From: an uncultured Bacteroidia bacterium
GTDB lineage: Bacteria > Bacteroidota > Bacteroidia > Bacteroidales > F082
NCBI GenBank assembly: GCA_902767725.1
Contig: CACXIM010000008.1
Coordinates: 1-54,568, forward strand
Length of the DNA: 54,568 nucleotides
Direction of reading: 5' to 3'
Under the pieces are notes generated by a model. That model saw nothing but the letters and a program-made list of their open reading frames with translations. It was not told the DNA's origin and made no database searches. The position numbers were made by a program, and so were the translations under genes. Positions 1-54,568 of this stretch are shown one piece after another (positions within the stretch are counted from its first letter, which is position 1; each line of letters begins with the position of its first letter).

Positions 1-502
1 CATATTCGATGGCCCACGAAGGTTTGCTGATGGTCCAAATACAGTTGTCCCAAACGCATTCGCTTTCATTGTGTTCTGATTCCTCAACCCTAAAGGTGTA
101 TTGGAACGAGAAAAACTCGGTATTGGTGACAACGGCTATGGTATCAGCTTCGGCATTGGGCATACCATATACGACGGCATTAGGATCGGTACATCGGATT
201 TTGGCGGGTTTGGGTGAATAGTGTAGTGTCAGATCAAGGTGAATGATGCTGTCGCAACCTAAGGCTGAGGTGAATGATTTGGTGTGTATGCCATTTTCGG
301 TAAGTAGGGTGTCGCCCCATAGGTATTGGTCACAACTGTCATCGTGGACAGTGATGGTGGTGTCGATGGTTCTTTCGATAGTGAGGTGCATGGTAGCGAT
401 GCTGTCGCAGCCCTCGGGTGTGAGGAAGTGCTGGCTATAGTTGTCAGTAGATGTATAATAATGGTCATTCCAAACTAAGGTGTCGCATGCGAAGGCGTAG
501 AA
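1..502 (-). pseudogene. C-terminal part of a T9SS-type secreted protein, out of frame with the upstream gene and cut by the window edge
   Basis: The minus strand is open in one frame from about 502 to base 1. It reads two Cys-repeat units (CDTLVWNDHYYTSTDNYSQ, then CDQYLWGDTLLTENGIH, each ending in GCDSI) followed by a conserved module with DTIAVVTNTEFFSFQYTF and WTISKPSWAIEY. The same module sits just before the sorting domain in the proteins at 4729-7602 and 7658-11236, so the missing rest off the left edge should be a T9SS C-terminal domain. The frame joins the 465-2615 gene only if one extra base near 503 is ignored and about 14 residues of repeat are supplied, because the spacing between GCD and the next Cys is far too short. 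It is therefore the 3' part of the same gene, split by a deletion plus frameshift or by an assembly error. Confidence 0.75.
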
Positions 503-2615
503 GGTCGCAGCCGCCTAAGGTAGTGTATTGATACATGTAGTCTCCTGATGAAGTGTAGATGCGCCCATCCCATTCATAACTGTTGCTGCATGTGTGGTCA
601 CTGAATTCGTAGGTGATTTCATCATCCACGATAAGGTGAAGGTATAGGATGCTATCGCAGCCATAGTGTGTCAACAGGTTGAGTTGCCGGTCGTAGACGC
701 CAGGTTGGTCGTACACGAAACTGAAGCCATGGGCATCATACACGCCAGGTTGGCCTTGCCAGCATCGGCTGTCATTGATGGGAATGTGGTAGTTGGGACG
801 GGCTGTGATGTAAATCAACAATGAATCTTGGCATTCGCTGTGCAAGGGGTTGTCTTGGAGTCGGGCCAAGATGGTGTCATTGTTGATGCGCACGTTGTTG
901 AATCCATATCCTGAGTAGAAAGAGCCTTCGCACACTTCGTCGTATTCAACAACGTATTGTTGCGAGACGTCGATAAAGAAATAGGTGGTATCGCTTGACG
1001 AGCCTGAACATCCTCCTTCGTCGACGGAGATGGATAAGGAAGCGTTGTGCAATCGTTTGTCGTGGTAGGTATGGGTTACTGGATTGCTTGTGCTGGTAGT
1101 GCCGTCTCCAAAATCCCAAAGGAGATGGTAATTCTGTAGGTTGACCTCCGCTGTAAAGGTGATGGGCTCTTCTACACAGTATTGGAAAGTCTCCTCGGGC
1201 TGTAAGGCGACGTCGTTGATGATCAGTGAGGTGTTAAGGTTGACCGCCTTTGACCCTACCAAATAGGCATAGCCTTTGGCTTCGCCAAAGCCGTAGACAT
1301 GGGCATTGAAACCGTGAGCACACGAAAGATGGTGCACGTCATGAGAGATTTCCTGCTGGATATAACTGTAATTGTTGTTGCCATTGACGCGATGGAATAG
1401 CAGGGGCGAAATCATCTCGCCGTCCAGATACACCGTTGCGATGTCTTCGGTTTTTACGATGATATTCACATAATGGTGGTCGATGTCGGCATGAGCGGCA
1501 TCGTGGAAAGTGGTGAAGGTGATTTCGTCGATGCGTTGCTCGACAGGTGCTATCCAAACCATCGACGGGTCGCCATAGTGATCCCATGACGAGCTTTCGT
1601 AGGAGGTGTTGAAGAGAAATACTGCGGCAGGGTAGTCCGACTCGATAAAACAAGAGGCATCGGTACCACTCAACAGGAAGATGTGGGATTCTCCGGCATT
1701 GAGCGTTGCCAGCAGTTCGCCGTTTTTCATGATGTTGTTGCCATCGGCAGAAGAGGTCACCTTGACATAGTCTTCTTGGCGTCCGTAAGAGCTGGTGACG
1801 ACGAATTGTTTGCCCCATGACTGCAGGGGCATGGCTTGTTCAAATACGATGTCGCGACTGCTTCGACCTTCTGGGATGGCAGTCAAGGTGTTGCCATTGA
1901 AGACGGCTATCCGCTTGCAATCACGGGCGGTAATACGTGTTCCGCTCAGGTCTCTATGGTTGCCCGAATAAGTGGACCGGTACTGATAGGCTTCACCGGC
2001 GTTGAGGACGATGCTAAACTCTTCAAAGGCGGGATGCAGCCCTGTAACCGAAGCGACCGTTGGGGTGATGTCGATAGTGGTGTTGTCTTCAGTGGCAACA
2101 ATCAGGAAAGCGCTGGTGAAATATTGCTCAAAATCAAAGCTCATGCCGACGTAGGTGGACTGGTCGTATGTTTGGACTATGTAGTCATCCGCTAAGGCAT
2201 GAATGGGAAGGACGTAGGAAGCATCAAAGGAAACGGGGGCGATATTGGTGCAGAACACCGAGACCGTGTCGGTGGTGACAATACGCAGGCCTTTTTCCAC
2301 AGCTCTTTCATTGTCGCTCGTTTCCACGTAGGCTTGGTCTTCAAGATGATCGATGGTGGTGATGTTGTTGGCGCGCACAAAAAACGGTTGCGACCAACCT
2401 GTGTTGGGATTCATGATGGTGCCTGAGCAGTCGCGTTTGCTGCTTACGAGGACTTGGTTGAGGATATAGGCAGACCCTTCTTGGGTGGAATTGGTCCTGT
2501 ATCCATTTCCCAGAAACGACACCCAAAACTCCTTGCCTTGGGTTGAGGTGTTTTGTGCTTCCAATGGCAGTAATAGGCAACCCAATACGAATACCAGAAA
2601 TGCCTTCTTTATCAT
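465..2615 (-). CDS. IgGFc-binding-like / PKD-domain secreted protein, N-terminal portion of a frameshifted gene
   Basis: The 716-residue product begins with a signal peptide (about residues 1-20). Residues about 27-455 resemble the IgGFc-binding N-terminal domain of Bacteroidota surface proteins: FWVSFLGNG near the start, and VNIIVKTEDIATVYLDG and GFGEAKGYAYLVG near its end. A PKD domain follows at about 474-550 with WDFGDG at 500-505, then Cys-rich repeats of the form CxxxYxWxGxxYxxSGxY...GCDSI. The protein ends abruptly in LLRLRMRHLSLE, which does not fit the repeat. The repeat resumes in another frame in 1-502, so this is not the native C terminus and the sorting domain lies off the window. 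Its expected role is a cell-surface adhesin or binding protein exported by T9SS; the ligand is unknown. The neighbouring genes are on the same strand and also encode surface proteins. Confidence 0.75.
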   Translation of the reverse strand: MIKKAFLVFVLGCLLLPLEAQNTSTQGKEFWVSFLGNGYRTNSTQEGSAYILNQVLVSSKRDCSGTIMNPNTGWSQPFFVRANNITTIDHLEDQAYVETSDNERAVEKGLRIVTTDTVSVFCTNIAPVSFDASYVLPIHALADDYIVQTYDQSTYVGMSFDFEQYFTSAFLIVATEDNTTIDITPTVASVTGLHPAFEEFSIVLNAGEAYQYRSTYSGNHRDLSGTRITARDCKRIAVFNGNTLTAIPEGRSSRDIVFEQAMPLQSWGKQFVVTSSYGRQEDYVKVTSSADGNNIMKNGELLATLNAGESHIFLLSGTDASCFIESDYPAAVFLFNTSYESSSWDHYGDPSMVWIAPVEQRIDEITFTTFHDAAHADIDHHYVNIIVKTEDIATVYLDGEMISPLLFHRVNGNNNYSYIQQEISHDVHHLSCAHGFNAHVYGFGEAKGYAYLVGSKAVNLNTSLIINDVALQPEETFQYCVEEPITFTAEVNLQNYHLLWDFGDGTTSTSNPVTHTYHDKRLHNASLSISVDEGGCSGSSSDTTYFFIDVSQQYVVEYDEVCEGSFYSGYGFNNVRINNDTILARLQDNPLHSECQDSLLIYITARPNYHIPINDSRCWQGQPGVYDAHGFSFVYDQPGVYDRQLNLLTHYGCDSILYLHLIVDDEITYEFSDHTCSNSYEWDGRIYTSSGDYMYQYTTLGGCDLLRLRMRHLSLE

Positions 2616-2651
2616 ATCCCTAACCTTTTAACAGCCAAAACTACCAACTTA

Positions 2652-2680
2652 TCAACTGCTAACTCCTAACTCCTAACTCA
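2652..2680. repeat. Heptamer direct repeats abutting a stop codon
   Basis: Three exact copies of CTAACTC lie in tandem at 2659-2679, preceded by degenerate units ending in AAC. The last unit overlaps the stop codon of the gene at 2678-3574 (TCA on plus, TGA on minus). The array fills most of the 62-base gap between two genes. Confidence 0.7.
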
Positions 2681-3574
2681 ATCATACTCTCCCCAATTCA
2701 TGCAAGCCCCTTGCAGCTGTTTCTTGAGGGGAAGCATGAAAGTCAGGGTGGCATGTGCATCGGTGCTGTAACGCAGGTATTTGAATTCGTCGTTGTCAGT
2801 CTCTCCATTCTTGTAGGTCGGCAATCCGTTCACATTGGCCGAAACATCGAACTTGACAAGGAAGTAGTAATTGCCTGCGTTGATTCTGAATAGGGATCCG
2901 ATGCCAATCGTAGCCCCTACATTAAGAGCCCGATAGGTAGAACGATTGAACGGAATTGTATTTTTGCTGTAGGAGATAAGTGTTTGGTCCTCATCGTTTC
3001 TATAGTAAGCCGTGGTTTGGGTCATTTGGGCCGTGCTGTCGGGTAGCACATACGAAACCCTTGGTGCAGCGTAAACATACGGTACGATGTTCCTTTTGGA
3101 GGCTAATCCTATATAATAGGTGAAAGGCACGTATGCTTCGATGGCACGGTAGTTGGCCTTGAATCCTTTGACGATACTTCCGTAGTTGATTTGAGCTTGT
3201 GCGGCATCCCATTCAATGGGGAAGTTGTCGTTCAAAAAGCTTAACTGTATGTTGTGTTGCGCGTATACGACATTCAATCCGACTGAAAGATTGCTTTTGA
3301 TTTTGCGTTCCACGCCGATGCCTGCAAAATAGCCCAAACTATTGGTGATGGTGTCGAAAGGCGTGTAGTTTTTCAGATACCAGTCGGAGGCTTCAAGGCT
3401 ATGGAAATGCAGCCAAGTGGTAAGATTTGCACCTCCGAGGATGCCTACGTTCCATTTGGCTTCGCTCGATTGTATCTGGTCACGAGGAGAGGTGAGGGGC
3501 TTACGGAATTGTGCCGTGGCGGTATTACATAAGAAAAGCAACAGGAAAAAGACTGTGATGTGTTGTTTTTTCAT
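2678..3574 (-). CDS. Outer-membrane beta-barrel protein
   Basis: The 298-residue product has a signal peptide ending near CNTATAQ (about residue 21). It continues with alternating hydrophobic/polar strands typical of Bacteroidota outer-membrane beta-barrel proteins: NVGILGGANLTTW, YFAGIGVERKIKSNLSVGLNVV, FTYYIGLASKRNIVPYVYAAP, and a closing strand near HATLTFMLPLKKQL. The length fits an 8-12 strand barrel of the OMP_b-brl/PorT-like class. It lies 8 bases downstream of the lipoprotein gene at 3583-4707 and shares its strand, so the two are probably co-transcribed, and a lipoprotein-barrel pair is plausible. No catalytic motif was seen. The specific function is unknown; a structural or T9SS-accessory role is only an inference from context. 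Confidence 0.7.
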   Translation of the reverse strand: MKKQHITVFFLLLFLCNTATAQFRKPLTSPRDQIQSSEAKWNVGILGGANLTTWLHFHSLEASDWYLKNYTPFDTITNSLGYFAGIGVERKIKSNLSVGLNVVYAQHNIQLSFLNDNFPIEWDAAQAQINYGSIVKGFKANYRAIEAYVPFTYYIGLASKRNIVPYVYAAPRVSYVLPDSTAQMTQTTAYYRNDEDQTLISYSKNTIPFNRSTYRALNVGATIGIGSLFRINAGNYYFLVKFDVSANVNGLPTYKNGETDNDEFKYLRYSTDAHATLTFMLPLKKQLQGACMNWGEYD

Positions 3575-3582
3575 CTTGATAA

Positions 3583-4707
3583 TCAGTTATTAGGGTTCCA
3601 ATATGAAAAGGGTAAAAAGTCGTGGTGATAAACGATGATGTCTCCGATGTTGGCAACACGAATTCCAGCGCCACTATCATCGTCATAGCCTATAAATTTT
3701 ATGGCAAAATACAAATCTTCTACACCGTTATCAGTGATTTTGCCTGAGACAATTACTGCTTCATGACTTCCATAAATTACTGCTTGTGGAAAACTGATAT
3801 TATACGTTGAGGCGTTAGGTGAAAGATAATATTCTTGTTCATGACGATGTTGACGGAAGTAGGCAGTGAAATAGTCGGAATTGCCCATGATAAAAACCGA
3901 ATCGGATGTGTGGACGATATCATAATATCGAAGTTCGACATGATCGATTGGCGGGTTACCTATGGGCAATAGAGTGTCAACGTATACACATTTATAATCT
4001 ACTTGAGCTATGCAACGGTGCTGGTCATGAAAATAAAAGTAATCTGAAACGTCCTTTTCAGTTGGAAGAATTGTGACTAGTTCTGGGTGATCAGGGTTAT
4101 GTGGGAAATAGTTTCGACAAAACGGAGCGGCAGAATCTACGGCATAGTAGTCTAACAAGATAGGGTTTTTTTTGTGAAAACCTAAAATTGTGTCGGCATT
4201 CATCTTATAAAGAGTCGGAGGATTGTCTCCGAAATGGATATGTGGCCCCATGATGGCAATCAAATCGGCAGGGATGACTTCCTCGATGCTGGGAATGGAT
4301 TGTATGGCATAGTCGAGGCCGAATCGGGCTTCATAATGGTATTTGACCTGTCCGTCAATAATATCGTTTCCATCCAAAATGAATTCATATCTGGGCTGGG
4401 TGGAAAGCGGCTTCCCGTCGCGTACCCAATTAATAAAGGTGTAGCCATTTTTGGGTGTCGCGGTTAGGATGAGCGAGTCTCCCTCTTGAAATGACAGGGA
4501 TGCCGACTCGTAGTTGAGGGGGGTTGCAACTCTATTGGTCACTTTCTCAAGGGTTAAAGTGCCACCCTCTTCTGGGACTTTCTCAACCGAAAAAGGTTTG
4601 TCGTTACGGGTAAAGGATTCAGGGACGATCGATTCAACTTTGCTGCATGAGGCAAAAAGGAAGCTCACGAGCCCGGTAAATAGAAAAAGACGCAGTGTTT
4701 TATTCAT
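3583..4707 (-). CDS. Lipoprotein with an InlB B-repeat/Flg_new-like domain
   Basis: The 374-residue product has a lipoprotein signal (LVSFLFASC, Cys at about residue 21), so it should be membrane-anchored. Residues about 45-125 form one divergent InlB B-repeat-like unit: EGGTLTLEKV, then FQEGDSLILTATPKNGYTFINWVRDGK, a common beta-rich module in Bacteroidota surface proteins. The remaining 250 residues match no family I recognise. They are rich in aromatic residues and end in YDDDSGAGIRVANIGDIIVYHHDF, which suggests another beta-sandwich. The gene lies 21 bases downstream of the 4729-7602 gene and 8 bases before the barrel gene, on the same strand, so the three may form one transcription unit. 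The start follows the signal peptide. Confidence 0.65.
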   Translation of the reverse strand: MNKTLRLFLFTGLVSFLFASCSKVESIVPESFTRNDKPFSVEKVPEEGGTLTLEKVTNRVATPLNYESASLSFQEGDSLILTATPKNGYTFINWVRDGKPLSTQPRYEFILDGNDIIDGQVKYHYEARFGLDYAIQSIPSIEEVIPADLIAIMGPHIHFGDNPPTLYKMNADTILGFHKKNPILLDYYAVDSAAPFCRNYFPHNPDHPELVTILPTEKDVSDYFYFHDQHRCIAQVDYKCVYVDTLLPIGNPPIDHVELRYYDIVHTSDSVFIMGNSDYFTAYFRQHRHEQEYYLSPNASTYNISFPQAVIYGSHEAVIVSGKITDNGVEDLYFAIKFIGYDDDSGAGIRVANIGDIIVYHHDFLPFSYWNPNN

Positions 4708-4728
4708 TGTTTGAATGACTTTTATTTA

Positions 4729-7602
4729 TTATTGAATGATGACGACTTTCTTGGCAAACACCCTGTTGTTGTTGGCGAAGACAAAGAAATAGATGCCCTG
4801 GGCGTGTTGTTTCATGGTGTAGTCATAACAGTATCGGCCAGTGCTGACGTTGGTTTCGAATGCATCTATAGGCGTGCCCGTCATATCTAACACTTTAACA
4901 AAGGTGGGACCTTCCATGTCTTCAAAATTAATGTGCATTTGTCCATTGTTGGGGTTGGGTACGATGTTTACCTTGGCCGCAGCGATGTCGTTCTCGTTCA
5001 TGCCCAAAAAGGAAGACTTGAGGTAGAATTTGCGCTCTTCGCTGCCGCAGTCGTTGCTTATGGTTGCGGTGAGCGTCACGATGTCGTCGTCTTGTTCGGC
5101 CACGTAGACTGTGCATTCACTACTATAATACCCATCTGAGGACTCCACGGGTGTGGATTCGATAGCCCATGATGGCTTGCTGATTGTCCATTCGCAATTG
5201 TCCCAGATACAACTGCTGTGTGCTGCCTCATTGACCTTAAAGACATATTGGAAGGAGAAGAACTCGGTGTTGGTGACCACTGCGATGGTGTCGTGGTTGG
5301 GACCATACACCACGGCGTTTTCATCCAGACAATAAATGGAGCTGGGCTGAGGTGCGTAATGCATGTTTGTAATGGTCACTGTCATCGTTGTGTCGCAACC
5401 GTGTGTGGTTTGGGCGATGGGATTTGTATTATTGTCGAATATGTAGACGCTATCCTTTTCAAAGTGAATGGGCTCTCCGAACCAATCGAAATGGATGTCG
5501 TAGTCGCATGTGTTGTCGTAGGATATGGTGGCGTTGTGTCTTTTGTTCACCGTGAGGTTGAGCGTGACGATACTATCGCAACCATACTGGTTGGCGTAGG
5601 TTCTGATATAGGTGCCCGATTCGTCGTAGTTATTGCCTGAATGGCCATTTTCAGTAAAGGTGTGTCCTTGTGGGTCCCAAGTGAATAGGTCGCATTCGGT
5701 CTCGGAGATGTTTGTTTCATGTTTGGGGTTGACAACAATGGTGACGCTGGCTTGCTGAGTGACGAGGCCATCGCCCACTTGGCAGGTATAAGTGTTGGTG
5801 CCAACGGGCGGCGTGACTGTGGGGGCCTGTTGTGTTGAGGTGAAGTTGTCAGGTCCAGTCCAACTGTATGTGTAATTACCCGTGCCTCCTGTTGGAGTGG
5901 CATGGATTGTGGTCGGGAAGTTTTCGCACAGTTGGTTTTCATCAGCGTAGGCCGTTGCAGCCAGGTTGGAACCTTCCATGCTGACAGCCACTTGAGTAGT
6001 GGCTGTGCAGCCGCCTTCGGTATTGGTGACGGTGAGCGTGTAGACTACTGTCTCATGCAAGGGCACGGTTTGGGTGGTCGGGCTGTTGGGGTCAGTGACC
6101 ATGTTGGCAGGCTCCCAATGGTAGGTGCATGTGTTTCCTTGTAAGCCCGAATCACCGGACAGCGTGGCGGTGCCGTCATAGATGACAAGGTTAGGATCAG
6201 CCGTGGCTGTAGGCACGGGCATGGCGTTCACGACCACGGTTTGCGTGATTTCTCCAGGACAAGTGCCGTCTTCCGCTGTGACGACAAGCGTAACTTGATA
6301 CGTGCCTGCTTCCGAGTAGGTGTGGCTGACGATTTGGCCACTTCCGGTTTCATCATCACCGAAGTCCCAATCATAGTTGGCGACATTTGCCCCTGAAGCC
6401 AATCCCTCGAATTGGGTGGTTTCGCCTTCGCAAACGGTGGTGGCAGTGAAGCTCGGCGTGGGCTGTTGGTAAACATTCACCACTGTGGTGGCTGGGGTGG
6501 TTTGTGCGCCTACTGTGGTGACAATAGAGTAAGTACCTGCCATTGCCAAGGTGCAGTTTTCACGTGTGGGATTCGGCTCGGTCGAAGTCCATCCGTCGGG
6601 GCCGGTCCATAAATAGGTCGCATTGGGTTGCTCGTTGATGTGCAATTGGATGGTTTCGCCTTCGCAATATGGGCCGTCGTTGCTAGCGGAGCCAGGCATG
6701 ATGCCGCAGTCGGTCTCGCCATCACCGTCATGCTTCTGGAAGGTGATGTTGCCACTACTGCCACTATAGTTGGTGATAAGCAGGATGTAGTATTGTCCTA
6801 CTTGTCCGTTCACGACGTGAGCATACTCGAAGTGACGTGCATCGAAGCTGCAGTCATGAAGGTTGCCGTATGGATAGTTGCTGTTGCTTGACGTGTTGTT
6901 GGGGCAATCATCGCAATCAGCGGTCAACATACCTGTTTGTCCCGCCTCTACAGGACAAGGGTCGTTTTGGTTGTCAAAAGGCCCCCAAAGGGCAAAGTCA
7001 ACATCAAAGTCAGCTTCAATCAAGATGGTGATGTTGCCTGCTACACCTATTCTCATATAATACCAGAAAGAGTGTTTGTTTGTCGGTGAAGTACCCAAGC
7101 ATCCGTAATCAGGTCCCGACCAAGAATAACCGCTGTTAAGTGCAGGGAAATCATAGATGTCTGAAGTACAGAAGGGCTCTGCATCCATGCAGTGGTTGGC
7201 ACGGTCGAGATGGTCGGAAATCAAAAAGTTGTAATACACATTGCTTATGTTGTGAGCCCATGAGTTAAAGATTTCGGCGAACTCTTCTTTTGGCAACGAT
7301 GAAACTTGTTCGTATTCTTCTCTAAGGGTCGTCCTTAGATAGTCAAATTCGGCATAAATGGGGATGTCGAGGTGTTGGTTGTTGGGTCTGATATACAATT
7401 CACCTGGATTTTCAGTTGGGTTACAGATCCAGATGTCGCTTGTGGCAAGGGCAGACGCTAACTGAACACGTTCCTCAACGTTTTCAATCTCAAAAACGTT
7501 GAAAAGGAATCCGTTCTCGTAATCCCTGATTTGAGCCCAAATCCTTGAAGGGATTACTGCCAATAATAGGGCTAAAATGATCGTCTTAGCGAATCTTTTC
7601 AT
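4729..7602 (-). CDS. T9SS-sorted PKD-domain surface protein
   Basis: The 957-residue product starts with a signal peptide (residues 1-23). Residues about 138-300 match the domain common in Bacteroidota gliding and adhesin-like proteins (EPFCTSDIYDFPA, SGPDYGCLG, FALWGPF, GQYYILLITNYS). PKD/Ig-like domains follow at about 305-380, 382-460 (YDWDFGDDETG, HTYSEAGTYQVTLVV) and 463-625. A Cys repeat (CDLFTWDPQGHTFTENG...GCDSI) spans 635-690. A module conserved with its neighbours (AVVTNTEFFSFQYVF, WTISKPSWAIE, CGSEERKFYLKSSF) spans about 745-868. A type A T9SS sorting domain begins at about 877 (VNIVPNPNNGQ) and ends KKVVIIQ. It should be exported across the outer membrane and anchored to surface polysaccharide. 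It is a paralogue of the 7658-11236 gene. The ligand is unknown. Confidence 0.85.
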   Translation of the reverse strand: MKRFAKTIILALLLAVIPSRIWAQIRDYENGFLFNVFEIENVEERVQLASALATSDIWICNPTENPGELYIRPNNQHLDIPIYAEFDYLRTTLREEYEQVSSLPKEEFAEIFNSWAHNISNVYYNFLISDHLDRANHCMDAEPFCTSDIYDFPALNSGYSWSGPDYGCLGTSPTNKHSFWYYMRIGVAGNITILIEADFDVDFALWGPFDNQNDPCPVEAGQTGMLTADCDDCPNNTSSNSNYPYGNLHDCSFDARHFEYAHVVNGQVGQYYILLITNYSGSSGNITFQKHDGDGETDCGIMPGSASNDGPYCEGETIQLHINEQPNATYLWTGPDGWTSTEPNPTRENCTLAMAGTYSIVTTVGAQTTPATTVVNVYQQPTPSFTATTVCEGETTQFEGLASGANVANYDWDFGDDETGSGQIVSHTYSEAGTYQVTLVVTAEDGTCPGEITQTVVVNAMPVPTATADPNLVIYDGTATLSGDSGLQGNTCTYHWEPANMVTDPNSPTTQTVPLHETVVYTLTVTNTEGGCTATTQVAVSMEGSNLAATAYADENQLCENFPTTIHATPTGGTGNYTYSWTGPDNFTSTQQAPTVTPPVGTNTYTCQVGDGLVTQQASVTIVVNPKHETNISETECDLFTWDPQGHTFTENGHSGNNYDESGTYIRTYANQYGCDSIVTLNLTVNKRHNATISYDNTCDYDIHFDWFGEPIHFEKDSVYIFDNNTNPIAQTTHGCDTTMTVTITNMHYAPQPSSIYCLDENAVVYGPNHDTIAVVTNTEFFSFQYVFKVNEAAHSSCIWDNCEWTISKPSWAIESTPVESSDGYYSSECTVYVAEQDDDIVTLTATISNDCGSEERKFYLKSSFLGMNENDIAAAKVNIVPNPNNGQMHINFEDMEGPTFVKVLDMTGTPIDAFETNVSTGRYCYDYTMKQHAQGIYFFVFANNNRVFAKKVVIIQ

Positions 7603-7657
7603 GGTATTTAGATTTTTATTTTGTTATAAGCGTACGGGTATTATTGTGTAGTTATTT

Positions 7658-10600
7658 TCAATGGATAACCACCACTTTCTTGGTAAGCACTCGGTTGTTG
7701 TTTGAAATCACGAAGAAGTAAATGCCTTCGGCATACTTTTTCATGTTGTATTCGTAGTTGTAGCGGTTGGAGTTGACAACGGTTTCGAAGGCATCAATCT
7801 GGTTGCCGGTCATGTCGAACACCTTGACGGTGGTACGTCCTTCCATATTCTCGAAGTCGATGTGCATCTGTCCGTTGTTGGGGTTGGGCACGATGTTTAC
7901 TTTGGCAGGCATGTTGCTGTACTCTTCAACGTCAAGGAAGGAGGACTTGAGGTAGAATTTGCGCTCTTTGCTACCGCAGCCATTGTTGATAGTAGCAGTG
8001 AGCTCAACATATTCATTTTGGCGGTCGGCTACATACACGGTACATTCGCTGTAGTATTTGCCGTTGAGCGACAGCGTAGGCTCGGGATTGTACTCAATTG
8101 CCCACGAAGGCTTGTTGATGGCCCAGTTGCAGGATTCCCATTTACAATTGCTGTTGGTCTCTTCAACATAGAAAGTGTATTGGAAGGAGAAGAACTCGGT
8201 GTTGGTTACCACGGCGATGGTGTCGTCTACGTTGGGGTTGAGAGGGTCAACGGAATAAACGACTGCCGATGCGTCGGAGCATTTGATTTTATTTGGATTG
8301 GGCGTGTATTTCATGTTAGAGACATGAACCACCATGGCCGTGTCACAGCCGTGTGTAGTATGGGCTTGGGGGTATAGGGAAGTTGAGAAGTTGTAGGTGT
8401 CGTTTTCTTTGAAGTATATGGCATTGCCAAACCAGTCAAAAGGTATGGAGTCGCATGGGACACTAGGATTGTTTCCGTCGTAATAGGTGACGTCGGAGTC
8501 GTCATGATTGACGATGAGGTGGAGGTAGTAGTCCTTGGAACAGGGATAGGGATACTGCGAAATATGGTATTCGTCTTCTGTTGTAGTTTGGTATTCATCG
8601 ATTAGTTGTCCATCAATGAACCATCTGTAGTTGTTGCAGGCAGTGTCATAGATGTGCTCGGGTTCAGGAACGGGCTGATAGCGGAGGTCGAGTTGGAAGA
8701 TACCTTCGCAGGCATTTGTCGGCAAAGTGTCAGTATGAATGCCTGGCACAGTGATGTACTGGGTGCTGATGACATTGTTGTCGGCATCCTTAATGACCCA
8801 CTCAAAGGGAAGCGAGCATGTGTGGCTGACTTGAGGCTCAGGCATGTAGTAATCGCTGACATTCAGAATAAGTCTGACTGCGCTGTCGCATCCATGGACG
8901 TCGGTGTCCAAATAGGTGACATCGGCATTGTCAAAATAATCTACGCCATAGAAGTTATAAGGCAGTTGCTCGGGACAAACAGTGACCGGCTTTGGCGTCA
9001 CGCCGTTATCGGGATAGACGGTGAGGTTTAGTCTGACGATGCTGTCGCAACCGTGTTGCGTAGTGTGGTCGGTATACGATGTCTGGATGGAAGAAGTATA
9101 GTTGGTGCCATAGAAGTTGTAGCTCTCGCCGTGACAGATGGCTACGTCAATGGTCGTCTCGTCGTAAGTGGAGTAGTGGTCAAGGTGCAAATAAATGGTT
9201 TTGTCGCATCCTTGACTGGTGACGGTGTCAAATTGGTACGTGCCAACTGCAGTGTAGGGGTCACCGTGCCAATAGTAAATGTCGCTGGGACAGATGGACA
9301 TGTATTCGTTATCTACGATGACATCGTTCACAGTAACGGTGACGCTGACGTTTTGTGAGGTTTGGCCATCAGTGACATGGCAGGTGTAGGTTGTGGTTTG
9401 TGAGGGAGAGGCGATGGGGTTATAAATGTTGGGGTTGCTAAGGCCAGTAGTGGGTGTCCATGAATAGGTGAGGTTGCCTGTTCCTCCGCCTGCACTAACA
9501 TAAATCTGTCCACTGCCTCCCTGGCAGATGCTGATGTCGGGACCCGCGGTGACTGTCATGGCGCTACCACTGATGTGGATGGTTACTTCGTCGGTGCTGG
9601 TGCAACTCTCATTGGAGACGGTGAGGGTATAGGTCTGATCTTCGGTTAAGATTACGGTCTGTGTGTTTTGCGCATTGGGATTGGTCACCATATTGGCGGG
9701 CTCCCAATGGTAGTTGAAGGTTCCTGCGCCGCCCGATCCGTTCAATTGTGCTATAGAACCGTATGGGATGGTTTGGTCGGGACCCGCATTGGCCACGGGT
9801 TGGGGAGTCACGGTGACGTTTTGGGTCTTAGTGCTGGTGCAGTGTCCTCCCGTGCTAATAGTGAGGATTACGGGATAAGTGCCAGCGTTGGTGTAGGTGT
9901 GCGAAGGACTCTGTTGTGTTGAGGTCTGTCCGTCGCCGAAGTTCCATTGGTAGCTCGTGATTTGCTGTCCCGCAGGGTTGGTGGTGGAGGTGTTGGTGAA
10001 TTGGGTGGGATTGCCTTGGCAAACGGTATTGAACGTAAAGTTCGCGTTAGGCATGGGATAGATGACGACCTCTGTGGTGCCTGTAGTGGTTTGTGCGCCT
10101 ACCGTGGTTGTGCAGGTATAAGTACCAGCCATATTCATAGTGCAGTTGGGGCGTGTGGGATTCTGTTGGGTGGAAGTCCAGCCGCCAGGACCTGACCACG
10201 AATAGGTTGCCCCGTTTTGTGAACTGACCGTCAGATGGATGGTCTCGCCAACGCAATAAGGACCGTCGTTTTCCACGACACCGGGAAGGATGCCGCAGTC
10301 GGTTTCTCCCGGACCTGAGTTGGGCGTTTTAGTGAAAGAGATGGTTTGTTGATATTGCGAGAAGTTCGTAATCATCAGGATGTAGTACTCACCAACTTGT
10401 GGTGTATGAGGCGGGTTGTTATTAGCTGTAACACAACTGCCATCAGCGAGAGATGAAGATCCGTGGTTGTGTTGCGAAATAGGATATCCGAGGTACACAT
10501 TTTCAACGCTTGAGGTTGAGTAACTGCAGTCAATCATCTTGTCGCAAGTCAAGCCGTTAACACAAGGCTCATAAGGATCGGTGAACGGGCCCCAAATGCA

Positions 10601-11236
10601 GTAGTCAATGTCATGGCCTTGACCAGAAGCATCGTGGGCTTCCATGTGAATGATAAATTGACCAGCAGTATGTATCCTCATGTGATACCATGAAGGATAA
10701 GGCTGACTAGAGAGGCAACCGTATTCAGGACCAGGCTCGCCAGTGGCACCACCTTGGTAAGCGGCTTCAAATTCTATCACTTCTGAAGTGCAGAAAGGCA
10801 TGGAGTTCAAGCAATGGTCATTATCAGACCTCAGATTCGCTGTATTCACATCCATCATAATCGAGAGGTAGTCAGTGGCTTCAACAGAGCTTTTCCACAC
10901 ACTCATCAAGTTAGTGATATCAATCTTGCTCAACAAAGAGAAGTCTGTTTCAACATTTGCATAGAAGCTTTCAAACTCATCCATGAAGTGGCTGTCATCG
11001 TATTTCGGAGTGATGATAAATTGGCCAAAAGTCTCTTCGGGAATCAACACGAAACGATTGTCATTGCTGATGTTATAAAGCAAAAAAGATCTAAAGTAGA
11101 CGTTGTCGATGGTGTGGAAATTCAATACGACACCTTCTTCTGAATAATGCCTATAGGGCGTTTGTGCGAAATGTCTCATCGGTAAGGCCAATAATAAAAG
11201 CAAGGCCAACAAGGTGATTTTCGTAGGTTTATTCAT
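7658..11236 (-). CDS. T9SS-sorted PKD-domain surface protein, longer paralogue
   Basis: The 1192-residue product has the same layout as its 957-residue neighbour: signal peptide; the MPFCTSEVIEF / GPEYGCLS / CIWGPF domain; PKD/Ig-like repeats including YQWNFGDGQTSTQQSPSHTY; the conserved module (AVVTNTEFFSFQYTF, WAINKPSWAIEY, KERKFYLKSSF); and a T9SS sorting domain in the last 80 residues (VNIVPNPNNGQ to KKVVVIH). It is longer because it has more Cys repeats of the kind CxxYxWxGxxYxxxGxY...GCDS (SICPSDIYYWHGDPYTAVGT and following units). The two genes are similar at DNA level in the last ~500 bases. The number of Cys-repeat units differs between paralogues, as expected for a repeat-length-variable surface protein. 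The start is just before the signal peptide. Confidence 0.85.
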   Translation of the reverse strand: MNKPTKITLLALLLLLALPMRHFAQTPYRHYSEEGVVLNFHTIDNVYFRSFLLYNISNDNRFVLIPEETFGQFIITPKYDDSHFMDEFESFYANVETDFSLLSKIDITNLMSVWKSSVEATDYLSIMMDVNTANLRSDNDHCLNSMPFCTSEVIEFEAAYQGGATGEPGPEYGCLSSQPYPSWYHMRIHTAGQFIIHMEAHDASGQGHDIDYCIWGPFTDPYEPCVNGLTCDKMIDCSYSTSSVENVYLGYPISQHNHGSSSLADGSCVTANNNPPHTPQVGEYYILMITNFSQYQQTISFTKTPNSGPGETDCGILPGVVENDGPYCVGETIHLTVSSQNGATYSWSGPGGWTSTQQNPTRPNCTMNMAGTYTCTTTVGAQTTTGTTEVVIYPMPNANFTFNTVCQGNPTQFTNTSTTNPAGQQITSYQWNFGDGQTSTQQSPSHTYTNAGTYPVILTISTGGHCTSTKTQNVTVTPQPVANAGPDQTIPYGSIAQLNGSGGAGTFNYHWEPANMVTNPNAQNTQTVILTEDQTYTLTVSNESCTSTDEVTIHISGSAMTVTAGPDISICQGGSGQIYVSAGGGTGNLTYSWTPTTGLSNPNIYNPIASPSQTTTYTCHVTDGQTSQNVSVTVTVNDVIVDNEYMSICPSDIYYWHGDPYTAVGTYQFDTVTSQGCDKTIYLHLDHYSTYDETTIDVAICHGESYNFYGTNYTSSIQTSYTDHTTQHGCDSIVRLNLTVYPDNGVTPKPVTVCPEQLPYNFYGVDYFDNADVTYLDTDVHGCDSAVRLILNVSDYYMPEPQVSHTCSLPFEWVIKDADNNVISTQYITVPGIHTDTLPTNACEGIFQLDLRYQPVPEPEHIYDTACNNYRWFIDGQLIDEYQTTTEDEYHISQYPYPCSKDYYLHLIVNHDDSDVTYYDGNNPSVPCDSIPFDWFGNAIYFKENDTYNFSTSLYPQAHTTHGCDTAMVVHVSNMKYTPNPNKIKCSDASAVVYSVDPLNPNVDDTIAVVTNTEFFSFQYTFYVEETNSNCKWESCNWAINKPSWAIEYNPEPTLSLNGKYYSECTVYVADRQNEYVELTATINNGCGSKERKFYLKSSFLDVEEYSNMPAKVNIVPNPNNGQMHIDFENMEGRTTVKVFDMTGNQIDAFETVVNSNRYNYEYNMKKYAEGIYFFVISNNNRVLTKKVVVIH

Positions 11237-11320
11237 GACTATTTGTTTAGCGAATGATTACCAATTGTATTTACTATGAATGTTATTCATTAAGCCACAT
11301 ATCCTAAACGGGACATTAAT

Positions 11321-11350
11321 AAAAAAGCGCGTAAAGATACGCACTTTTTT
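11321..11350 (-). terminator. Rho-independent terminator after the C25 protease gene
   Basis: The minus strand reads a run of A, then GTGCGTA, a four-base loop and TACGCGC, then a run of T. The stem has one G-T-type mismatch and T-runs on both sides. It lies 53 bases past the stop of the 11403-14891 gene. Confidence 0.7.
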
Positions 11351-11402
11351 GGAATAAAGAAGTGTTTTTTGTTATCAACGGCAGTTTTTTTGTGTTGAGC
11401 CC

Positions 11403-14400
11403 CTACATTTTCAGGATTTTCCTGCTCCAGTGTTGGCCGTTTTGCTCCACTACAATGAGGTACATGCCTGCTTGGCAATCCCTAAATGATACTTGGGATT
11501 CGTTGCGTTCTGTAAGGATGAGATTTCCCTTCGAATCGAAGACCTTGATGCAGAAATTACCCTCTTGTTCCAATTCAACATAAATTTGGTCTGTTGTGGG
11601 GTTGGGGTGCACAGTAAGCGGCATTTCTGTTCGTTCCGAGGTCTCGTCAAGATGGGGCGGCAAAGTGATGTAGTCGATCCAGGCACAATCAGAGCCGCTG
11701 TCAACGGAGTGGTCCTTCGAATAGACCCATTTATAGCTGTGGTATCCAGGTGTGACGGGGAAGGTCTGCTCTGCCCACCAAAGGTCACCCGACCATTTGT
11801 TTTGTTCTTCTCCATCGATGTAGAAGGTGAGGAAGTCATAGTTGAACTCGCTCGAAACCCTTCGGTAGAAGGAGATGTCTCCTGGCTCCGACGAGGTGAA
11901 AACCAAGGTGAGCTGCGAGGTCTCGCTATGGTCGATGTCGAACGACTTGGCACATTGTGATCCTTCGAATGACATGCTGGTGGTGACGATGCTCCAAGGA
12001 TGCAAGGGGTCGTTGGTCCAATAGCCTGATTCAAATGCACCGGTTTCGAAGTTCTCCAAGACATATCCAATAGAAGTGGAGATTTCTTCCTCGATATGGA
12101 TGTTGTTGATGACCGTTTCGAGCGTGAAATGGACGTATGGCACTTCGCCTGCAAGGAACTCGACATAGACATCGAACGTAACTATGGTCAAATCACCCAC
12201 TTCGAGGTCGGATAAAGATGTTTGAGGGGTGATAACACGGATATATCCTTCGTTGTGTGTCAATGAGATGCGAGGATTTTCGGCAATGAAATGGCCGTCG
12301 TTGGTGACGCGGAAATACAGTCGGGCGTATTCGCCTGGGTCGAGTCTCCCATCTTGGTTGCCTTGTTCGTCTTCGATGGCGATGAGCTCCGCACGGATGT
12401 TGGGTGCCACGACGGCGATGTTGTATTCTTGTGAATAGGTCTCGCCGTCAAATTGGGTGGTGAGTGTGAAAGGGATGTTCGTCCTGTCATGGATGTCGTC
12501 GCTGAGCTTGAGATGGAAGGCCTCTCCAATGAATTGGCTTGCATTGGAGGCCAAGGCTTCAAACGAGGTCTCACCTTGAGTGACGGTCAGCTGATCGGAG
12601 CTGGAGGTCAAGGTGACGGTTCCACCGTTGCTGCTTTGTAGTCCTACGTTTGTTACTTTGATGTCGGCCATGACCTCCTGGTTGTAGTGCAAGGTGAGCC
12701 CGCCGCCGTTCATGTCGATGCTTTCGACCACGACGAAGGGCCTGTCAAAGGGCACAAGCGTGATGTCTTCTTCCTTGCGGATGAGGTTCTCGCCCGTTAT
12801 GGTGAGGTGGACAGATGATACGGGAACGTTCTCCAGGATGGTGATTTCCTGTTCTTCTCCCGTGCCGATGGCGGTGGCGAGGATGTTCCATTTTCTTCCA
12901 TAATAGGCCGTCAGCGCAATGTTTGAACCTTCGGGCGCAGTGATGAGGAAGGGCGTGAAGCATTGTATGCTCTCATCGTGCGTGGTGGCGATGGGTTGAG
13001 GTATGTCGGTAAACACTCTGAGGAAGGCGTCGTTAAAGGTGTGATAAGTGTTGTAGGTGGTAATGCGTTTGTTTTGGTCTGTATTGGGAAAGACTTGGCT
13101 TTCAAGGAAGTATTTGCCAGCAACGCAGGCGAAGGCGGGTGTCCAAGTGTTGTAATGCGCTGCGTAAGGGCCAAAGTCGGGCATGAAGGAGGGGTCGAAG
13201 TGATCCCATACGCCCCAAAGGAAGATGTCGTTGGCAAAGGAATAGGTCTGGCCTGTCGGGGCGATGGCTCCCACAATGCCGGCGTTTTCTTCGTTACGCG
13301 TCATCCGAAGGAGGGATTCGACAAAACTGATGGTTGGAGAGTCGTACATGCCTGTTCTACAGTTGACGGAGATGAGATAGGTCAGCAAGTTCATGTTGTT
13401 GATGGCACCGAAGTCGTTGGTGTAGATTTCGGGTTGGTACCATTTGTTGTTCCATCCGTGGTCGCGGTGTTGGATGAGGTAGGTGCCGCTGTTGATGGCA
13501 CTGATGACTTGGTCGGCATCGCCACCTGTCCAGCCTCCGAGTTCTCCTGGCGTAGCAGGTATGTAGCCTACCCCGTCGGGACCAAAATAGTTGACTACGG
13601 AAGAGGTGCCAGCCGCTGTCGACCAGGTCTCTCCCAACTCGCCGCTATAGATCTCGTTGAGACGTATCGGGGTCTTGCCATGTTGGGTCAGATAACCGCT
13701 GATGGTGGCAATGGTGAGTTGGAACCACACGGCACTTTGCCAAGCAGCTGCAGTTATGGGATGGTCGTAGTAATAAGGGTCGGTAACGGGAGCGGTGTAT
13801 TCGTATTCGTAGTGTTTGCTGAGAAGTGTTGACAGCTCCGACGTGTTTTGTGCAAGGATGCGGCAGAAACAGATGTCAGGCAGGTAGTCGTCGTTGATGT
13901 CGGCGTAAGGGTTGTCGGAGGTGATGAAGTTGTCTTTGGGATGCAGGGTTCGATAGCCAGGCACAAATTGATGTAGGTCGGTGCCATTCTCTCCGATGAG
14001 GCATATCGCCGCTGGGGGTATGTCCCATGTGGAGTAAATGCTTCTGAACCATTGCTTTAACGAAAGATGGTCGGTGGCTCCTGTTTCCGTGATGCGCATC
14101 ACGTTAGTGAGGATGCCTTGTTTGATGCGGAAGTTGGCAAGCTCTTGCGCGGCTTCGTAAAAGGCATCGTCGTCGGGTGTGATGATGAGGTATTCGCAGC
14201 CGGTGGCTCGGGTTTGCGACCATTGCTGTCGGCGGGCATCATAGTCGATGGGCTTCAAACACGCATAGTTGAGGATGTTGTTTCTCAGAATGGGGTCCCA
14301 ATAAGGTGATCGCAGTCGGTCATTGCCAAAATGCCCGTTGCCACCCTCAAAGCGGATGTCAATGTCCATCTCCCGATGGAAGGCCAATTCTTTTGTCACA

Positions 14401-14891
14401 GGGTTGAACTGGAAAGGGCTGATGCCCAAGTGGATGACATCTACGCCGCGAAGCTGCTGGGGGGCGGCGATGCAGTAGGTCTCAGCAGGGTAGAAGCAGT
14501 TCTTGTCATACACTTTAGGGTCTTTGAAGAAAGGTGGTTCTGCATCGTTTTCGGCTTGGCTACCCATCGAGGGCGCTATGTCGATTCCCGTCAAGAATTC
14601 ATTCTGTATGGTCCTAACCTCAACGGTGGCCTTTGCATCTTGCGGGATGGCGATGAAACGGTTGAAGGTGGGCAGGTCGGGCAAGCCATAGTCGTTAGGC
14701 ATGACGATGCCATTGGTCGCGATGGTGTGCATCAGTTCTCCTTCGTGATTGATAGTGTCGAGGTTGAAGTCGCCCAACTCGAAATGAAGGCTGATGTGGT
14801 TACGATCGGACGAAGTGATAGTGAAGGTTTGCCCGTGGGAAATAAGAGGCAAGGCAAACAATAGAATGAGAGGTAGTACTTTATGCTTCAT
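11403..14891 (-). CDS. Gingipain-like C25 cysteine protease with T9SS sorting domain
   Basis: The 1162-residue product has a signal peptide (1-20) and a gingipain-type propeptide (about 21-225: YGLPDLPTFNRFIAIPQ, VTKELAFHREMDIDIRFEG). A peptidase C25 domain spans about 230-590. It contains EYLIITPDDDAF, the SDNPYADINDDYLPDICFCRI stretch of the fold core, a catalytic His candidate in QHRDHGW (H475 or H478) and the catalytic Cys in SVNCRTG (C511). Ig-like domains follow, then a jelly-roll/cleaved-adhesin-like domain (ENFETGAFESGYW ... CAWIDYITLPP, about 940-1075) and a T9SS sorting domain (LTVHPNPTTDQ, about 1085-1162). It should be a secreted, surface-attached endopeptidase; Arg or Lys specificity cannot be read from the sequence. 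Its N-terminal 700 bases are nearly identical to the neighbouring broken paralogue. Confidence 0.85.
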   Translation of the reverse strand: MKHKVLPLILLFALPLISHGQTFTITSSDRNHISLHFELGDFNLDTINHEGELMHTIATNGIVMPNDYGLPDLPTFNRFIAIPQDAKATVEVRTIQNEFLTGIDIAPSMGSQAENDAEPPFFKDPKVYDKNCFYPAETYCIAAPQQLRGVDVIHLGISPFQFNPVTKELAFHREMDIDIRFEGGNGHFGNDRLRSPYWDPILRNNILNYACLKPIDYDARRQQWSQTRATGCEYLIITPDDDAFYEAAQELANFRIKQGILTNVMRITETGATDHLSLKQWFRSIYSTWDIPPAAICLIGENGTDLHQFVPGYRTLHPKDNFITSDNPYADINDDYLPDICFCRILAQNTSELSTLLSKHYEYEYTAPVTDPYYYDHPITAAAWQSAVWFQLTIATISGYLTQHGKTPIRLNEIYSGELGETWSTAAGTSSVVNYFGPDGVGYIPATPGELGGWTGGDADQVISAINSGTYLIQHRDHGWNNKWYQPEIYTNDFGAINNMNLLTYLISVNCRTGMYDSPTISFVESLLRMTRNEENAGIVGAIAPTGQTYSFANDIFLWGVWDHFDPSFMPDFGPYAAHYNTWTPAFACVAGKYFLESQVFPNTDQNKRITTYNTYHTFNDAFLRVFTDIPQPIATTHDESIQCFTPFLITAPEGSNIALTAYYGRKWNILATAIGTGEEQEITILENVPVSSVHLTITGENLIRKEEDITLVPFDRPFVVVESIDMNGGGLTLHYNQEVMADIKVTNVGLQSSNGGTVTLTSSSDQLTVTQGETSFEALASNASQFIGEAFHLKLSDDIHDRTNIPFTLTTQFDGETYSQEYNIAVVAPNIRAELIAIEDEQGNQDGRLDPGEYARLYFRVTNDGHFIAENPRISLTHNEGYIRVITPQTSLSDLEVGDLTIVTFDVYVEFLAGEVPYVHFTLETVINNIHIEEEISTSIGYVLENFETGAFESGYWTNDPLHPWSIVTTSMSFEGSQCAKSFDIDHSETSQLTLVFTSSEPGDISFYRRVSSEFNYDFLTFYIDGEEQNKWSGDLWWAEQTFPVTPGYHSYKWVYSKDHSVDSGSDCAWIDYITLPPHLDETSERTEMPLTVHPNPTTDQIYVELEQEGNFCIKVFDSKGNLILTERNESQVSFRDCQAGMYLIVVEQNGQHWSRKILKM

Positions 14892-14965
14892 ATAGTTATG
14901 ATAGTTTATTTGACCGCGAATTTATATAAAACGAAGAATTAACCTGAAAAAAACATTTTTTTCAA

Positions 14966-17434
14966 TTACATTTTGATGATTTTGCGGCTCCATCGTTGTT
15001 CGTCTTGCGTGACGACGATATGATACATCCCCGCAGGTTTGTCCTTTATGCTGATGATAGGCATGTCTTGTTCCGCCATGATGAGCCGCCCGTTTTCGTC
15101 AAAGACTTGCACCGTGAAGTGTCCCTCATGTTCCATGCCGATGCTGATTTGGCCAGTGGTAGGGTTGGGGTGCAGGGTTAGCGGTAGTTCAGTGTGCTCG
15201 GCGGTGTCGTCTAAGTTGGGCGGCAAGGTGATGTAGTCAATCCAGGCGCAATCGTCACCATGCGGATGTAATTGGCCCTTGCTGTAAGTCCAGACGAATC
15301 GGTGCTGTCCGGGAACAACGTTGCATACATATTCCATCCAATCTATCTCCCCCGAAAAAGTATACATGTAATGACCATCCATATAAAACCTCAAAACATC
15401 GTAGTAATAATTCGATGATACCTTGATGTAAAAGGAAAACATGCCCTCTGCGTTTGAGGTGCAGTTCAAGACGAGTTGTGACAACTCGTTGTTATTAAGA
15501 GTGGTATCGGATTGGACGCAATAGGTGCCCTCAAAAGCCCCAACGTCAACGATATGCCAAGGATGCACGGTATCGTTGGTCCAAAATTCAGGGTTCAATA
15601 CACCCGTCTCGAAGCTCTCGAAGGAGAGGTTGATCGGGCAATCGAAGCTTTCCTCCATGACGAGGCCGCCATAAGTGGCATTGAGAAGGAACTCTACGGA
15701 AGTCACTTCGCCTGCGAGATATTCGACATAGACGTCAAAGGTGATGTCGGCTGTTGCCCCAATAGCCAGGTTTTCGATGGCCGTCTCTGGCGTGATGATC
15801 CTGACATAACCCTCGTGGTTCACTAAGGCGACGCTGGCACTCTCGGCTTCGTAGTGGCCTGTGTTGGTGAGGCGGAAGGTGAGACTCGCATATTCTCCCG
15901 CATCCAAATGTCCGTTGCCGTTTCCGGCTTGGTCGTTGATGTCGACAAGCGCTGCAGCAATGTTCGGGGCGACGACGTTCACCTTAAACTCGCGCTCGAG
16001 GCTTCCTCCGTCGAATTCGGTTGTCACGGTGAAGGGTACACGGCTTCCGTCAGGGAGATTGTCGGGAAGGGTAAACTGGAAAGCGTCTTCAATCAAAAGG
16101 CTCTCGCCAGACAACAGGGTCGGGATAGAGGTCTGAGCCACTGTGATTTGCATCTGTTCCGTGGCGTTGGCAAGGGTGGCCGTCCCGGCTTCATTTGTCG
16201 CCAAGCCAACATTGCGGACTTTGAGGCCCATGGAAGTCGATTCGCCGTAGTGCAGGTGGTTGGTGCCATTGTGGAAGAAGACGCTGTCGGCGATGACAAT
16301 AGGCCCGTCGAAGGGATGCAATGGAAGGGTCACCTCTTGGCGGAGGTAGTTCTTTCCGGTCAAGGTCAATAGCGCCGAGTCGGCGGGTGCATAATCCATC
16401 ACGTAGAGGGTTTGTTCTTCACCCGTGCCTGTGGCTGTGGCCAAAAGATGCACTTTGCCGTCATAGTTGGCGCTTATGGCAATTTGTACGCCTTCCGGCA
16501 CGGTGATGTGGAATGGTGAGAAGCAGGTGATAGTTTCGTCAAAGGAGGCTTCTATGGGCTGAGGCACGTCGGTGAAGAGTCGCAGGAAAGCATCGCAATA
16601 CGCGTGATACACGTTGTGGGTGAGGGTGCGCATGCTTTCGTCGGTGCCAGGAAACACTTGTTCGTCAAGGTAATACTTGCCCGACACGTTGGCAAAGGCC
16701 GGCATCCATTCGTCGCCGTGACTGTCGTTTGGGCCGTGGTCAGGAAGGAATTCAGGGTCAAGAAGGTCCCAGATGCCCCAGGCGAAGATATCGTTGGCGA
16801 AGGAATAGGTCTGTCCCGCTGGAGCGATGGCACCAGCGATGCCTGCGTTTTGGCCATCGCGCGTCATGCGCATGAGCTCTTCGATGAAGCAACTCCCTCC
16901 TCCGTTGAACGCGCCTGTTCTGCAATTGACGGAGAAGAGGAAAGACATCAGCCCTGGGTTGTTGATAGCATCGAAATGATAGGTAAAGATTTCGGGCTGG
17001 TACCATCTATTGTCCCATCCGTGGTCGCGGTGTTGCACAAGGTAAGTGCCTTGGTTGAAGGCTTGGATGACATCTTGGGCGTTAGCACCCGTCCATGAGT
17101 CGAGTTCGAGCGGATTGGTAGGGATATAGCCCAATCCGTTGGGACCGAAATAGGATACGACGGCATCAGTGCCGGAGGCGGTCGACCATTGTTCGCTTAA
17201 AGAGCCGGAGTATAGTTCGCTGAGGAGAGATGGTGCCTTGCCGTGTTGGCTGAGGTAGCCGTAAACGGTTGCGGTGGTGATTTGGAACCACCTTTCGCTC
17301 TGCCATGCCGAGGCTGTCACAGGGTGTTCGTAGTAGTATGGGCTCATGCAAGGGTTGGTGTACTCATACTCGATCTGTTTGCCGATGTAGATGGGCATTG
17401 TGTGATGTCGTCTCCTTGGCCGCCAATGATGCAT
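14966..17434 (-). pseudogene. C-terminal part of a second gingipain-like C25 protease (broken by deletion and frameshift)
   Basis: True homology begins at about 17400 with PIYIGKQIEYEYTNP; the first few codons of the open frame are out-of-frame sequence. It carries the second half of a C25 catalytic domain, including QHRDHGW and SVNCRTG with the candidate His and Cys, then Ig-like domains, a jelly-roll domain (ESFETGVLNPEFWTND ... CAWIDYITLPP) and a T9SS sorting domain (LTLHPNPTTGQ ... RKIIKM). It aligns end to end with the intact paralogue at 11403-14891. The segment holding the SDNPYADINDDYLPD core, roughly 45 residues, is absent between this part and the N-terminal part. No start codon with a signal peptide exists here, so this half cannot be secreted alone. 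It could be a real decaying duplicate or an assembly collapse. Confidence 0.75.
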
Positions 17435-18321
17435 ATTGCCGCTGGCGGGATGTCCCAGTTGAAATAGATATCCCTAATCCAAAGTTTTAACATGTCAGAG
17501 TTGTCGGCACCCGTTTCCGAAAGGGACATCACATTGGTGAGGATGCCTTGGCGTGTGCGATAGTCGGCCAGTTCTTGTGCGGCTGTGATGAAAGCCTCGT
17601 TGTTGGGTGTGAGGATGAGGTATTCGCAACCGGTGGCTTGGGTTTGTGACCATTGCTGTCGGCGGGTGTCATAGTCGATTGGTTTCAAACACTCATGGTT
17701 GAGGATGATGTTTTTCAGTATGGGGTCCCAATAAGGCGAGCGCAGTCGGTCATCGCCAAAATGCCCGTTGCCACCCTCAAAGCGGATGTCGATGTCCATC
17801 TCACGATGGATGGCCAATTCTTTTGTCACAGGGTTGAACTGGAAAGGGTTGATACCCAAGTGGATGACATCTACACCCCGCAGCTGCTGGGGGTCGGCCA
17901 CGCAATAAACAGCTGCTGGATAGAAGTTGTTGGAAGCATATACTTTTGAATCTTTAAAGAAAGCTCTCTCAGGGTCGTTCTCGCATTGGCTCCCGATTGA
18001 GGGCGCTATGTCGATTCCCGTCGTGCACCCGTTGCGTATGGTCCTGACCTCAACGGTGGCTTTCGCACCTTGCGGGATGGCGATGAAACGGTTGAAAGTG
18101 GGGAGGTCTGGTAAGCCATACTCGTTGGGACAAACGATGCTTTTGGTCGCGATGGTGTGCATCAGCTCGCCATCGCAGCGCATGGTGTCGATGCTGAAGT
18201 CGTTGAGTTCGAAATGAATATTGAGATGGTTAGGGTCGGAAGAGGTGATGGTGAAGGTCTGGCCTATGGAAAGTATAGGGAAGTCCATCAATAGGAGCAG
18301 AAAGAATGCAAAGCGTTTCAT
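17344..18321 (-). pseudogene. N-terminal part of the second gingipain-like protease
   Basis: The start at 18321 is chosen because it opens a signal peptide (MKRFAFFLLLLMDFPILSIG); upstream in-frame codons run through a terminator and repeats. The product then follows the intact paralogue closely: propeptide (YGLPDLPTFNRFIAIPQGAKATVEV cut by few changes, VTKELAIHREMDIDIRFEG) and the start of the C25 domain (CEYLILTPNNEAF, AAICIIGGQGDD). At about 17400 it leaves the family and ends 18 residues later in unrelated sequence. The plus-one frame picks up the family again with PIYIGKQIEYEY. The DNA between about 17640 and 17880 is almost identical to 14220-14460 of the paralogue, which points to recent duplication or gene conversion. 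Confidence 0.75.
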
Positions 18322-18402
18322 ATCAGGGCGTTCTTGAAAAAAATCAGGGCGTAAAAATACAAATTTCTGTAAAAAACAAGGGAAAAACGCCTTAAAAAGC
18401 GA

Positions 18403-18429
18403 AAAAAGAGCCACTTGGTGACTCTTTTT
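18403..18429. terminator. Bidirectional terminator-like hairpin downstream of rnfA
   Basis: AAAAAGAGCCAC and GTGACTCTTTTT pair with one mismatch around a short loop, and both flanks are A/T runs. It sits between the end of the rnf operon and the start of the protease remnant. Confidence 0.65.
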
Positions 18430-18439
18430 GTTCATACTA

Positions 18440-18543
18440 GTCCCGTAGGGACGACATATCAGTAAGCAGGTGACGTGAGTCCCTGCTTTCACGCATGGCC
18501 CGCGGCCGTACATGGCGCATAGCCTGTACGGACGCGTGGCCAT
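18440..18543. repeat. Cluster of three palindromes (REP-like element) after rnfA
   Basis: Three hairpins follow one another. GTCCCGTAGGGAC is at 18440-18452. GCAGG...CCTGC is at 18466-18486. A long inverted repeat runs 18495-18543, with arms starting ATGGCC-CGCGGCCGTACA and ending TGTACGGACGCGTGGCCAT around a 12-base loop. The first motif is of a type I recall as dispersed in Bacteroidota genomes. The block is non-coding and begins 6 bases beyond the rnfA stop. Confidence 0.7.
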
Positions 18544-18549
18544 ATAGGA

Positions 18550-19149
18550 TCACACAATCCCAGTAAATCCCATGAATGCCAAGGCCAAAATGCCGGCGGT
18601 AATCAGGGCGATAGGGGTACCCTTCATGCCCTTGGGAGGCTCCATCAGGTCGATGTGCTCGCGGATGCCTGCGAAGATGACCAGTGCCATGGCGAAGCCG
18701 AGGGCGATGCCAACGGCATAGACGATGGACTCGCCAAGGCTCAGCATGTGGGCCACGCCGCCATAGTTGAATTCCTTGGTGACCACGGTCAGCGACACGC
18801 CGAGGACGGCGCAGTTGGTCGTAATCAGCGGCAGGAACACGCCCAGGGCGGTGTACAGCGACGGACTGATTTTCTTCAGGATGATCTCCACCATCTGCAC
18901 CAAGGCAGCGATGATGAGGATGAAGGCTATGGTCTGCAAGAAGGTCAGCTTCAAGGGAATCAGGATGTACTGATTCGTCAGCCATGTCACGAGGGTGGCC
19001 AGGGTCAACACGAAGATGACGGCAGCGCCCATACCCAATGCGGTCGAGGTCTTCTTAGAGGTGCCCAAGAAAGGGCAGATACCCAGGAACTGGGAGAAGA
19101 TCACATTGTTGACCAAGATGGTCGATAAGATAATGATAAGGTATTTCAT
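18550..19149 (-). CDS. rnfA: Ion-translocating oxidoreductase complex subunit RnfA
   Basis: The 199-residue integral membrane protein matches RnfA: NNVIFSQFLGICPFLGTSKK near the start, TTNCAVLGVSLTVV in the middle and GFAMALVIFAGIREH near the end, with six predicted membrane segments. RnfA and RnfE are homologous and together hold a membrane-embedded iron-sulfur centre through conserved Cys (FLGICPFLG and TTNCAVLG here). The complex oxidises reduced ferredoxin, reduces NAD+ and pumps Na+ or H+. It is the last gene of the rnfBCDGEA run, 3 bases after rnfE. The length is normal for the family. Confidence 0.96.
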   Translation of the reverse strand: MKYLIIILSTILVNNVIFSQFLGICPFLGTSKKTSTALGMGAAVIFVLTLATLVTWLTNQYILIPLKLTFLQTIAFILIIAALVQMVEIILKKISPSLYTALGVFLPLITTNCAVLGVSLTVVTKEFNYGGVAHMLSLGESIVYAVGIALGFAMALVIFAGIREHIDLMEPPKGMKGTPIALITAGILALAFMGFTGIV

Positions 19150-19152
19150 GGC

Positions 19153-19746
19153 TTAGTGACTTTCTTTTTTGAGTTTGTTGACGATAGCGATAACGAAGCC
19201 GAGGCAGATGAAGGCACCGGGAGGCAGGATGAACACCAGGATGTTGGCCGTTTCAGGCAGGATGCCGAAACCGAAGATGGAGCCGCTGCCGAGGAACTCA
19301 CGGATGCAGCCCAACAGCGTCAGGGCGAGGGTGAAGCCCAAGCCCATGCCGAGGCCGTCCAAAAGCGAAGGCCATACAGGGTTCTTCGAAGCGAAAGCTT
19401 CAGCACGACCCAGCACGATGCAGTTCACCACGATGAGGGGGATGAACAGGCCGAGGGTTTCATAGATGTCGGGCACGTAAGCCTGCATGACGAGTTGCAC
19501 CACCGTCACGAAGGAGGCGATGACCACGATGAAGCAGGGGATACGCACCTTGTCGGGGATGAAGCCCTTCAGCAAGGAGATGAAGATGTTGGAAAGCACC
19601 AGCACGAAGGTGGTGGCCAGACCCATCGACATGCCGTTGATGGCACTGGTGGTCGTTGCCAAGGTCGGGCAGCAGCCCAACAGCAACACCAGGATGGGGT
19701 TTTCTTTGATGAGACCTTTGGTAAAGGTTTGCAGGTTGTTACTCAT
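19153..19746 (-). CDS. rnfE: Ion-translocating oxidoreductase complex subunit RnfE
   Basis: The product has 197 residues from the ATG at 19746, which is preferred over an in-frame codon 24 bases upstream. The ATG overlaps the rnfG stop (ATGAGTAA) and has GGAGGA just upstream. The family signatures NPILVLLLGCCPTLATTTSA and IPLIVVNCIVLGRAEAF carry the conserved Cys of RnfE. Six membrane segments are predicted. It is the partner of RnfA in the membrane core of the ferredoxin:NAD+ oxidoreductase. Translational coupling to rnfG is likely from the 8-base overlap. Confidence 0.96.
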   Translation of the reverse strand: MSNNLQTFTKGLIKENPILVLLLGCCPTLATTTSAINGMSMGLATTFVLVLSNIFISLLKGFIPDKVRIPCFIVVIASFVTVVQLVMQAYVPDIYETLGLFIPLIVVNCIVLGRAEAFASKNPVWPSLLDGLGMGLGFTLALTLLGCIREFLGSGSIFGFGILPETANILVFILPPGAFICLGFVIAIVNKLKKESH

Positions 19747-20413
19747 TGCTTTGTCCTCCTTCCGTTTCATTGTTCTCCTCAGCGGGAGCCTCTTCCATGA
19801 CGGGAGCTGCTTCCTTGGCGGGAGCGTTGTTCATGAATTGTGCCTTGTTGGCCATGAAGGCTTGGTAAGCCTTGTCGACCGCCTTTGAGAAGGCTCTCGA
19901 GGTGATGGTGGCTGCGGTGATGGCGTCGACGTCGCCACCGTCTTTCTTGACAATCAGTTTGAAGTTGTTAGGATTCTTGTCGACGAACTGGTCCTTGAAC
20001 TTACCGGTCATGTTGGCACCGAGGCCAGGGGTCTCAGCGTGCGACAGCACCGAGGTACCTTTGATAGTGCCATCGGCGAGGAAGCCGACCATCATTTCGA
20101 TTTTGCCGCCGAAGCCGCCTTCGCTGGTTTTGACAGCGGCACCTTGGAAGTTGCCGTTAGCGTCAAAAGCGAGGTTGCAGGGGAAAGTCATGTCGACACC
20201 TTCGTAGCTGTATTGAATCGTGTCTGCCTTATAAGTGATTTCTCCATCAAGAGGCAACACGGCTTGGATGGCTGCTTCGTTCTTCTTCTGGTCAACTTGG
20301 GCGATGGTGTCTTTGGTTACGCCATAAACCAAGCCGAGTACGCCGCCCGAGACCGCTGCGATGACGAGCAGGGCCACGAGCATATTAATTAAAGTGGATG
20401 GTTTCTTTGCCAT
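19739..20413 (-). CDS. rnfG: Ion-translocating oxidoreductase complex subunit RnfG (FMN-binding)
   Basis: The 224-residue product has one N-terminal membrane segment (about 10-32) and an FMN-binding domain. The flavinylation site is the ITAATITS stretch near residue 165, which corresponds to the SGAT[ST]T motif whose final Thr carries covalent FMN. GGFGGKIEMMVGF and SHAETPGLGA are further family hallmarks. It is extracytoplasmic and passes electrons in the Rnf chain. The last ~25 residues are a Glu/Ala-rich tail (AKEAAPVMEEAPAEEN) that looks like a lineage-specific low-complexity extension. It lies 5 bases after rnfD. Confidence 0.95.
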   Translation of the reverse strand: MAKKPSTLINMLVALLVIAAVSGGVLGLVYGVTKDTIAQVDQKKNEAAIQAVLPLDGEITYKADTIQYSYEGVDMTFPCNLAFDANGNFQGAAVKTSEGGFGGKIEMMVGFLADGTIKGTSVLSHAETPGLGANMTGKFKDQFVDKNPNNFKLIVKKDGGDVDAITAATITSRAFSKAVDKAYQAFMANKAQFMNNAPAKEAAPVMEEAPAEENNETEGGQSNE

Positions 20414-20418
20414 GGCGA

Positions 20419-21414
20419 TTAGTTTTTAGAGGGTTTGACAACACCGAATACTTTGGGCTTGAAGGCCTTGTTGATGAGCGGCGTGAAGGCGTTCATAATC
20501 AGGATGGCGAACGACACACCCTCAGGATAGGCGCCCCAAAGTCGGATGATGACAGTGATGGCACCGATGCCGAAACCGAACAAGAGCTTGCCTCGTACCG
20601 TCATCGGTGAGGTCACCATGTCGGTAGCCATGAAGAAAGCGCCGAGTATGAGACCACCGTATACCAGATGGTACCAAGGAGCAATGTATTGGGTCGGGTC
20701 AATGAGGTAGCAGATACCCGTGAAGATGAACACGGTGAGCAGGATGCTCAACGGCGTCCAGATATCGATGACCTTGCGGCAAATGAGATAGATGGCGCCG
20801 AGCAAAAGGGCGATGGCGCAAATCTCACCGAAGGCACCGCCACGATTACCTAGAACCATGTCGAGGAACTGCAGGTTGCCTGCTTCGGCCAACGAACCGA
20901 CACCAGCTTCTTTCAGGATGCCGAGCGGGGTGGGACCCGTAACGGCGTCAGCGAAAAAGCCTTTCTCAAAGATGGGTGCGGCCTGCGGCCAAGTGGTCAT
21001 GGCTGTCGGGAACGACACGAGCATGAACACACGACCTACCAATGCCGGGTTGAAGGGGTTCTTGCCCAAACCACCAAAGGCCATCTTGCCGATGCCTATG
21101 GCGACGATACTGCCCACGATGGCCATCCAGATGGGAAGGTTGGCTGGCACGTTGAAGGCCAACAAAAGACCCGTCAGTGCAGCCGAACCGTCGTTGATGG
21201 TCAAGGGGCCTTTGATGAGGAATTTCTGAATGAGCCATTCGGTCAGCATGCAGGTCGCCATCGTGATGAGGGTCAGGCGAAGGGCATACCAGCCGAAATA
21301 GTAAATGGCCACAAGCAAGGCGGGAACCAAGGCGAGGAGCACACGGTACATGATCTTCCTCGTGTTTTCCGTCGAATGTACATGCGGCGAACCTGATATT
21401 GTGTATTTGTTCAT
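20419..21414 (-). CDS. rnfD: Ion-translocating oxidoreductase complex subunit RnfD (FMN-binding)
   Basis: The 331-residue polytopic membrane protein has family motifs PHVHSTENTRKIMYRVL at the N terminus, GKNPFNPALVGRVFML in the middle and DAVTGPTPLG (about residue 160), where a Thr carries covalent FMN in characterised homologues. The C-terminal GGLILGAFFMATDMVTSP is also typical. It forms the membrane path of the Rnf pump with RnfA and RnfE. A 111-base gap filled with short repeats separates it from rnfC, the only sizeable break in the operon. The ATG at 21414 directly follows an AACAAT-type repeat tract. Confidence 0.95.
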   Translation of the reverse strand: MNKYTISGSPHVHSTENTRKIMYRVLLALVPALLVAIYYFGWYALRLTLITMATCMLTEWLIQKFLIKGPLTINDGSAALTGLLLAFNVPANLPIWMAIVGSIVAIGIGKMAFGGLGKNPFNPALVGRVFMLVSFPTAMTTWPQAAPIFEKGFFADAVTGPTPLGILKEAGVGSLAEAGNLQFLDMVLGNRGGAFGEICAIALLLGAIYLICRKVIDIWTPLSILLTVFIFTGICYLIDPTQYIAPWYHLVYGGLILGAFFMATDMVTSPMTVRGKLLFGFGIGAITVIIRLWGAYPEGVSFAILIMNAFTPLINKAFKPKVFGVVKPSKN

Positions 21415-21531
21415 TGTTTAAATGTTGATTGTTTAATCGTTGAATTGTTTTGGCTTTCAGCTCTCAGCAATCAGCTTTCAGCAAGTGTTGACTTGGCTGA
21501 TAGCTGACAGCTGATGGCTGATAGCTTATTT
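21415..21531. repeat. Two 7-8 bp repeat tracts between rnfC and rnfD, one an inverted heptamer array
   Basis: Tract 1 (21415-21450) repeats GTT every 7-8 bases and ends at the rnfD start codon. Tract 2 is an inverted array. CTTTCAG, CTCTCAG, CAATCAG and CTTTCAG lie at 21454-21481. CTGATAG, CTGACAG, CTGATGG and CTGATAG lie at 21497-21524, followed by CTTATTT, which contains the rnfC stop codon (21526-21528). The arms can pair around a 15-base loop. Confidence 0.75.
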
Positions 21532-22881
21532 CTGATTACGCGCACGAATTATCGCGCCAGTCTTGGCCTTGCCATAACGGATATAGTCCAGCAGCGGGAT
21601 GTTGGCAGGACAGGTGAACTCGCACGAACCGCATTCGATGCAGTCCATGATGTGGTTCTTCTCGGTCTCGTCGAAATCATTATGTTTGGCCACCTTGTGG
21701 AGCAGGAAGGGTTGCAGACCCATGGGGCAAGCTATGGCACAGCGGCCACAGCGGATACAGTTGGTCTGACGACGGTCTTGCGCTTCCTTAAGAGTCATGA
21801 GCAAAATGCCAGAGGTGCCTTTCATGCATGGGAAGTTAGTGACCGACACCGACTTGCCCATCATGGGGCCTCCGTTGATGACATCGGTGATGTCCTCGGG
21901 CAGACCACCAGCAGCCTCAATGAGGAGGTCGGCAGGGGTGCCGAAACGCACACGATAATTGCCTGGGTTTTTGACCGACTTGCCTGTGACGGTGACGATA
22001 CGCTCAATCAAGGGCTTGTTCTTCTGCACGGCTTCGTAGATGGCGTATGTCGAAGCCACGTTGACCACGACGCAACCCGTCTCGATGGGCAGCTTGCCCG
22101 ACGGCACCTCGCGGCCTGTGATGGCCTTGATAATCTGCTTTTCACCGCCTTGCGGGTATTTGGTCTTCAAAGGCTGCACTTCGATGCCGGCATACAAGTC
22201 CTTGTGCTCGTTGATGGTCTTCTCAAGCAGCTCGATGGCCTCCATTTTGTTGGTCTCGATGCCGATGATACCTTTCTCGGTGCCTACGCCTTTCATCACG
22301 ATTTTCACGCCCATGAGGAACTCTTGGGTCTTCTCCAAAAGCAGACGGAAGTCGCAGGTCAGATAAGGCTCACATTCAGCAGCGTTGATGATGACATATT
22401 CAGCTTTCTTGCCTTCGGGGACCATCATCTTAATATGGGTGGGGAAAGTGGCGCCGCCCATACCGACGATACCGCATTCCTTCACTTTGTCGATGATTTG
22501 TTTGGAGTCTAGTTTGATGTCGGTGAGCAACTCGTCGGTGACGAGTATGCCCTCAGCCCATTCGTCTTGCTCTTCACGGTCGATGAATACTGCGGGCTTG
22601 TAGTAGCCAGTGTGGTCCATCACCACGTCAATTTTTGCGACGGTGCCGGTGGCAGGGGAGTGGACGTTGGCTGAGACAAAGCCCTTTGCCGTTCCGATGA
22701 GCTGACCCGTCAGCACGCGGTCGCCTTTGTTGACGATACATTCAGCCGGTGCGCCGAGGCATTGTCCCAGCGGGACGATGATCTGCTTGGGCATCGGGAA
22801 GTCTTGTATGGGTTGGTGTGCCGAGATTTTATTCTCTTCGGGATGCACGCCACCCTTTTTGAAAGTCTTTATCGGGTTCAT
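21526..22881 (-). CDS. rnfC: Ion-translocating oxidoreductase complex subunit RnfC
   Basis: The 451-residue product is cytoplasmic and membrane-associated. It has the RnfC barrel-sandwich N terminus (GGVHPEENK), an NADH/FMN-binding domain like NuoF (GIVGMGGATFPTHIK at about 138-151, INAAECEPYLTCD at 165-177) and two [4Fe-4S] motifs with C375/C378/C381/C385 and C414/C417/C420/C424. It is the NAD+-reducing end of the complex. It is close to the compact Bacteroidota length and lacks the long C-terminal Ala-rich repeats of the E. coli protein. The ATG overlaps the rnfB stop by 4 bases. Confidence 0.96.
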   Translation of the reverse strand: MNPIKTFKKGGVHPEENKISAHQPIQDFPMPKQIIVPLGQCLGAPAECIVNKGDRVLTGQLIGTAKGFVSANVHSPATGTVAKIDVVMDHTGYYKPAVFIDREEQDEWAEGILVTDELLTDIKLDSKQIIDKVKECGIVGMGGATFPTHIKMMVPEGKKAEYVIINAAECEPYLTCDFRLLLEKTQEFLMGVKIVMKGVGTEKGIIGIETNKMEAIELLEKTINEHKDLYAGIEVQPLKTKYPQGGEKQIIKAITGREVPSGKLPIETGCVVVNVASTYAIYEAVQKNKPLIERIVTVTGKSVKNPGNYRVRFGTPADLLIEAAGGLPEDITDVINGGPMMGKSVSVTNFPCMKGTSGILLMTLKEAQDRRQTNCIRCGRCAIACPMGLQPFLLHKVAKHNDFDETEKNHIMDCIECGSCEFTCPANIPLLDYIRYGKAKTGAIIRARNQK

Positions 22882-23819
22882 GCTGTGACGGTGTTTTCGG
22901 GTTTGACTTCAGTTTTCACTTCCACAGGCTTTGCCTCAGTTTGAGGTTTCACGGCTGGTTCAGCACCTTGGAGGACTTTGGGATCTTCAGCCTTGGGTGT
23001 CGGGAAGTTGATGGCGTGGATGCTGCCACGTGGGCATACCTTGGCGCACTTGCCGCAGGCCTTGCACTTGGCCGGGTCGATATAGGCAAGGTTGCCGCGC
23101 ATTTCAATGGCCTCGAAGGGGCATTCCTTCAAGCACTTCTGGCAGCCGATGCAACCCACTGAACAGTTCTTGACCACCAAGGCACCCTTGTCGGTGTTGG
23201 AGCAGCACACGTAGACGCGGCGGTCTTTCTTGCCACGCGGACGGATTTCGATGATGCCACGCGGGCAGGTCTTGGCGCACACGCCACAACCCACGCACTT
23301 GTCGGGGTCGACGACGGGCAATCCCGTCTCCTTGTCGATGTGCAGTGCGTCGAAGTTACACTTCTTCACGCAGTCGCCGAGTCCCATACAGCCTTTCGAA
23401 CAACCGCCTTTGCCCGCGTATAGGGTGCTGGCGAAAGCGCAGATGTCGGCGCCTTCATAATGCACCTTGGCGGGTGAGTTTTGGCAGCTACCATTGCAGC
23501 GCACCACGGCGATCTTAGGCTCGAAGGTGCCGGCGGTCAGCCCAAGGACGGCAGCCACCTTGCCCATGTCGGTGCCAGGGCATGCCAATCCGTCGATGTT
23601 GCCCTTCTCGGCGGCTTGCTTCACACAAGCCTCAGCCAAGGCACGGCAGCCTGCAAAGCCGCAGCCACCGCAGTTGGCGCCAGGCAGGCAAGCCTCCGCT
23701 TCGTCAATCAATGGATTCTCTTCCACCTTGAACTTCTGTGCCACGAAGTACAGAACCACGGCCAAGATGCCGCCCAGGATTCCGAGAACCGCAAGGGAAA
23801 TTAGTAAAGTATTACTCAT
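22878..23819 (-). CDS. rnfB: Ion-translocating oxidoreductase complex subunit RnfB
   Basis: The 313-residue product has an N-terminal membrane anchor (about 5-27), then the Rnf-specific [4Fe-4S] motif at C44, C50, C53 and C58 with a further Cys at 80. Several ferredoxin-type CxxCxxCxxxCP clusters follow (C175/178/181/185, C223/226/229/233, C252/255/258/262). It receives electrons from ferredoxin on the cytoplasmic side. The C-terminal ~40 residues are a Pro/Glu/Lys/Val-rich tail. It is the first gene of the operon, and the promoter lies 40 bases upstream. Confidence 0.96.
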   Translation of the reverse strand: MSNTLLISLAVLGILGGILAVVLYFVAQKFKVEENPLIDEAEACLPGANCGGCGFAGCRALAEACVKQAAEKGNIDGLACPGTDMGKVAAVLGLTAGTFEPKIAVVRCNGSCQNSPAKVHYEGADICAFASTLYAGKGGCSKGCMGLGDCVKKCNFDALHIDKETGLPVVDPDKCVGCGVCAKTCPRGIIEIRPRGKKDRRVYVCCSNTDKGALVVKNCSVGCIGCQKCLKECPFEAIEMRGNLAYIDPAKCKACGKCAKVCPRGSIHAINFPTPKAEDPKVLQGAEPAVKPQTEAKPVEVKTEVKPENTVTA

Positions 23820-23858
23820 TTGTATAGAATTTTGAGTTTGTTTTCGATTTCAAACCCG

Positions 23859-23888
23859 CAAAAATACGGAAACTCCTTTTTTTGGCAA
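23859..23888 (-). promoter_or_regulatory. Promoter of the rnfBCDGEA operon
   Basis: The minus strand has TATTTTTG (23859-23866), which fits the Bacteroidota -7 box TAnnTTTG, with TTTG at 23885-23888 after an 18-base spacer as the -33 box. It lies 40 bases before the rnfB start and after the rseC stop. Confidence 0.65.
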
Positions 23889-23905
23889 AGGATTTTTTCC
23901 GTTTT

Positions 23906-24322
23906 TTATTCAACGGTGTATTCGAAACGTTTCTTGAGTTGGTCGCGCTTCATGTAAAGGACAATATAATAAGGTATGAGCGCAACAATGCTGATGAGGG
24001 CGGCGAGGCCTTCGTTCATGCTCAGTCCTAGGCATACGAAAAGCACAGCCAAAAGCAAAACAATGGGAATCAGATATGCCAGGACAGCCGCTTTGTTGCC
24101 TTGCCCAATGGCCATCCTGACATTGACCTTCTGGTTGATGTCAAAGGCTCTGTCTTTTGGACGTGGCACAGTGAGGATTTTTTCGGCTTGCTCGCCCATG
24201 CCGCAGGCGCTCTTGGCGTGACAAGCTGCGCAGGCACTTTGTGCCAGTATCTTGATTTCCAGTTCGTCGTCGGTGATTTTGGTGATGACACCCTCGTGAG
24301 AGATAGATTCAGTGTTTTTCAT
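23906..24322 (-). CDS. RseC/MucC-like positive regulator, SoxR-reducing-system family
   Basis: The 138-residue product fits the RseC/MucC family. An N-terminal cytoplasmic domain has the Cys pattern SACAACHAKSACGMG (about residues 28-42), which may hold an Fe-S cluster. Two membrane segments follow (about 78-97 and 102-120). RseC is linked to the Rsx/Rnf-type reducing complex in proteobacteria, and here the gene directly precedes rnfB on the same strand, as often seen in Bacteroidota. An 86-base gap with its own rnf promoter separates the two. The role in this organism is inferred from family and context. Confidence 0.85.
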   Translation of the reverse strand: MKNTESISHEGVITKITDDELEIKILAQSACAACHAKSACGMGEQAEKILTVPRPKDRAFDINQKVNVRMAIGQGNKAAVLAYLIPIVLLLAVLFVCLGLSMNEGLAALISIVALIPYYIVLYMKRDQLKKRFEYTVE

Positions 24323-24326
24323 GCTG

Positions 24327-24372
24327 CAAAATTACTTTTTTTTCACTATTCAACCAAAAACCACTATTTTTG
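24327..24372. promoter_or_regulatory. Divergent promoters for rseC-like and yihY-like genes
   Basis: The minus strand has TAATTTTG at 24327-24334, 5 bases from the rseC-like start, so that leader would be very short. The plus strand has TATTTTTG at 24365-24372, 20 bases before the yihY-like ATG. Both fit TAnnTTTG. Confidence 0.55.
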
Positions 24373-24392
24373 CAAGTTAATTCATTGGAATT

Positions 24393-25718
24393 ATGCCCCA
24401 AAAAGAAAAGAAAGACGGTAAACTGAAGACTTGGTTTCAAGCCAAGGTGAAAGCCGTGACGGATTGGTACAACAAGGACGACAACTTCTTGCGGAGAGTA
24501 CGTTTCCCTGGTACCAGGTTGCCTCTCTTGACGGTGTTGATCAATTTCATCAAGTTGTTCACCAAAGGTCGTACTATCGACCGTGCTGCCGGTGTGGCGT
24601 TCAATTTCTTTGTGGCTCTGTTCCCGCTGGTTTTGTTCTTCTTCACGCTGATTCCCTATATCCCCATTCCGCACCTCTATGAGCGGGTGATGTTCTTCCT
24701 TAAAGATTTCTTTATCCCATCAGGAACGCTCGACTATGTGGAAAAGACCATCGATGGTATCATGAATCAGCCACATGATGGTTTGCTTTCCATCAGTATT
24801 GTGTTGTGCTTGATTTTCGGCTCGGGGGGTGTTGTGGCTTTCTTCAACGGTTTCCGTAATGTGTATGCCGATTACATTACCGAAAGAGGTTTGGGCTTTA
24901 AAGGCTGGGTCATCCAACGTATTTTCGCCCTCGTCATGCTCATTGTCATCGGCGTGTTGATTGTGATTTCGGTGTTGCTGATTTCGTTGGGTGGTAGGGC
25001 CATCAAATATTTGGTGGACAGCAATATCATTGAATGGGGTTCGTTCACCTACTTCCTGTTCATTGTATTGCGATGGGTGGTTGGTATCTTCGCCTTGAGC
25101 TTCGGTATCTCCCTGTTGTACTATTTCGGCAACGTGAGGTTCAACGAGCATTACCGCAAGGAGCTCAAGCGCCCGAGGGCGAGTGGCAAGAAATATCGCG
25201 AGTTTGTCATCTTTAGTCCTGGTACGATACTCGCTACCACGCTCTTCATCCTTGGCACCGTAGCCTTCAACACATACATTTCCAACTTTTCACGCTACAA
25301 CGTGCTGTATGGTTCCATTGGCACGCTCATCATCCTCTTGCTTTGGATTTGGATCGTTGCCATCTTGATTTTGGCAGGTAACGACTTGAATTCGGGCATC
25401 CGCCGCGAAGCCATGAAATTGAGTTCTGCCGAGAATGCCACACGCCGCAAGAAGATTGTCATCGATGATTTGAGGAAGCATATCGTGGCCTATCAAAGCG
25501 CCAATGAGAAACGGACAGTCAAGATTGAAGAAATGAAAAAGGCGGTCCAAGAACAACAGGCACTGATTCAAGATTTGGAGGAAAGGAATAAGGATTACGA
25601 GCTGATTATCAAGGCGTATCAGGATTATGCCGAGTTCGAGCGCAAGAGCTCCGATGAACAATACAATATCGGCTTCGACGAGGAGGCCGAGGCCGATGAG
25701 CCGTTGTACCAAGATTAG
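24393..25718 (+). CDS. YihY/BrkB-family membrane protein with C-terminal coiled coil
   Basis: The 441-residue product belongs to the YihY/UPF0761 family. It has six predicted membrane segments with AGVAFNFFVALFPLVLFFFTLIPYIP, FGSGGVVAFFNGFRNVYA and SPGTILATTLFILGTVAFNTYI, and the family-typical IGTLIILLLWIWIVAILILAGNDLN. Residues about 350-425 are a charged coiled coil (heptad-like KRTVKIEEMKKAVQEQQAL), longer than usual for the family. The members were once called ribonuclease BN, but they are membrane proteins of uncertain function. The downstream flippase gene follows after 9 bases, so the two are probably co-transcribed. Confidence 0.85.
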   Translation: MPQKEKKDGKLKTWFQAKVKAVTDWYNKDDNFLRRVRFPGTRLPLLTVLINFIKLFTKGRTIDRAAGVAFNFFVALFPLVLFFFTLIPYIPIPHLYERVMFFLKDFFIPSGTLDYVEKTIDGIMNQPHDGLLSISIVLCLIFGSGGVVAFFNGFRNVYADYITERGLGFKGWVIQRIFALVMLIVIGVLIVISVLLISLGGRAIKYLVDSNIIEWGSFTYFLFIVLRWVVGIFALSFGISLLYYFGNVRFNEHYRKELKRPRASGKKYREFVIFSPGTILATTLFILGTVAFNTYISNFSRYNVLYGSIGTLIILLLWIWIVAILILAGNDLNSGIRREAMKLSSAENATRRKKIVIDDLRKHIVAYQSANEKRTVKIEEMKKAVQEQQALIQDLEERNKDYELIIKAYQDYAEFERKSSDEQYNIGFDEEAEADEPLYQD

Positions 25719-25727
25719 ACTTTCGAC

Positions 25728-27257
25728 ATGGGTATCGTAGCACGACAGAGCATCAAGGGTACCATTGCCACCTATGTTGGAGTGGCGGTAGGCATCGTCA
25801 CGACGTTTTTCGTGCAGACCAAATATCTGACAACCGAAGAAATTGGCCTTGTTGATGTGTTGCTCCAGTCGGCTTTGTTGTTTTCAGGCTTGGCGCAGTT
25901 GGGCACCAACACCTCGGCGATGCGCTATTATCCCTATTTCAAGGATGAGGAGCATCGCGACCATGGCTTTTTCGGCTGGACGCTCATTGTTCCCTTGATT
26001 GGTTTTGCCGTTTTCCTTGGATGTTTCTTTGCTCTTCGCAGCCCTATTGCATCGTTTTTCTCCGAGAAGTCGGCCTTGTTCATCGATTACATCTACTATG
26101 TGATTCCGCTGGCCTTCTTCATGCTCTACATCTCGGTGTTCGAGACTAACTCCAACCTGTTGATGCGCATTGTGGTGCCCCGTTTCATCCGCGAAGTGGG
26201 TTTGCGGGTGATGACATTGGTCATCTATCTGCTCTATGGTTTCCATGTCCTTTCACTGACGGGTATGGTCGTCGCGTTCTGTGTGTCATACGGTTTGGCC
26301 ACTATAATCAACATTGTCTATCTGTTGACTTTGCATCGGGTTTCTTTCCGCATCGAAAAGAAGTATATCACCCCCAAGCTGAAACGCGATTTCCTCATTT
26401 ACACGGTTTTCCTCATCACTTCTGCTTTGGCAGGCAATATCACGCCACTGCTTAACCGTTATTTTGTGGCGGGCAAGCAGGGATTGGCTGTGGGTGGTAT
26501 CTTGACCATTGCTATCTATATCGCGACCCTAGTCGAGATGCCTTATCGCTCGCTGGGCTCCATCAGCAAGCCGCAAATCTCTCAGGCCATGGCGGATGGC
26601 GACGTAAAGGAAGCCGATCGTATCTGCAAAAGCGTTGCCTTGCACCAGTTCCTTGCAGGAGCTTTGGTGTTTTTCTTTATTTGGATCAATATCGACACGA
26701 TCTTTGCCTTGTTACCCAACGGTGAGGTGTTTGCAGCAGGCAAATGGGCAGTGTTCATCCTTGGTCTCAGCCGTCTGATCAATTCGACGCTGAATGTGGG
26801 TGTCACCGTGCTGAGTTATTCCAAAATCTACTATTACTCGCTGTTTTTCACCATCTTGCTGACGGTCTTGGCCTGGTGGCTTAACGCGCGATGGGTGGGC
26901 GAGTGGGGCGTCAATGGCGCAGCGTTTGCCACCTTGGTGGCTTATTTGGTGCATTATACGCTTCTCTTGGCGCTGATTCGCTGGAAAATTGGCACATTGC
27001 CTTTGTCGTCAAGACAATTGCTTGTCCTTTTGGTCGTGGGTGTCATGTTTGGTCTCGATTGGCTGTGGTCGAAGACGCTGACGCCTTGGTTCGTTGGACA
27101 GTTCTCCAAACCTGTTAATGGTTTGGTTGTAGATTCGCTGCTGAAATCATTGGTCTTCTTGACCGTTAGTTTGTTGTCGGTCTACAAGCTGAAGATATCC
27201 GAATCAGTCAATAGGCTGATTGATAAGGGATTGAAAGTGGTGAAGATAAAGCGCTGA
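25728..27257 (+). CDS. Wzx-like polysaccharide flippase (MOP superfamily)
   Basis: The 509-residue product has 12-14 predicted membrane segments and the start typical of O-antigen flippases: RQSIKGTIATYVGVAVGIVTTFFVQTKYLT, then LAQLGTNTSAMRYYPYFKDEE. The later membrane segments (for example ALAGNITPLLNRYFVAGKQG and AVFILGLSRLINSTLNVG) fit the polysaccharide biosynthesis protein family. It likely flips lipid-linked glycans to the periplasmic face of the inner membrane. Glycosyltransferase genes on the facing strand support a surface-glycan role. It ends 27 bases before the convergent 27285-29618 gene. Confidence 0.85.
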   Translation: MGIVARQSIKGTIATYVGVAVGIVTTFFVQTKYLTTEEIGLVDVLLQSALLFSGLAQLGTNTSAMRYYPYFKDEEHRDHGFFGWTLIVPLIGFAVFLGCFFALRSPIASFFSEKSALFIDYIYYVIPLAFFMLYISVFETNSNLLMRIVVPRFIREVGLRVMTLVIYLLYGFHVLSLTGMVVAFCVSYGLATIINIVYLLTLHRVSFRIEKKYITPKLKRDFLIYTVFLITSALAGNITPLLNRYFVAGKQGLAVGGILTIAIYIATLVEMPYRSLGSISKPQISQAMADGDVKEADRICKSVALHQFLAGALVFFFIWINIDTIFALLPNGEVFAAGKWAVFILGLSRLINSTLNVGVTVLSYSKIYYYSLFFTILLTVLAWWLNARWVGEWGVNGAAFATLVAYLVHYTLLLALIRWKIGTLPLSSRQLLVLLVVGVMFGLDWLWSKTLTPWFVGQFSKPVNGLVVDSLLKSLVFLTVSLLSVYKLKISESVNRLIDKGLKVVKIKR

Positions 27258-27284
27258 GTCCAATATGATGCTATGGCGACATCA

Positions 27285-29618
27285 TCAATTCCAGATAAAT
27301 ATCCCGTATGAACTGGGTGTTTCTTTGATGACTTTTTTGGTCACCTTTACTTGATGGTTCATGACGCAGAAGAGGTAAACCCCAGCCGCTTTGCCTGCCA
27401 GGGAATAGGGTACGATTGTGCCTTCCAAGTTCGTGTCAACACCAAACCGGTCAATGAACTGTCCGAGATAGTCGTAGAACACGATGACGGCTTCGCCTTG
27501 CATGCCATAGAGAACGATGTTGAATTCGCCCTTCGTTGGGTTAGGGTAGACGACAATGTCGGGATGGGCATCATGGTTGATGAAAAGGTGTCGTTCAACA
27601 TAACCACATTCGGAGTAGACCCTAACTTTCAGCGTGGCGGTACCAGGTGAATAGATGTTGACTGTGCATTCGGGCGAGTCAGGCGAAAATTGAATGGGCC
27701 AAGGCCCTTCAAGGCTCCATTCGTAGCCAAAGCAACCTTCGACAGGGTCGATGCTGTAGGTGTATTGTCCGTTGGTTTGGTAATAGATGATGTTCTCACC
27801 ATGGATGGGACTGACGTAGGAAGAGGCCTCCACGTTCAGGTCAAGGACAACGATGCTGTCGCAGCCTTGTTCAGCGGTGAAGGTCTGCTCGTAGATGCCG
27901 CTTTCGGTGTAGGTTGTTCCGTTCCAGGTATAGCTGTCGCAGGCCGTCTTACTTAAGTAAGTATGGGTAGTGCTGCTGGGGTTATAGGGTTCGCCAGTTG
28001 GAGTGATGTAACCAGCCTGTTGCAAAAAGCTGTTGTAGGGGCGACGGATGGTGCCGTCAGATCCGGTGAAAACTGTGGCTATATCGAAGCAGAAGGTGGG
28101 GATGGTGAGGTCTTCGTTGACGTTGGTGACGTGGTACATATACTGATTCCAAACTTTACGGGCAGCCCCCCAACTGTTCGGATTGCCGAAAATGTGCAAA
28201 TCACCATATCCAACATTGTCATTGAATGTTTGGTTGAGTACTCCGGTCACTACGATTTCAGCTGCTCCATCGTTATTGACATCGGCAACCACGGGATATT
28301 CAATTCCTGTTCCTGCTCCCATCACTTGTGTGTAGATATTATATGGTCTAATTGTGTCATTACCTGTTACATGACTTATGCCGCTGGCATTGATGATGCG
28401 CAAGTGTGTGTTGTCGCGGAAAACGAGTTCAAAAATACCATCTTGGTTGAAATCGAATAAGGTCATTGCAGTCATACCAGAAGTGTCATTGTGATTTTGT
28501 GACCAAATGGTATTTAATCCACTTTGAGGAGTGTAACGCCAACAGATGATAGCTTCGTTGTGGTATTTGGGCTGATTCTCAAGAAAAACGATTTCGGGAT
28601 ATGGGTCACTATCCGTGTTGCCAATAAAGACGTAACTTGTACTGGAACAAAGATGTGCATTTTGGAATATGATTTGTCCTGAGGAGGGCTTGTAGGCATA
28701 GAAATAACAGTCATCTACAGTTTGATCATCAGTGTCGTCTCGAATAACAAGGATCTCACACTCTCCATCAAGGTCGAAATCGGCAATGCTGACATGGCCG
28801 TCAGGAGTGAAGTTAGATGGAGGCGTGATGGTCTTATTTATAGATATAGAGTTCAATGAAGGATTGGTCCGGCTTTGAATGTCCACATCGTAAATCGTGT
28901 TGCCGCAAATTAGTTCTTGCTTCTCGTCGCCCAATACATTGTAAGCTAATGACATTGCATAGTAGCAATGGTGGTGCACTCCGTATGAATAATATGGTGT
29001 CCCTCTAAAACTTAATCCTTTGTTGCCGCTTTCTGGTCCTGAGCAAAGCCATTTCAACGTGGCTGCATCGAAGATGTCGCTACCTGAGTAAACTTCAGGA
29101 TAACCATCGCCGTTGAAATCGGCTAGTGAAACCATCCCATCGCAGCTGGTTGGTCGATCCGATACATTGAGTAAAGTCCCGTCAATGGTATAAGAACGTA
29201 TTTTTTTGTCATAACCATGGATAAAGATAGCGCCTTGTATGGTGCCATTAGACAAGGGGTAACGGCCTATGGCGTATGGACCATTTTGAAGGTAGATTGT
29301 GTCGTGAACGTTGAAACTATGTTGTAACGATAAGTCAAGACCGCTGTATACGAGGATTTGGCGAGTACGGTAATTGTTGTCTCCTGCGTATTTTCCCACT
29401 ACGATGTCCGTTACACCATTTCCGTCAATGTCACCGACCACAATAGGGGAGTAGCTGGCCACTTGATGGTTGTTGGTGGAATAGAGTCGCTGTATGTTCC
29501 ATGGTTCGCCCTGGATAGAGCCATTGCATTCAGATTCAATCACATTGTCAGGAAATGGGGTTTGGCCAACTAATGAAATACTTGACAACAGCAGAAGAAT
29601 AGAGAGCAGATGTTTCAT
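27285..29618 (-). CDS. FG-GAP/VCBS-repeat T9SS surface protein
   Basis: The 777-residue product has a signal peptide (1-18), then at least six FG-GAP/VCBS-type Ca-binding loops in a beta-propeller: DIDGNGVTDIVVG, DFNGDGYPEVYSG, DFDLDGECEILVI, NTDSDPYPEIVFL, DFNQDGIFELVF and DVNNDGAAEIVVTG. A Cys repeat (CDSYTWNGTTYTESGIYEQ...GCDSI) and a PKD-like domain follow. The T9SS sorting domain (IVVYPNPTKGEFN to VKVTKKVIKE) is followed by an unusual 11-residue tail (TPSSYGIFIWN). It is the last gene of the glycosyltransferase operon, 13 bases after the GT gene. It is expected to be exported to the cell surface; the ligand is unknown. Confidence 0.8.
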   Translation of the reverse strand: MKHLLSILLLLSSISLVGQTPFPDNVIESECNGSIQGEPWNIQRLYSTNNHQVASYSPIVVGDIDGNGVTDIVVGKYAGDNNYRTRQILVYSGLDLSLQHSFNVHDTIYLQNGPYAIGRYPLSNGTIQGAIFIHGYDKKIRSYTIDGTLLNVSDRPTSCDGMVSLADFNGDGYPEVYSGSDIFDAATLKWLCSGPESGNKGLSFRGTPYYSYGVHHHCYYAMSLAYNVLGDEKQELICGNTIYDVDIQSRTNPSLNSISINKTITPPSNFTPDGHVSIADFDLDGECEILVIRDDTDDQTVDDCYFYAYKPSSGQIIFQNAHLCSSTSYVFIGNTDSDPYPEIVFLENQPKYHNEAIICWRYTPQSGLNTIWSQNHNDTSGMTAMTLFDFNQDGIFELVFRDNTHLRIINASGISHVTGNDTIRPYNIYTQVMGAGTGIEYPVVADVNNDGAAEIVVTGVLNQTFNDNVGYGDLHIFGNPNSWGAARKVWNQYMYHVTNVNEDLTIPTFCFDIATVFTGSDGTIRRPYNSFLQQAGYITPTGEPYNPSSTTHTYLSKTACDSYTWNGTTYTESGIYEQTFTAEQGCDSIVVLDLNVEASSYVSPIHGENIIYYQTNGQYTYSIDPVEGCFGYEWSLEGPWPIQFSPDSPECTVNIYSPGTATLKVRVYSECGYVERHLFINHDAHPDIVVYPNPTKGEFNIVLYGMQGEAVIVFYDYLGQFIDRFGVDTNLEGTIVPYSLAGKAAGVYLFCVMNHQVKVTKKVIKETPSSYGIFIWN

Positions 29619-29631
29619 GTTGTTTTGGCTT

Positions 29632-30831
29632 TTATGGAGCTTGTTTAAGTAATTGATTGTAAAAATCTATAAGCTTTTCGCATTCCTTTTGCCAATTCAA
29701 CTCTTCCTCAATGGCACGACGACCATTTTTCCCCATCTCAATAGCTTCTTTTGGATGGCTTTTTAACCATGTTATTGCATCCGCTATTTCAACAGGATCA
29801 GAAGGGTTGACGCAAATGGCGAAATGATATTTTTCATTCATTTTTAAAGCAAAAGGTGTGTTGGATAAGATTACGGGTAGCTCCATAGACATATAATCAT
29901 ACACTTTGGTGGGAAGTGTATCTATTTTGTCGTATTGCCCGACATTAAGCAGGTTTGATGCCCCAATCTGAACTTGTTCCATCAAAGCAAGCATCCCGTC
30001 TTTGTTTAAAAAGCCTTTGTATTCGACGCAATTGTATTCTTGCATTTCCTCTAACTCTTTTTTATAGCTCTTTGGGGTGAAATCCCCTGCTAACAATAGT
30101 CTTGTTCCAGCTCGATGCGATGCTAAAACCAGTTGAGTGACACCACGCTCTTTGGTTATGCCGCCTATCATGGCAACAGATATGTCCTTTGTAAAATCTA
30201 TTGAGCTTTTACGATGGTAATCGTTGGTGTTGGGTAAATTCCTTATGAAAATAGATTGTTTGCATCTATTTGCAAAATAATCTACTCCATTCATCGTACA
30301 TACTTGAATTACAGCGTCTATTGTTTTGCAGATGCGTTTTTCATATTGCATGTACAGATTACCAAAGACCCTCATCAAAAAAGCGGGAACTCTGATGATT
30401 TTTATCTTGTGAATGTTGTCATGAAGTTGCCAACCATAGAACTCATGGCTGTCGAAAACAACGACTTTACCGTCTCGTTTCAGTTTTTTTGCAACAGGGA
30501 GAAGCTCAGGCTCATGTAAGTGATAAAGATCGGCATCAACTTGAATTGCAGCTTTGTAAATCAGCTTGTTGCGTTTTGTGAGGACGTCAATGTCGTTCTT
30601 GCTAGGACAAAAAAGTGAAATACAACAAACACCGTCAATCATTTTGGTCTGTTCTTTTTCACCAAAACCAATCAGCGTAACTTCAAAACCTCCCGTTGCG
30701 AGTGCTTTACACTCTTTCTCAAAAATACGCATGTCATTCATTTTGTGCTTGCATGCTAAATGACATACTTTTTTTGATATCGATAAGTTTTGTTTGTTTT
30801 CCATGTCGATTTGACTATTGGTGTCCTTCAT
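29632..30831 (-). CDS. Glycosyltransferase family 4-like protein
   Basis: The 399-residue product has a GT-B fold. The N-terminal half has KVCHLACKHKMNDMRIFEKECKALATGGFEVTLIG and LYHLHEPELLPVAKKLKRDGKVVVFDSHEFYG. The C-terminal half has VAMIGGITKERGVTQLV and a nucleotide-sugar site near YMSMELPVILSNTPFALKMNE. The DSHE and LHEPELLP signatures recur in Bacteroidota GT4 enzymes, and the same DSHE signature is in the 47778-48893 gene. The substrate is unknown. It lies 22 bases after the GT gene at 30854-32179. Its codons are more AT-rich than those of neighbouring genes, which may reflect more recent acquisition. An internal Met at residue 10 is an alternative start. Confidence 0.8.
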   Translation of the reverse strand: MKDTNSQIDMENKQNLSISKKVCHLACKHKMNDMRIFEKECKALATGGFEVTLIGFGEKEQTKMIDGVCCISLFCPSKNDIDVLTKRNKLIYKAAIQVDADLYHLHEPELLPVAKKLKRDGKVVVFDSHEFYGWQLHDNIHKIKIIRVPAFLMRVFGNLYMQYEKRICKTIDAVIQVCTMNGVDYFANRCKQSIFIRNLPNTNDYHRKSSIDFTKDISVAMIGGITKERGVTQLVLASHRAGTRLLLAGDFTPKSYKKELEEMQEYNCVEYKGFLNKDGMLALMEQVQIGASNLLNVGQYDKIDTLPTKVYDYMSMELPVILSNTPFALKMNEKYHFAICVNPSDPVEIADAITWLKSHPKEAIEMGKNGRRAIEEELNWQKECEKLIDFYNQLLKQAP

Positions 30832-30853
30832 CTATTTCGTTTTCATTTTAGGG

Positions 30854-32179
30854 TCAAATGGCTCTGTTTTCATTGACTTCGTCCAATAGTCCCGCGTATT
30901 TTCCCGTCAAGGCTTTCCTGGAATACTGCTCTATATTGCTGCTGGTATTGTCGGTAAGGAGGCCTTCGAGATGTCTCTGGTACAGGTCTTTAAGGGCTTC
31001 TTTCATCTTTTCCTTGTCCTCGAAACAGATGGTCTGTCCCGCATGGGTCTCCTTGATGATTCTTGCTGCGTCGCCAATTTTAGAGCCGATGCAAAGGATG
31101 GGGCGCCCCGAAACGATGTATTCGAAGAGCTTGGCGGGTATCAGTCCATGGGTGTCCGACTCTGTTTCGGGCATGAGTGTCAGAAGCAATAGGGCCGACT
31201 CATGCAAAGCAGATGCCACTTGATCGTGGGGGATATAGGCCCGTTGGTTGACGTGCTCTTTCAAACCGTTTTGGGCGATGTGTTGCATTACCGTGTTGTC
31301 GATCTGGCCAATGAGGTTGATTTTCAGCTTTTTGGCGAATCCTTTATCTTCTCTGACGAGTTCACCTAAGGCTTCCCAAAGCCGTTCGGGGTTTCTCACC
31401 TTGAAAAGCACACCGAGATAGGTAATGCTGAAGTCCTCGGAAGGTATGGCGCTGATTTGAGGCACGGTGTCGTCGCGGTCGAAACCGTTGTACACCACTC
31501 TGACCCTACGATTGCCCAGTCTGCCCAAACTTCTCGCCCAATCGGGTGACACGGTGACCACCTTGTCGGCTTTGGTAAGCACTTCGCGCTCAAGCTTGTG
31601 GTGCTTGCGGTCGGAACGACGGGTGAGCAGGAGTTTGTCGTAGTAATCGATTTCTGTCCAAGGGTCACGGAAGTCGGCAATCCACGGGATGTCCAAGGCT
31701 TCTTTCAACTTCATGGCAATCAGGTGCATGGAGTGGGGTGGACCTGTGCTAATGATGGCGTCAACAGGATGCTCCTTCAGATAGTTCTTTAGGTACCGTA
31801 CCGATGGCTTCACCCACCAACAGCGGGCATCGGGGATGAAGAGGTTGCCCCGAATCCAAAGGGCAAGGCGTTCCTTCCAACTCGTTTTTGTCCTGTCTTC
31901 TTTGATGAAGCCCGCCTTGATTTTCTCTTCTTTCTTGATGCCGAGAAACTTTTTGTACAAGGTGTAAGGCTCCACGATGGGTCTTTTGATGATTTCGGCT
32001 TCTGGCGTCACGTCTTTTTCGAGCGACGGGTCCTCAACGGGATATTCACCGTCCTCGGGCGTGTAAATCACAGGTTGCCAGCCGTATTCGGGCAGGTATT
32101 TCGACATTTTCAGCCAACGCTGCACGCCGCTGCCGCCCGAAGGAGGCCAATAGTAGGTGATGATCAGTACCCGTTTCAT
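30854..32179 (-). CDS. Glycosyltransferase family 4 protein
   Basis: The 441-residue GT-B enzyme opens with VLIITYYWPPSGGSGVQRWLKMSKYLPEYGW, a signature of Bacteroidota GT4 enzymes. PVDAIISTGPPHSMHLIAMKLK and IPWIADFRDPWTEIDYY follow, and the donor-site loop is ITYLGVLFKVRNPERLW to PAKLFEYIVSGRPILCIG. It likely adds a sugar in surface-polysaccharide assembly. Its start overlaps the stop of the YfhO-like gene by 4 bases, so translation is probably coupled. Confidence 0.85.
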   Translation of the reverse strand: MKRVLIITYYWPPSGGSGVQRWLKMSKYLPEYGWQPVIYTPEDGEYPVEDPSLEKDVTPEAEIIKRPIVEPYTLYKKFLGIKKEEKIKAGFIKEDRTKTSWKERLALWIRGNLFIPDARCWWVKPSVRYLKNYLKEHPVDAIISTGPPHSMHLIAMKLKEALDIPWIADFRDPWTEIDYYDKLLLTRRSDRKHHKLEREVLTKADKVVTVSPDWARSLGRLGNRRVRVVYNGFDRDDTVPQISAIPSEDFSITYLGVLFKVRNPERLWEALGELVREDKGFAKKLKINLIGQIDNTVMQHIAQNGLKEHVNQRAYIPHDQVASALHESALLLLTLMPETESDTHGLIPAKLFEYIVSGRPILCIGSKIGDAARIIKETHAGQTICFEDKEKMKEALKDLYQRHLEGLLTDNTSSNIEQYSRKALTGKYAGLLDEVNENRAI

Positions 32180-34749
32180 GCTTTCTTTTCTTTTTTAGGA
32201 ACGAAGGTATAAACAAGGGCTCCTATCAGCCCCAAGATGAGGATCAGCGAGCTGGCAAACGACACTTTGTTGCCAATTGTGTATGCTTTAGGCGCATATT
32301 CCATCATGATTTCATGCTCCCCGCTTGGGATGATGGCACCGCGCAACAGATAGTTGGCTCTCAGCAAGGGCTGCTCTTCTCCGTCGACATACATCGTCCA
32401 ACCCTTTGAAGTCCAGATTTCAGAGAAGACGACAAGGTATTTGGCGGCCGTTGAGCCTGTGGAACTGTCACTGAATCTATATCTCAACCTGTTAGGCTGA
32501 TAATCCTCAAGCCAAACCTTTGGCATGATGCTGTCGGTAAGTCGGTAAGTCCCAATCTGTTGCTCGAATTCCTTGTTGAGGATGGCCGTGTGAGCCAAGT
32601 CGGTGGTCTTGATGGCATCGATTTCCTCGTTGGGCGTATTGACCCAGCGGACATCGTTCACCACCCAAGCATTACCCAAGGCATTGTCGTTGGGGAAGGC
32701 CTGGGCGTTGGGATTGTAGATGACATACTTGGTGTTCAGCATGTTGACGACTTGTTGCTGCTCTAAGAGTTGATCCAGGTCTTGAGCCGTCTTTGCCGTT
32801 CTCAATTGGTTAAGTTCTGGGGCAAGATATTGTGAGATGACGTCTTGGTAGCGGCGCAGCTTGGCACCCGAATAGCCACCTAACGACTTGTGGAAATAAC
32901 AGGTGCTGGCATCGTTGAACATGTCTTTGGTGATGTCGGCCACCCTGAAGTCCAAGTCGTTGTCGTTCAGGATAGATTTGTCGGCGGCAGAAGCTGTGAA
33001 GGGGTGCTGAAATCTCTCCTTGTCGATGAAGTTGTCGTTGTTGAGGTAGCGCTTGTCGATGGGGAACATGTCGACGATGACAAGTGCGCCAAGGATGATG
33101 AATGCGGGTGTCGCTTTGAGTTTGCCTTTGAAGTGGAGGAACAACGGCACGGCGGCCAAGATGATGAAGCCGAGGCTGCGCAGGGCGTCTTTGCGGAAGA
33201 TGGCCATGCGGACGTTTTCGAGTTGGGAGGCATATTGGGCGTAGACGGCACCATCCTTGCCCGAACTCATGGCAGCAAACTGCTTGGCCTCTTCTTGGCT
33301 AAGGAAGTTGAAGAAGGTCTTGGGCATGAGGTAGAAGAGGAGGCAGAAGCCAGCGGTGATGCCCAAGGCGATGAAAAACTTCGTCATGTTTTTCTTGACG
33401 TTCTCGGGGTTCTTGACCATCTCTGCCAAACCCAAGAAGCCCAATAGCGGCATGGTCACTTCGGCGATGACCAAGGTCATGGAAACTGCCCTAAACTTGT
33501 CGTAACCAGGGATGTAATCGAGGAAGAAGTTGGTGAAACCCATGAAGTTCTTGCCCCAGCTGAGCAGGATGGATAGCAAGGTGGCGATGAGCAAGGCCCA
33601 TTTCAGCTTGCCTTTCACCGTTAAGGCGCCCAAGACGAAGAGGAATACCACGATGGCTCCTACATAGACCGGGCCGCTCGTGCCAGGTTGGTCGCCCCAA
33701 TAGGCGTTGCTTTGTGCGATGCTGTCTCTGAATTGGCGGTCGGCCTTGTCGAGGGAAGCGTTCTGCTTGCCGATGTAAGCCGATGCACCACCTTTGGCAT
33801 TGGGAATCAGCAGACTCCAAGTCTCGCCTTTGCCATAGCTCCATTGCGTGATGTAGTCGCGATCAAGGCCTTTGGTTTGGTTGGCTTCATTGCGAGCCAG
33901 CACGGGTTTGCCACGGGTGGTCTCCTTGCCAAATTCGTAGTTGCCGTAAAGCGTTGTGGAGCAGGTCAAAACACCCAAAATGGCTGCGACGAGTAAGACG
34001 ACAGAGGCTTTCACAAACCGTCCCAACGCTTTGTTTTTCAAGTCGCTGATGAGTTGCGCAATGAAGAGGATGACAATAATCAACAGAAGGTAATAAGTGA
34101 TTTGCAGGTGCCCCGTCCTAATTTCGAAAGCCAAGGCGAAGGCGGTTAATAGACCGCCCCATAGGTATTTGCCTTTGTAAGTCAACAACACGCCGGCAAT
34201 GACAGGTGCCATGAAGGCCATAGCCATGGCTTTTGCATTGTGCCCCGCACCAATCACGATGAAAAGATAGGACGTGAATCCGTAGGCTATGGCTCCAACA
34301 AAGCTAATCCAGAAGCCGCAATCGAGCACTAAGAGCAGGATGAAAAAGCCTAACATACAGATAAATACGGAGCCAATAGGATGCGGGAAGCCCAACCCCA
34401 AACCCTTGTAAATAGGACTGGTGAGGTTGGCGTTTTGGCTGACCGAGATGTTCCAAGTGGGCATGCCGCCAAAGGCCGAGTTGGTCCATAGGGTCCTGTC
34501 TCCAGTGGCCTCATGGTAGTCTGTGATCTCCTTCGCCATGCCCATGTGCATCTCGATGTCGTGCTGCTTGATGCGCTTGCCTTGCAACACGGGATAGAAA
34601 TAGACCAAAGTGATCACCGCAAAAGCGGCGATGGCAACAATAAGGGCCCAAATTTTAGGCCTCTGAGCTTCCGGTCCCTGAGCCTGTCGAAGGGCCGGCT
34701 CAGTATTGTTTTCATTATTCTTTTTAGGTGATTTGTATATATCCTTCAT
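32176..34749 (-). CDS. YfhO-family membrane protein with an in-frame REP-derived peptide
   Basis: The 857-residue polytopic membrane protein has more than ten predicted membrane segments, followed by a soluble region and a final C-terminal membrane segment (SLILILGLIGALVYTFVP). YfhO family members are associated with lipoteichoic-acid or surface-polymer glycosylation in firmicutes and are frequent in Bacteroidota glycan loci. Near the N terminus the peptide ALRQAQGPEAQRP is translated from a palindromic DNA repeat (34671-34698), just before the first membrane segment. It is tightly packed between DUF4834 (14 bases) and the GT4 gene (4-base overlap). Confidence 0.85.
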   Translation of the reverse strand: MKDIYKSPKKNNENNTEPALRQAQGPEAQRPKIWALIVAIAAFAVITLVYFYPVLQGKRIKQHDIEMHMGMAKEITDYHEATGDRTLWTNSAFGGMPTWNISVSQNANLTSPIYKGLGLGFPHPIGSVFICMLGFFILLLVLDCGFWISFVGAIAYGFTSYLFIVIGAGHNAKAMAMAFMAPVIAGVLLTYKGKYLWGGLLTAFALAFEIRTGHLQITYYLLLIIVILFIAQLISDLKNKALGRFVKASVVLLVAAILGVLTCSTTLYGNYEFGKETTRGKPVLARNEANQTKGLDRDYITQWSYGKGETWSLLIPNAKGGASAYIGKQNASLDKADRQFRDSIAQSNAYWGDQPGTSGPVYVGAIVVFLFVLGALTVKGKLKWALLIATLLSILLSWGKNFMGFTNFFLDYIPGYDKFRAVSMTLVIAEVTMPLLGFLGLAEMVKNPENVKKNMTKFFIALGITAGFCLLFYLMPKTFFNFLSQEEAKQFAAMSSGKDGAVYAQYASQLENVRMAIFRKDALRSLGFIILAAVPLFLHFKGKLKATPAFIILGALVIVDMFPIDKRYLNNDNFIDKERFQHPFTASAADKSILNDNDLDFRVADITKDMFNDASTCYFHKSLGGYSGAKLRRYQDVISQYLAPELNQLRTAKTAQDLDQLLEQQQVVNMLNTKYVIYNPNAQAFPNDNALGNAWVVNDVRWVNTPNEEIDAIKTTDLAHTAILNKEFEQQIGTYRLTDSIMPKVWLEDYQPNRLRYRFSDSSTGSTAAKYLVVFSEIWTSKGWTMYVDGEEQPLLRANYLLRGAIIPSGEHEIMMEYAPKAYTIGNKVSFASSLILILGLIGALVYTFVPKKEKKA
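34671..34698. repeat. REP-like palindrome inside the YfhO-family coding region
   Basis: CCGGTCCCTGAGCCTGTCGA continues into AGGGCCGG, an imperfect palindrome with CCGG-CCCT arms. It is a copy of the widely dispersed CTTCGACAGGCTCAGG type of repeat. It is in frame and adds ALRQAQGP-like residues to the cytoplasmic N-terminal stretch. Confidence 0.75.
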
Positions 34750-34763
34750 AATGTAAAATATTT

Positions 34764-34988
34764 CTATTCAACTTCTTCAAAATCAGTGTATTCGCCAATG
34801 TTTGGGTCGATGCGCGGATTTTTGGGCGTTTCATTTCCCCTTTGGGTTTCATTTTGATTGTTCTGCCCGAATTGCTCCAATTGCTCTTCGAACTTCCTCA
34901 CTTTCCTCCTGAATAACCATTTGATGATGATGGTGAAAATGTAGAAGATCAGGACGGCGAGCAGTAATATTTTCCAAAATGACCCCAT
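34764..34988 (-). CDS. DUF4834-family small membrane protein
   Basis: The product has 74 residues from the ATG at 34988. The longer in-frame reading upstream overlaps the GT2 gene and reads its DNA in another frame, so it is rejected. A single N-terminal membrane segment (about 5-25, WKILLLAVLIFYIFTIIIKWLF) is followed by a basic stretch and a polar tail with RIDPNIGEYTDFEEVE, as in DUF4834. The function is unknown. It sits between the GT2 and YfhO-like genes in the same direction, with gaps of 26 and 14 bases. Confidence 0.75.
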   Translation of the reverse strand: MGSFWKILLLAVLIFYIFTIIIKWLFRRKVRKFEEQLEQFGQNNQNETQRGNETPKNPRIDPNIGEYTDFEEVE

Positions 34989-35014
34989 GGCTTTATTTAT
35001 AAGGTGCTGCGAAA

Positions 35015-36031
35015 TTACGATTTTTCCCTTTGCAAAGGCTTTTTTTTGCCAAAAAACGCTCCAATGAACCCCAAACCATAGCCAAATAGCTGGCAAAAGG
35101 CGGCTGGTACTGAGAGTAATGCGACTTTCAAACTCTTGTTTTTGATGAGTGAGTCGATGAGGACCATCAAGGCGTAGAGTAGAGTGGGAGCGAGCCAAAG
35201 CAAGGCCCACCATGAAAACGTGCCTCTTATGAGGAAAGCCAAGATGATATGTACTATGCAGGCCGCTACTAAAAACACGTTGCCGACTACAAAAGCGGCA
35301 GGCAACAGATGTACGAGCTTGAAGGTCTCTGGATATTTGTCTTTCAAGACGACACGTGCCTCGCCCGAGTGTTTCACCTGATGGAAGAAGGAGCTGAACT
35401 TGACGCGCCTCTTGTGATAGACGAAGGCATCGGGGAAGAGGCGGCAGCTATACCCATTTTTGAAAATCTTTGTACTCAAGTCGATGTCCTCTCCGTAACG
35501 CATTGGGGCAAAGCCGCCCAAGGCTTCGTATGCGCTTTTTCTGATGCCCAAGTTGAAACTACGAGGGTAGAACTTGTCCATTTTTTTCTTTCCGCCTCGG
35601 ATGCCACCCGTGGTGAAAAACGAGGTCATCGAGTAGTTGATGGCCTTTTGTATGGGCGTGAACGAGGGATGGGCGCGGTCGGGGCCACCGAAGGCATCGC
35701 AAGGCTCCCTGTCCAACTCTTGCTTGACAATCTCCAAGTAGTTTTCAGGCACGATGACGTCGGAATCCAAGATGATGAGGTACTCGCCTTGGCTGCGTTC
35801 GGCACCGTAGTTGCGCGAGGGACCCGGACCCGAGTTGGACTTGTAGTAATAGTGCAAAGTCAAACGGTCTGAGTATTTTTCACAAATCGTGTCGCACTTT
35901 TCCGTCGAGCCGTCTTCCACCACCACGACCTCGAAGTCGTTGAGCGACTGTTGACAAAGGCTTTCCAGAAGCTCGTCGACTTCCTGCGGCCTGTTGTAGA
36001 CGGGTATGATGATCGAAAACTGCATTTTCAT
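35015..36031 (-). CDS. Glycosyltransferase family 2 protein
   Basis: The GT-A enzyme of about 338 residues contains FSIIIPVYNRPQEVDELLESL at the start, VVVVEDGST, and the metal-binding site in ILDSDVIVP. Two C-terminal membrane segments anchor it to the inner membrane. The ATG at 36031 is preferred because a longer reading would begin inside the promoter. The acceptor is unknown. It is the first gene of the minus-strand glycan operon that runs down to the FG-GAP gene at 27285. Confidence 0.85.
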   Translation of the reverse strand: MKMQFSIIIPVYNRPQEVDELLESLCQQSLNDFEVVVVEDGSTEKCDTICEKYSDRLTLHYYYKSNSGPGPSRNYGAERSQGEYLIILDSDVIVPENYLEIVKQELDREPCDAFGGPDRAHPSFTPIQKAINYSMTSFFTTGGIRGGKKKMDKFYPRSFNLGIRKSAYEALGGFAPMRYGEDIDLSTKIFKNGYSCRLFPDAFVYHKRRVKFSSFFHQVKHSGEARVVLKDKYPETFKLVHLLPAAFVVGNVFLVAACIVHIILAFLIRGTFSWWALLWLAPTLLYALMVLIDSLIKNKSLKVALLSVPAAFCQLFGYGLGFIGAFFGKKKPLQREKS

Positions 36032-36036
36032 TATTT

Positions 36037-36069
36037 TTTGCAAAGATAGGGATTCTTTCCGTACTTTTG
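36037..36069. promoter_or_regulatory. Overlapping divergent promoters of the glycan operon and a methyltransferase gene
   Basis: The minus -7 box TATCTTTG (36041-36048) lies 10 bases before the GT2 ATG. For the plus gene, TTTG (36037-36040) and TACTTTTG (36062-36069) are spaced 21 bases as a -33/-7 pair. The two promoters overlap, so they may exclude each other. Confidence 0.55.
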
Positions 36070-36095
36070 CGCTATCAAAACACGATTATCTGAAA

Positions 36096-36863
36096 ATGAA
36101 GAAACTAATCGCTTTTTTTACCAAGATTTTTCCTCGGCAATGGCTCATCAAGTTGAGCTACCTCTTTAGCCTACTGATCCGTCCGTTCTATATTGGCAAC
36201 AAGGTGGAATGTCCCGTTTGTGGTGGCCATTTCCGCAAGTTTTTGCCCTACGGTTATGGCAAGGCTATGGATAATCGTTTGTGTCCCAAGTGTTTGTCTC
36301 TTGAAAGGCACCGTTTGTTGTGGCTTTATCTGAAGGAGAAGACGGATTTCTTCACCGCGCCGTTGAAGGTCTTGCATTTTGCGCCCGAGCAGCCTTTCCT
36401 GAAGCGTTTTCGAACCCTGAAGAATCTCGATTATACCACCGCCGACCTTGATTCGCCCATCGCCGACTTACATCTTGACGTGACGGACATCAACCAGCCG
36501 AGCGACACCTACGATGTGGTTATCTGTAACCATGTGTTGGAGCATGTCAACGATGCAAACAAGGCTTTTTCGGAAATCAAACGCATCCTGAAGCCTGGTG
36601 GATGGGCCATTCTGCTGGTGCCCATCAATCCTGATGTTGATACCTTCGAGGATCCCAGCATCACCGACCCGAAGGAACGTGAACGTCTCTTCGGACAATA
36701 CGACCATGTGCGTCAGTTTGGCCGTGACTACGCCGAGGTGCTGCGCAGGGCAGGCTTCAAGGTGACGGAAGATCGGATTTATTACGAGATTTCAGAACAG
36801 CAGCGCGAACGGATGCATCTTTCACGTAGAGGAGAGGAGATTATTTATCGTTGCGAGAAGTGA
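36096..36863 (+). CDS. Class I SAM-dependent methyltransferase with N-terminal zinc-finger-like motif
   Basis: The product has 255 residues from the ATG at 36096, chosen because it follows the promoter; the longer in-frame reading starts upstream of the promoter. The N-terminal part has CPVCGGHFRKFLPYG and CPKCLSLERHR, two CxxC pairs that may bind zinc. The Rossmann methyltransferase region has FAPEQP, DYTTADLDS, VVICNHVLEHVND and IKRILKPGGWAILLVP (motifs I-IV). The methyl acceptor is unknown, perhaps a sugar or lipid intermediate, given the glycan genes next door. It is followed by palindromic repeats. Confidence 0.8.
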   Translation: MKKLIAFFTKIFPRQWLIKLSYLFSLLIRPFYIGNKVECPVCGGHFRKFLPYGYGKAMDNRLCPKCLSLERHRLLWLYLKEKTDFFTAPLKVLHFAPEQPFLKRFRTLKNLDYTTADLDSPIADLHLDVTDINQPSDTYDVVICNHVLEHVNDANKAFSEIKRILKPGGWAILLVPINPDVDTFEDPSITDPKERERLFGQYDHVRQFGRDYAEVLRRAGFKVTEDRIYYEISEQQRERMHLSRRGEEIIYRCEK

Positions 36864-36864
36864 A

Positions 36865-36931
36865 GCATCCCATCGGGATGCACGCTCGGTAAAAACTGTT
36901 AGGAGCATCTGCCTGCATCCCATCGAGATGC
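36865..36931. repeat. Paired GCATCCCATCGGGATGC palindromes
   Basis: GCATCCCATCGGGATGC (36865-36881) and GCATCCCATCGAGATGC (36915-36931) are 7-base-arm palindromes in direct order, 50 bases apart. Such CATCCC...GGGATG pairs are recalled as dispersed repeats in Bacteroidota. Confidence 0.7.
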
Positions 36932-36954
36932 GCCGATACGACCTAAAACAACAA

Positions 36955-36981
36955 AAGGCGATTCCCTAACGGGGTCGCCTT
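36955..36981. terminator. Hairpin between converging methyltransferase and rpmH genes
   Basis: AAGGCGA and TCGCCTT pair, with further CCC/GGG pairing inside. There is no long T-run, so it may be a bidirectional terminator or another palindromic repeat. Confidence 0.45.
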
Positions 36982-37036
36982 CGTTACCTTAAATGAGAAA
37001 TATAACGGCTTCCGTTCCGTTTCCACGGAATGACGA

Positions 37037-37183
37037 TTAATATTCGTCAGAAACTGTAAGTCTCTTTCTGCCCTTGGCTCTTCTGCGGGCCAAAACCTTA
37101 CGGCCGTTTGCCGTCGACATTCTCTCTCTGAAACCGTGTTTGTTTCTACGTTTTCTGTTCGAAGGTTGATAAGTGCGCTTCAT
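37037..37183 (-). CDS. rpmH: 50S ribosomal protein L34
   Basis: The 48-residue protein reads [20 protein letters not shown] at the start, then [20 protein letters not shown] and a short tail LTVSDEY. The highly basic sequence and the MKRTYQPS and GFRxRMxT motifs are diagnostic of L34, a structural protein of the large ribosomal subunit. The start lies 55 bases after the -7 box at 37238-37245. The C-terminal extension beyond the core (LTVSDEY) is common in Bacteroidota. Confidence 0.97.
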
Positions 37184-37237
37184 CTCTGTATCTGTTTATT
37201 TGTTATTTTTCAGCTGAAATCCCTCTGAATTGGGCTG

Positions 37238-37267
37238 CAAAAGTACAAAGATTTTCCTTTGCTACAA
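37238..37267 (-). promoter_or_regulatory. rpmH promoter
   Basis: The minus strand has TACTTTTG (37238-37245) as -7 box and TTG (37265-37267) as -33 box with a 19-base spacer, both matching the Bacteroidota consensus. They leave a leader of about 50 bases. Confidence 0.7.
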
Positions 37268-37287
37268 CATTTTTCTTGAAAAAAATG

Positions 37288-37321
37288 AAAAAGGCAAAAC
37301 CGAATTCGGTTTTGCCTTTTT
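37288..37321. terminator. Bidirectional terminator downstream of pepD
   Basis: AAAAAGGCAAAACCGAATTC pairs with its exact reverse complement, giving a perfect 34-base palindrome with A and T runs at the ends. It ends 23 bases after the pepD stop. Confidence 0.85.
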
Positions 37322-37343
37322 CAAATCATTGATAACTAATTTG

Positions 37344-38813
37344 TTATGCAATTACTTCTTTTTCTGGGATGTTGCTCAGCGTTTCAACGAGGAAGTCCCA
37401 GAACGGCTGCACGCTCTCGATGAGCAGGGCTTCGTCGGGTGAATGCGGGTGCACCAAGGTCGGGCCAAAGCTCACCATGTCCCAGTTCGGATACTTCGAT
37501 CCGAGGATGCCACATTCCAAACCGGCGTGGATGACCATCACCTTGGGTTCTTTGCCGAACTTGTCGAGATAGACCTTCTTCATCAGGTTGAGGATGGTGG
37601 AGTTGATGTTGGGTTTCCAGCCAGGATAGTCACCAGTGGAGTAGGCTTCTGCACCGTTGTCGGTGAGGTTCTTGCGGATTTGCTCGGCCAGTTTATCCTT
37701 GGCGGCATCGACGAGGCTGCGGGTCAGCGAGGCGGTCGTGATCTTGCCGTCTTCCATCTTCCATGTGGCCAGGTTGCTCGAGGTCTCTGTGGTGCCTTCA
37801 AAGTCTTCCGACATGGCGATGACGCCGTTGGGATAGCGGGCAATGGCGCAGAACATGTTGTCTTGCGTCTTCACGTCGATGACCTGCTTGGGCATCTCAG
37901 CGTCTTCGCAGAGGATGGCCAGCTCAGGCTCCACTTCGGCGAATTCTTCTTTGCAGATGCCTTCGTATTCAGCGGCATACGCTTTGAATTCTTCTTCCTT
38001 GTCGGCAGGGACCACCACGATGGCTTCGGCTTCTCTTGGGATGGCGTTGCGCAGGCTACCGCCATCAATGCAGGCGAGGCGCAAACCATATTTCTCGGCT
38101 GCCATAAGCAGCATGGCGTTCAGCACTTTGTTGGCGTTGGCGCGACCCAAGTTGATGTCCATGCCTGAGTGACCGCCTTTCAGTCCTTTCACGAAGAGGC
38201 GGAAGGCTTTCATGCCAGCGGGGACGGCTTCGAAGGTGGGCGTCCAAGTGCCGATGTTGTCGACACCGCCAGCGCAACCGACGTACAGCTCGCCCTCGGT
38301 CTCCGAATCCATGTTCATCAGGATGTCGCCTTTCAGCACACCGGGCTGCAGCTTGTTGGCGCCCGTCATGCCGGTTTCTTCGTCGATGGTGAAGAGGGCT
38401 TCGATGGGACCATGTTGCAGGTCGGTGGCTTCGAGCACTGCCATGGCTGCGGCAGCACCCAGACCGTCGTCGGCGCCGAGGGTGGTGCCATTGGCCTTCA
38501 CCCATCCGTCTTCGATGTGGGTCTCAATCGGGTCGTTCTCAAAATCGTGCACTTTGTCGGCATTCTTTTGCGGGACCATGTCCAGATGGGCTTGCAGGAT
38601 GACGCCTTTGCGGTTCTCCATGCCTGGAGTGGCGGGTTTGCGCATGATGACGTTACCGCATTCGTCGACGATGGTTTCAAGGCCGTGTTCTTCGCCCCAT
38701 TGCTTCATGAAGGCGATCACTTTGGCTTCTTTCTTCGAAGGGCGGGGAATCTGGGTGAGACTGTAGAAGTTTCTCCACACGCCATTCGGTTCTAAATCTT
38801 TGATAGAGCTCAT
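37344..38813 (-). CDS. pepD: Aminoacyl-histidine dipeptidase (cytosol non-specific dipeptidase, M20C)
   Basis: The 489-residue product is close to the usual PepD length. The M20 metal-site signatures are QAHLDMVPQ (His and Asp), GTTLGADDGLGAAAAMAVLE (bridging Asp) and IDEETGMTGA (catalytic Glu region). GGHSGMDINLGRANA and, near the C terminus, IHAGLECGILGSKYP with SFGPTLVHPHSPDE are family signatures. It hydrolyses dipeptides, including Xaa-His, with two zinc ions in the cytoplasm. The start follows a repeat-rich leader. It is transcribed away from the small lipoprotein gene at 39002. Confidence 0.95.
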   Translation of the reverse strand: MSSIKDLEPNGVWRNFYSLTQIPRPSKKEAKVIAFMKQWGEEHGLETIVDECGNVIMRKPATPGMENRKGVILQAHLDMVPQKNADKVHDFENDPIETHIEDGWVKANGTTLGADDGLGAAAAMAVLEATDLQHGPIEALFTIDEETGMTGANKLQPGVLKGDILMNMDSETEGELYVGCAGGVDNIGTWTPTFEAVPAGMKAFRLFVKGLKGGHSGMDINLGRANANKVLNAMLLMAAEKYGLRLACIDGGSLRNAIPREAEAIVVVPADKEEEFKAYAAEYEGICKEEFAEVEPELAILCEDAEMPKQVIDVKTQDNMFCAIARYPNGVIAMSEDFEGTTETSSNLATWKMEDGKITTASLTRSLVDAAKDKLAEQIRKNLTDNGAEAYSTGDYPGWKPNINSTILNLMKKVYLDKFGKEPKVMVIHAGLECGILGSKYPNWDMVSFGPTLVHPHSPDEALLIESVQPFWDFLVETLSNIPEKEVIA

Positions 38814-38817
38814 TGAT

Positions 38818-38935
38818 GTTGATTGTTTATTGTTGATTTGAAAATGTTGATCTTTGATGTTGTGAATGCTGACAGTTGTTTACCTTTCAATTAAACAATT
38901 AAACCATCAACAGTTCAACAACAAAATAGTCGGCT
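38818..38935. repeat. Degenerate 7-8 bp inverted repeat tract in the pepD leader
   Basis: On plus, TGATGTTGATTGTTTATTGTT-type units lie at 38818-38870 and CAATTAAACAATTAAACCAT-type units lie at 38898-38935. The halves are rough inverted complements. The tract ends at the pepD start codon, as the 21415-21450 tract ends at rnfD. Confidence 0.6.
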
Positions 38936-39001
38936 AAAATACGGTTTTTTTCTCAAATCGAAACAAAAAGTCGTATTTTTGCAAACTAAAACTTTAATAA
39001 A

Positions 39002-39358
39002 ATGAAAAAAGTATTACCGCTTTTATTGTTTGTCCTGTTGGCTTTTGCCAGCTGCCAGAGAGGTCCTGCCGTCTATCAAGCTTCTGAAAATCCGAAAGAA
39101 ATGGCTGATAATGCCGAAAAATTCGCCAAGCAGACCGTGAGGCGTTCCTCAAGTTACAATGCCGAGGAATGGAAGGTGGCAGTTGAACAGTTTGCTGTAA
39201 TGACCAAGGATTTTGTGGATAAGAAGCCTCTAATGAGTCAGGAGGACGTCTTCCGTTTTGATGCTGCACGTTTGGAGTTTATCAAAGCTGTAAATGAGAA
39301 TGGCAATGATGAGCTTGTTGCACAAATCAAGGAAATCTATAGTCAGTGCGTGAATTGA
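39002..39358 (+). CDS. Small lipoprotein of unknown function
   Basis: The 118-residue product has a lipobox (LLAFASC, Cys at residue 18) and a mature part that is mostly helical and charged (SENPKEMADNAEKFAKQTV, YNAEEWKVAVEQFAVMTKDF). I do not recognise the family with confidence; it resembles the small Bacteroidota lipoproteins described only as DUF6565-like. The promoter TATTTTTG lies at 38974-38981, 20 bases before the start. The convergent 39377-40171 gene ends 18 bases after its stop. Confidence 0.75.
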   Translation: MKKVLPLLLFVLLAFASCQRGPAVYQASENPKEMADNAEKFAKQTVRRSSSYNAEEWKVAVEQFAVMTKDFVDKKPLMSQEDVFRFDAARLEFIKAVNENGNDELVAQIKEIYSQCVN

Positions 39359-39376
39359 TCATGAGGCAGTAAGCCT

Positions 39377-40171
39377 TTATTCGTCATCGGCAATGCTGAT
39401 GATACGCTTTTCTTTCGTTGTGGGATTGTAGGTGAAGATGATAGGCGCTTGACATTCGCTGCCTACTGCATACCCTCCACAGGCGTATGTGCCCTTTTTC
39501 CCGTTGTAATCTTTAACAATGAAGCCATCAATGTAACTGCGGGGAAAACCGCTGATGAGAATGAGATTGGCTAAAGGTCCGTCTTCTTTTTCTCCGTTTT
39601 CAACCAAATCCCAATAGGATGCCTCTATTTTTTTTCCTACGTTTTCTTCGCAGAAAATGTCATTCAAGGTCATGTCGTTGTCCACTTCGAGAATCTTATG
39701 TTTTTTCTCCAAATTAGTATCTGTGGTTTGGTCACTTTCGCCAATGATTTCGGCTCCGCCTTGATAGTCGGTTAGAAAATGCATGTAGGCATGGTAGGTC
39801 TTGTAAGGCTTGTCTTTTTCCATCTGTACATGTTTGTCGAAACTGAGTTGGGCTTGACATTCGTTGATAAAATTTACCTTAACATTGTCGTAGTATTGGT
39901 GATAGTAGTCGTTCTTTTTGAAAAATTTGGCATGGCTGTCGTCGACTTCCTCAATGGTAAGGTAAGATTGATAGTATCTCACTATCTTGCAATATGTCGA
40001 AGAGAGCTTTCCCTCATCGCGTGAGTTAATCGCGTCGTTCCATGTTTTTAAGGTCCTCATGCAGCCTTCTTTGAAGGCTTGAATGGGGTCGGCATCTCCC
40101 TTTTTTTGAGCCAGGCCAAGCGAGTAGGGAAGAAACAGTGTAGCTAATAACAAAAAAACGGATTTCTTCAT
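39377..40171 (-). CDS. Exported protein of unknown function
   Basis: The 264-residue product has a signal peptide (1-21, ending LGLAQ) and no recognised domain. The mature part has a helical, NTF2-like-sized N-terminal region (GCMRTLKTWNDAINSRDEGKL, KIVRYYQSYLTIEEVDD) and a beta-rich end (DGFIVKDYNGKKGTYACGGY). The promoter TATCTTTG is at 40200-40207 on the minus strand, facing the steroid-reductase operon. No function can be assigned. Confidence 0.65.
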   Translation of the reverse strand: MKKSVFLLLATLFLPYSLGLAQKKGDADPIQAFKEGCMRTLKTWNDAINSRDEGKLSSTYCKIVRYYQSYLTIEEVDDSHAKFFKKNDYYHQYYDNVKVNFINECQAQLSFDKHVQMEKDKPYKTYHAYMHFLTDYQGGAEIIGESDQTTDTNLEKKHKILEVDNDMTLNDIFCEENVGKKIEASYWDLVENGEKEDGPLANLILISGFPRSYIDGFIVKDYNGKKGTYACGGYAVGSECQAPIIFTYNPTTKEKRIISIADDE

Positions 40172-40282
40172 GGTGTTGTGTTTTGCTTGAATTATAATGC
40201 AAAGATATGGTTTTACTTAATAAGGAATGCCGTTTTTGATTGTTTTATGGTTAACTTTTTTCGCTTTTGAGTGAAAAAGTAT

Positions 40283-40311
40283 GATGCAAATGCATCTTTT
40301 TTCTATTTTTG
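40283..40311 (+). promoter_or_regulatory. Promoter and operator-like palindrome of the steroid-reductase operon
   Basis: TATTTTTG (40304-40311) is a -7 box, 20 bases before the reductase ATG. Upstream, GATGCAAATGCATC (40283-40296) is a 6+6 palindrome with a 2-base centre, placed where a regulator could occlude the -33 region. The regulator is unknown. Confidence 0.5.
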
Positions 40312-40330
40312 AAAACCATTTACGACGATT

Positions 40331-41098
40331 ATGACGCTACATACATTTTATATCTTCCTTATCGTCATGGCTGTAGTGGCTGTGGTGGTTTTTGTAAGCC
40401 TCTTCTTCGTGGATGCAGGCTACGGTAAGTTTTATGACCCGAAATGGGGCCCTGCGGTCAACAACAAGTTGGGTTGGGTGCTGATGGAGTCTCCTGTGTT
40501 CGTCGCCATGCTGCTGCTGTGGCTCTTTTCCGACCGTCGTGCCGACATGGTACGTTTGGCCTTCCTTTTCCTTTTTGAATTGCACTATATCCAACGCTCC
40601 TTCGTGTTTCCGTTTAGGATACGCGGCAACAGCGTGATGCCCTTGTCCATTGTCGTCATGGGTGTCAGCTTCAACGTGCTGAACGCCTTGATGCAAGGCG
40701 GTTGGATTTTCTATCTTTCTCCAGAGGACTATTATCCAGCCGATTGGCTGACAGACCCACGTTTCATCGCCGGTTTCCTGGTCTTCATCATCGGCATGTA
40801 TGTCAACATCCAATCCGACGACATTATCCGCAACTTGCGCAAGGAGGGCGACACTAACCACTACCTGCCTAAGGGTGGCATGTTTCGTTATGTCACTTCT
40901 GCCAACTATTTCGGCGAGTTCGTTGAATGGATCGGTTTCGCCATCCTGACCTGGTCGTGGGCGGGCGCCGTGTTCGCTTTATGGACCTTCGCCAACCTCG
41001 GACCTCGAGCCGACCACATCTACAAGCGCTATCAGGTGGAGTTCGGCGATGAGCTGAATACGAAAAAAGTCAAGAGGATTATTCCTTTTATCTATTGA
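40331..41098 (+). CDS. Steroid 5-alpha-reductase (SRD5A1)-like 3-oxo-5-alpha-steroid 4-dehydrogenase
   Basis: The 255-residue membrane protein has about seven predicted membrane segments and resembles human SRD5A1 along its length. Matches include DWLTDPRFIAGFLVFIIGM, VNIQSDDIIRNLRKEGDT (about 158-175), GGMFRYVTSANYFGEFVEW (182-200) and the C-terminal IIPFIY. SRD5A2 residues Q56-E57 correspond to M52-E53 here, so the Glu is kept and the Gln replaced. Y86 in HYIQRS matches the catalytic Tyr. It should reduce the delta4 bond of 3-oxo-delta4 steroids or bile-acid intermediates to the 5-alpha product using NADPH. The next gene starts at its stop codon. Gut Bacteroidales 5AR proteins are the closest known comparison. 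Confidence 0.85.
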   Translation: MTLHTFYIFLIVMAVVAVVVFVSLFFVDAGYGKFYDPKWGPAVNNKLGWVLMESPVFVAMLLLWLFSDRRADMVRLAFLFLFELHYIQRSFVFPFRIRGNSVMPLSIVVMGVSFNVLNALMQGGWIFYLSPEDYYPADWLTDPRFIAGFLVFIIGMYVNIQSDDIIRNLRKEGDTNHYLPKGGMFRYVTSANYFGEFVEWIGFAILTWSWAGAVFALWTFANLGPRADHIYKRYQVEFGDELNTKKVKRIIPFIY

Positions 41099-42336
41099 TG
41101 ACTATGGTAGAATCAATGATTTTCACTCCTTGCCAAATCGGTCCCATCACCTTGCGCAACAGGGTGATACGTTCGGCCGCCTTCGAGAATATGGCTTACG
41201 GCAACCGTCCTTCAGAGGATCTGTTTAATTATCATGCGGCTGTGGCTCGTGGTGGTGTCGGCATGACGACGGTGGCCTACGCTGCTGTCAACCAGTCGGG
41301 GCTGTCGTTCGACGGTCAACTCTGGATGCGCGAGGAGATTGTGCCTGAACTAAAACGTCTCACCGATGCCGTCCATTCCTACGGCGCTAAGGCTTCCATC
41401 CAGTTGGGGCACTGTGGCAACATGACGCACCGCGCCACCTGTGGTTGCATGCCTGTGGGCGCATCGGGGGGCTTCAATATGTATTCGCCGACGTTTCATA
41501 GAAAGCTGAAAAAGGAGGAGATTTACGAGTTGGTGAGTGATTTCGGCAAAGCCGTGAATCTGGCGCGAGAGGCTGGCTTCGACTGTGTGGAGATCCATGC
41601 GGGACATGGTTATCTCATTAGTCAGTTCCTGTCGCCTTATACCAACCGTCGTCACGATGAGTTTGGAGGCTCGTTGGACAACCGCATGCGTTTCATGCGT
41701 CTCGTCATTGAGGAGGTGATGCGCGCTGCTGGCGATGACATGGCGGTGGTGGTCAAGGTGAACATGCACGATGGCTTCCATCGTGGCATGCAGCGCGAAG
41801 AGTGTATTAAAGTGTCGCAGGAGTTGGAACGTCTCGGTGTGCATGCCCTTGTGCTCACGGCAGGTTTCGTCAGCAAGGCTCCGATGGAGGTGATGCGTGG
41901 CGCAATGCCGCTCAAGACCTTGCGTTATTACATGGACATGAAGAAATTCTGGTGGCTGAAGGCAGGCCTTGCCTTTGCAGGCAGGCTGTTGATTCCTACC
42001 GTGCCGTTCAGCGAAGGCTATTTCCTGGAGGATGCCAAGGAGTTTCGCGCCGCCCTGAAAATGCCCCTTATCTACGTGGGCGGTATGGTCTCGAGGGAAA
42101 AGATGGAAGAAGTGCTTGATTCAGGCTTCGTGGCTTTGCAGATGGCACGTGCCTTGGTCAACGACACTGATTTCATCAACAAGCTCCAACGTGGTGATGT
42201 GACGCGCAGTGAGTGCAAGCACTCCAACTATTGCATCGGACGCATGTACACTTTGGAGATGAAGTGCCACCATTGCGTGGAGAACATGCCCAAACGGCTT
42301 CAGGAAGAGATTGACGAAGCGGAAAGAACGTTATGA
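41098..42336 (+). CDS. Old-yellow-enzyme NADH:flavin oxidoreductase (candidate 5-beta-reductase)
   Basis: The product has 412 residues from the ATG at 41098, which overlaps the reductase stop codon as TGATG; a further Met lies two codons in. The TIM-barrel OYE fold is shown by FTPCQIGPITLRNRVIRSAAFE at the N terminus, QLGHCGNMTHR (substrate His/Asn region), EIHAGHGYLISQFLSPYTNRRHDEFGG (FMN phosphate site) and the C-terminal YVGGMVSREKMEEVL. A late Cys-rich stretch (CNYCIGRM-type, then MKCHHCVENM) is present, but the BaiCD-type C-terminal Fe-S/NAD domain is absent. Bacterial relatives reduce C=C bonds of 3-oxo-delta4 steroids. With the neighbouring genes it is a candidate bile-acid 5-beta-reductase. 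Confidence 0.8.
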   Translation: MTMVESMIFTPCQIGPITLRNRVIRSAAFENMAYGNRPSEDLFNYHAAVARGGVGMTTVAYAAVNQSGLSFDGQLWMREEIVPELKRLTDAVHSYGAKASIQLGHCGNMTHRATCGCMPVGASGGFNMYSPTFHRKLKKEEIYELVSDFGKAVNLAREAGFDCVEIHAGHGYLISQFLSPYTNRRHDEFGGSLDNRMRFMRLVIEEVMRAAGDDMAVVVKVNMHDGFHRGMQREECIKVSQELERLGVHALVLTAGFVSKAPMEVMRGAMPLKTLRYYMDMKKFWWLKAGLAFAGRLLIPTVPFSEGYFLEDAKEFRAALKMPLIYVGGMVSREKMEEVLDSGFVALQMARALVNDTDFINKLQRGDVTRSECKHSNYCIGRMYTLEMKCHHCVENMPKRLQEEIDEAERTL

Positions 42337-42340
42337 ATAG

Positions 42341-42468
42341 TCACAAAACCTTCAAAACCTTTTGTAGAGGTTGGGAAAGCGGTCAACAAACACGCTTTCT
42401 GGCGGCATCACGGTTGTGTGCCGCCATACGCTTTCATACAGTTTTGTGTTGTTTTGTAGGTTTTGTGA
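42341..42468 (+). repeat. TIR-bounded double-hairpin element, copy 1
   Basis: The terminal inverted repeats read TCACAAAACCTTCAAAACC on the left and the complement of TCACAAAACCTACAAAAC on the right. Inside are two hairpins: GGAAAGCG with CGCTTTC, then GGCGGCA with TGCCGCC followed by ATACG. The second copy is at 50784-50954. It lies between the OYE and SDR genes, whose coding regions it does not enter. Confidence 0.7.
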
Positions 42469-42481
42469 TAAACAACGCGAT

Positions 42482-43297
42482 ATGAGTGCAAAGAAATGGA
42501 TAAAAAGGTTTCAGGAGTCTCAAGGGCATTTGCCTTGGGCCTTGGTGACGGGTGGCAGCTCAGGCATGGGTTTGGAGTATGCCCGCCAGTTGGCTGAAAT
42601 CGGCTGCAACCTAGTCCTGGTCAGTAATCAAGAGGAGGAGTTGCAAAAAGCCGCCGAGGAACTGAAACAAGGCCGAACCATCCAAGTCATACCGCATTAC
42701 CAAAACTTGGCCACGGAGATGGCGGCGGAAGAACTGCTGGCCTATTGCCAAGCGGAAGGCTTGCAAATTGACATCCTCATCAATAATGCAGGGATGTTTT
42801 TCTTCGAGGAATTGACCACCCAAAACGAAGCCAAATCCTTGACGATGATGCGATTGCATATCCTTACGCCTACCCGTTTGTGCATCGTTTTTGGTGAGGA
42901 GATGAAGAAACGTGGTTGTGGATACATTATTAATATGTCGTCGATGGCGGCAAAACTGCCTTGTCCGGGCATCACAATCTATTCGGCCACCAAGGCTTAT
43001 CTGAAGAGCTTCGGCAAGTCGCTCTTCTTCGAGATGAAACCCTACGGCGTGGGCGTGACTACGGTCTGCCCAGCCGCTATCGCCACGCCGCTCTACAAAT
43101 TAAAACCCAACTTGTTGAAGTTTGGCGTGAAAATTGGACTGATTGGTACACCACAATGGTTGGTGCGGAAGGCCTTGAAGGGCATGATGAAGAAGAAAAG
43201 GGTAGTGAAACCCGGATTGATGAATCATTATCTGCCGCCTTTGATTGCCGTTCTGCCCCACGGATTAGTGAATAAGCTATGGCAAAAATTCAAGTAA
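42482..43297 (+). CDS. Short-chain dehydrogenase (candidate 3-beta-hydroxysteroid dehydrogenase)
   Basis: The product has 271 residues from the ATG at 42482; the longer in-frame reading upstream passes through the repeat element and is rejected. It is a classical SDR. The cofactor-binding TGGSSGMG is at residues 23-30, NNAG at 101-104, Ser at 153 or 154 (IINMSSM), and catalytic Y167 and K171 in YSATKAY. The basic C terminus suggests membrane association. In gut Bacteroidales, an SDR of this size accompanies the 5AR and 5BR genes as 3-beta-HSDH; that is the inferred role here, but 17-beta or lipid oxidoreductase activity is possible. The PCMD gene starts 19 bases before its end. Confidence 0.75.
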   Translation: MSAKKWIKRFQESQGHLPWALVTGGSSGMGLEYARQLAEIGCNLVLVSNQEEELQKAAEELKQGRTIQVIPHYQNLATEMAAEELLAYCQAEGLQIDILINNAGMFFFEELTTQNEAKSLTMMRLHILTPTRLCIVFGEEMKKRGCGYIINMSSMAAKLPCPGITIYSATKAYLKSFGKSLFFEMKPYGVGVTTVCPAAIATPLYKLKPNLLKFGVKIGLIGTPQWLVRKALKGMMKKKRVVKPGLMNHYLPPLIAVLPHGLVNKLWQKFK

Positions 43298-44226
43298 CGA
43301 TGTTGTTTTTGTTGGCCTGTTTGACGGCCTCGGCCCAACGCTACGAGAAGGTGCCTTTTGGCGACTTCGAGCATTGGACGGTTCGGTTTGTCACCGAGTC
43401 GCAAGTCATTGGTGGACAGGAAAAAACCTTGTATGTGATAGGCCCTACTGATACCATCCGTGGTAACGACCCCTATAAATACAAGAACACGATTTGGTCG
43501 TCGTCGAATGCCTTCGCCAAGGTGATGGGTGTGGTGAAGACGAGCACCAACGTCACCCCCGACGATGGCCCGACGGGCAAATGTGCCAAACTAGCTACCG
43601 AGTTCGCCTCATGCAAAGTTGCTGGCCTTATTAATATAAAGGTATTGGCGGCAGGCTCCATCTATTGGGGCAAGATGCTTGAGCCCATCACTGGCGTCAG
43701 CGACCCTTATGCCTTCATGGACTGGGGCATTCCCTTCACCAAGCGGCCTAAAGCATTTGTGCTCAATTATAAAGCCTCTATTCCGAACACAGGCAAGCTG
43801 GTGAAAGGCACCACGTTCCGCACCACGGAATTCAACGGTTACGATGCTGCTGAGATCCTTTTTATCTTGCAAAACCGTTGGGAGGACGAGAAAGGCAACA
43901 TCCATGCGAAGCGGGTGGGAACTGCGGTGTATCATGTCGAAAAGAGTACCAGTGGATGGCAAAGCAATTTTAGGATTCCCGTCATCTATGGCGATGCCCG
44001 AAAGGCGAAAGAATACAAGCCTTATATGGATTTGATATCGGGCGACAAGACCATGTATGCCTTGAACAAGAAAGGCAAGAAAAAAACCATTCAGGAAGAG
44101 GCTTGGGCTGAGGCGGATTGTCCTGTCACACATGCTATTATGATGATTACCTCTGGCAGCCAAGGGGCTTTCATCGGTGCCGTGGGCAACGTGATTTGGG
44201 TGGATGAAATTCGATTGGAGTATTGA
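43279..44226 (+). CDS. PCMD-domain secreted protein
   Basis: The 315-residue product has a signal peptide (LFLLACLTASAQ, about 1-19). The PCMD (putative carbohydrate metabolism) domain follows: FGDFEHWTV, KYKNTIWSSSNAF, KCAKLATEFA, and ending in VGNVIWVDEIRLEY. PCMD proteins are Bacteroidota-specific, exported, with a beta-sandwich fold and no known enzyme activity. The start overlaps the SDR by 19 bases, so it is the last gene of the apparent steroid operon. Its role in that operon is unknown; ligand binding at the cell surface is an inference. Confidence 0.75.
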   Translation: MAKIQVTMLFLLACLTASAQRYEKVPFGDFEHWTVRFVTESQVIGGQEKTLYVIGPTDTIRGNDPYKYKNTIWSSSNAFAKVMGVVKTSTNVTPDDGPTGKCAKLATEFASCKVAGLINIKVLAAGSIYWGKMLEPITGVSDPYAFMDWGIPFTKRPKAFVLNYKASIPNTGKLVKGTTFRTTEFNGYDAAEILFILQNRWEDEKGNIHAKRVGTAVYHVEKSTSGWQSNFRIPVIYGDARKAKEYKPYMDLISGDKTMYALNKKGKKKTIQEEAWAEADCPVTHAIMMITSGSQGAFIGAVGNVIWVDEIRLEY

Positions 44227-44245
44227 GATGTTTCTCATCCGTATA

Positions 44246-44300
44246 GCCTCCCATGTCATTCCAGCAGAGGATTGTGCGTGAGCGGGAATCTATGGGAGGC
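44246..44300. repeat. Nested inverted repeat after the PCMD gene
   Basis: GCCTCCCAT (44246-44254) pairs with ATGGGAGGC (44292-44300), and inner GTCATTCCAGC pairs with GCGGGAATC. A T6 run follows at 44308-44313, so it may double as a terminator of the operon on the plus strand. Confidence 0.6.
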
Positions 44301-44393
44301 GGGCAGGTTTTTTCATTTATTGTTTTGATTTGAATCGACTTTTCAAAACTTTTCCTATTTTTGCAGCCGTTTTTGAAAAAAAAGTATTGAACT

Positions 44394-44846
44394 ATGGATT
44401 TAAGCAAGATTGTATCGATATCCGGTAAACCTGGACTTTATGTAGTTAAATCTCAAGCCGTTGGAAGGCTTATTGTGGAATCTGTCATCGACGGCAAGTG
44501 CTCACCTGCCTTTGCTCGCGAACGTATGAGCTCGCTTGAGGAGATCTCGATTTTCTCGACCGACGAAGACCGTCCGCTGAAGGAAGTCTTCATGATGATC
44601 CACGACAAGATGGGCGACAAGGTCGACTTCGACTATAAGAAAGCATCGAACGAAGAGTTGCGCGAGAAATTTGCCTTCGTCATGCCCGACTACGACGAAG
44701 AGGCTGTCTATCCTTCCGACATGAAGAAAGTCTTCGCTTGGTATCAGATGCTGGTCGACAAGAACCTGCTCGATTTCACTGTGGAGGAAGAAAAACCCGA
44801 GGCTGAAGCTGAAACACCTGCCGAAGCGCCGGCTGAAAAAGAATAA
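44394..44846 (+). CDS. DUF5606-family protein
   Basis: The 150-residue cytoplasmic product begins MDLSKIVSISGKPGLYVVKS and continues LIVESVIDGKCSPAFARERM and SSLEEISIFSTDEDRPL, which are DUF5606 signatures. The C-terminal tail is Glu/Ala-rich (EEEKPEAEAETPAEAPAEKE), a lineage-specific low-complexity extension. The function is unknown. The promoter TATTTTTG lies at 44356-44363, and a clear terminator follows at 44876-44899, so it is probably monocistronic. Confidence 0.85.
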   Translation: MDLSKIVSISGKPGLYVVKSQAVGRLIVESVIDGKCSPAFARERMSSLEEISIFSTDEDRPLKEVFMMIHDKMGDKVDFDYKKASNEELREKFAFVMPDYDEEAVYPSDMKKVFAWYQMLVDKNLLDFTVEEEKPEAEAETPAEAPAEKE

Positions 44847-44875
44847 TTTTTTTCATGGCATATTATTAATTGTTG

Positions 44876-44899
44876 AAAGCCGCTTTTGCGGCTTTTTTT
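44876..44899 (+). terminator. Rho-independent terminator of the DUF5606 gene
   Basis: AAAGCCGC, a TTTT loop and GCGGCTTTTTTT form a strong stem and T-run, 30 bases past the stop codon. The TATCTTTG at 44901-44908, immediately after it, is a likely start signal for pyrK. Confidence 0.9.
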
Positions 44900-44924
44900 G
44901 TATCTTTGTCCCGTGAACCTTATA

Positions 44925-45004
44925 GTCATTGAGAGGAGGCACGACGAAGCAATCTAGACCAGAAACTGGTATTCACTTTAGATTGCTTCGTTCCTCGCAA
45001 TGAC
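44925..45004. repeat. REP-like inverted repeat in the pyrK leader
   Basis: The left arm reads GTCATTGAGAGGAGGCACGA then CGAAGCAATCTA. The right arm reads TAGATTGCTTCG then TTCCTCGCAATGAC. The arms pair around ACCAG/CTGGT. The GTCATTGCGAGGA...CGAAGCAATC type is widely dispersed in bacteria. It lies between the pyrK promoter and start. Confidence 0.8.
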
Positions 45005-45030
45005 GATGACCCATTGGTAATAATAGTATT

Positions 45031-45792
45031 ATGAAGCGAATAATAGACTTTAAACTCGTCGAGAAGCAGGACTTCGGTCGCTCGGTGCTGCTGCGGTTGC
45101 ATTCGGAGCGCAACTTGCCCGAGATCAAGCCCGGGCAGTTCGTCCAGGTGCGCGTCGACGGCTCGCCGTCCACTTACCTACGTCGCCCCATCTCCATCCA
45201 CGATGTGGACTTCCAAAACCATGAAATCACCCTTTTGGTGCAACAAATAGGTGAGGGGACAAGACATTTGGCCGCGGCCGAAATAGGCGATACCATCAAT
45301 GTGGTGCTGCCGCTTGGCAATGGTTTCAGCATGCCCGAGAAAGGGGAGAAGTGCCTGCTCGTCGGTGGCGGCATCGGTATCGCGCCTTTGTATTATTTTG
45401 CTAAGATGCTGGTCGAGAAAGGGATTCGACCCGCTTTGCTTCTGGGAGGTAAATCCAAGTCCGACCTGATTCGTTTGGAGGATTACCAGCGATTTGGAGA
45501 GTCTTTCGTCACTACCGAGGACGGCACGTTGGGCGAGAAAGGCTTCGTCACCCAACATTCGGTATGGCAAAAGCAAAGCTTCGACAAGATCTATGTCTGT
45601 GGTCCGAAACCGATGATGAAGGCCGTGGCGAAACTGGCCTCCGAAAAGAACGTCTGGTGTGAGGTTTCGCTCGAGAACTTGATGGCCTGTGGCCTCGGTG
45701 CTTGCCTCTGCTGCGTGGAAGACACCGTCGACGGCCATGTGTGCGTCTGCAATGAAGGTCCGGTATTTAACACAAGGAGGTTGAAATGGTGA
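45031..45792 (+). CDS. pyrK: Dihydroorotate dehydrogenase B electron-transfer subunit PyrK
   Basis: The 253-residue product has a ferredoxin-reductase-like fold: RRPISIHDV (FAD), [16 protein letters not shown] (NAD) and a 2Fe-2S site near the C terminus. In CGLGACLCC the Cys pattern C-x4-C-x2-C is present, and a fourth Cys follows in [10 protein letters not shown]. It passes electrons from the dihydroorotate dehydrogenase to NAD+ in pyrimidine synthesis. The pyrD gene starts 7 bases before its end. A REP-like hairpin separates the promoter from the start. Confidence 0.92.
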
Positions 45793-46700
45793 ACATGACG
45801 ATAGACTTGGGTCGCGGCTTGGTGCTGCGCAACCCCGTGATGACGGCTTCGGGTACCTTTGGCTATGGCGAGGAGTACACCGATTTCGTGGATTTGGCCC
45901 AATTGGGCGGTATCATCGTGAAGGGCACGACCCTGCATCCGCGCGAGGGCAACCCTTATCCGCGCATGGCCGAGACGCCTTCAGGGATGCTCAACTGCGT
46001 CGGACTGCAAAACAAAGGCGTACAATACTTTATCGACACGATTTATCCCCGCATCAAGGACTTTGATACCAACGTGTTACTCAACCTCTCGGGTTCCACC
46101 TTGGAGGACTATGTGAAAGGTGCCGAGATGGTGGATGCCTTGGAGAAGATTCCTGCTATTGAGTTGAATGTGTCTTGCCCCAATGTGAAGCAAGGTGGCA
46201 TGGCCTTTGGCGTGACTACCACGGGCATATCGCAGGTGGTTTCCGAGGTGCGTAAGGTGTATCACAAGCACTTGATGGTGAAGCTGTCGCCGAATGTGAC
46301 CAACATCGCTGAAATCGCGCTGGCCGCCGAGGCTGCTGGTGCTGATTCGGTCTCCCTCATCAATACGTTAATGGGCATGGCCATCGATGCTGAGAAACGC
46401 AAGCCTAAACTGTCTGTGATTACAGGTGGTTTGTCGGGTGCCTGTGTGAAGCCAGTGGCCTTGCGCATGGTATGGCAGGTGGCCAAGGCGGTGAAGATTC
46501 CCGTAGTGGGCTTGGGTGGCATCTCCAATGCCACCGATGCCGTCGAGTTCATGCTCGCCGGCGCCTCTGCCATTGAGATTGGCACGGCCAATTTCATTGA
46601 TCCGGCAGTTTCAGCAAAGGTCGTTTGGGGTATCAATGAATATTGTGAGCGGCATGGGTTCCATAAGACAACGGATTTGATTGGGGCTTTAGAGGTTTAG
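45786..46700 (+). CDS. pyrD: Dihydroorotate dehydrogenase class 1B catalytic subunit
   Basis: The 304-residue TIM-barrel flavoprotein contains [40 protein letters not shown] and [18 protein letters not shown]. The Cys in NVSCPN is the active-site base of class 1 enzymes. The C-terminal FMN site is [28 protein letters not shown]. It forms the heterotetramer with PyrK and oxidises dihydroorotate to orotate in the cytoplasm. It has ATG overlap with pyrK, and its stop overlaps the convergent murB stop by 4 bases. Confidence 0.95.
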
Positions 46701-47710
46701 ACGAAATTCACCTCAGGGCTAATCCGAATCCCAAACTTTTCCTCCACGGAATCCTGGATGCGTTTGGCCAGATAGACGATATCCTCACCTTTGCCGCCGC
46801 CAAAATGCACTAGGACGAGCGCCTGCTTGTCGTAAACACCCACGTGCTCATCGTGCCAGCCTTTCCAGCCTGCTTGCTCAATGAGCCATCCTGCCGGGAC
46901 TTTTGCTTTACCGTTGGGCTCGTCGTAATGCGGCATAGTAGGATACTCCTTTTGTAAAGCCTCAAATTGTGACCTTTCAATCACGGGGTTCTTGAAGAAA
47001 CTGCCCGCGCTGCCAATCTGCTTCACATTGGGGAGCTTGGCGTCGCGGATGGCACAGATGGCGTCGTGGAGTTGCTGTAAAGTAGGACTCTCTATGCCGT
47101 TCAGCTCCAGATAATTCTTGATGTTGCCGTATTCGAGGTTGAGCGGCGCGTCTTTCTTCAATAGGAAATCCACTGAGGTGATGACATATTGTCCCCTCAG
47201 CATGCCCTTGAAGATACTGCTGCGGTAGCCGAACAGGCATTCCTTGTTGACGAAGGTGCGTTTCTTGCCCGTCTCAAGATGGATGGCCTCGCATTGCACG
47301 AAGCTGTCCTTCAGTTCCATACCGTAGGCGCCGATGTTCTGTATGGGTGCTGCCCCCACCTTGCCAGGGATGTTGGCGAGGTTCTCCACGCCGTGCAACC
47401 CCTTAGCGACCATCTGCCTGACGAAGTCGGGCCAGTCCTCGCCGGCTTGGACGCGGAAAATGGCATGATCGTCCTCATCCACAATCCGCTTGATGCCCTT
47501 GTTGTTCATGTAGAGGACGATACCGTCGAAGACCTCCTTTGTGAACAGGATGTTGTTGCCGCCGCTGAGAATCAGGACGTTCTTGTTTTTCAATATCCCT
47601 CTTCTGATGAGGGTTTGTAGGTCGTTAGCATCGTTGATTTCAACGAATTCTTTGGCCACGGCATCAAAGCCGAAGCTGTTGTAAGGTCTTAGGTTGATGT
47701 TGGTTTTCAT
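46697..47710 (-). CDS. murB: UDP-N-acetylmuramate dehydrogenase
   Basis: The product has 337 residues from the ATG at 47710 ([17 protein letters not shown]); an upstream in-frame Met lies in the promoter region. It is a type I MurB. FAD site residues are in [10 protein letters not shown] and [29 protein letters not shown] holds the type I Tyr loop, GSFFKNP the proton-donor Ser, and SPEVNFV the C-terminal Glu. It reduces UDP-GlcNAc-enolpyruvate to UDP-MurNAc with NADPH in peptidoglycan synthesis. It is convergent with pyrD and divergent from the GT gene. Confidence 0.95.
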
Positions 47711-47715
47711 GGGTG

Positions 47716-47773
47716 CAAATATAAACAATAGATGCGAATTTTCATCGTTTCATCAAAAACATTCGTATTTTTG
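47716..47773. promoter_or_regulatory. Divergent promoters of murB and a glycosyltransferase operon
   Basis: The minus strand has TATATTTG at 47716-47723, 5 bases from the murB ATG. The plus strand has TATTTTTG at 47766-47773, 4 bases from the GT ATG. Both leaders would be very short. Confidence 0.55.
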
Positions 47774-47777
47774 TCCC

Positions 47778-48893
47778 ATGAAACGCGCCATCGTATCGGT
47801 GATCAACGACTTGGTCACTGACCAAAGGGTCAACAAGTCGTGCCTGGCTTTGCAAAAGGCTGGATACGAAGTGCTTTTGGTCGGGCGAAAGCAACGCAAA
47901 AGTCCACCCATGGACGAACGTCCTTACGCCACGCACCGCATGAAACTGCTCTTCGAGAAAGGACCGTTGTTTTATGCCGAATACAACATCAGGTTGTTTT
48001 TCTTCTTGCTGTTTCATCGTGCCTATTTGCTACTATCCAATGACTTGGATACCATTCTGCCCAATTATTGCATTTCCCGTCTGAAAGGTAGAAAGATGAT
48101 CTTTGACAGTCACGAGTACTTCACCGAGACCCCAGAGTTGGTCCATCGACCCAAGGTGCAACGCGTGTGGAAAAGGATTGAAGGCTATGTTGTGTCCAAT
48201 CTGGACGAGATGATTACCGTTTGCGACAGCATCGCTGACCTGTTTCGCAAGAAATATGGAGTCAATTGCCATGTCATCCGTAACATCCCGCCACGCAAGG
48301 CCTTGCCTCCTAAAGGTGACAAACAAGCCTTGGGCTTGCCTGCCGACAAGCATTTGTTAGTCTTGCAAGGCTCAGGCATCAACATCCAGCGTGGGGCTGA
48401 GGAATTGGTTCAAGCCATGGCACTCTTGGATGATTGTTTCCTGATGATCATCGGCGGCGGCGATGTGTTGCCCATCTTGAAACAAATGGTCGAAGACCTG
48501 AAAATCTCCGACCGCGTGCGTTTCTTCCCGCGTATGCCTTACCAGCAGATGATGGCCTATACGCAGCTGGCCGAGTTGGGCTTCTGCCTCGACAAGGACA
48601 CCAACCTCAACTACCGTTTCAGCCTCCCCAACAAACTCTTCGACTTCATCCAAGCAGGTGTGCCGATTGTGGCTTCGCATCTAACTGAAATCGAGAAGAT
48701 TATCCGACAATACGACCTGGGTCTGTTCATCGAAAACCATGAGCCAGCCACGATTGCGGCAACCATCCGTGAGGCTTTGACAGATGAGGCGAGAAGGGAA
48801 CGATGGAAACAAAATTTGGCAGTTGCGGCACGAGATTTGTGCTGGGAGAACGAGGAACAAAAACTGCTTGAAATCTACCGACATTATGAATGA
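47778..48893 (+). CDS. Glycosyltransferase family 4-like protein
   Basis: The product has 371 residues from the ATG at 47778; the longer in-frame reading starts inside murB. The GT-B fold is shown by IVSVINDLVTDQRVNKSCLALQKAGYEVLLVGR, IFDSHEYFTETPELVHRP and the donor-site loop LPNKLFDFIQAGVPIVASHLTEIEKII. Its DSHE signature is close to the 29632-30831 enzyme. The substrate is unknown. The next gene overlaps its stop by 8 bases. Confidence 0.85.
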   Translation: MKRAIVSVINDLVTDQRVNKSCLALQKAGYEVLLVGRKQRKSPPMDERPYATHRMKLLFEKGPLFYAEYNIRLFFFLLFHRAYLLLSNDLDTILPNYCISRLKGRKMIFDSHEYFTETPELVHRPKVQRVWKRIEGYVVSNLDEMITVCDSIADLFRKKYGVNCHVIRNIPPRKALPPKGDKQALGLPADKHLLVLQGSGINIQRGAEELVQAMALLDDCFLMIIGGGDVLPILKQMVEDLKISDRVRFFPRMPYQQMMAYTQLAELGFCLDKDTNLNYRFSLPNKLFDFIQAGVPIVASHLTEIEKIIRQYDLGLFIENHEPATIAATIREALTDEARRERWKQNLAVAARDLCWENEEQKLLEIYRHYE

Positions 48894-50016
48894 TTCTGAT
48901 TATCACCTACATATCATCTCCTTCGACGTGCCTTATCCTGCCAACTACGGCGGTGTCATCGATGTGTTCTATCGCGTGAAAGCCCTGTCCGAGGCGGGCA
49001 TCAAGGTGCATCTGCATTGCTTTGAGTACGGTCGCGGCGAGCAAGATATACTGAAGCGCTGCCACGAGGTGAAATACTACAAACGTGACACTTCCTTTGC
49101 CAAACAGCTGAGTCTCACGCCTTTTATCGTCAATTCGCGCCGTTCAGAGGCTTTGGTGCAGGACTTGTTGAAGGACGACTATCCCATCCTTTGCGAGGGT
49201 TTGCATACCACGGCCGTGCTTCTCGACAAACGCTTGAAAGACAGAAAAATCTATGTCCGTGCCCACAATGTAGAGCATGACTATTACAACGGGTTAGGCG
49301 ATACCGAACGATGTGGTTGGAAGCGCTTGTTCTATCATGCAGAGGCTTGGAAACTAAGGCGTTACGAGCCGGTTATGAAAAAAGCGGCGGGCATTTTTGC
49401 CATCTCACAGAAAGACAGCGATTACTTTGCGCAACATTATAAAAATGTGGTGCTTGTTCCTGGCTTCAGTGCCACCGACTCGGTGTGCTCGGAGACGGGT
49501 AGGGGAGAATATGTGCTCTATCATGGCAATCTGTCGGTCCGTGAGAATGAAGAAGCCGCCAAGTGGCTGATAGAGAATGTCTTTTGTGAACTAGATTTAC
49601 ATTGCATCGTTTCGGGATTGAATCCGTCTGACAAGTTGGCAAAGCTTGCTGAAAAATACAGCAACGTGACTTTGGTGGCCAATCCCGATGATGCCGAGAT
49701 GATCGACCTTTTGCGACAGGCGCAAGTGAACATCTTGGTGACCAACCAGCCTACGGGTTTGAAACTGAAGTTGTTGAACGCGCTCTATAATGGGCGTTTC
49801 TGTCTGGTCAATGCCGACATGGTGAAGGGAACATCATTGGAAAGCCTCTGTGTGGTGGCGGACGATCCGGAGCAGATGATTGCCGAGATCAAGCGTTTGA
49901 TGGAGGAGGATTTCACTGAGGACGACATCGATGAACGCGATGCGCAGATGAGGCAATTGTATGATAATGAGGCCAATGCGCGGAAAATCGTTGAAGCAAT
50001 AAGCTATAAGCCATAA
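48886..50016 (+). CDS. Glycosyltransferase (GT4-like), C terminus encoded by repeat DNA
   Basis: The product has 376 residues from the ATG at 48886, which overlaps the previous stop. The N terminus HIISFDVPYPANYGGVIDVFYRVKALSEAG and the DYYNGLGDTERCGWKRLFYHAEAWKLRRYE stretch place it among Bacteroidota GT4-like proteins. LLRQAQVNILVTNQPTGLKLKLLNALYNGRFCLVN is the donor-site region. The last residues ISYKP and the stop codon lie within the heptamer repeat at 49999-50019. The substrate is unknown. Confidence 0.8.
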   Translation: MNDSDYHLHIISFDVPYPANYGGVIDVFYRVKALSEAGIKVHLHCFEYGRGEQDILKRCHEVKYYKRDTSFAKQLSLTPFIVNSRRSEALVQDLLKDDYPILCEGLHTTAVLLDKRLKDRKIYVRAHNVEHDYYNGLGDTERCGWKRLFYHAEAWKLRRYEPVMKKAAGIFAISQKDSDYFAQHYKNVVLVPGFSATDSVCSETGRGEYVLYHGNLSVRENEEAAKWLIENVFCELDLHCIVSGLNPSDKLAKLAEKYSNVTLVANPDDAEMIDLLRQAQVNILVTNQPTGLKLKLLNALYNGRFCLVNADMVKGTSLESLCVVADDPEQMIAEIKRLMEEDFTEDDIDERDAQMRQLYDNEANARKIVEAISYKP

Positions 50017-50072
50017 GCTGTAAGCAAAAGGCACAGCCAGGCTTATTGCTTATAGCTTACAGCTTAAAGCTT
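49999..50072. repeat. Inverted heptamer array overlapping a gene end
   Basis: The left arm is ATAAGCT, ATAAGCC, ATAAGCT, GTAAGCA (49999-50026). The right arm is GCTTATT, GCTTATA, GCTTACA, GCTTAAA, GCTT (50041-50072). The arms are complementary. The left arm supplies the last codons and the stop of the upstream GT gene. The array lies between converging genes and may act as a terminator. Confidence 0.8.
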
Positions 50073-50077
50073 CAAAA

Positions 50078-50755
50078 TCACTCCATTTCCGAACACACCA
50101 CCGTCCCATTCTTGCAATTGGCGATGCGGGAAGGATATTTTTGCATGAGGGTGTAGTTGTGTGTGGCCATCAGCACGGCTGTGCCTCTTTCGCTGATGCT
50201 GCGCAGGAGTTTCATGACTTCTAAAGTTGTGTCGGGGTCAAGGTTGCCCGTGGGCTCGTCGGCGAGGATGACATCGGGAGCATTGAGAAGAGCGCGGGCG
50301 ATGGCGACGCCTTGTTGCTCGCCGCCCGACATTTGGTGAGGCATGCTCTTGCGCTTGTCGGCCAGTCCCACCATAGCCAATACCTCATCGATGCGTTTGG
50401 AAATCTCCACCGAGTCGGTCCAGCCCGTGGCACCCAGCACGAACGAGAGGTTTTTTTCGACCGTGCGGTCGGAGAGGAGTTGGAAGTCTTGGAACACAAT
50501 GCCGATCTTGCGGCGCAGGTAGGGGATGTCTTTCCTTTTCAGCTGGGTGAGGTCGTAGCCAGCCACGTGTACGATGCCGTCACGGGCGGGCAATTCGCCA
50601 TACAAGGTCTTCAGTAAGGAGGACTTGCCGCTTCCAGTTCGACCAATGAGATAAATGAACTCACCCTTGTTCAGGGTCAGGTTGACATTGCTTAAGACGA
50701 GATTCTCCTGCTGGAATATCGAGGCGTTTTTTATTTCTATGATAGGTTCCGACAT
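50078..50755 (-). CDS. ftsE: FtsE-like ABC transporter ATP-binding protein
   Basis: The 225-residue ABC ATPase has Walker A GRTGSGKSSLL (about 37-47), the signature MSGGEQQGVAIARALL (about 141-156) and Walker B VILADEPTGNLD. The overall length and the NLTLNKGEFIYLIG start fit FtsE, the ATPase partner of FtsX, which controls peptidoglycan hydrolases at division. FtsX is not in this window; in Bacteroidota it is often at another locus. Other small ABC ATPases of the LolD/MacB type are similar, so the gene name is moderate. The start is followed upstream by the TIR-bounded element. Confidence 0.75.
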   Translation of the reverse strand: MSEPIIEIKNASIFQQENLVLSNVNLTLNKGEFIYLIGRTGSGKSSLLKTLYGELPARDGIVHVAGYDLTQLKRKDIPYLRRKIGIVFQDFQLLSDRTVEKNLSFVLGATGWTDSVEISKRIDEVLAMVGLADKRKSMPHQMSGGEQQGVAIARALLNAPDVILADEPTGNLDPDTTLEVMKLLRSISERGTAVLMATHNYTLMQKYPSRIANCKNGTVVCSEME

Positions 50756-50783
50756 GTTCGTATGTAAATTGATTTTTATATTG

Positions 50784-50954
50784 TCACAAAACCTGCAAAA
50801 CCCTCAAAACCTTTTTTTTTGTGTAATGGAAAGCGTCCCCTCATTCCGAAATTGATTCGGAATGGATCGCTTTCCGACGGCAACCCTGTTGGGTGCCGCC
50901 ATACACGTCTCTTTGGGATTGTATTGGTTTTGCATTGTTTTGTTAGTTTTGTGA
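50784..50954 (+). repeat. TIR-bounded double-hairpin element, copy 2
   Basis: TIRs are TCACAAAACCTGCAAAACC on the left and the complement of TCACAAAACTAACAAAAC on the right. Inside are GGAAAGCG/CGCTTTCC around a third hairpin (ATTCCGAA/TTCGGAAT), then CGGCAACCC/GGGTGCCG followed by CCATACACG. It has the same order as copy 1 (42341-42468), but the flanking genes run on the opposite strand. Confidence 0.7.
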
Positions 50955-50963
50955 TGAATAGAA

Positions 50964-51725
50964 TTACCAGCTTCCGCTTGCGCCGCCGCCACCGAAGCCA
51001 CCGCCGCCAAAGCCGCTGAAGCCTCCGCCTCCGCCGCCTCCAAAACCTCCTCCGCCACCACCTCCCATGGGAATCCAGATGGTGCGTGAGCCTCTGCCTG
51101 TGTATGTCGAATTGGAGCTCCTGAAGATGAAGATGAGGGCGATGATGACCATGATGATGAGCCAAACAGGGATGGGACGGCCACCTTGAGCATATTCATC
51201 TTGCGTGAACTTGCCCGAGCAGAGGTCCATCATCACGTTGACGGCATTGTCGATGCCTTGGTAGTAATCGCCTTCCTTGAAAGCGGGAATCATCTCGTTC
51301 TCAATGATGTGTTTTCCTGTGGCATCGGTGACGTATTCCTCGATGCCATAGCCTGTCTGTATGGTCACCTGACCTTTCTCGCTGCCTTTTTTGGGCTTGA
51401 CCACGATGACCGCACCGTTGTTCTTGCCTTGCTGTCCAACACCCCAAGCGTGTCCGATCTTCCTGCCATACTCATCGATGCTGTAGCCTTGTAGGTCGTC
51501 GACGAGCAGGACAAGAAACTGGGTAGAGGTGCTGTCGTTGTAAGCTACCAACTTGTGCTCCAACGAGTTGATTTGTGATGGGCTCAAAGTGCCGGAATAG
51601 TCGTTCACCAAGCGTGGAGGATAGGACGGACTTGGCAGTTGGGCTTTCAACGTCGTGCCAAAGGAGAGCAAAACGAGAAGCAGACTTAACAAAAGCGTAT
51701 ATTTCTGTCTGTCAGTTGTTTTCAT
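50964..51725 (-). CDS. TPM-domain membrane protein with Gly-rich C terminus
   Basis: The product has 253 residues from the ATG at 51725; a second ATG at 51737 is also possible. It has a signal peptide (about 1-24) and a TPM domain (PPRLVNDYSGTLSPSQINSLEHKL, TQFLVLLVDDLQGYSIDEYG, NNGAVIVVKPKK, GYGIEEYVTDA). One membrane segment (WLIIMVIIALIFIF) precedes a Gly-rich tail ending GGGASGSW, as in YgcG-like proteins. TPM proteins are linked to membrane-protein or photosystem maintenance, but the role here is unknown. The upstream TPM gene overlaps its start. Confidence 0.85.
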   Translation of the reverse strand: MKTTDRQKYTLLLSLLLVLLSFGTTLKAQLPSPSYPPRLVNDYSGTLSPSQINSLEHKLVAYNDSTSTQFLVLLVDDLQGYSIDEYGRKIGHAWGVGQQGKNNGAVIVVKPKKGSEKGQVTIQTGYGIEEYVTDATGKHIIENEMIPAFKEGDYYQGIDNAVNVMMDLCSGKFTQDEYAQGGRPIPVWLIIMVIIALIFIFRSSNSTYTGRGSRTIWIPMGGGGGGGFGGGGGGGFSGFGGGGFGGGGASGSW

Positions 51726-52075
51726 AGGAGATGTCATCGGGGATTTCGTTGATGTCGTCGGATTGGTAGGGGAAATAGGTCTTCAGCTTCTCGCCGCAGC
51801 GCATGATGCCTTGCTCAAGGCCTTCTACGAAACGGGCCAAGGATGGCGAACTTGTGGTCCTTGATGGCGAGGTAGATGAGCACGCCGTTGCGAAGCTTGG
51901 TTTCGTTGAGCTTCAGGTGCTTGAAGACGACGAGGCTGCGCTTTTCCACATTGCCTCGACAGCGGTTCTCGATGTGCACTTTGATCTCGCCCGAGGTGTT
52001 GAGTTCAGCCTGCTTGATGGCCTCCACGACGCGGCGGTCTTCCTCATGGTTCAGTATGGTGATGGCGTTCGACAT
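51712..52075 (-). pseudogene. Short TPM-domain protein, broken by deletion and frameshift
   Basis: From the ATG at 52075 it reads MSNAITILNHEEDRRVVEAI, EIKVHIENRCRGNVEKRS and LIYLAIKDHKFAIL, a normal TPM N terminus. At about 51836 the frame goes to a stop after seven residues (GPFRRRP). Another frame resumes with ARFVEGLEQGIMRCGEKLKT and ends ISYENN at 51712. The segment usually between (GDKGIN... to FKEG, roughly 28 residues) is missing. It is the same kind of lesion as in the protease remnant. Confidence 0.75.
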
Positions 52076-52189
52076 GATGTGTTTCTTTGAAATGCAAAAA
52101 TAGTCATTTTCCGTAATTCTGCATTTCAAAGTTGTCATATCCTGTTTATTTTGTTTCTTTGCAATTTGGAACGACTAATACGGAATGCT

Positions 52190-52930
52190 ATGAGCGGAGT
52201 TTTGAAATCCATGGCTGTCTTTATGCTGATGATGGTTTTTGCAGTGAGTTGCAACAAACCAATTGAGCCCAACAATGGTGGTGGCAACGGCCCGCAAAAC
52301 GACAGTGTTATTGACGATGGGCTACTCAATGGTCATGCTTACGTTGACCTTGGCTTGCCAAGTAGTATTCTGTGGGCGACATGTAATCTTGGAGCGGATT
52401 TGCCTGAAGATTTTGGCGATTACTTTGCTTGGGGCGAGACCGAGCCAAAGGAAATCTACGATTGGAAATGCTATAAATATGGCCGTTTCATCCATGAGCG
52501 CTATGAGTTGAACAAATACTGCACTGACTCCGTCTACGGTCTCAATGGTTTTGTTGACGATTTGACCCTTTTGGAACTTGACGACGATGCTGCAAGAGCT
52601 TGTTGGGGCGACGGTTGGCGCATGCCCACCATCGAGGAATGGGAGGAGCTGTTTGAGCATACTACTAACGATTGGACAGCCCAAAACGGCGTGAATGGGT
52701 GGCGCTTCACTGCCTCGAACGGTAATAGCCTTTTTTTGCCTGCAGCAGGCTACTATTGGGATGGCGAACTCAATGCTGCCGACTTGGGTGTCTATTGGTC
52801 GGTCACGCTCAATGAGGAGTATCCGTACCGCGCTTGGGGCTTCCATTTCAATTCGTTCCAAGGCCACCTCTGCGGCAGCAGCGACCGCAACCGAGGACAA
52901 ACGGTCAGGGCGGTGTGCTGCCGTCAGTAA
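52190..52930 (+). CDS. FISUMP-domain lipoprotein
   Basis: The product has 246 residues from the ATG at 52190; the longer in-frame reading upstream lacks support. The lipobox AVSC gives a lipidated Cys at about residue 22. The Fibrobacter succinogenes major paralogous (FISUMP) domain follows: YVDLGLPSSILWATCNLGA, YFAWGETEPKE, WRMPTIEEWEELFE, LFLPAAGYYWDG and the closing SSDRNRGQTVRAVC. The fold is C-type-lectin/sulfatase-modifying-factor-like, so surface ligand binding is likely. Its last 7 bases overlap the convergent ATPase gene. Confidence 0.85.
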   Translation: MSGVLKSMAVFMLMMVFAVSCNKPIEPNNGGGNGPQNDSVIDDGLLNGHAYVDLGLPSSILWATCNLGADLPEDFGDYFAWGETEPKEIYDWKCYKYGRFIHERYELNKYCTDSVYGLNGFVDDLTLLELDDDAARACWGDGWRMPTIEEWEELFEHTTNDWTAQNGVNGWRFTASNGNSLFLPAAGYYWDGELNAADLGVYWSVTLNEEYPYRAWGFHFNSFQGHLCGSSDRNRGQTVRAVCCRQ

Positions 52931-54102
52931 AGCAATCCGAACATCCAAAGCGGGATTTTGTTTCCAAAGCCCACCTCGGTTTCGTCGATGGCCAAATAGC
53001 TGTTGGGGATGTCCTTGATTTGGTCGAAGCTTTTCTTGCGCCCGCCCACTAGAAAATCTCCCTTGGGTGGATAAGTCACCTGATGCGACTGGCTCAACTG
53101 GTTGAAGAAGAACAACTCACGCATCGTGCCGATGTTGGGCTGCATCGTGAAGGCACTCATGAGGTTGGTGTTGTTGAGGTAGATCTTCTCGGGTCGTGAC
53201 AGGTCCGACAGTTTTCTGGGCGTGTCGGTGAGCAAAGAGAGCAACCCTGCCTTTTCCAAGGCATACAGCATCTTCAGCCCTTGATTGCGGTCGGTGTCCA
53301 GCTCGCGGTAAAGCTCCGACATGTTGGGCTTCTGCGGCACCTGCTCGGCCAGAATCATGAACATCTTCTTGGCTTTCTTGATGGTGGATTGCTCCACATT
53401 CTCAATCACTGCGTAATCGTTCTCCAGGATGTGGTTGACCACATTCTGCAAGCGGTTGGTGTAGCCTCCGTAAATATCCTTGTAGAAAGGATAATACCCA
53501 ATCTTCAGATATTGGACGAAAGCAGGCAACACCTTGAACCCATCGCTGATGATTTCCATAGCGATGCTCTTGTGCTTTTTCAGTAGGTCCTTCAACTCGA
53601 TGACGGGGATGTCCTTGATGCCTTCAAACTTCAGGTATTCACGGAACGAAAGTCCCGTCAGGGTGTATTCCATCAGCCTTCTTGAGAGGTCGCCTTTGCC
53701 TTTCTCCATCTTAAGCATCGACGAGCCAGTGTAGGCAACATAAAGTCCGGGGTAGTTGTCGTTGAGGTTCTTCAAGACAGTCTGCCACGAGTCCAGATAA
53801 TGAATCTCGTCGAGGAAAAGGTAGCGACCGCCATAGGCATAGTAGTCCTCTACGACATCCGCAAAAGCGTGTGTCGCAAACCATAGGTCGTCCAAGGAAG
53901 CATACAGCACTTCCGAAGTGTCGGGAAAAGCCTCCTTGATGTGTTGAAGCATCAGTGTGGACTTGCCTGTGCCTTTTGGCCCTTTGATGCCGATAAGTCG
54001 GTCTCTCCAGTCGATTTTTTCGAACAGGTATCGTTTGAAGTCGGTGGAGGTGGCTTGAAGTTTCCTGTCCAAGACCTTTTGCAGATATTCAATTGAGTTC
54101 AT
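52924..54102 (-). CDS. AAA_14/DUF4143-family ATPase
   Basis: The product has 392 residues from the ATG at 54102. The AAA ATPase domain (about 1-200) has Walker A GPKGTGKSTL and Walker B YLFLDEIHYLDSW, followed by sensor-like YVAYTGSSMLKM and the AAA_14 helix RRLMEYTLTGLSFREYL. The C-terminal half has the DUF4143-type winged-helix and nuclease-like ends (LLSLLTDTPRKLSDLSRPEKIYL, ELFFFNQLSQ, VGGRKKSFDQIKD). Such ATPases are common in Bacteroidota and may form solitary defence or selfish modules; the function is unknown. Promoter TATCTTTG at 54121-54128. Confidence 0.8.
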   Translation of the reverse strand: MNSIEYLQKVLDRKLQATSTDFKRYLFEKIDWRDRLIGIKGPKGTGKSTLMLQHIKEAFPDTSEVLYASLDDLWFATHAFADVVEDYYAYGGRYLFLDEIHYLDSWQTVLKNLNDNYPGLYVAYTGSSMLKMEKGKGDLSRRLMEYTLTGLSFREYLKFEGIKDIPVIELKDLLKKHKSIAMEIISDGFKVLPAFVQYLKIGYYPFYKDIYGGYTNRLQNVVNHILENDYAVIENVEQSTIKKAKKMFMILAEQVPQKPNMSELYRELDTDRNQGLKMLYALEKAGLLSLLTDTPRKLSDLSRPEKIYLNNTNLMSAFTMQPNIGTMRELFFFNQLSQSHQVTYPPKGDFLVGGRKKSFDQIKDIPNSYLAIDETEVGFGNKIPLWMFGLLY

Positions 54103-54120
54103 GGCTGTTGTATTTTGCTG

Positions 54121-54330
54121 CAAAGATACAAATAATATTTCAAAACACGATTATTTTTACAAAAATAGTATCTTAAAACACTAAAAACAGCAAAAAATAA
54201 TGTTTGAATATACTAAATCAATAATAAAAACAATGTTTGTAAACACTAATTGTATAATTTCATAAGACAACCTTGCAAAATCAGGCTTTTTTTAGTTTCT
54301 TTGTAGTCTCAAAGAAATAACTGAAGCAAT
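54121..54330. promoter_or_regulatory. AT-rich gap holding the ATPase promoter
   Basis: The minus -7 box TATCTTTG is at 54121-54128, 19 bases from the ATPase start. The rest is AT-rich with runs of A and T and no ORF. TTTCTTTG near 54295-54303 may serve as the start signal of the plus-strand gene at 54331. Confidence 0.45.
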
Positions 54331-54568
54331 ATGAACAGGGTTTTGAGGGCAATAGCAACGGTTTATTGGCATCCGCTGCGTTCTCGCTTGTCGACCTTCA
54401 AGTTGGTGTCGGGAGTTGTGATGGCACTTCTCATGTCGTTTGTGTTCTATTTCTTTTCTTGTGCCATGTTGGAGGCTTTTCGCCTGATGACGGTAACGCC
54501 AGAGTTTGACATTTGGGTGCCAAGTGAAAAGGAACGCTCATTCTATCAGTTGTTTTTCGCTTTTGTTT
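54331..54568 (+). CDS. Start of a predicted membrane protein, cut by the window edge
   Basis: From the ATG at 54331 it reads MNRVLRAIATVYWHPLRSRL, then FKLVSGVVMALLMSFVFYFFSCAML, a strong membrane segment, and continues open to the end. No family is assigned. The gene has no stop in the window, and the basic N terminus followed by one hydrophobic span suggests an inner-membrane protein or a signal-anchor. Confidence 0.6.
   Translation, partial: MNRVLRAIATVYWHPLRSRLSTFKLVSGVVMALLMSFVFYFFSCAMLEAFRLMTVTPEFDIWVPSEKERSFYQLFFAFV

What the first reader, a model, noticed from the sequence alone, without database searches (positions are those of the whole stretch)
40331..44226. Candidate bile-acid/steroid reduction operon (5AR, OYE, SDR) with a fourth PCMD gene
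Four plus-strand genes overlap or abut: an SRD5A1-like reductase with clear vertebrate-type motifs, an OYE reductase, an SDR and a PCMD secreted protein. I recall that gut Bacteroidales 5AR/5BR/3-beta-HSDH gene sets convert 3-oxo-delta4 bile acids to iso- and allo-forms such as isoallolithocholic acid. Here the same set occurs in a T9SS-bearing Bacteroidales, with a PCMD gene attached that I do not recall from that set. The reductase keeps the catalytic Glu (E53) and Tyr (Y86) but has Met for the SRD5A2 Gln.
Basis: partly seen in the sequence, partly recalled or inferred. Interest (0 to 1): 0.82.

Follow-up and report, generated by a model that had tools for sequence, protein, structure and literature searches.

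The report
Steroid-reducing operon with exported PCMD partner
A gut-type bacterium carries a known kind of steroid-reducing gene set, and the odd fourth gene attached to it turns out to be a recurring companion of two different bacterial sterol-modifying gene sets, which suggests an unrecognised exported protein that helps bacteria handle steroids.

Summary
Window 40331-44226 encodes, on the + strand, an SRD5A-family reductase (5AR), an old-yellow-enzyme reductase (OYE), a short-chain dehydrogenase (SDR) and an exported PCMD-domain protein. One correction: a 145-bp dispersed palindromic repeat separates OYE from SDR.

The 5AR-OYE-SDR set is already described in gut Bacteroidota (review PMC10382948), so that part is a new member of a known kind. 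Met for the SRD5A2 Gln is not peculiar: it is fixed in 154 of 154 Bacteroidales rows aligned (147 distinct). The SDR (type 1) is only about 25% identical to the SDR of a Phocaeicola set (type 2), so '3-beta-HSDH' is unproven. 16 of the 30 first-listed relatives come from ruminant forestomach or abomasum, so bile acids are a doubtful native substrate.

The new part is PCMD. It lies near the cassette in 17 of 55 fully flanked loci, in six arrangements. The same ~320-residue subfamily (PCMD-S) directly follows a sulfotransferase like that of the cholesterol-sulfonating BT_0411-BT_0416 cluster in 9 of 17 genomes, and in named Bacteroides and Parabacteroides records. 32 of 35 PCMD-S genomes carry one or both steroid systems. 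I propose an exported steroid-handling partner; its biochemistry is untested.

The parts
40331..41098 (+). 5AR: SRD5A-family steroid 5-alpha-reductase-like membrane protein, 255 aa; M52-E53-Y86 at the catalytic sites, NADPH residues N159 D163 R170 N192 E196 R226 Y234, and I230 at the SRD5A2 His231 position
   Evidence: site roles from PMC7815742 passages
41098..42336 (+). OYE: FMN ene-reductase (PF00724) without the C-terminal domain of DCR/BaiCD; HAGHGY active-site stretch; conserved C-terminal cysteines. Candidate 5-beta-reductase or reverse dehydrogenase
42337..42481 (.). 145-bp palindromic dispersed element between OYE and SDR (about 18-bp inverted ends, read by eye); absent from this junction in several relatives
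   Evidence: 31 match rows in own genome, about 26 places including itself; fold z -4.25
42482..43297 (+). SDR type 1: classical short-chain dehydrogenase, 271 aa (TGGSSGMG, YSATK); candidate 3- or 17-hydroxysteroid dehydrogenase
43279..44226 (+). PCMD-S: exported protein, 315 aa, N-terminal hydrophobic signal ending ...TASAQ, one PCMD domain, no room for a T9SS sorting tail; overlaps SDR by 19 bp; only PF13201 match in this genome
37344..38813 (-). PepD-like peptidase: upstream landmark of the cassette in relatives, not part of it
   Evidence: gene name from the look of the sequence, not from a family search
44394..44846 (+). DUF5606/DUF6852 protein: downstream landmark, not part of it

Best explanation
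This is a Bacteroidales steroid/sterol ring-A reduction operon. Shown: gene content, order, conservation of the cassette and of most catalytic residues, an export signal on PCMD and its recurrence. Inferred: a 3-oxo-delta4 steroid enters the cell; the membrane 5AR passes hydride from NADPH to C5 (E53/Y86 hold the C3 carbonyl) to give a 5-alpha 3-oxosteroid; the OYE interconverts the delta4 form with the 5-beta form; SDR1 reduces the 3-oxo (or another oxo) group. The exported PCMD-S protein works outside the cytoplasm, capturing the steroid or freeing it from a conjugate and passing it in, or taking the product away. In the forestomach lineage the substrates are more likely plant, protozoal or dietary 3-oxo-sterols than bile acids. 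Step likelihoods: steroid/sterol substrate for 5AR 0.85; OYE as the 5-beta partner 0.6; SDR1 as a hydroxysteroid dehydrogenase 0.6; PCMD-S as a functional partner of steroid metabolism 0.6; PCMD-S as a binding/transfer protein rather than a hydrolase 0.35.
For: 5AR nearest to solved steroid 5-alpha-reductases. A review reports that disrupting 5AR in P. merdae prevented alloLCA derivatives and that 5AR is clustered with a predicted 3-beta-HSDH and an NADH:flavin oxidoreductase (passages). OYE-type gene in 30 of 31 genomes with a close 5AR, of 247 searched. PCMD near the cassette in 17 of 55 fully flanked loci, six arrangements. Within the genus sample PCMD in 16 of 24 genomes with 5AR and 0 of 16 without. 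PCMD-S directly after the close sulfotransferase in 9 of 17 genomes and present in 16 of those 17; same order in P. distasonis and B. finegoldii records. 32 of 35 PCMD-S genomes carry close 5AR and/or this sulfotransferase, while only 40 of all 247 genomes do.
Against: No activity test. Human Q56L and Q56A mutants are inactive and the clade has Met there; His231 is also replaced. Kinship explains part of the co-occurrence: on an rpoB tree of 34 of the 40 genus genomes only 5 independent pairs exist, about 3 agree, 0 oppose, sign test p 0.125-0.25. 7 of 31 close-5AR genomes lack PCMD-S, 38 of 55 flanked loci lack a nearby PCMD, and 3 PCMD-S genomes have neither system. The PCMD fold hits are PCMD structures titled putative glycoside hydrolases and, weakly, carbohydrate-binding modules, and its invariant residues are largely polar, which fits a sugar-like ligand as well as a steroid.
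Confidence: 0.6

Rival explanations
1. PCMD-S is a carbohydrate-active or carbohydrate-binding protein that releases sterols from glycosides or other conjugates (steryl glucosides, saponins, glucuronides) outside the cell, so that 5AR/OYE/SDR or the sulfotransferase can act.
For: Pfam calls the domain putative carbohydrate metabolism; best solved matches are titled putative glycoside hydrolases, followed by CBM27/28/22/61 at weak scores; invariant polar residues such as E40, R200, E202, R212, H285, D309. Forestomach diet is rich in plant steryl glycosides (general knowledge).
Against: None of my calls shows a hydrolase activity for a PCMD protein; fold matches have TM under 0.5; free bile acids and cholesterol are not glycosylated substrates.
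Confidence: 0.3
2. The whole set is a bile-acid operon, making allo-/iso-bile acids.
For: Same three enzyme families as the P. merdae, O. laneus and B. dorei activities and the P. merdae cluster described in the review.
Against: 16 of the 30 first-listed relatives carry titles of rumen, reticulum, omasum or abomasum, or RUG taken as rumen; bile normally enters below these (general knowledge). SDR1 differs from the Phocaeicola SDR2.
Confidence: 0.25
3. PCMD-S association is inherited linkage and shared habitat, without functional connection.
For: Tree-aware test is not significant; PCMD-S also occurs alone and beside a glycosyltransferase and an acyl-ACP thioesterase in the same genus.
Against: Six different positions around the cassette, 5AR linkage in three separate places of the best PCMD tree, and a place after the sulfotransferase of an unrelated sterol-sulfonating type of cluster.
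Confidence: 0.25
4. The 5AR-like protein acts on a non-steroid enone (polyprenal, fatty enoyl) as in SRD5A3 or TECR.
For: SRD5A/TECR/SRD5A3 are one superfamily (recalled); QEY is changed to MEY.
Against: Much weaker match to a TECR-type structure (1.4e-10 against 1.7e-51 and 5.7e-40); nearly constant pairing with OYE and SDR; 5AR disruption data in P. merdae.
Confidence: 0.1

Closest known systems
Bacteroidota 5AR / predicted 3-beta-HSDH / NADH:flavin oxidoreductase cluster (P. merdae; activity also in O. laneus and B. dorei; reviewed in PMC10382948)
   Same: SRD5A1-like 5AR next to an OYE-type flavin reductase and an SDR
   Different: SDR here is type 1 while the Phocaeicola massiliensis set has type 2; a PCMD gene is attached; many close relatives are forestomach bacteria
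SRD5A family (human SRD5A2 7bw1, bacterial PbSRD5A 7c83)
   Same: sequence family, E57 and Y91 equivalents, 7 of 8 listed NADPH residues
   Different: Gln56 is Met and His231 is Ile
BT_0411-BT_0416 cholesterol sulfotransferase cluster (PMC9417993)
   Same: clusters with corresponding gene content in other Bacteroidales have a PCMD-S gene after the sulfotransferase (about 41% identical to the window's)
   Different: no such sulfotransferase found in the window genome; BT_0417 does not occur in the paper's main text
BaiCD / Clostridium innocuum ci2350 steroid 5-beta-reductase (PMC12238238)
   Same: OYE-superfamily flavin domain
   Different: 410 aa without the second domain; 200.9 bits against a BaiCD cut-off of 825
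PCMD structures BT_2081 (3hbz), BT3745 (4het), BVU_0247 (3s30), BACOVA_00087 (4jrl)
   Same: Foldseek E 4.9e-07 to 1.1e-05
   Different: 15-20% identity; TM under 0.5

Membership tests
Bacteroidota 5AR bile-acid cluster | 5AR of the SRD5A family | tested here: met
Bacteroidota 5AR bile-acid cluster | adjacent NADH:flavin oxidoreductase | tested here: met
   near 5AR in 51 of 55 fully flanked relatives
Bacteroidota 5AR bile-acid cluster | adjacent 3-beta-HSDH | tested here: inconclusive
   an SDR is adjacent, but it is type 1; the Phocaeicola massiliensis set has type 2, about 25% identical; the published 3-beta-HSDH sequence was not held
Bacteroidota 5AR bile-acid cluster | conversion of 3-oxo-delta4-LCA to isoalloLCA | not testable with these tools
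   needs expression and LC-MS
SRD5A steroid 5-alpha-reductases | QEY catalytic signature | tested here: not met
   E and Y are met; Gln is Met in the window and in 154 of 154 Bacteroidales rows (147 distinct), Gln only in the two references. That the functionally disrupted P. merdae 5AR also has Met is an assumption
SRD5A steroid 5-alpha-reductases | NADPH residues N160 D164 R171 N193 E197 R227 H231 Y235 | tested here: inconclusive
   7 of 8 kept; His231 is Ile230
BaiCD | NCBIfam BaiCD equivalog score and two-domain length | tested here: not met
   200.9 of 825 bits, match to profile positions 4-257 of 642
PCMD (PF13201) | Pfam gathering score 28 bits | tested here: met
   83.7 bits; 46 of 46 members of A2 match at E<=0.001
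BtSULT (BT_0416-type) cluster | sulfotransferase with PAPS synthesis genes | tested here: not met
   no sulfotransferase match at E<=1e-20 in the window genome, which is 79.6% complete

The most novel reading that the evidence does not exclude
PCMD-S is a dedicated exported steroid/sterol-handling protein of host-associated Bacteroidales, shared by two chemically unrelated steroid-modifying systems (5-alpha/5-beta reduction and cholesterol sulfonation), and so the missing extracytoplasmic step by which these Gram-negative bacteria take up or release sterols.
Probability: 0.33. Interest if true: 0.78.

Novelty: new variant of a known kind. Interest (0 to 1): 0.55.

Why it matters
How sterols and bile acids cross the envelope of gut Bacteroidota to reach cytoplasmic or inner-membrane enzymes is not settled as far as I know. 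A single-gene candidate placed in both a reduction cassette and a sulfonation cluster makes the question testable in standard Bacteroides strains. The result also gives a function lead for a Pfam family named only 'putative carbohydrate metabolism', and moves part of this chemistry from bile acids in the human colon towards sterols in ruminant forestomachs.

Tried and rejected

The cut-offs for 'close 5AR' (over 260 bits), 'PCMD-S' (over 150 bits) and 'close sulfotransferase' (over 500 bits) were set by me at visible gaps after seeing the lists. The sulfotransferase link was found by inspecting 20 PCMD loci and then counted on the same 247 genomes, so discovery and count are not independent. 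Fisher p-values ignore kinship. The window genome was not searched for other bile-acid genes such as bile salt hydrolase.
Full report
What is there. The four reading frames are real and carry strong family matches. 5AR ends with TGA at 41096-41098 and the OYE ATG at 41098 shares its last base; SDR and PCMD overlap by 19 bp. Between OYE and SDR lie 145 bp (42337-42481) with inverted ends; the element gives 31 match rows in the genome, 26 places by my count with this one included, most of them partial, and folds better than all of 200 shuffles, z -4.25. In L034, L205 and L209 the two frames overlap by 4 bp, while L036, L210 and L217 have a gap of about 151 bp. So the operon is probably ancestral and the spacer a later insertion. 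The genome is an unnamed MAG (3.06 Mb, 79.6% complete) with one PF02544 and one PF13201 match, both here.

The reductase. phmmer against solved structures gives PbSRD5A 1.7e-51, human SRD5A2 5.7e-40 and an enoyl-CoA reductase 1.4e-10. The PbSRD5A paper (PMC7815742, passages) describes a QEY signature, with Q56A/L, E57L and Y91F inactive in SRD5A2, and eight NADPH residues. In my alignment of 156 rows (154 Bacteroidales rows, 147 distinct, including the window and Phocaeicola massiliensis, plus the two references) E and Y are invariant and Gln is Met in 154 of 154. His231 is Ile in the window; among the 147 distinct Bacteroidales sequences that site is Ile in 109, Leu in 17, His in 13, Asn in 4, Val in 3 and Thr in 1. 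Three further Bacteroidota sequences have MEY and His; a Nocardia one has MEY and Thr. So the window enzyme is an ordinary member of a bacterial MEY branch. Why Met is tolerated there is open.

The set. The review PMC10382948 (passages) says that strains of P. merdae, O. laneus and B. dorei convert 3-oxo-delta4-LCA to isoalloLCA, that disruption of 5AR in P. merdae prevented alloLCA derivatives, and that 5AR was clustered with a predicted 3-beta-HSDH and an NADH:flavin oxidoreductase. In 247 sampled Bacteroidales genomes 52 have a 5AR match; of 31 with a close one (over 260 bits) 30 have the OYE, counting G148 where it is split between contigs. In a phylum-wide sample 3 of the 295 genomes other than the window's own have a PF02544 match at E<=1e-15; all three lie outside the order, but the sample itself holds few Bacteroidales. 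Of 80 named loci, 55 have enough flank: OYE near in 51, SDR type 1 in 45, SDR type 2 in 31, PCMD in 17. The window SDR1 shares about 23-25% identity with the three SDR2 proteins listed. The Phocaeicola massiliensis record OY726067.1 has 5AR (57%), OYE (64%) and SDR2 but no match to the window SDR in the 16.7 kb taken; the window cassette has SDR1 only. The SDR1 best solved match is an alcohol dehydrogenase (1.9e-24), which does not fix a substrate. 16 of the 30 first-listed loci come from forestomach or abomasum by title, counting RUG as rumen, which is recalled. Bile is not normally there, so bile acids are a doubtful native substrate for this lineage. The sample source of the window genome itself is unknown to me.

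The PCMD gene. Around the 5AR cassette PCMD lies in six arrangements in the 17 loci: after SDR1 (5), between SDR1 and SDR2 (4), between an upstream SDR1 and 5AR (3), divergent upstream (3), after SDR2 (1), upstream on the same strand (1). In the genus sample of 40 genomes PF13201 occurs in 16, all among the 24 with 5AR, none among the 16 without (Fisher 1.2e-05, kinship ignored). In 13 of the 16 it lies on the same contig within about 5 kb of 5AR; in G258, G262 and G267 it does not, and there the gene is a separate paralogue beside a glycosyltransferase (3 of 3) and near an acyl-ACP thioesterase (2 of 3). On an rpoB tree of 34 of the 40 genomes the independent pairs agree in direction (about 3 of 5, 0 opposed) but are too few for significance. 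Several of the genomes without either gene are incomplete.

The second setting. The window-type PCMD (PCMD-S, over 150 bits) is present in 35 of 247 genomes. Inspecting 20 such loci showed 7 with CysC, CysD, CysN, sulfotransferase and PCMD in this order, 6 of them with an SLC13-type permease in front and the seventh ending at its contig end; Pfam confirms the parts in one of them. Counting over the 247 genomes, a close sulfotransferase (over 500 bits) occurs in 17; PCMD-S is present in 16 of them, all but G121, and directly downstream in 9. Named records show the same: Parabacteroides distasonis NZ_OY725750.1 and Bacteroides finegoldii NZ_OY725913.1 have cysQ, SLC13, cysC, cysD, cysN, sulfotransferase, PCMD, while a second P. 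distasonis PCMD record and, by tblastn, the P. massiliensis one have no such neighbours. The gene content corresponds to the BT_0411-BT_0416 cholesterol sulfotransferase cluster described in PMC9417993 (passages), where deletion of BT_0416 abolished cholesterol sulfotransferase activity. BT_0417 does not occur in the main text of that paper. That BT_0417 itself is PCMD-S is a prediction: I had no B. thetaiotaomicron genome under that name. The control genome Bacteroides ihuae shows no PF13201 match (names) and no PF02544 match; whether it has the sulfotransferase is unknown. Together 32 of 35 PCMD-S genomes have a close 5AR and/or this sulfotransferase; 8 of the 40 genomes with either system lack PCMD-S and 3 PCMD-S genomes have neither.

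PCMD tree and fold. On a tree of 60 PCMD-S proteins the 5AR-linked rows need 5 changes (shuffled mean 20.3), 4 after correcting one label, and the sulfotransferase-linked rows 4 (8.7). There is one large clade of 29 rows that is 5AR-linked save one, separate 5AR links in a Rikenellaceae row and in Barnesiella with its kin, and the sulfotransferase links in another part; the root is unknown. AlphaFold2 gives a confident beta-rich model (pLDDT 90.7, pTM 0.88). Foldseek finds PCMD structures titled putative glycoside hydrolases (six chains at E<=0.001, best 4.9e-07, TM under 0.5), then carbohydrate-binding modules at weaker scores, and noise-level matches to pore-forming toxins. 36 of 44 members show an Ala-Gln/Glu/Lys pair near the end of the signal and 14 a lipobox-like motif by a crude pattern, so export is likely and lipidation undecided. 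Many invariant residues are polar, which keeps a conjugate- or glycan-binding role open.

Judgement. The enzyme set is a new member of a described kind, in a lineage with many forestomach relatives and with an SDR of another type. I found no description of the PCMD link in the held library: one search gave no paper with 'PCMD domain' and Bacteroides, and of 51 papers the 10 listed look unrelated by title; 41 were not seen. The link points to an exported steroid-handling step common to two systems.

Noticed in passing
window 42337-42481, also 50868-50904: Palindromic dispersed repeat, 31 match rows at about 26 places in the MAG including this one; sits between OYE and SDR, and a gap of similar length lies at the same junction in L036, L210 and L217.
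   Followed up: partly
L225-L227: PLSDB 'plasmid' records of TSDC17.2 strains carry housekeeping genes (thrS, infC, rplT, ligA, dapA) and look like chromosome fragments labelled as plasmids.
   Followed up: no
L202, L208, L212, L216, L218, L219: A diverged PCMD-S paralogue in the window's genus, next to a glycosyltransferase (five of the six loci) and near an acyl-ACP thioesterase (five of the six).
   Followed up: partly
L089: A MAG titled Pseudoflavonifractor carries a typical Bacteroidales 5AR cassette on a 1.78 Mb contig; the title is probably wrong.
   Followed up: no
window 4729-17434 and 27285-29618, - strand: Five large ORFs end in a T9SS type A sorting domain.
   Followed up: partly
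L214 (G276 contig 10): A second SDR-PCMD-DUF5606 end piece in one genome, near a contig end; may be strain mixture or a duplicate.
   Followed up: no
OYE 41098-42336, C-terminal part: Conserved cysteines in a C-x5-C-x10-C-x2-C pattern (first three at 97% or more of 83 rows) could bind an iron-sulfur cluster or zinc.
   Followed up: partly
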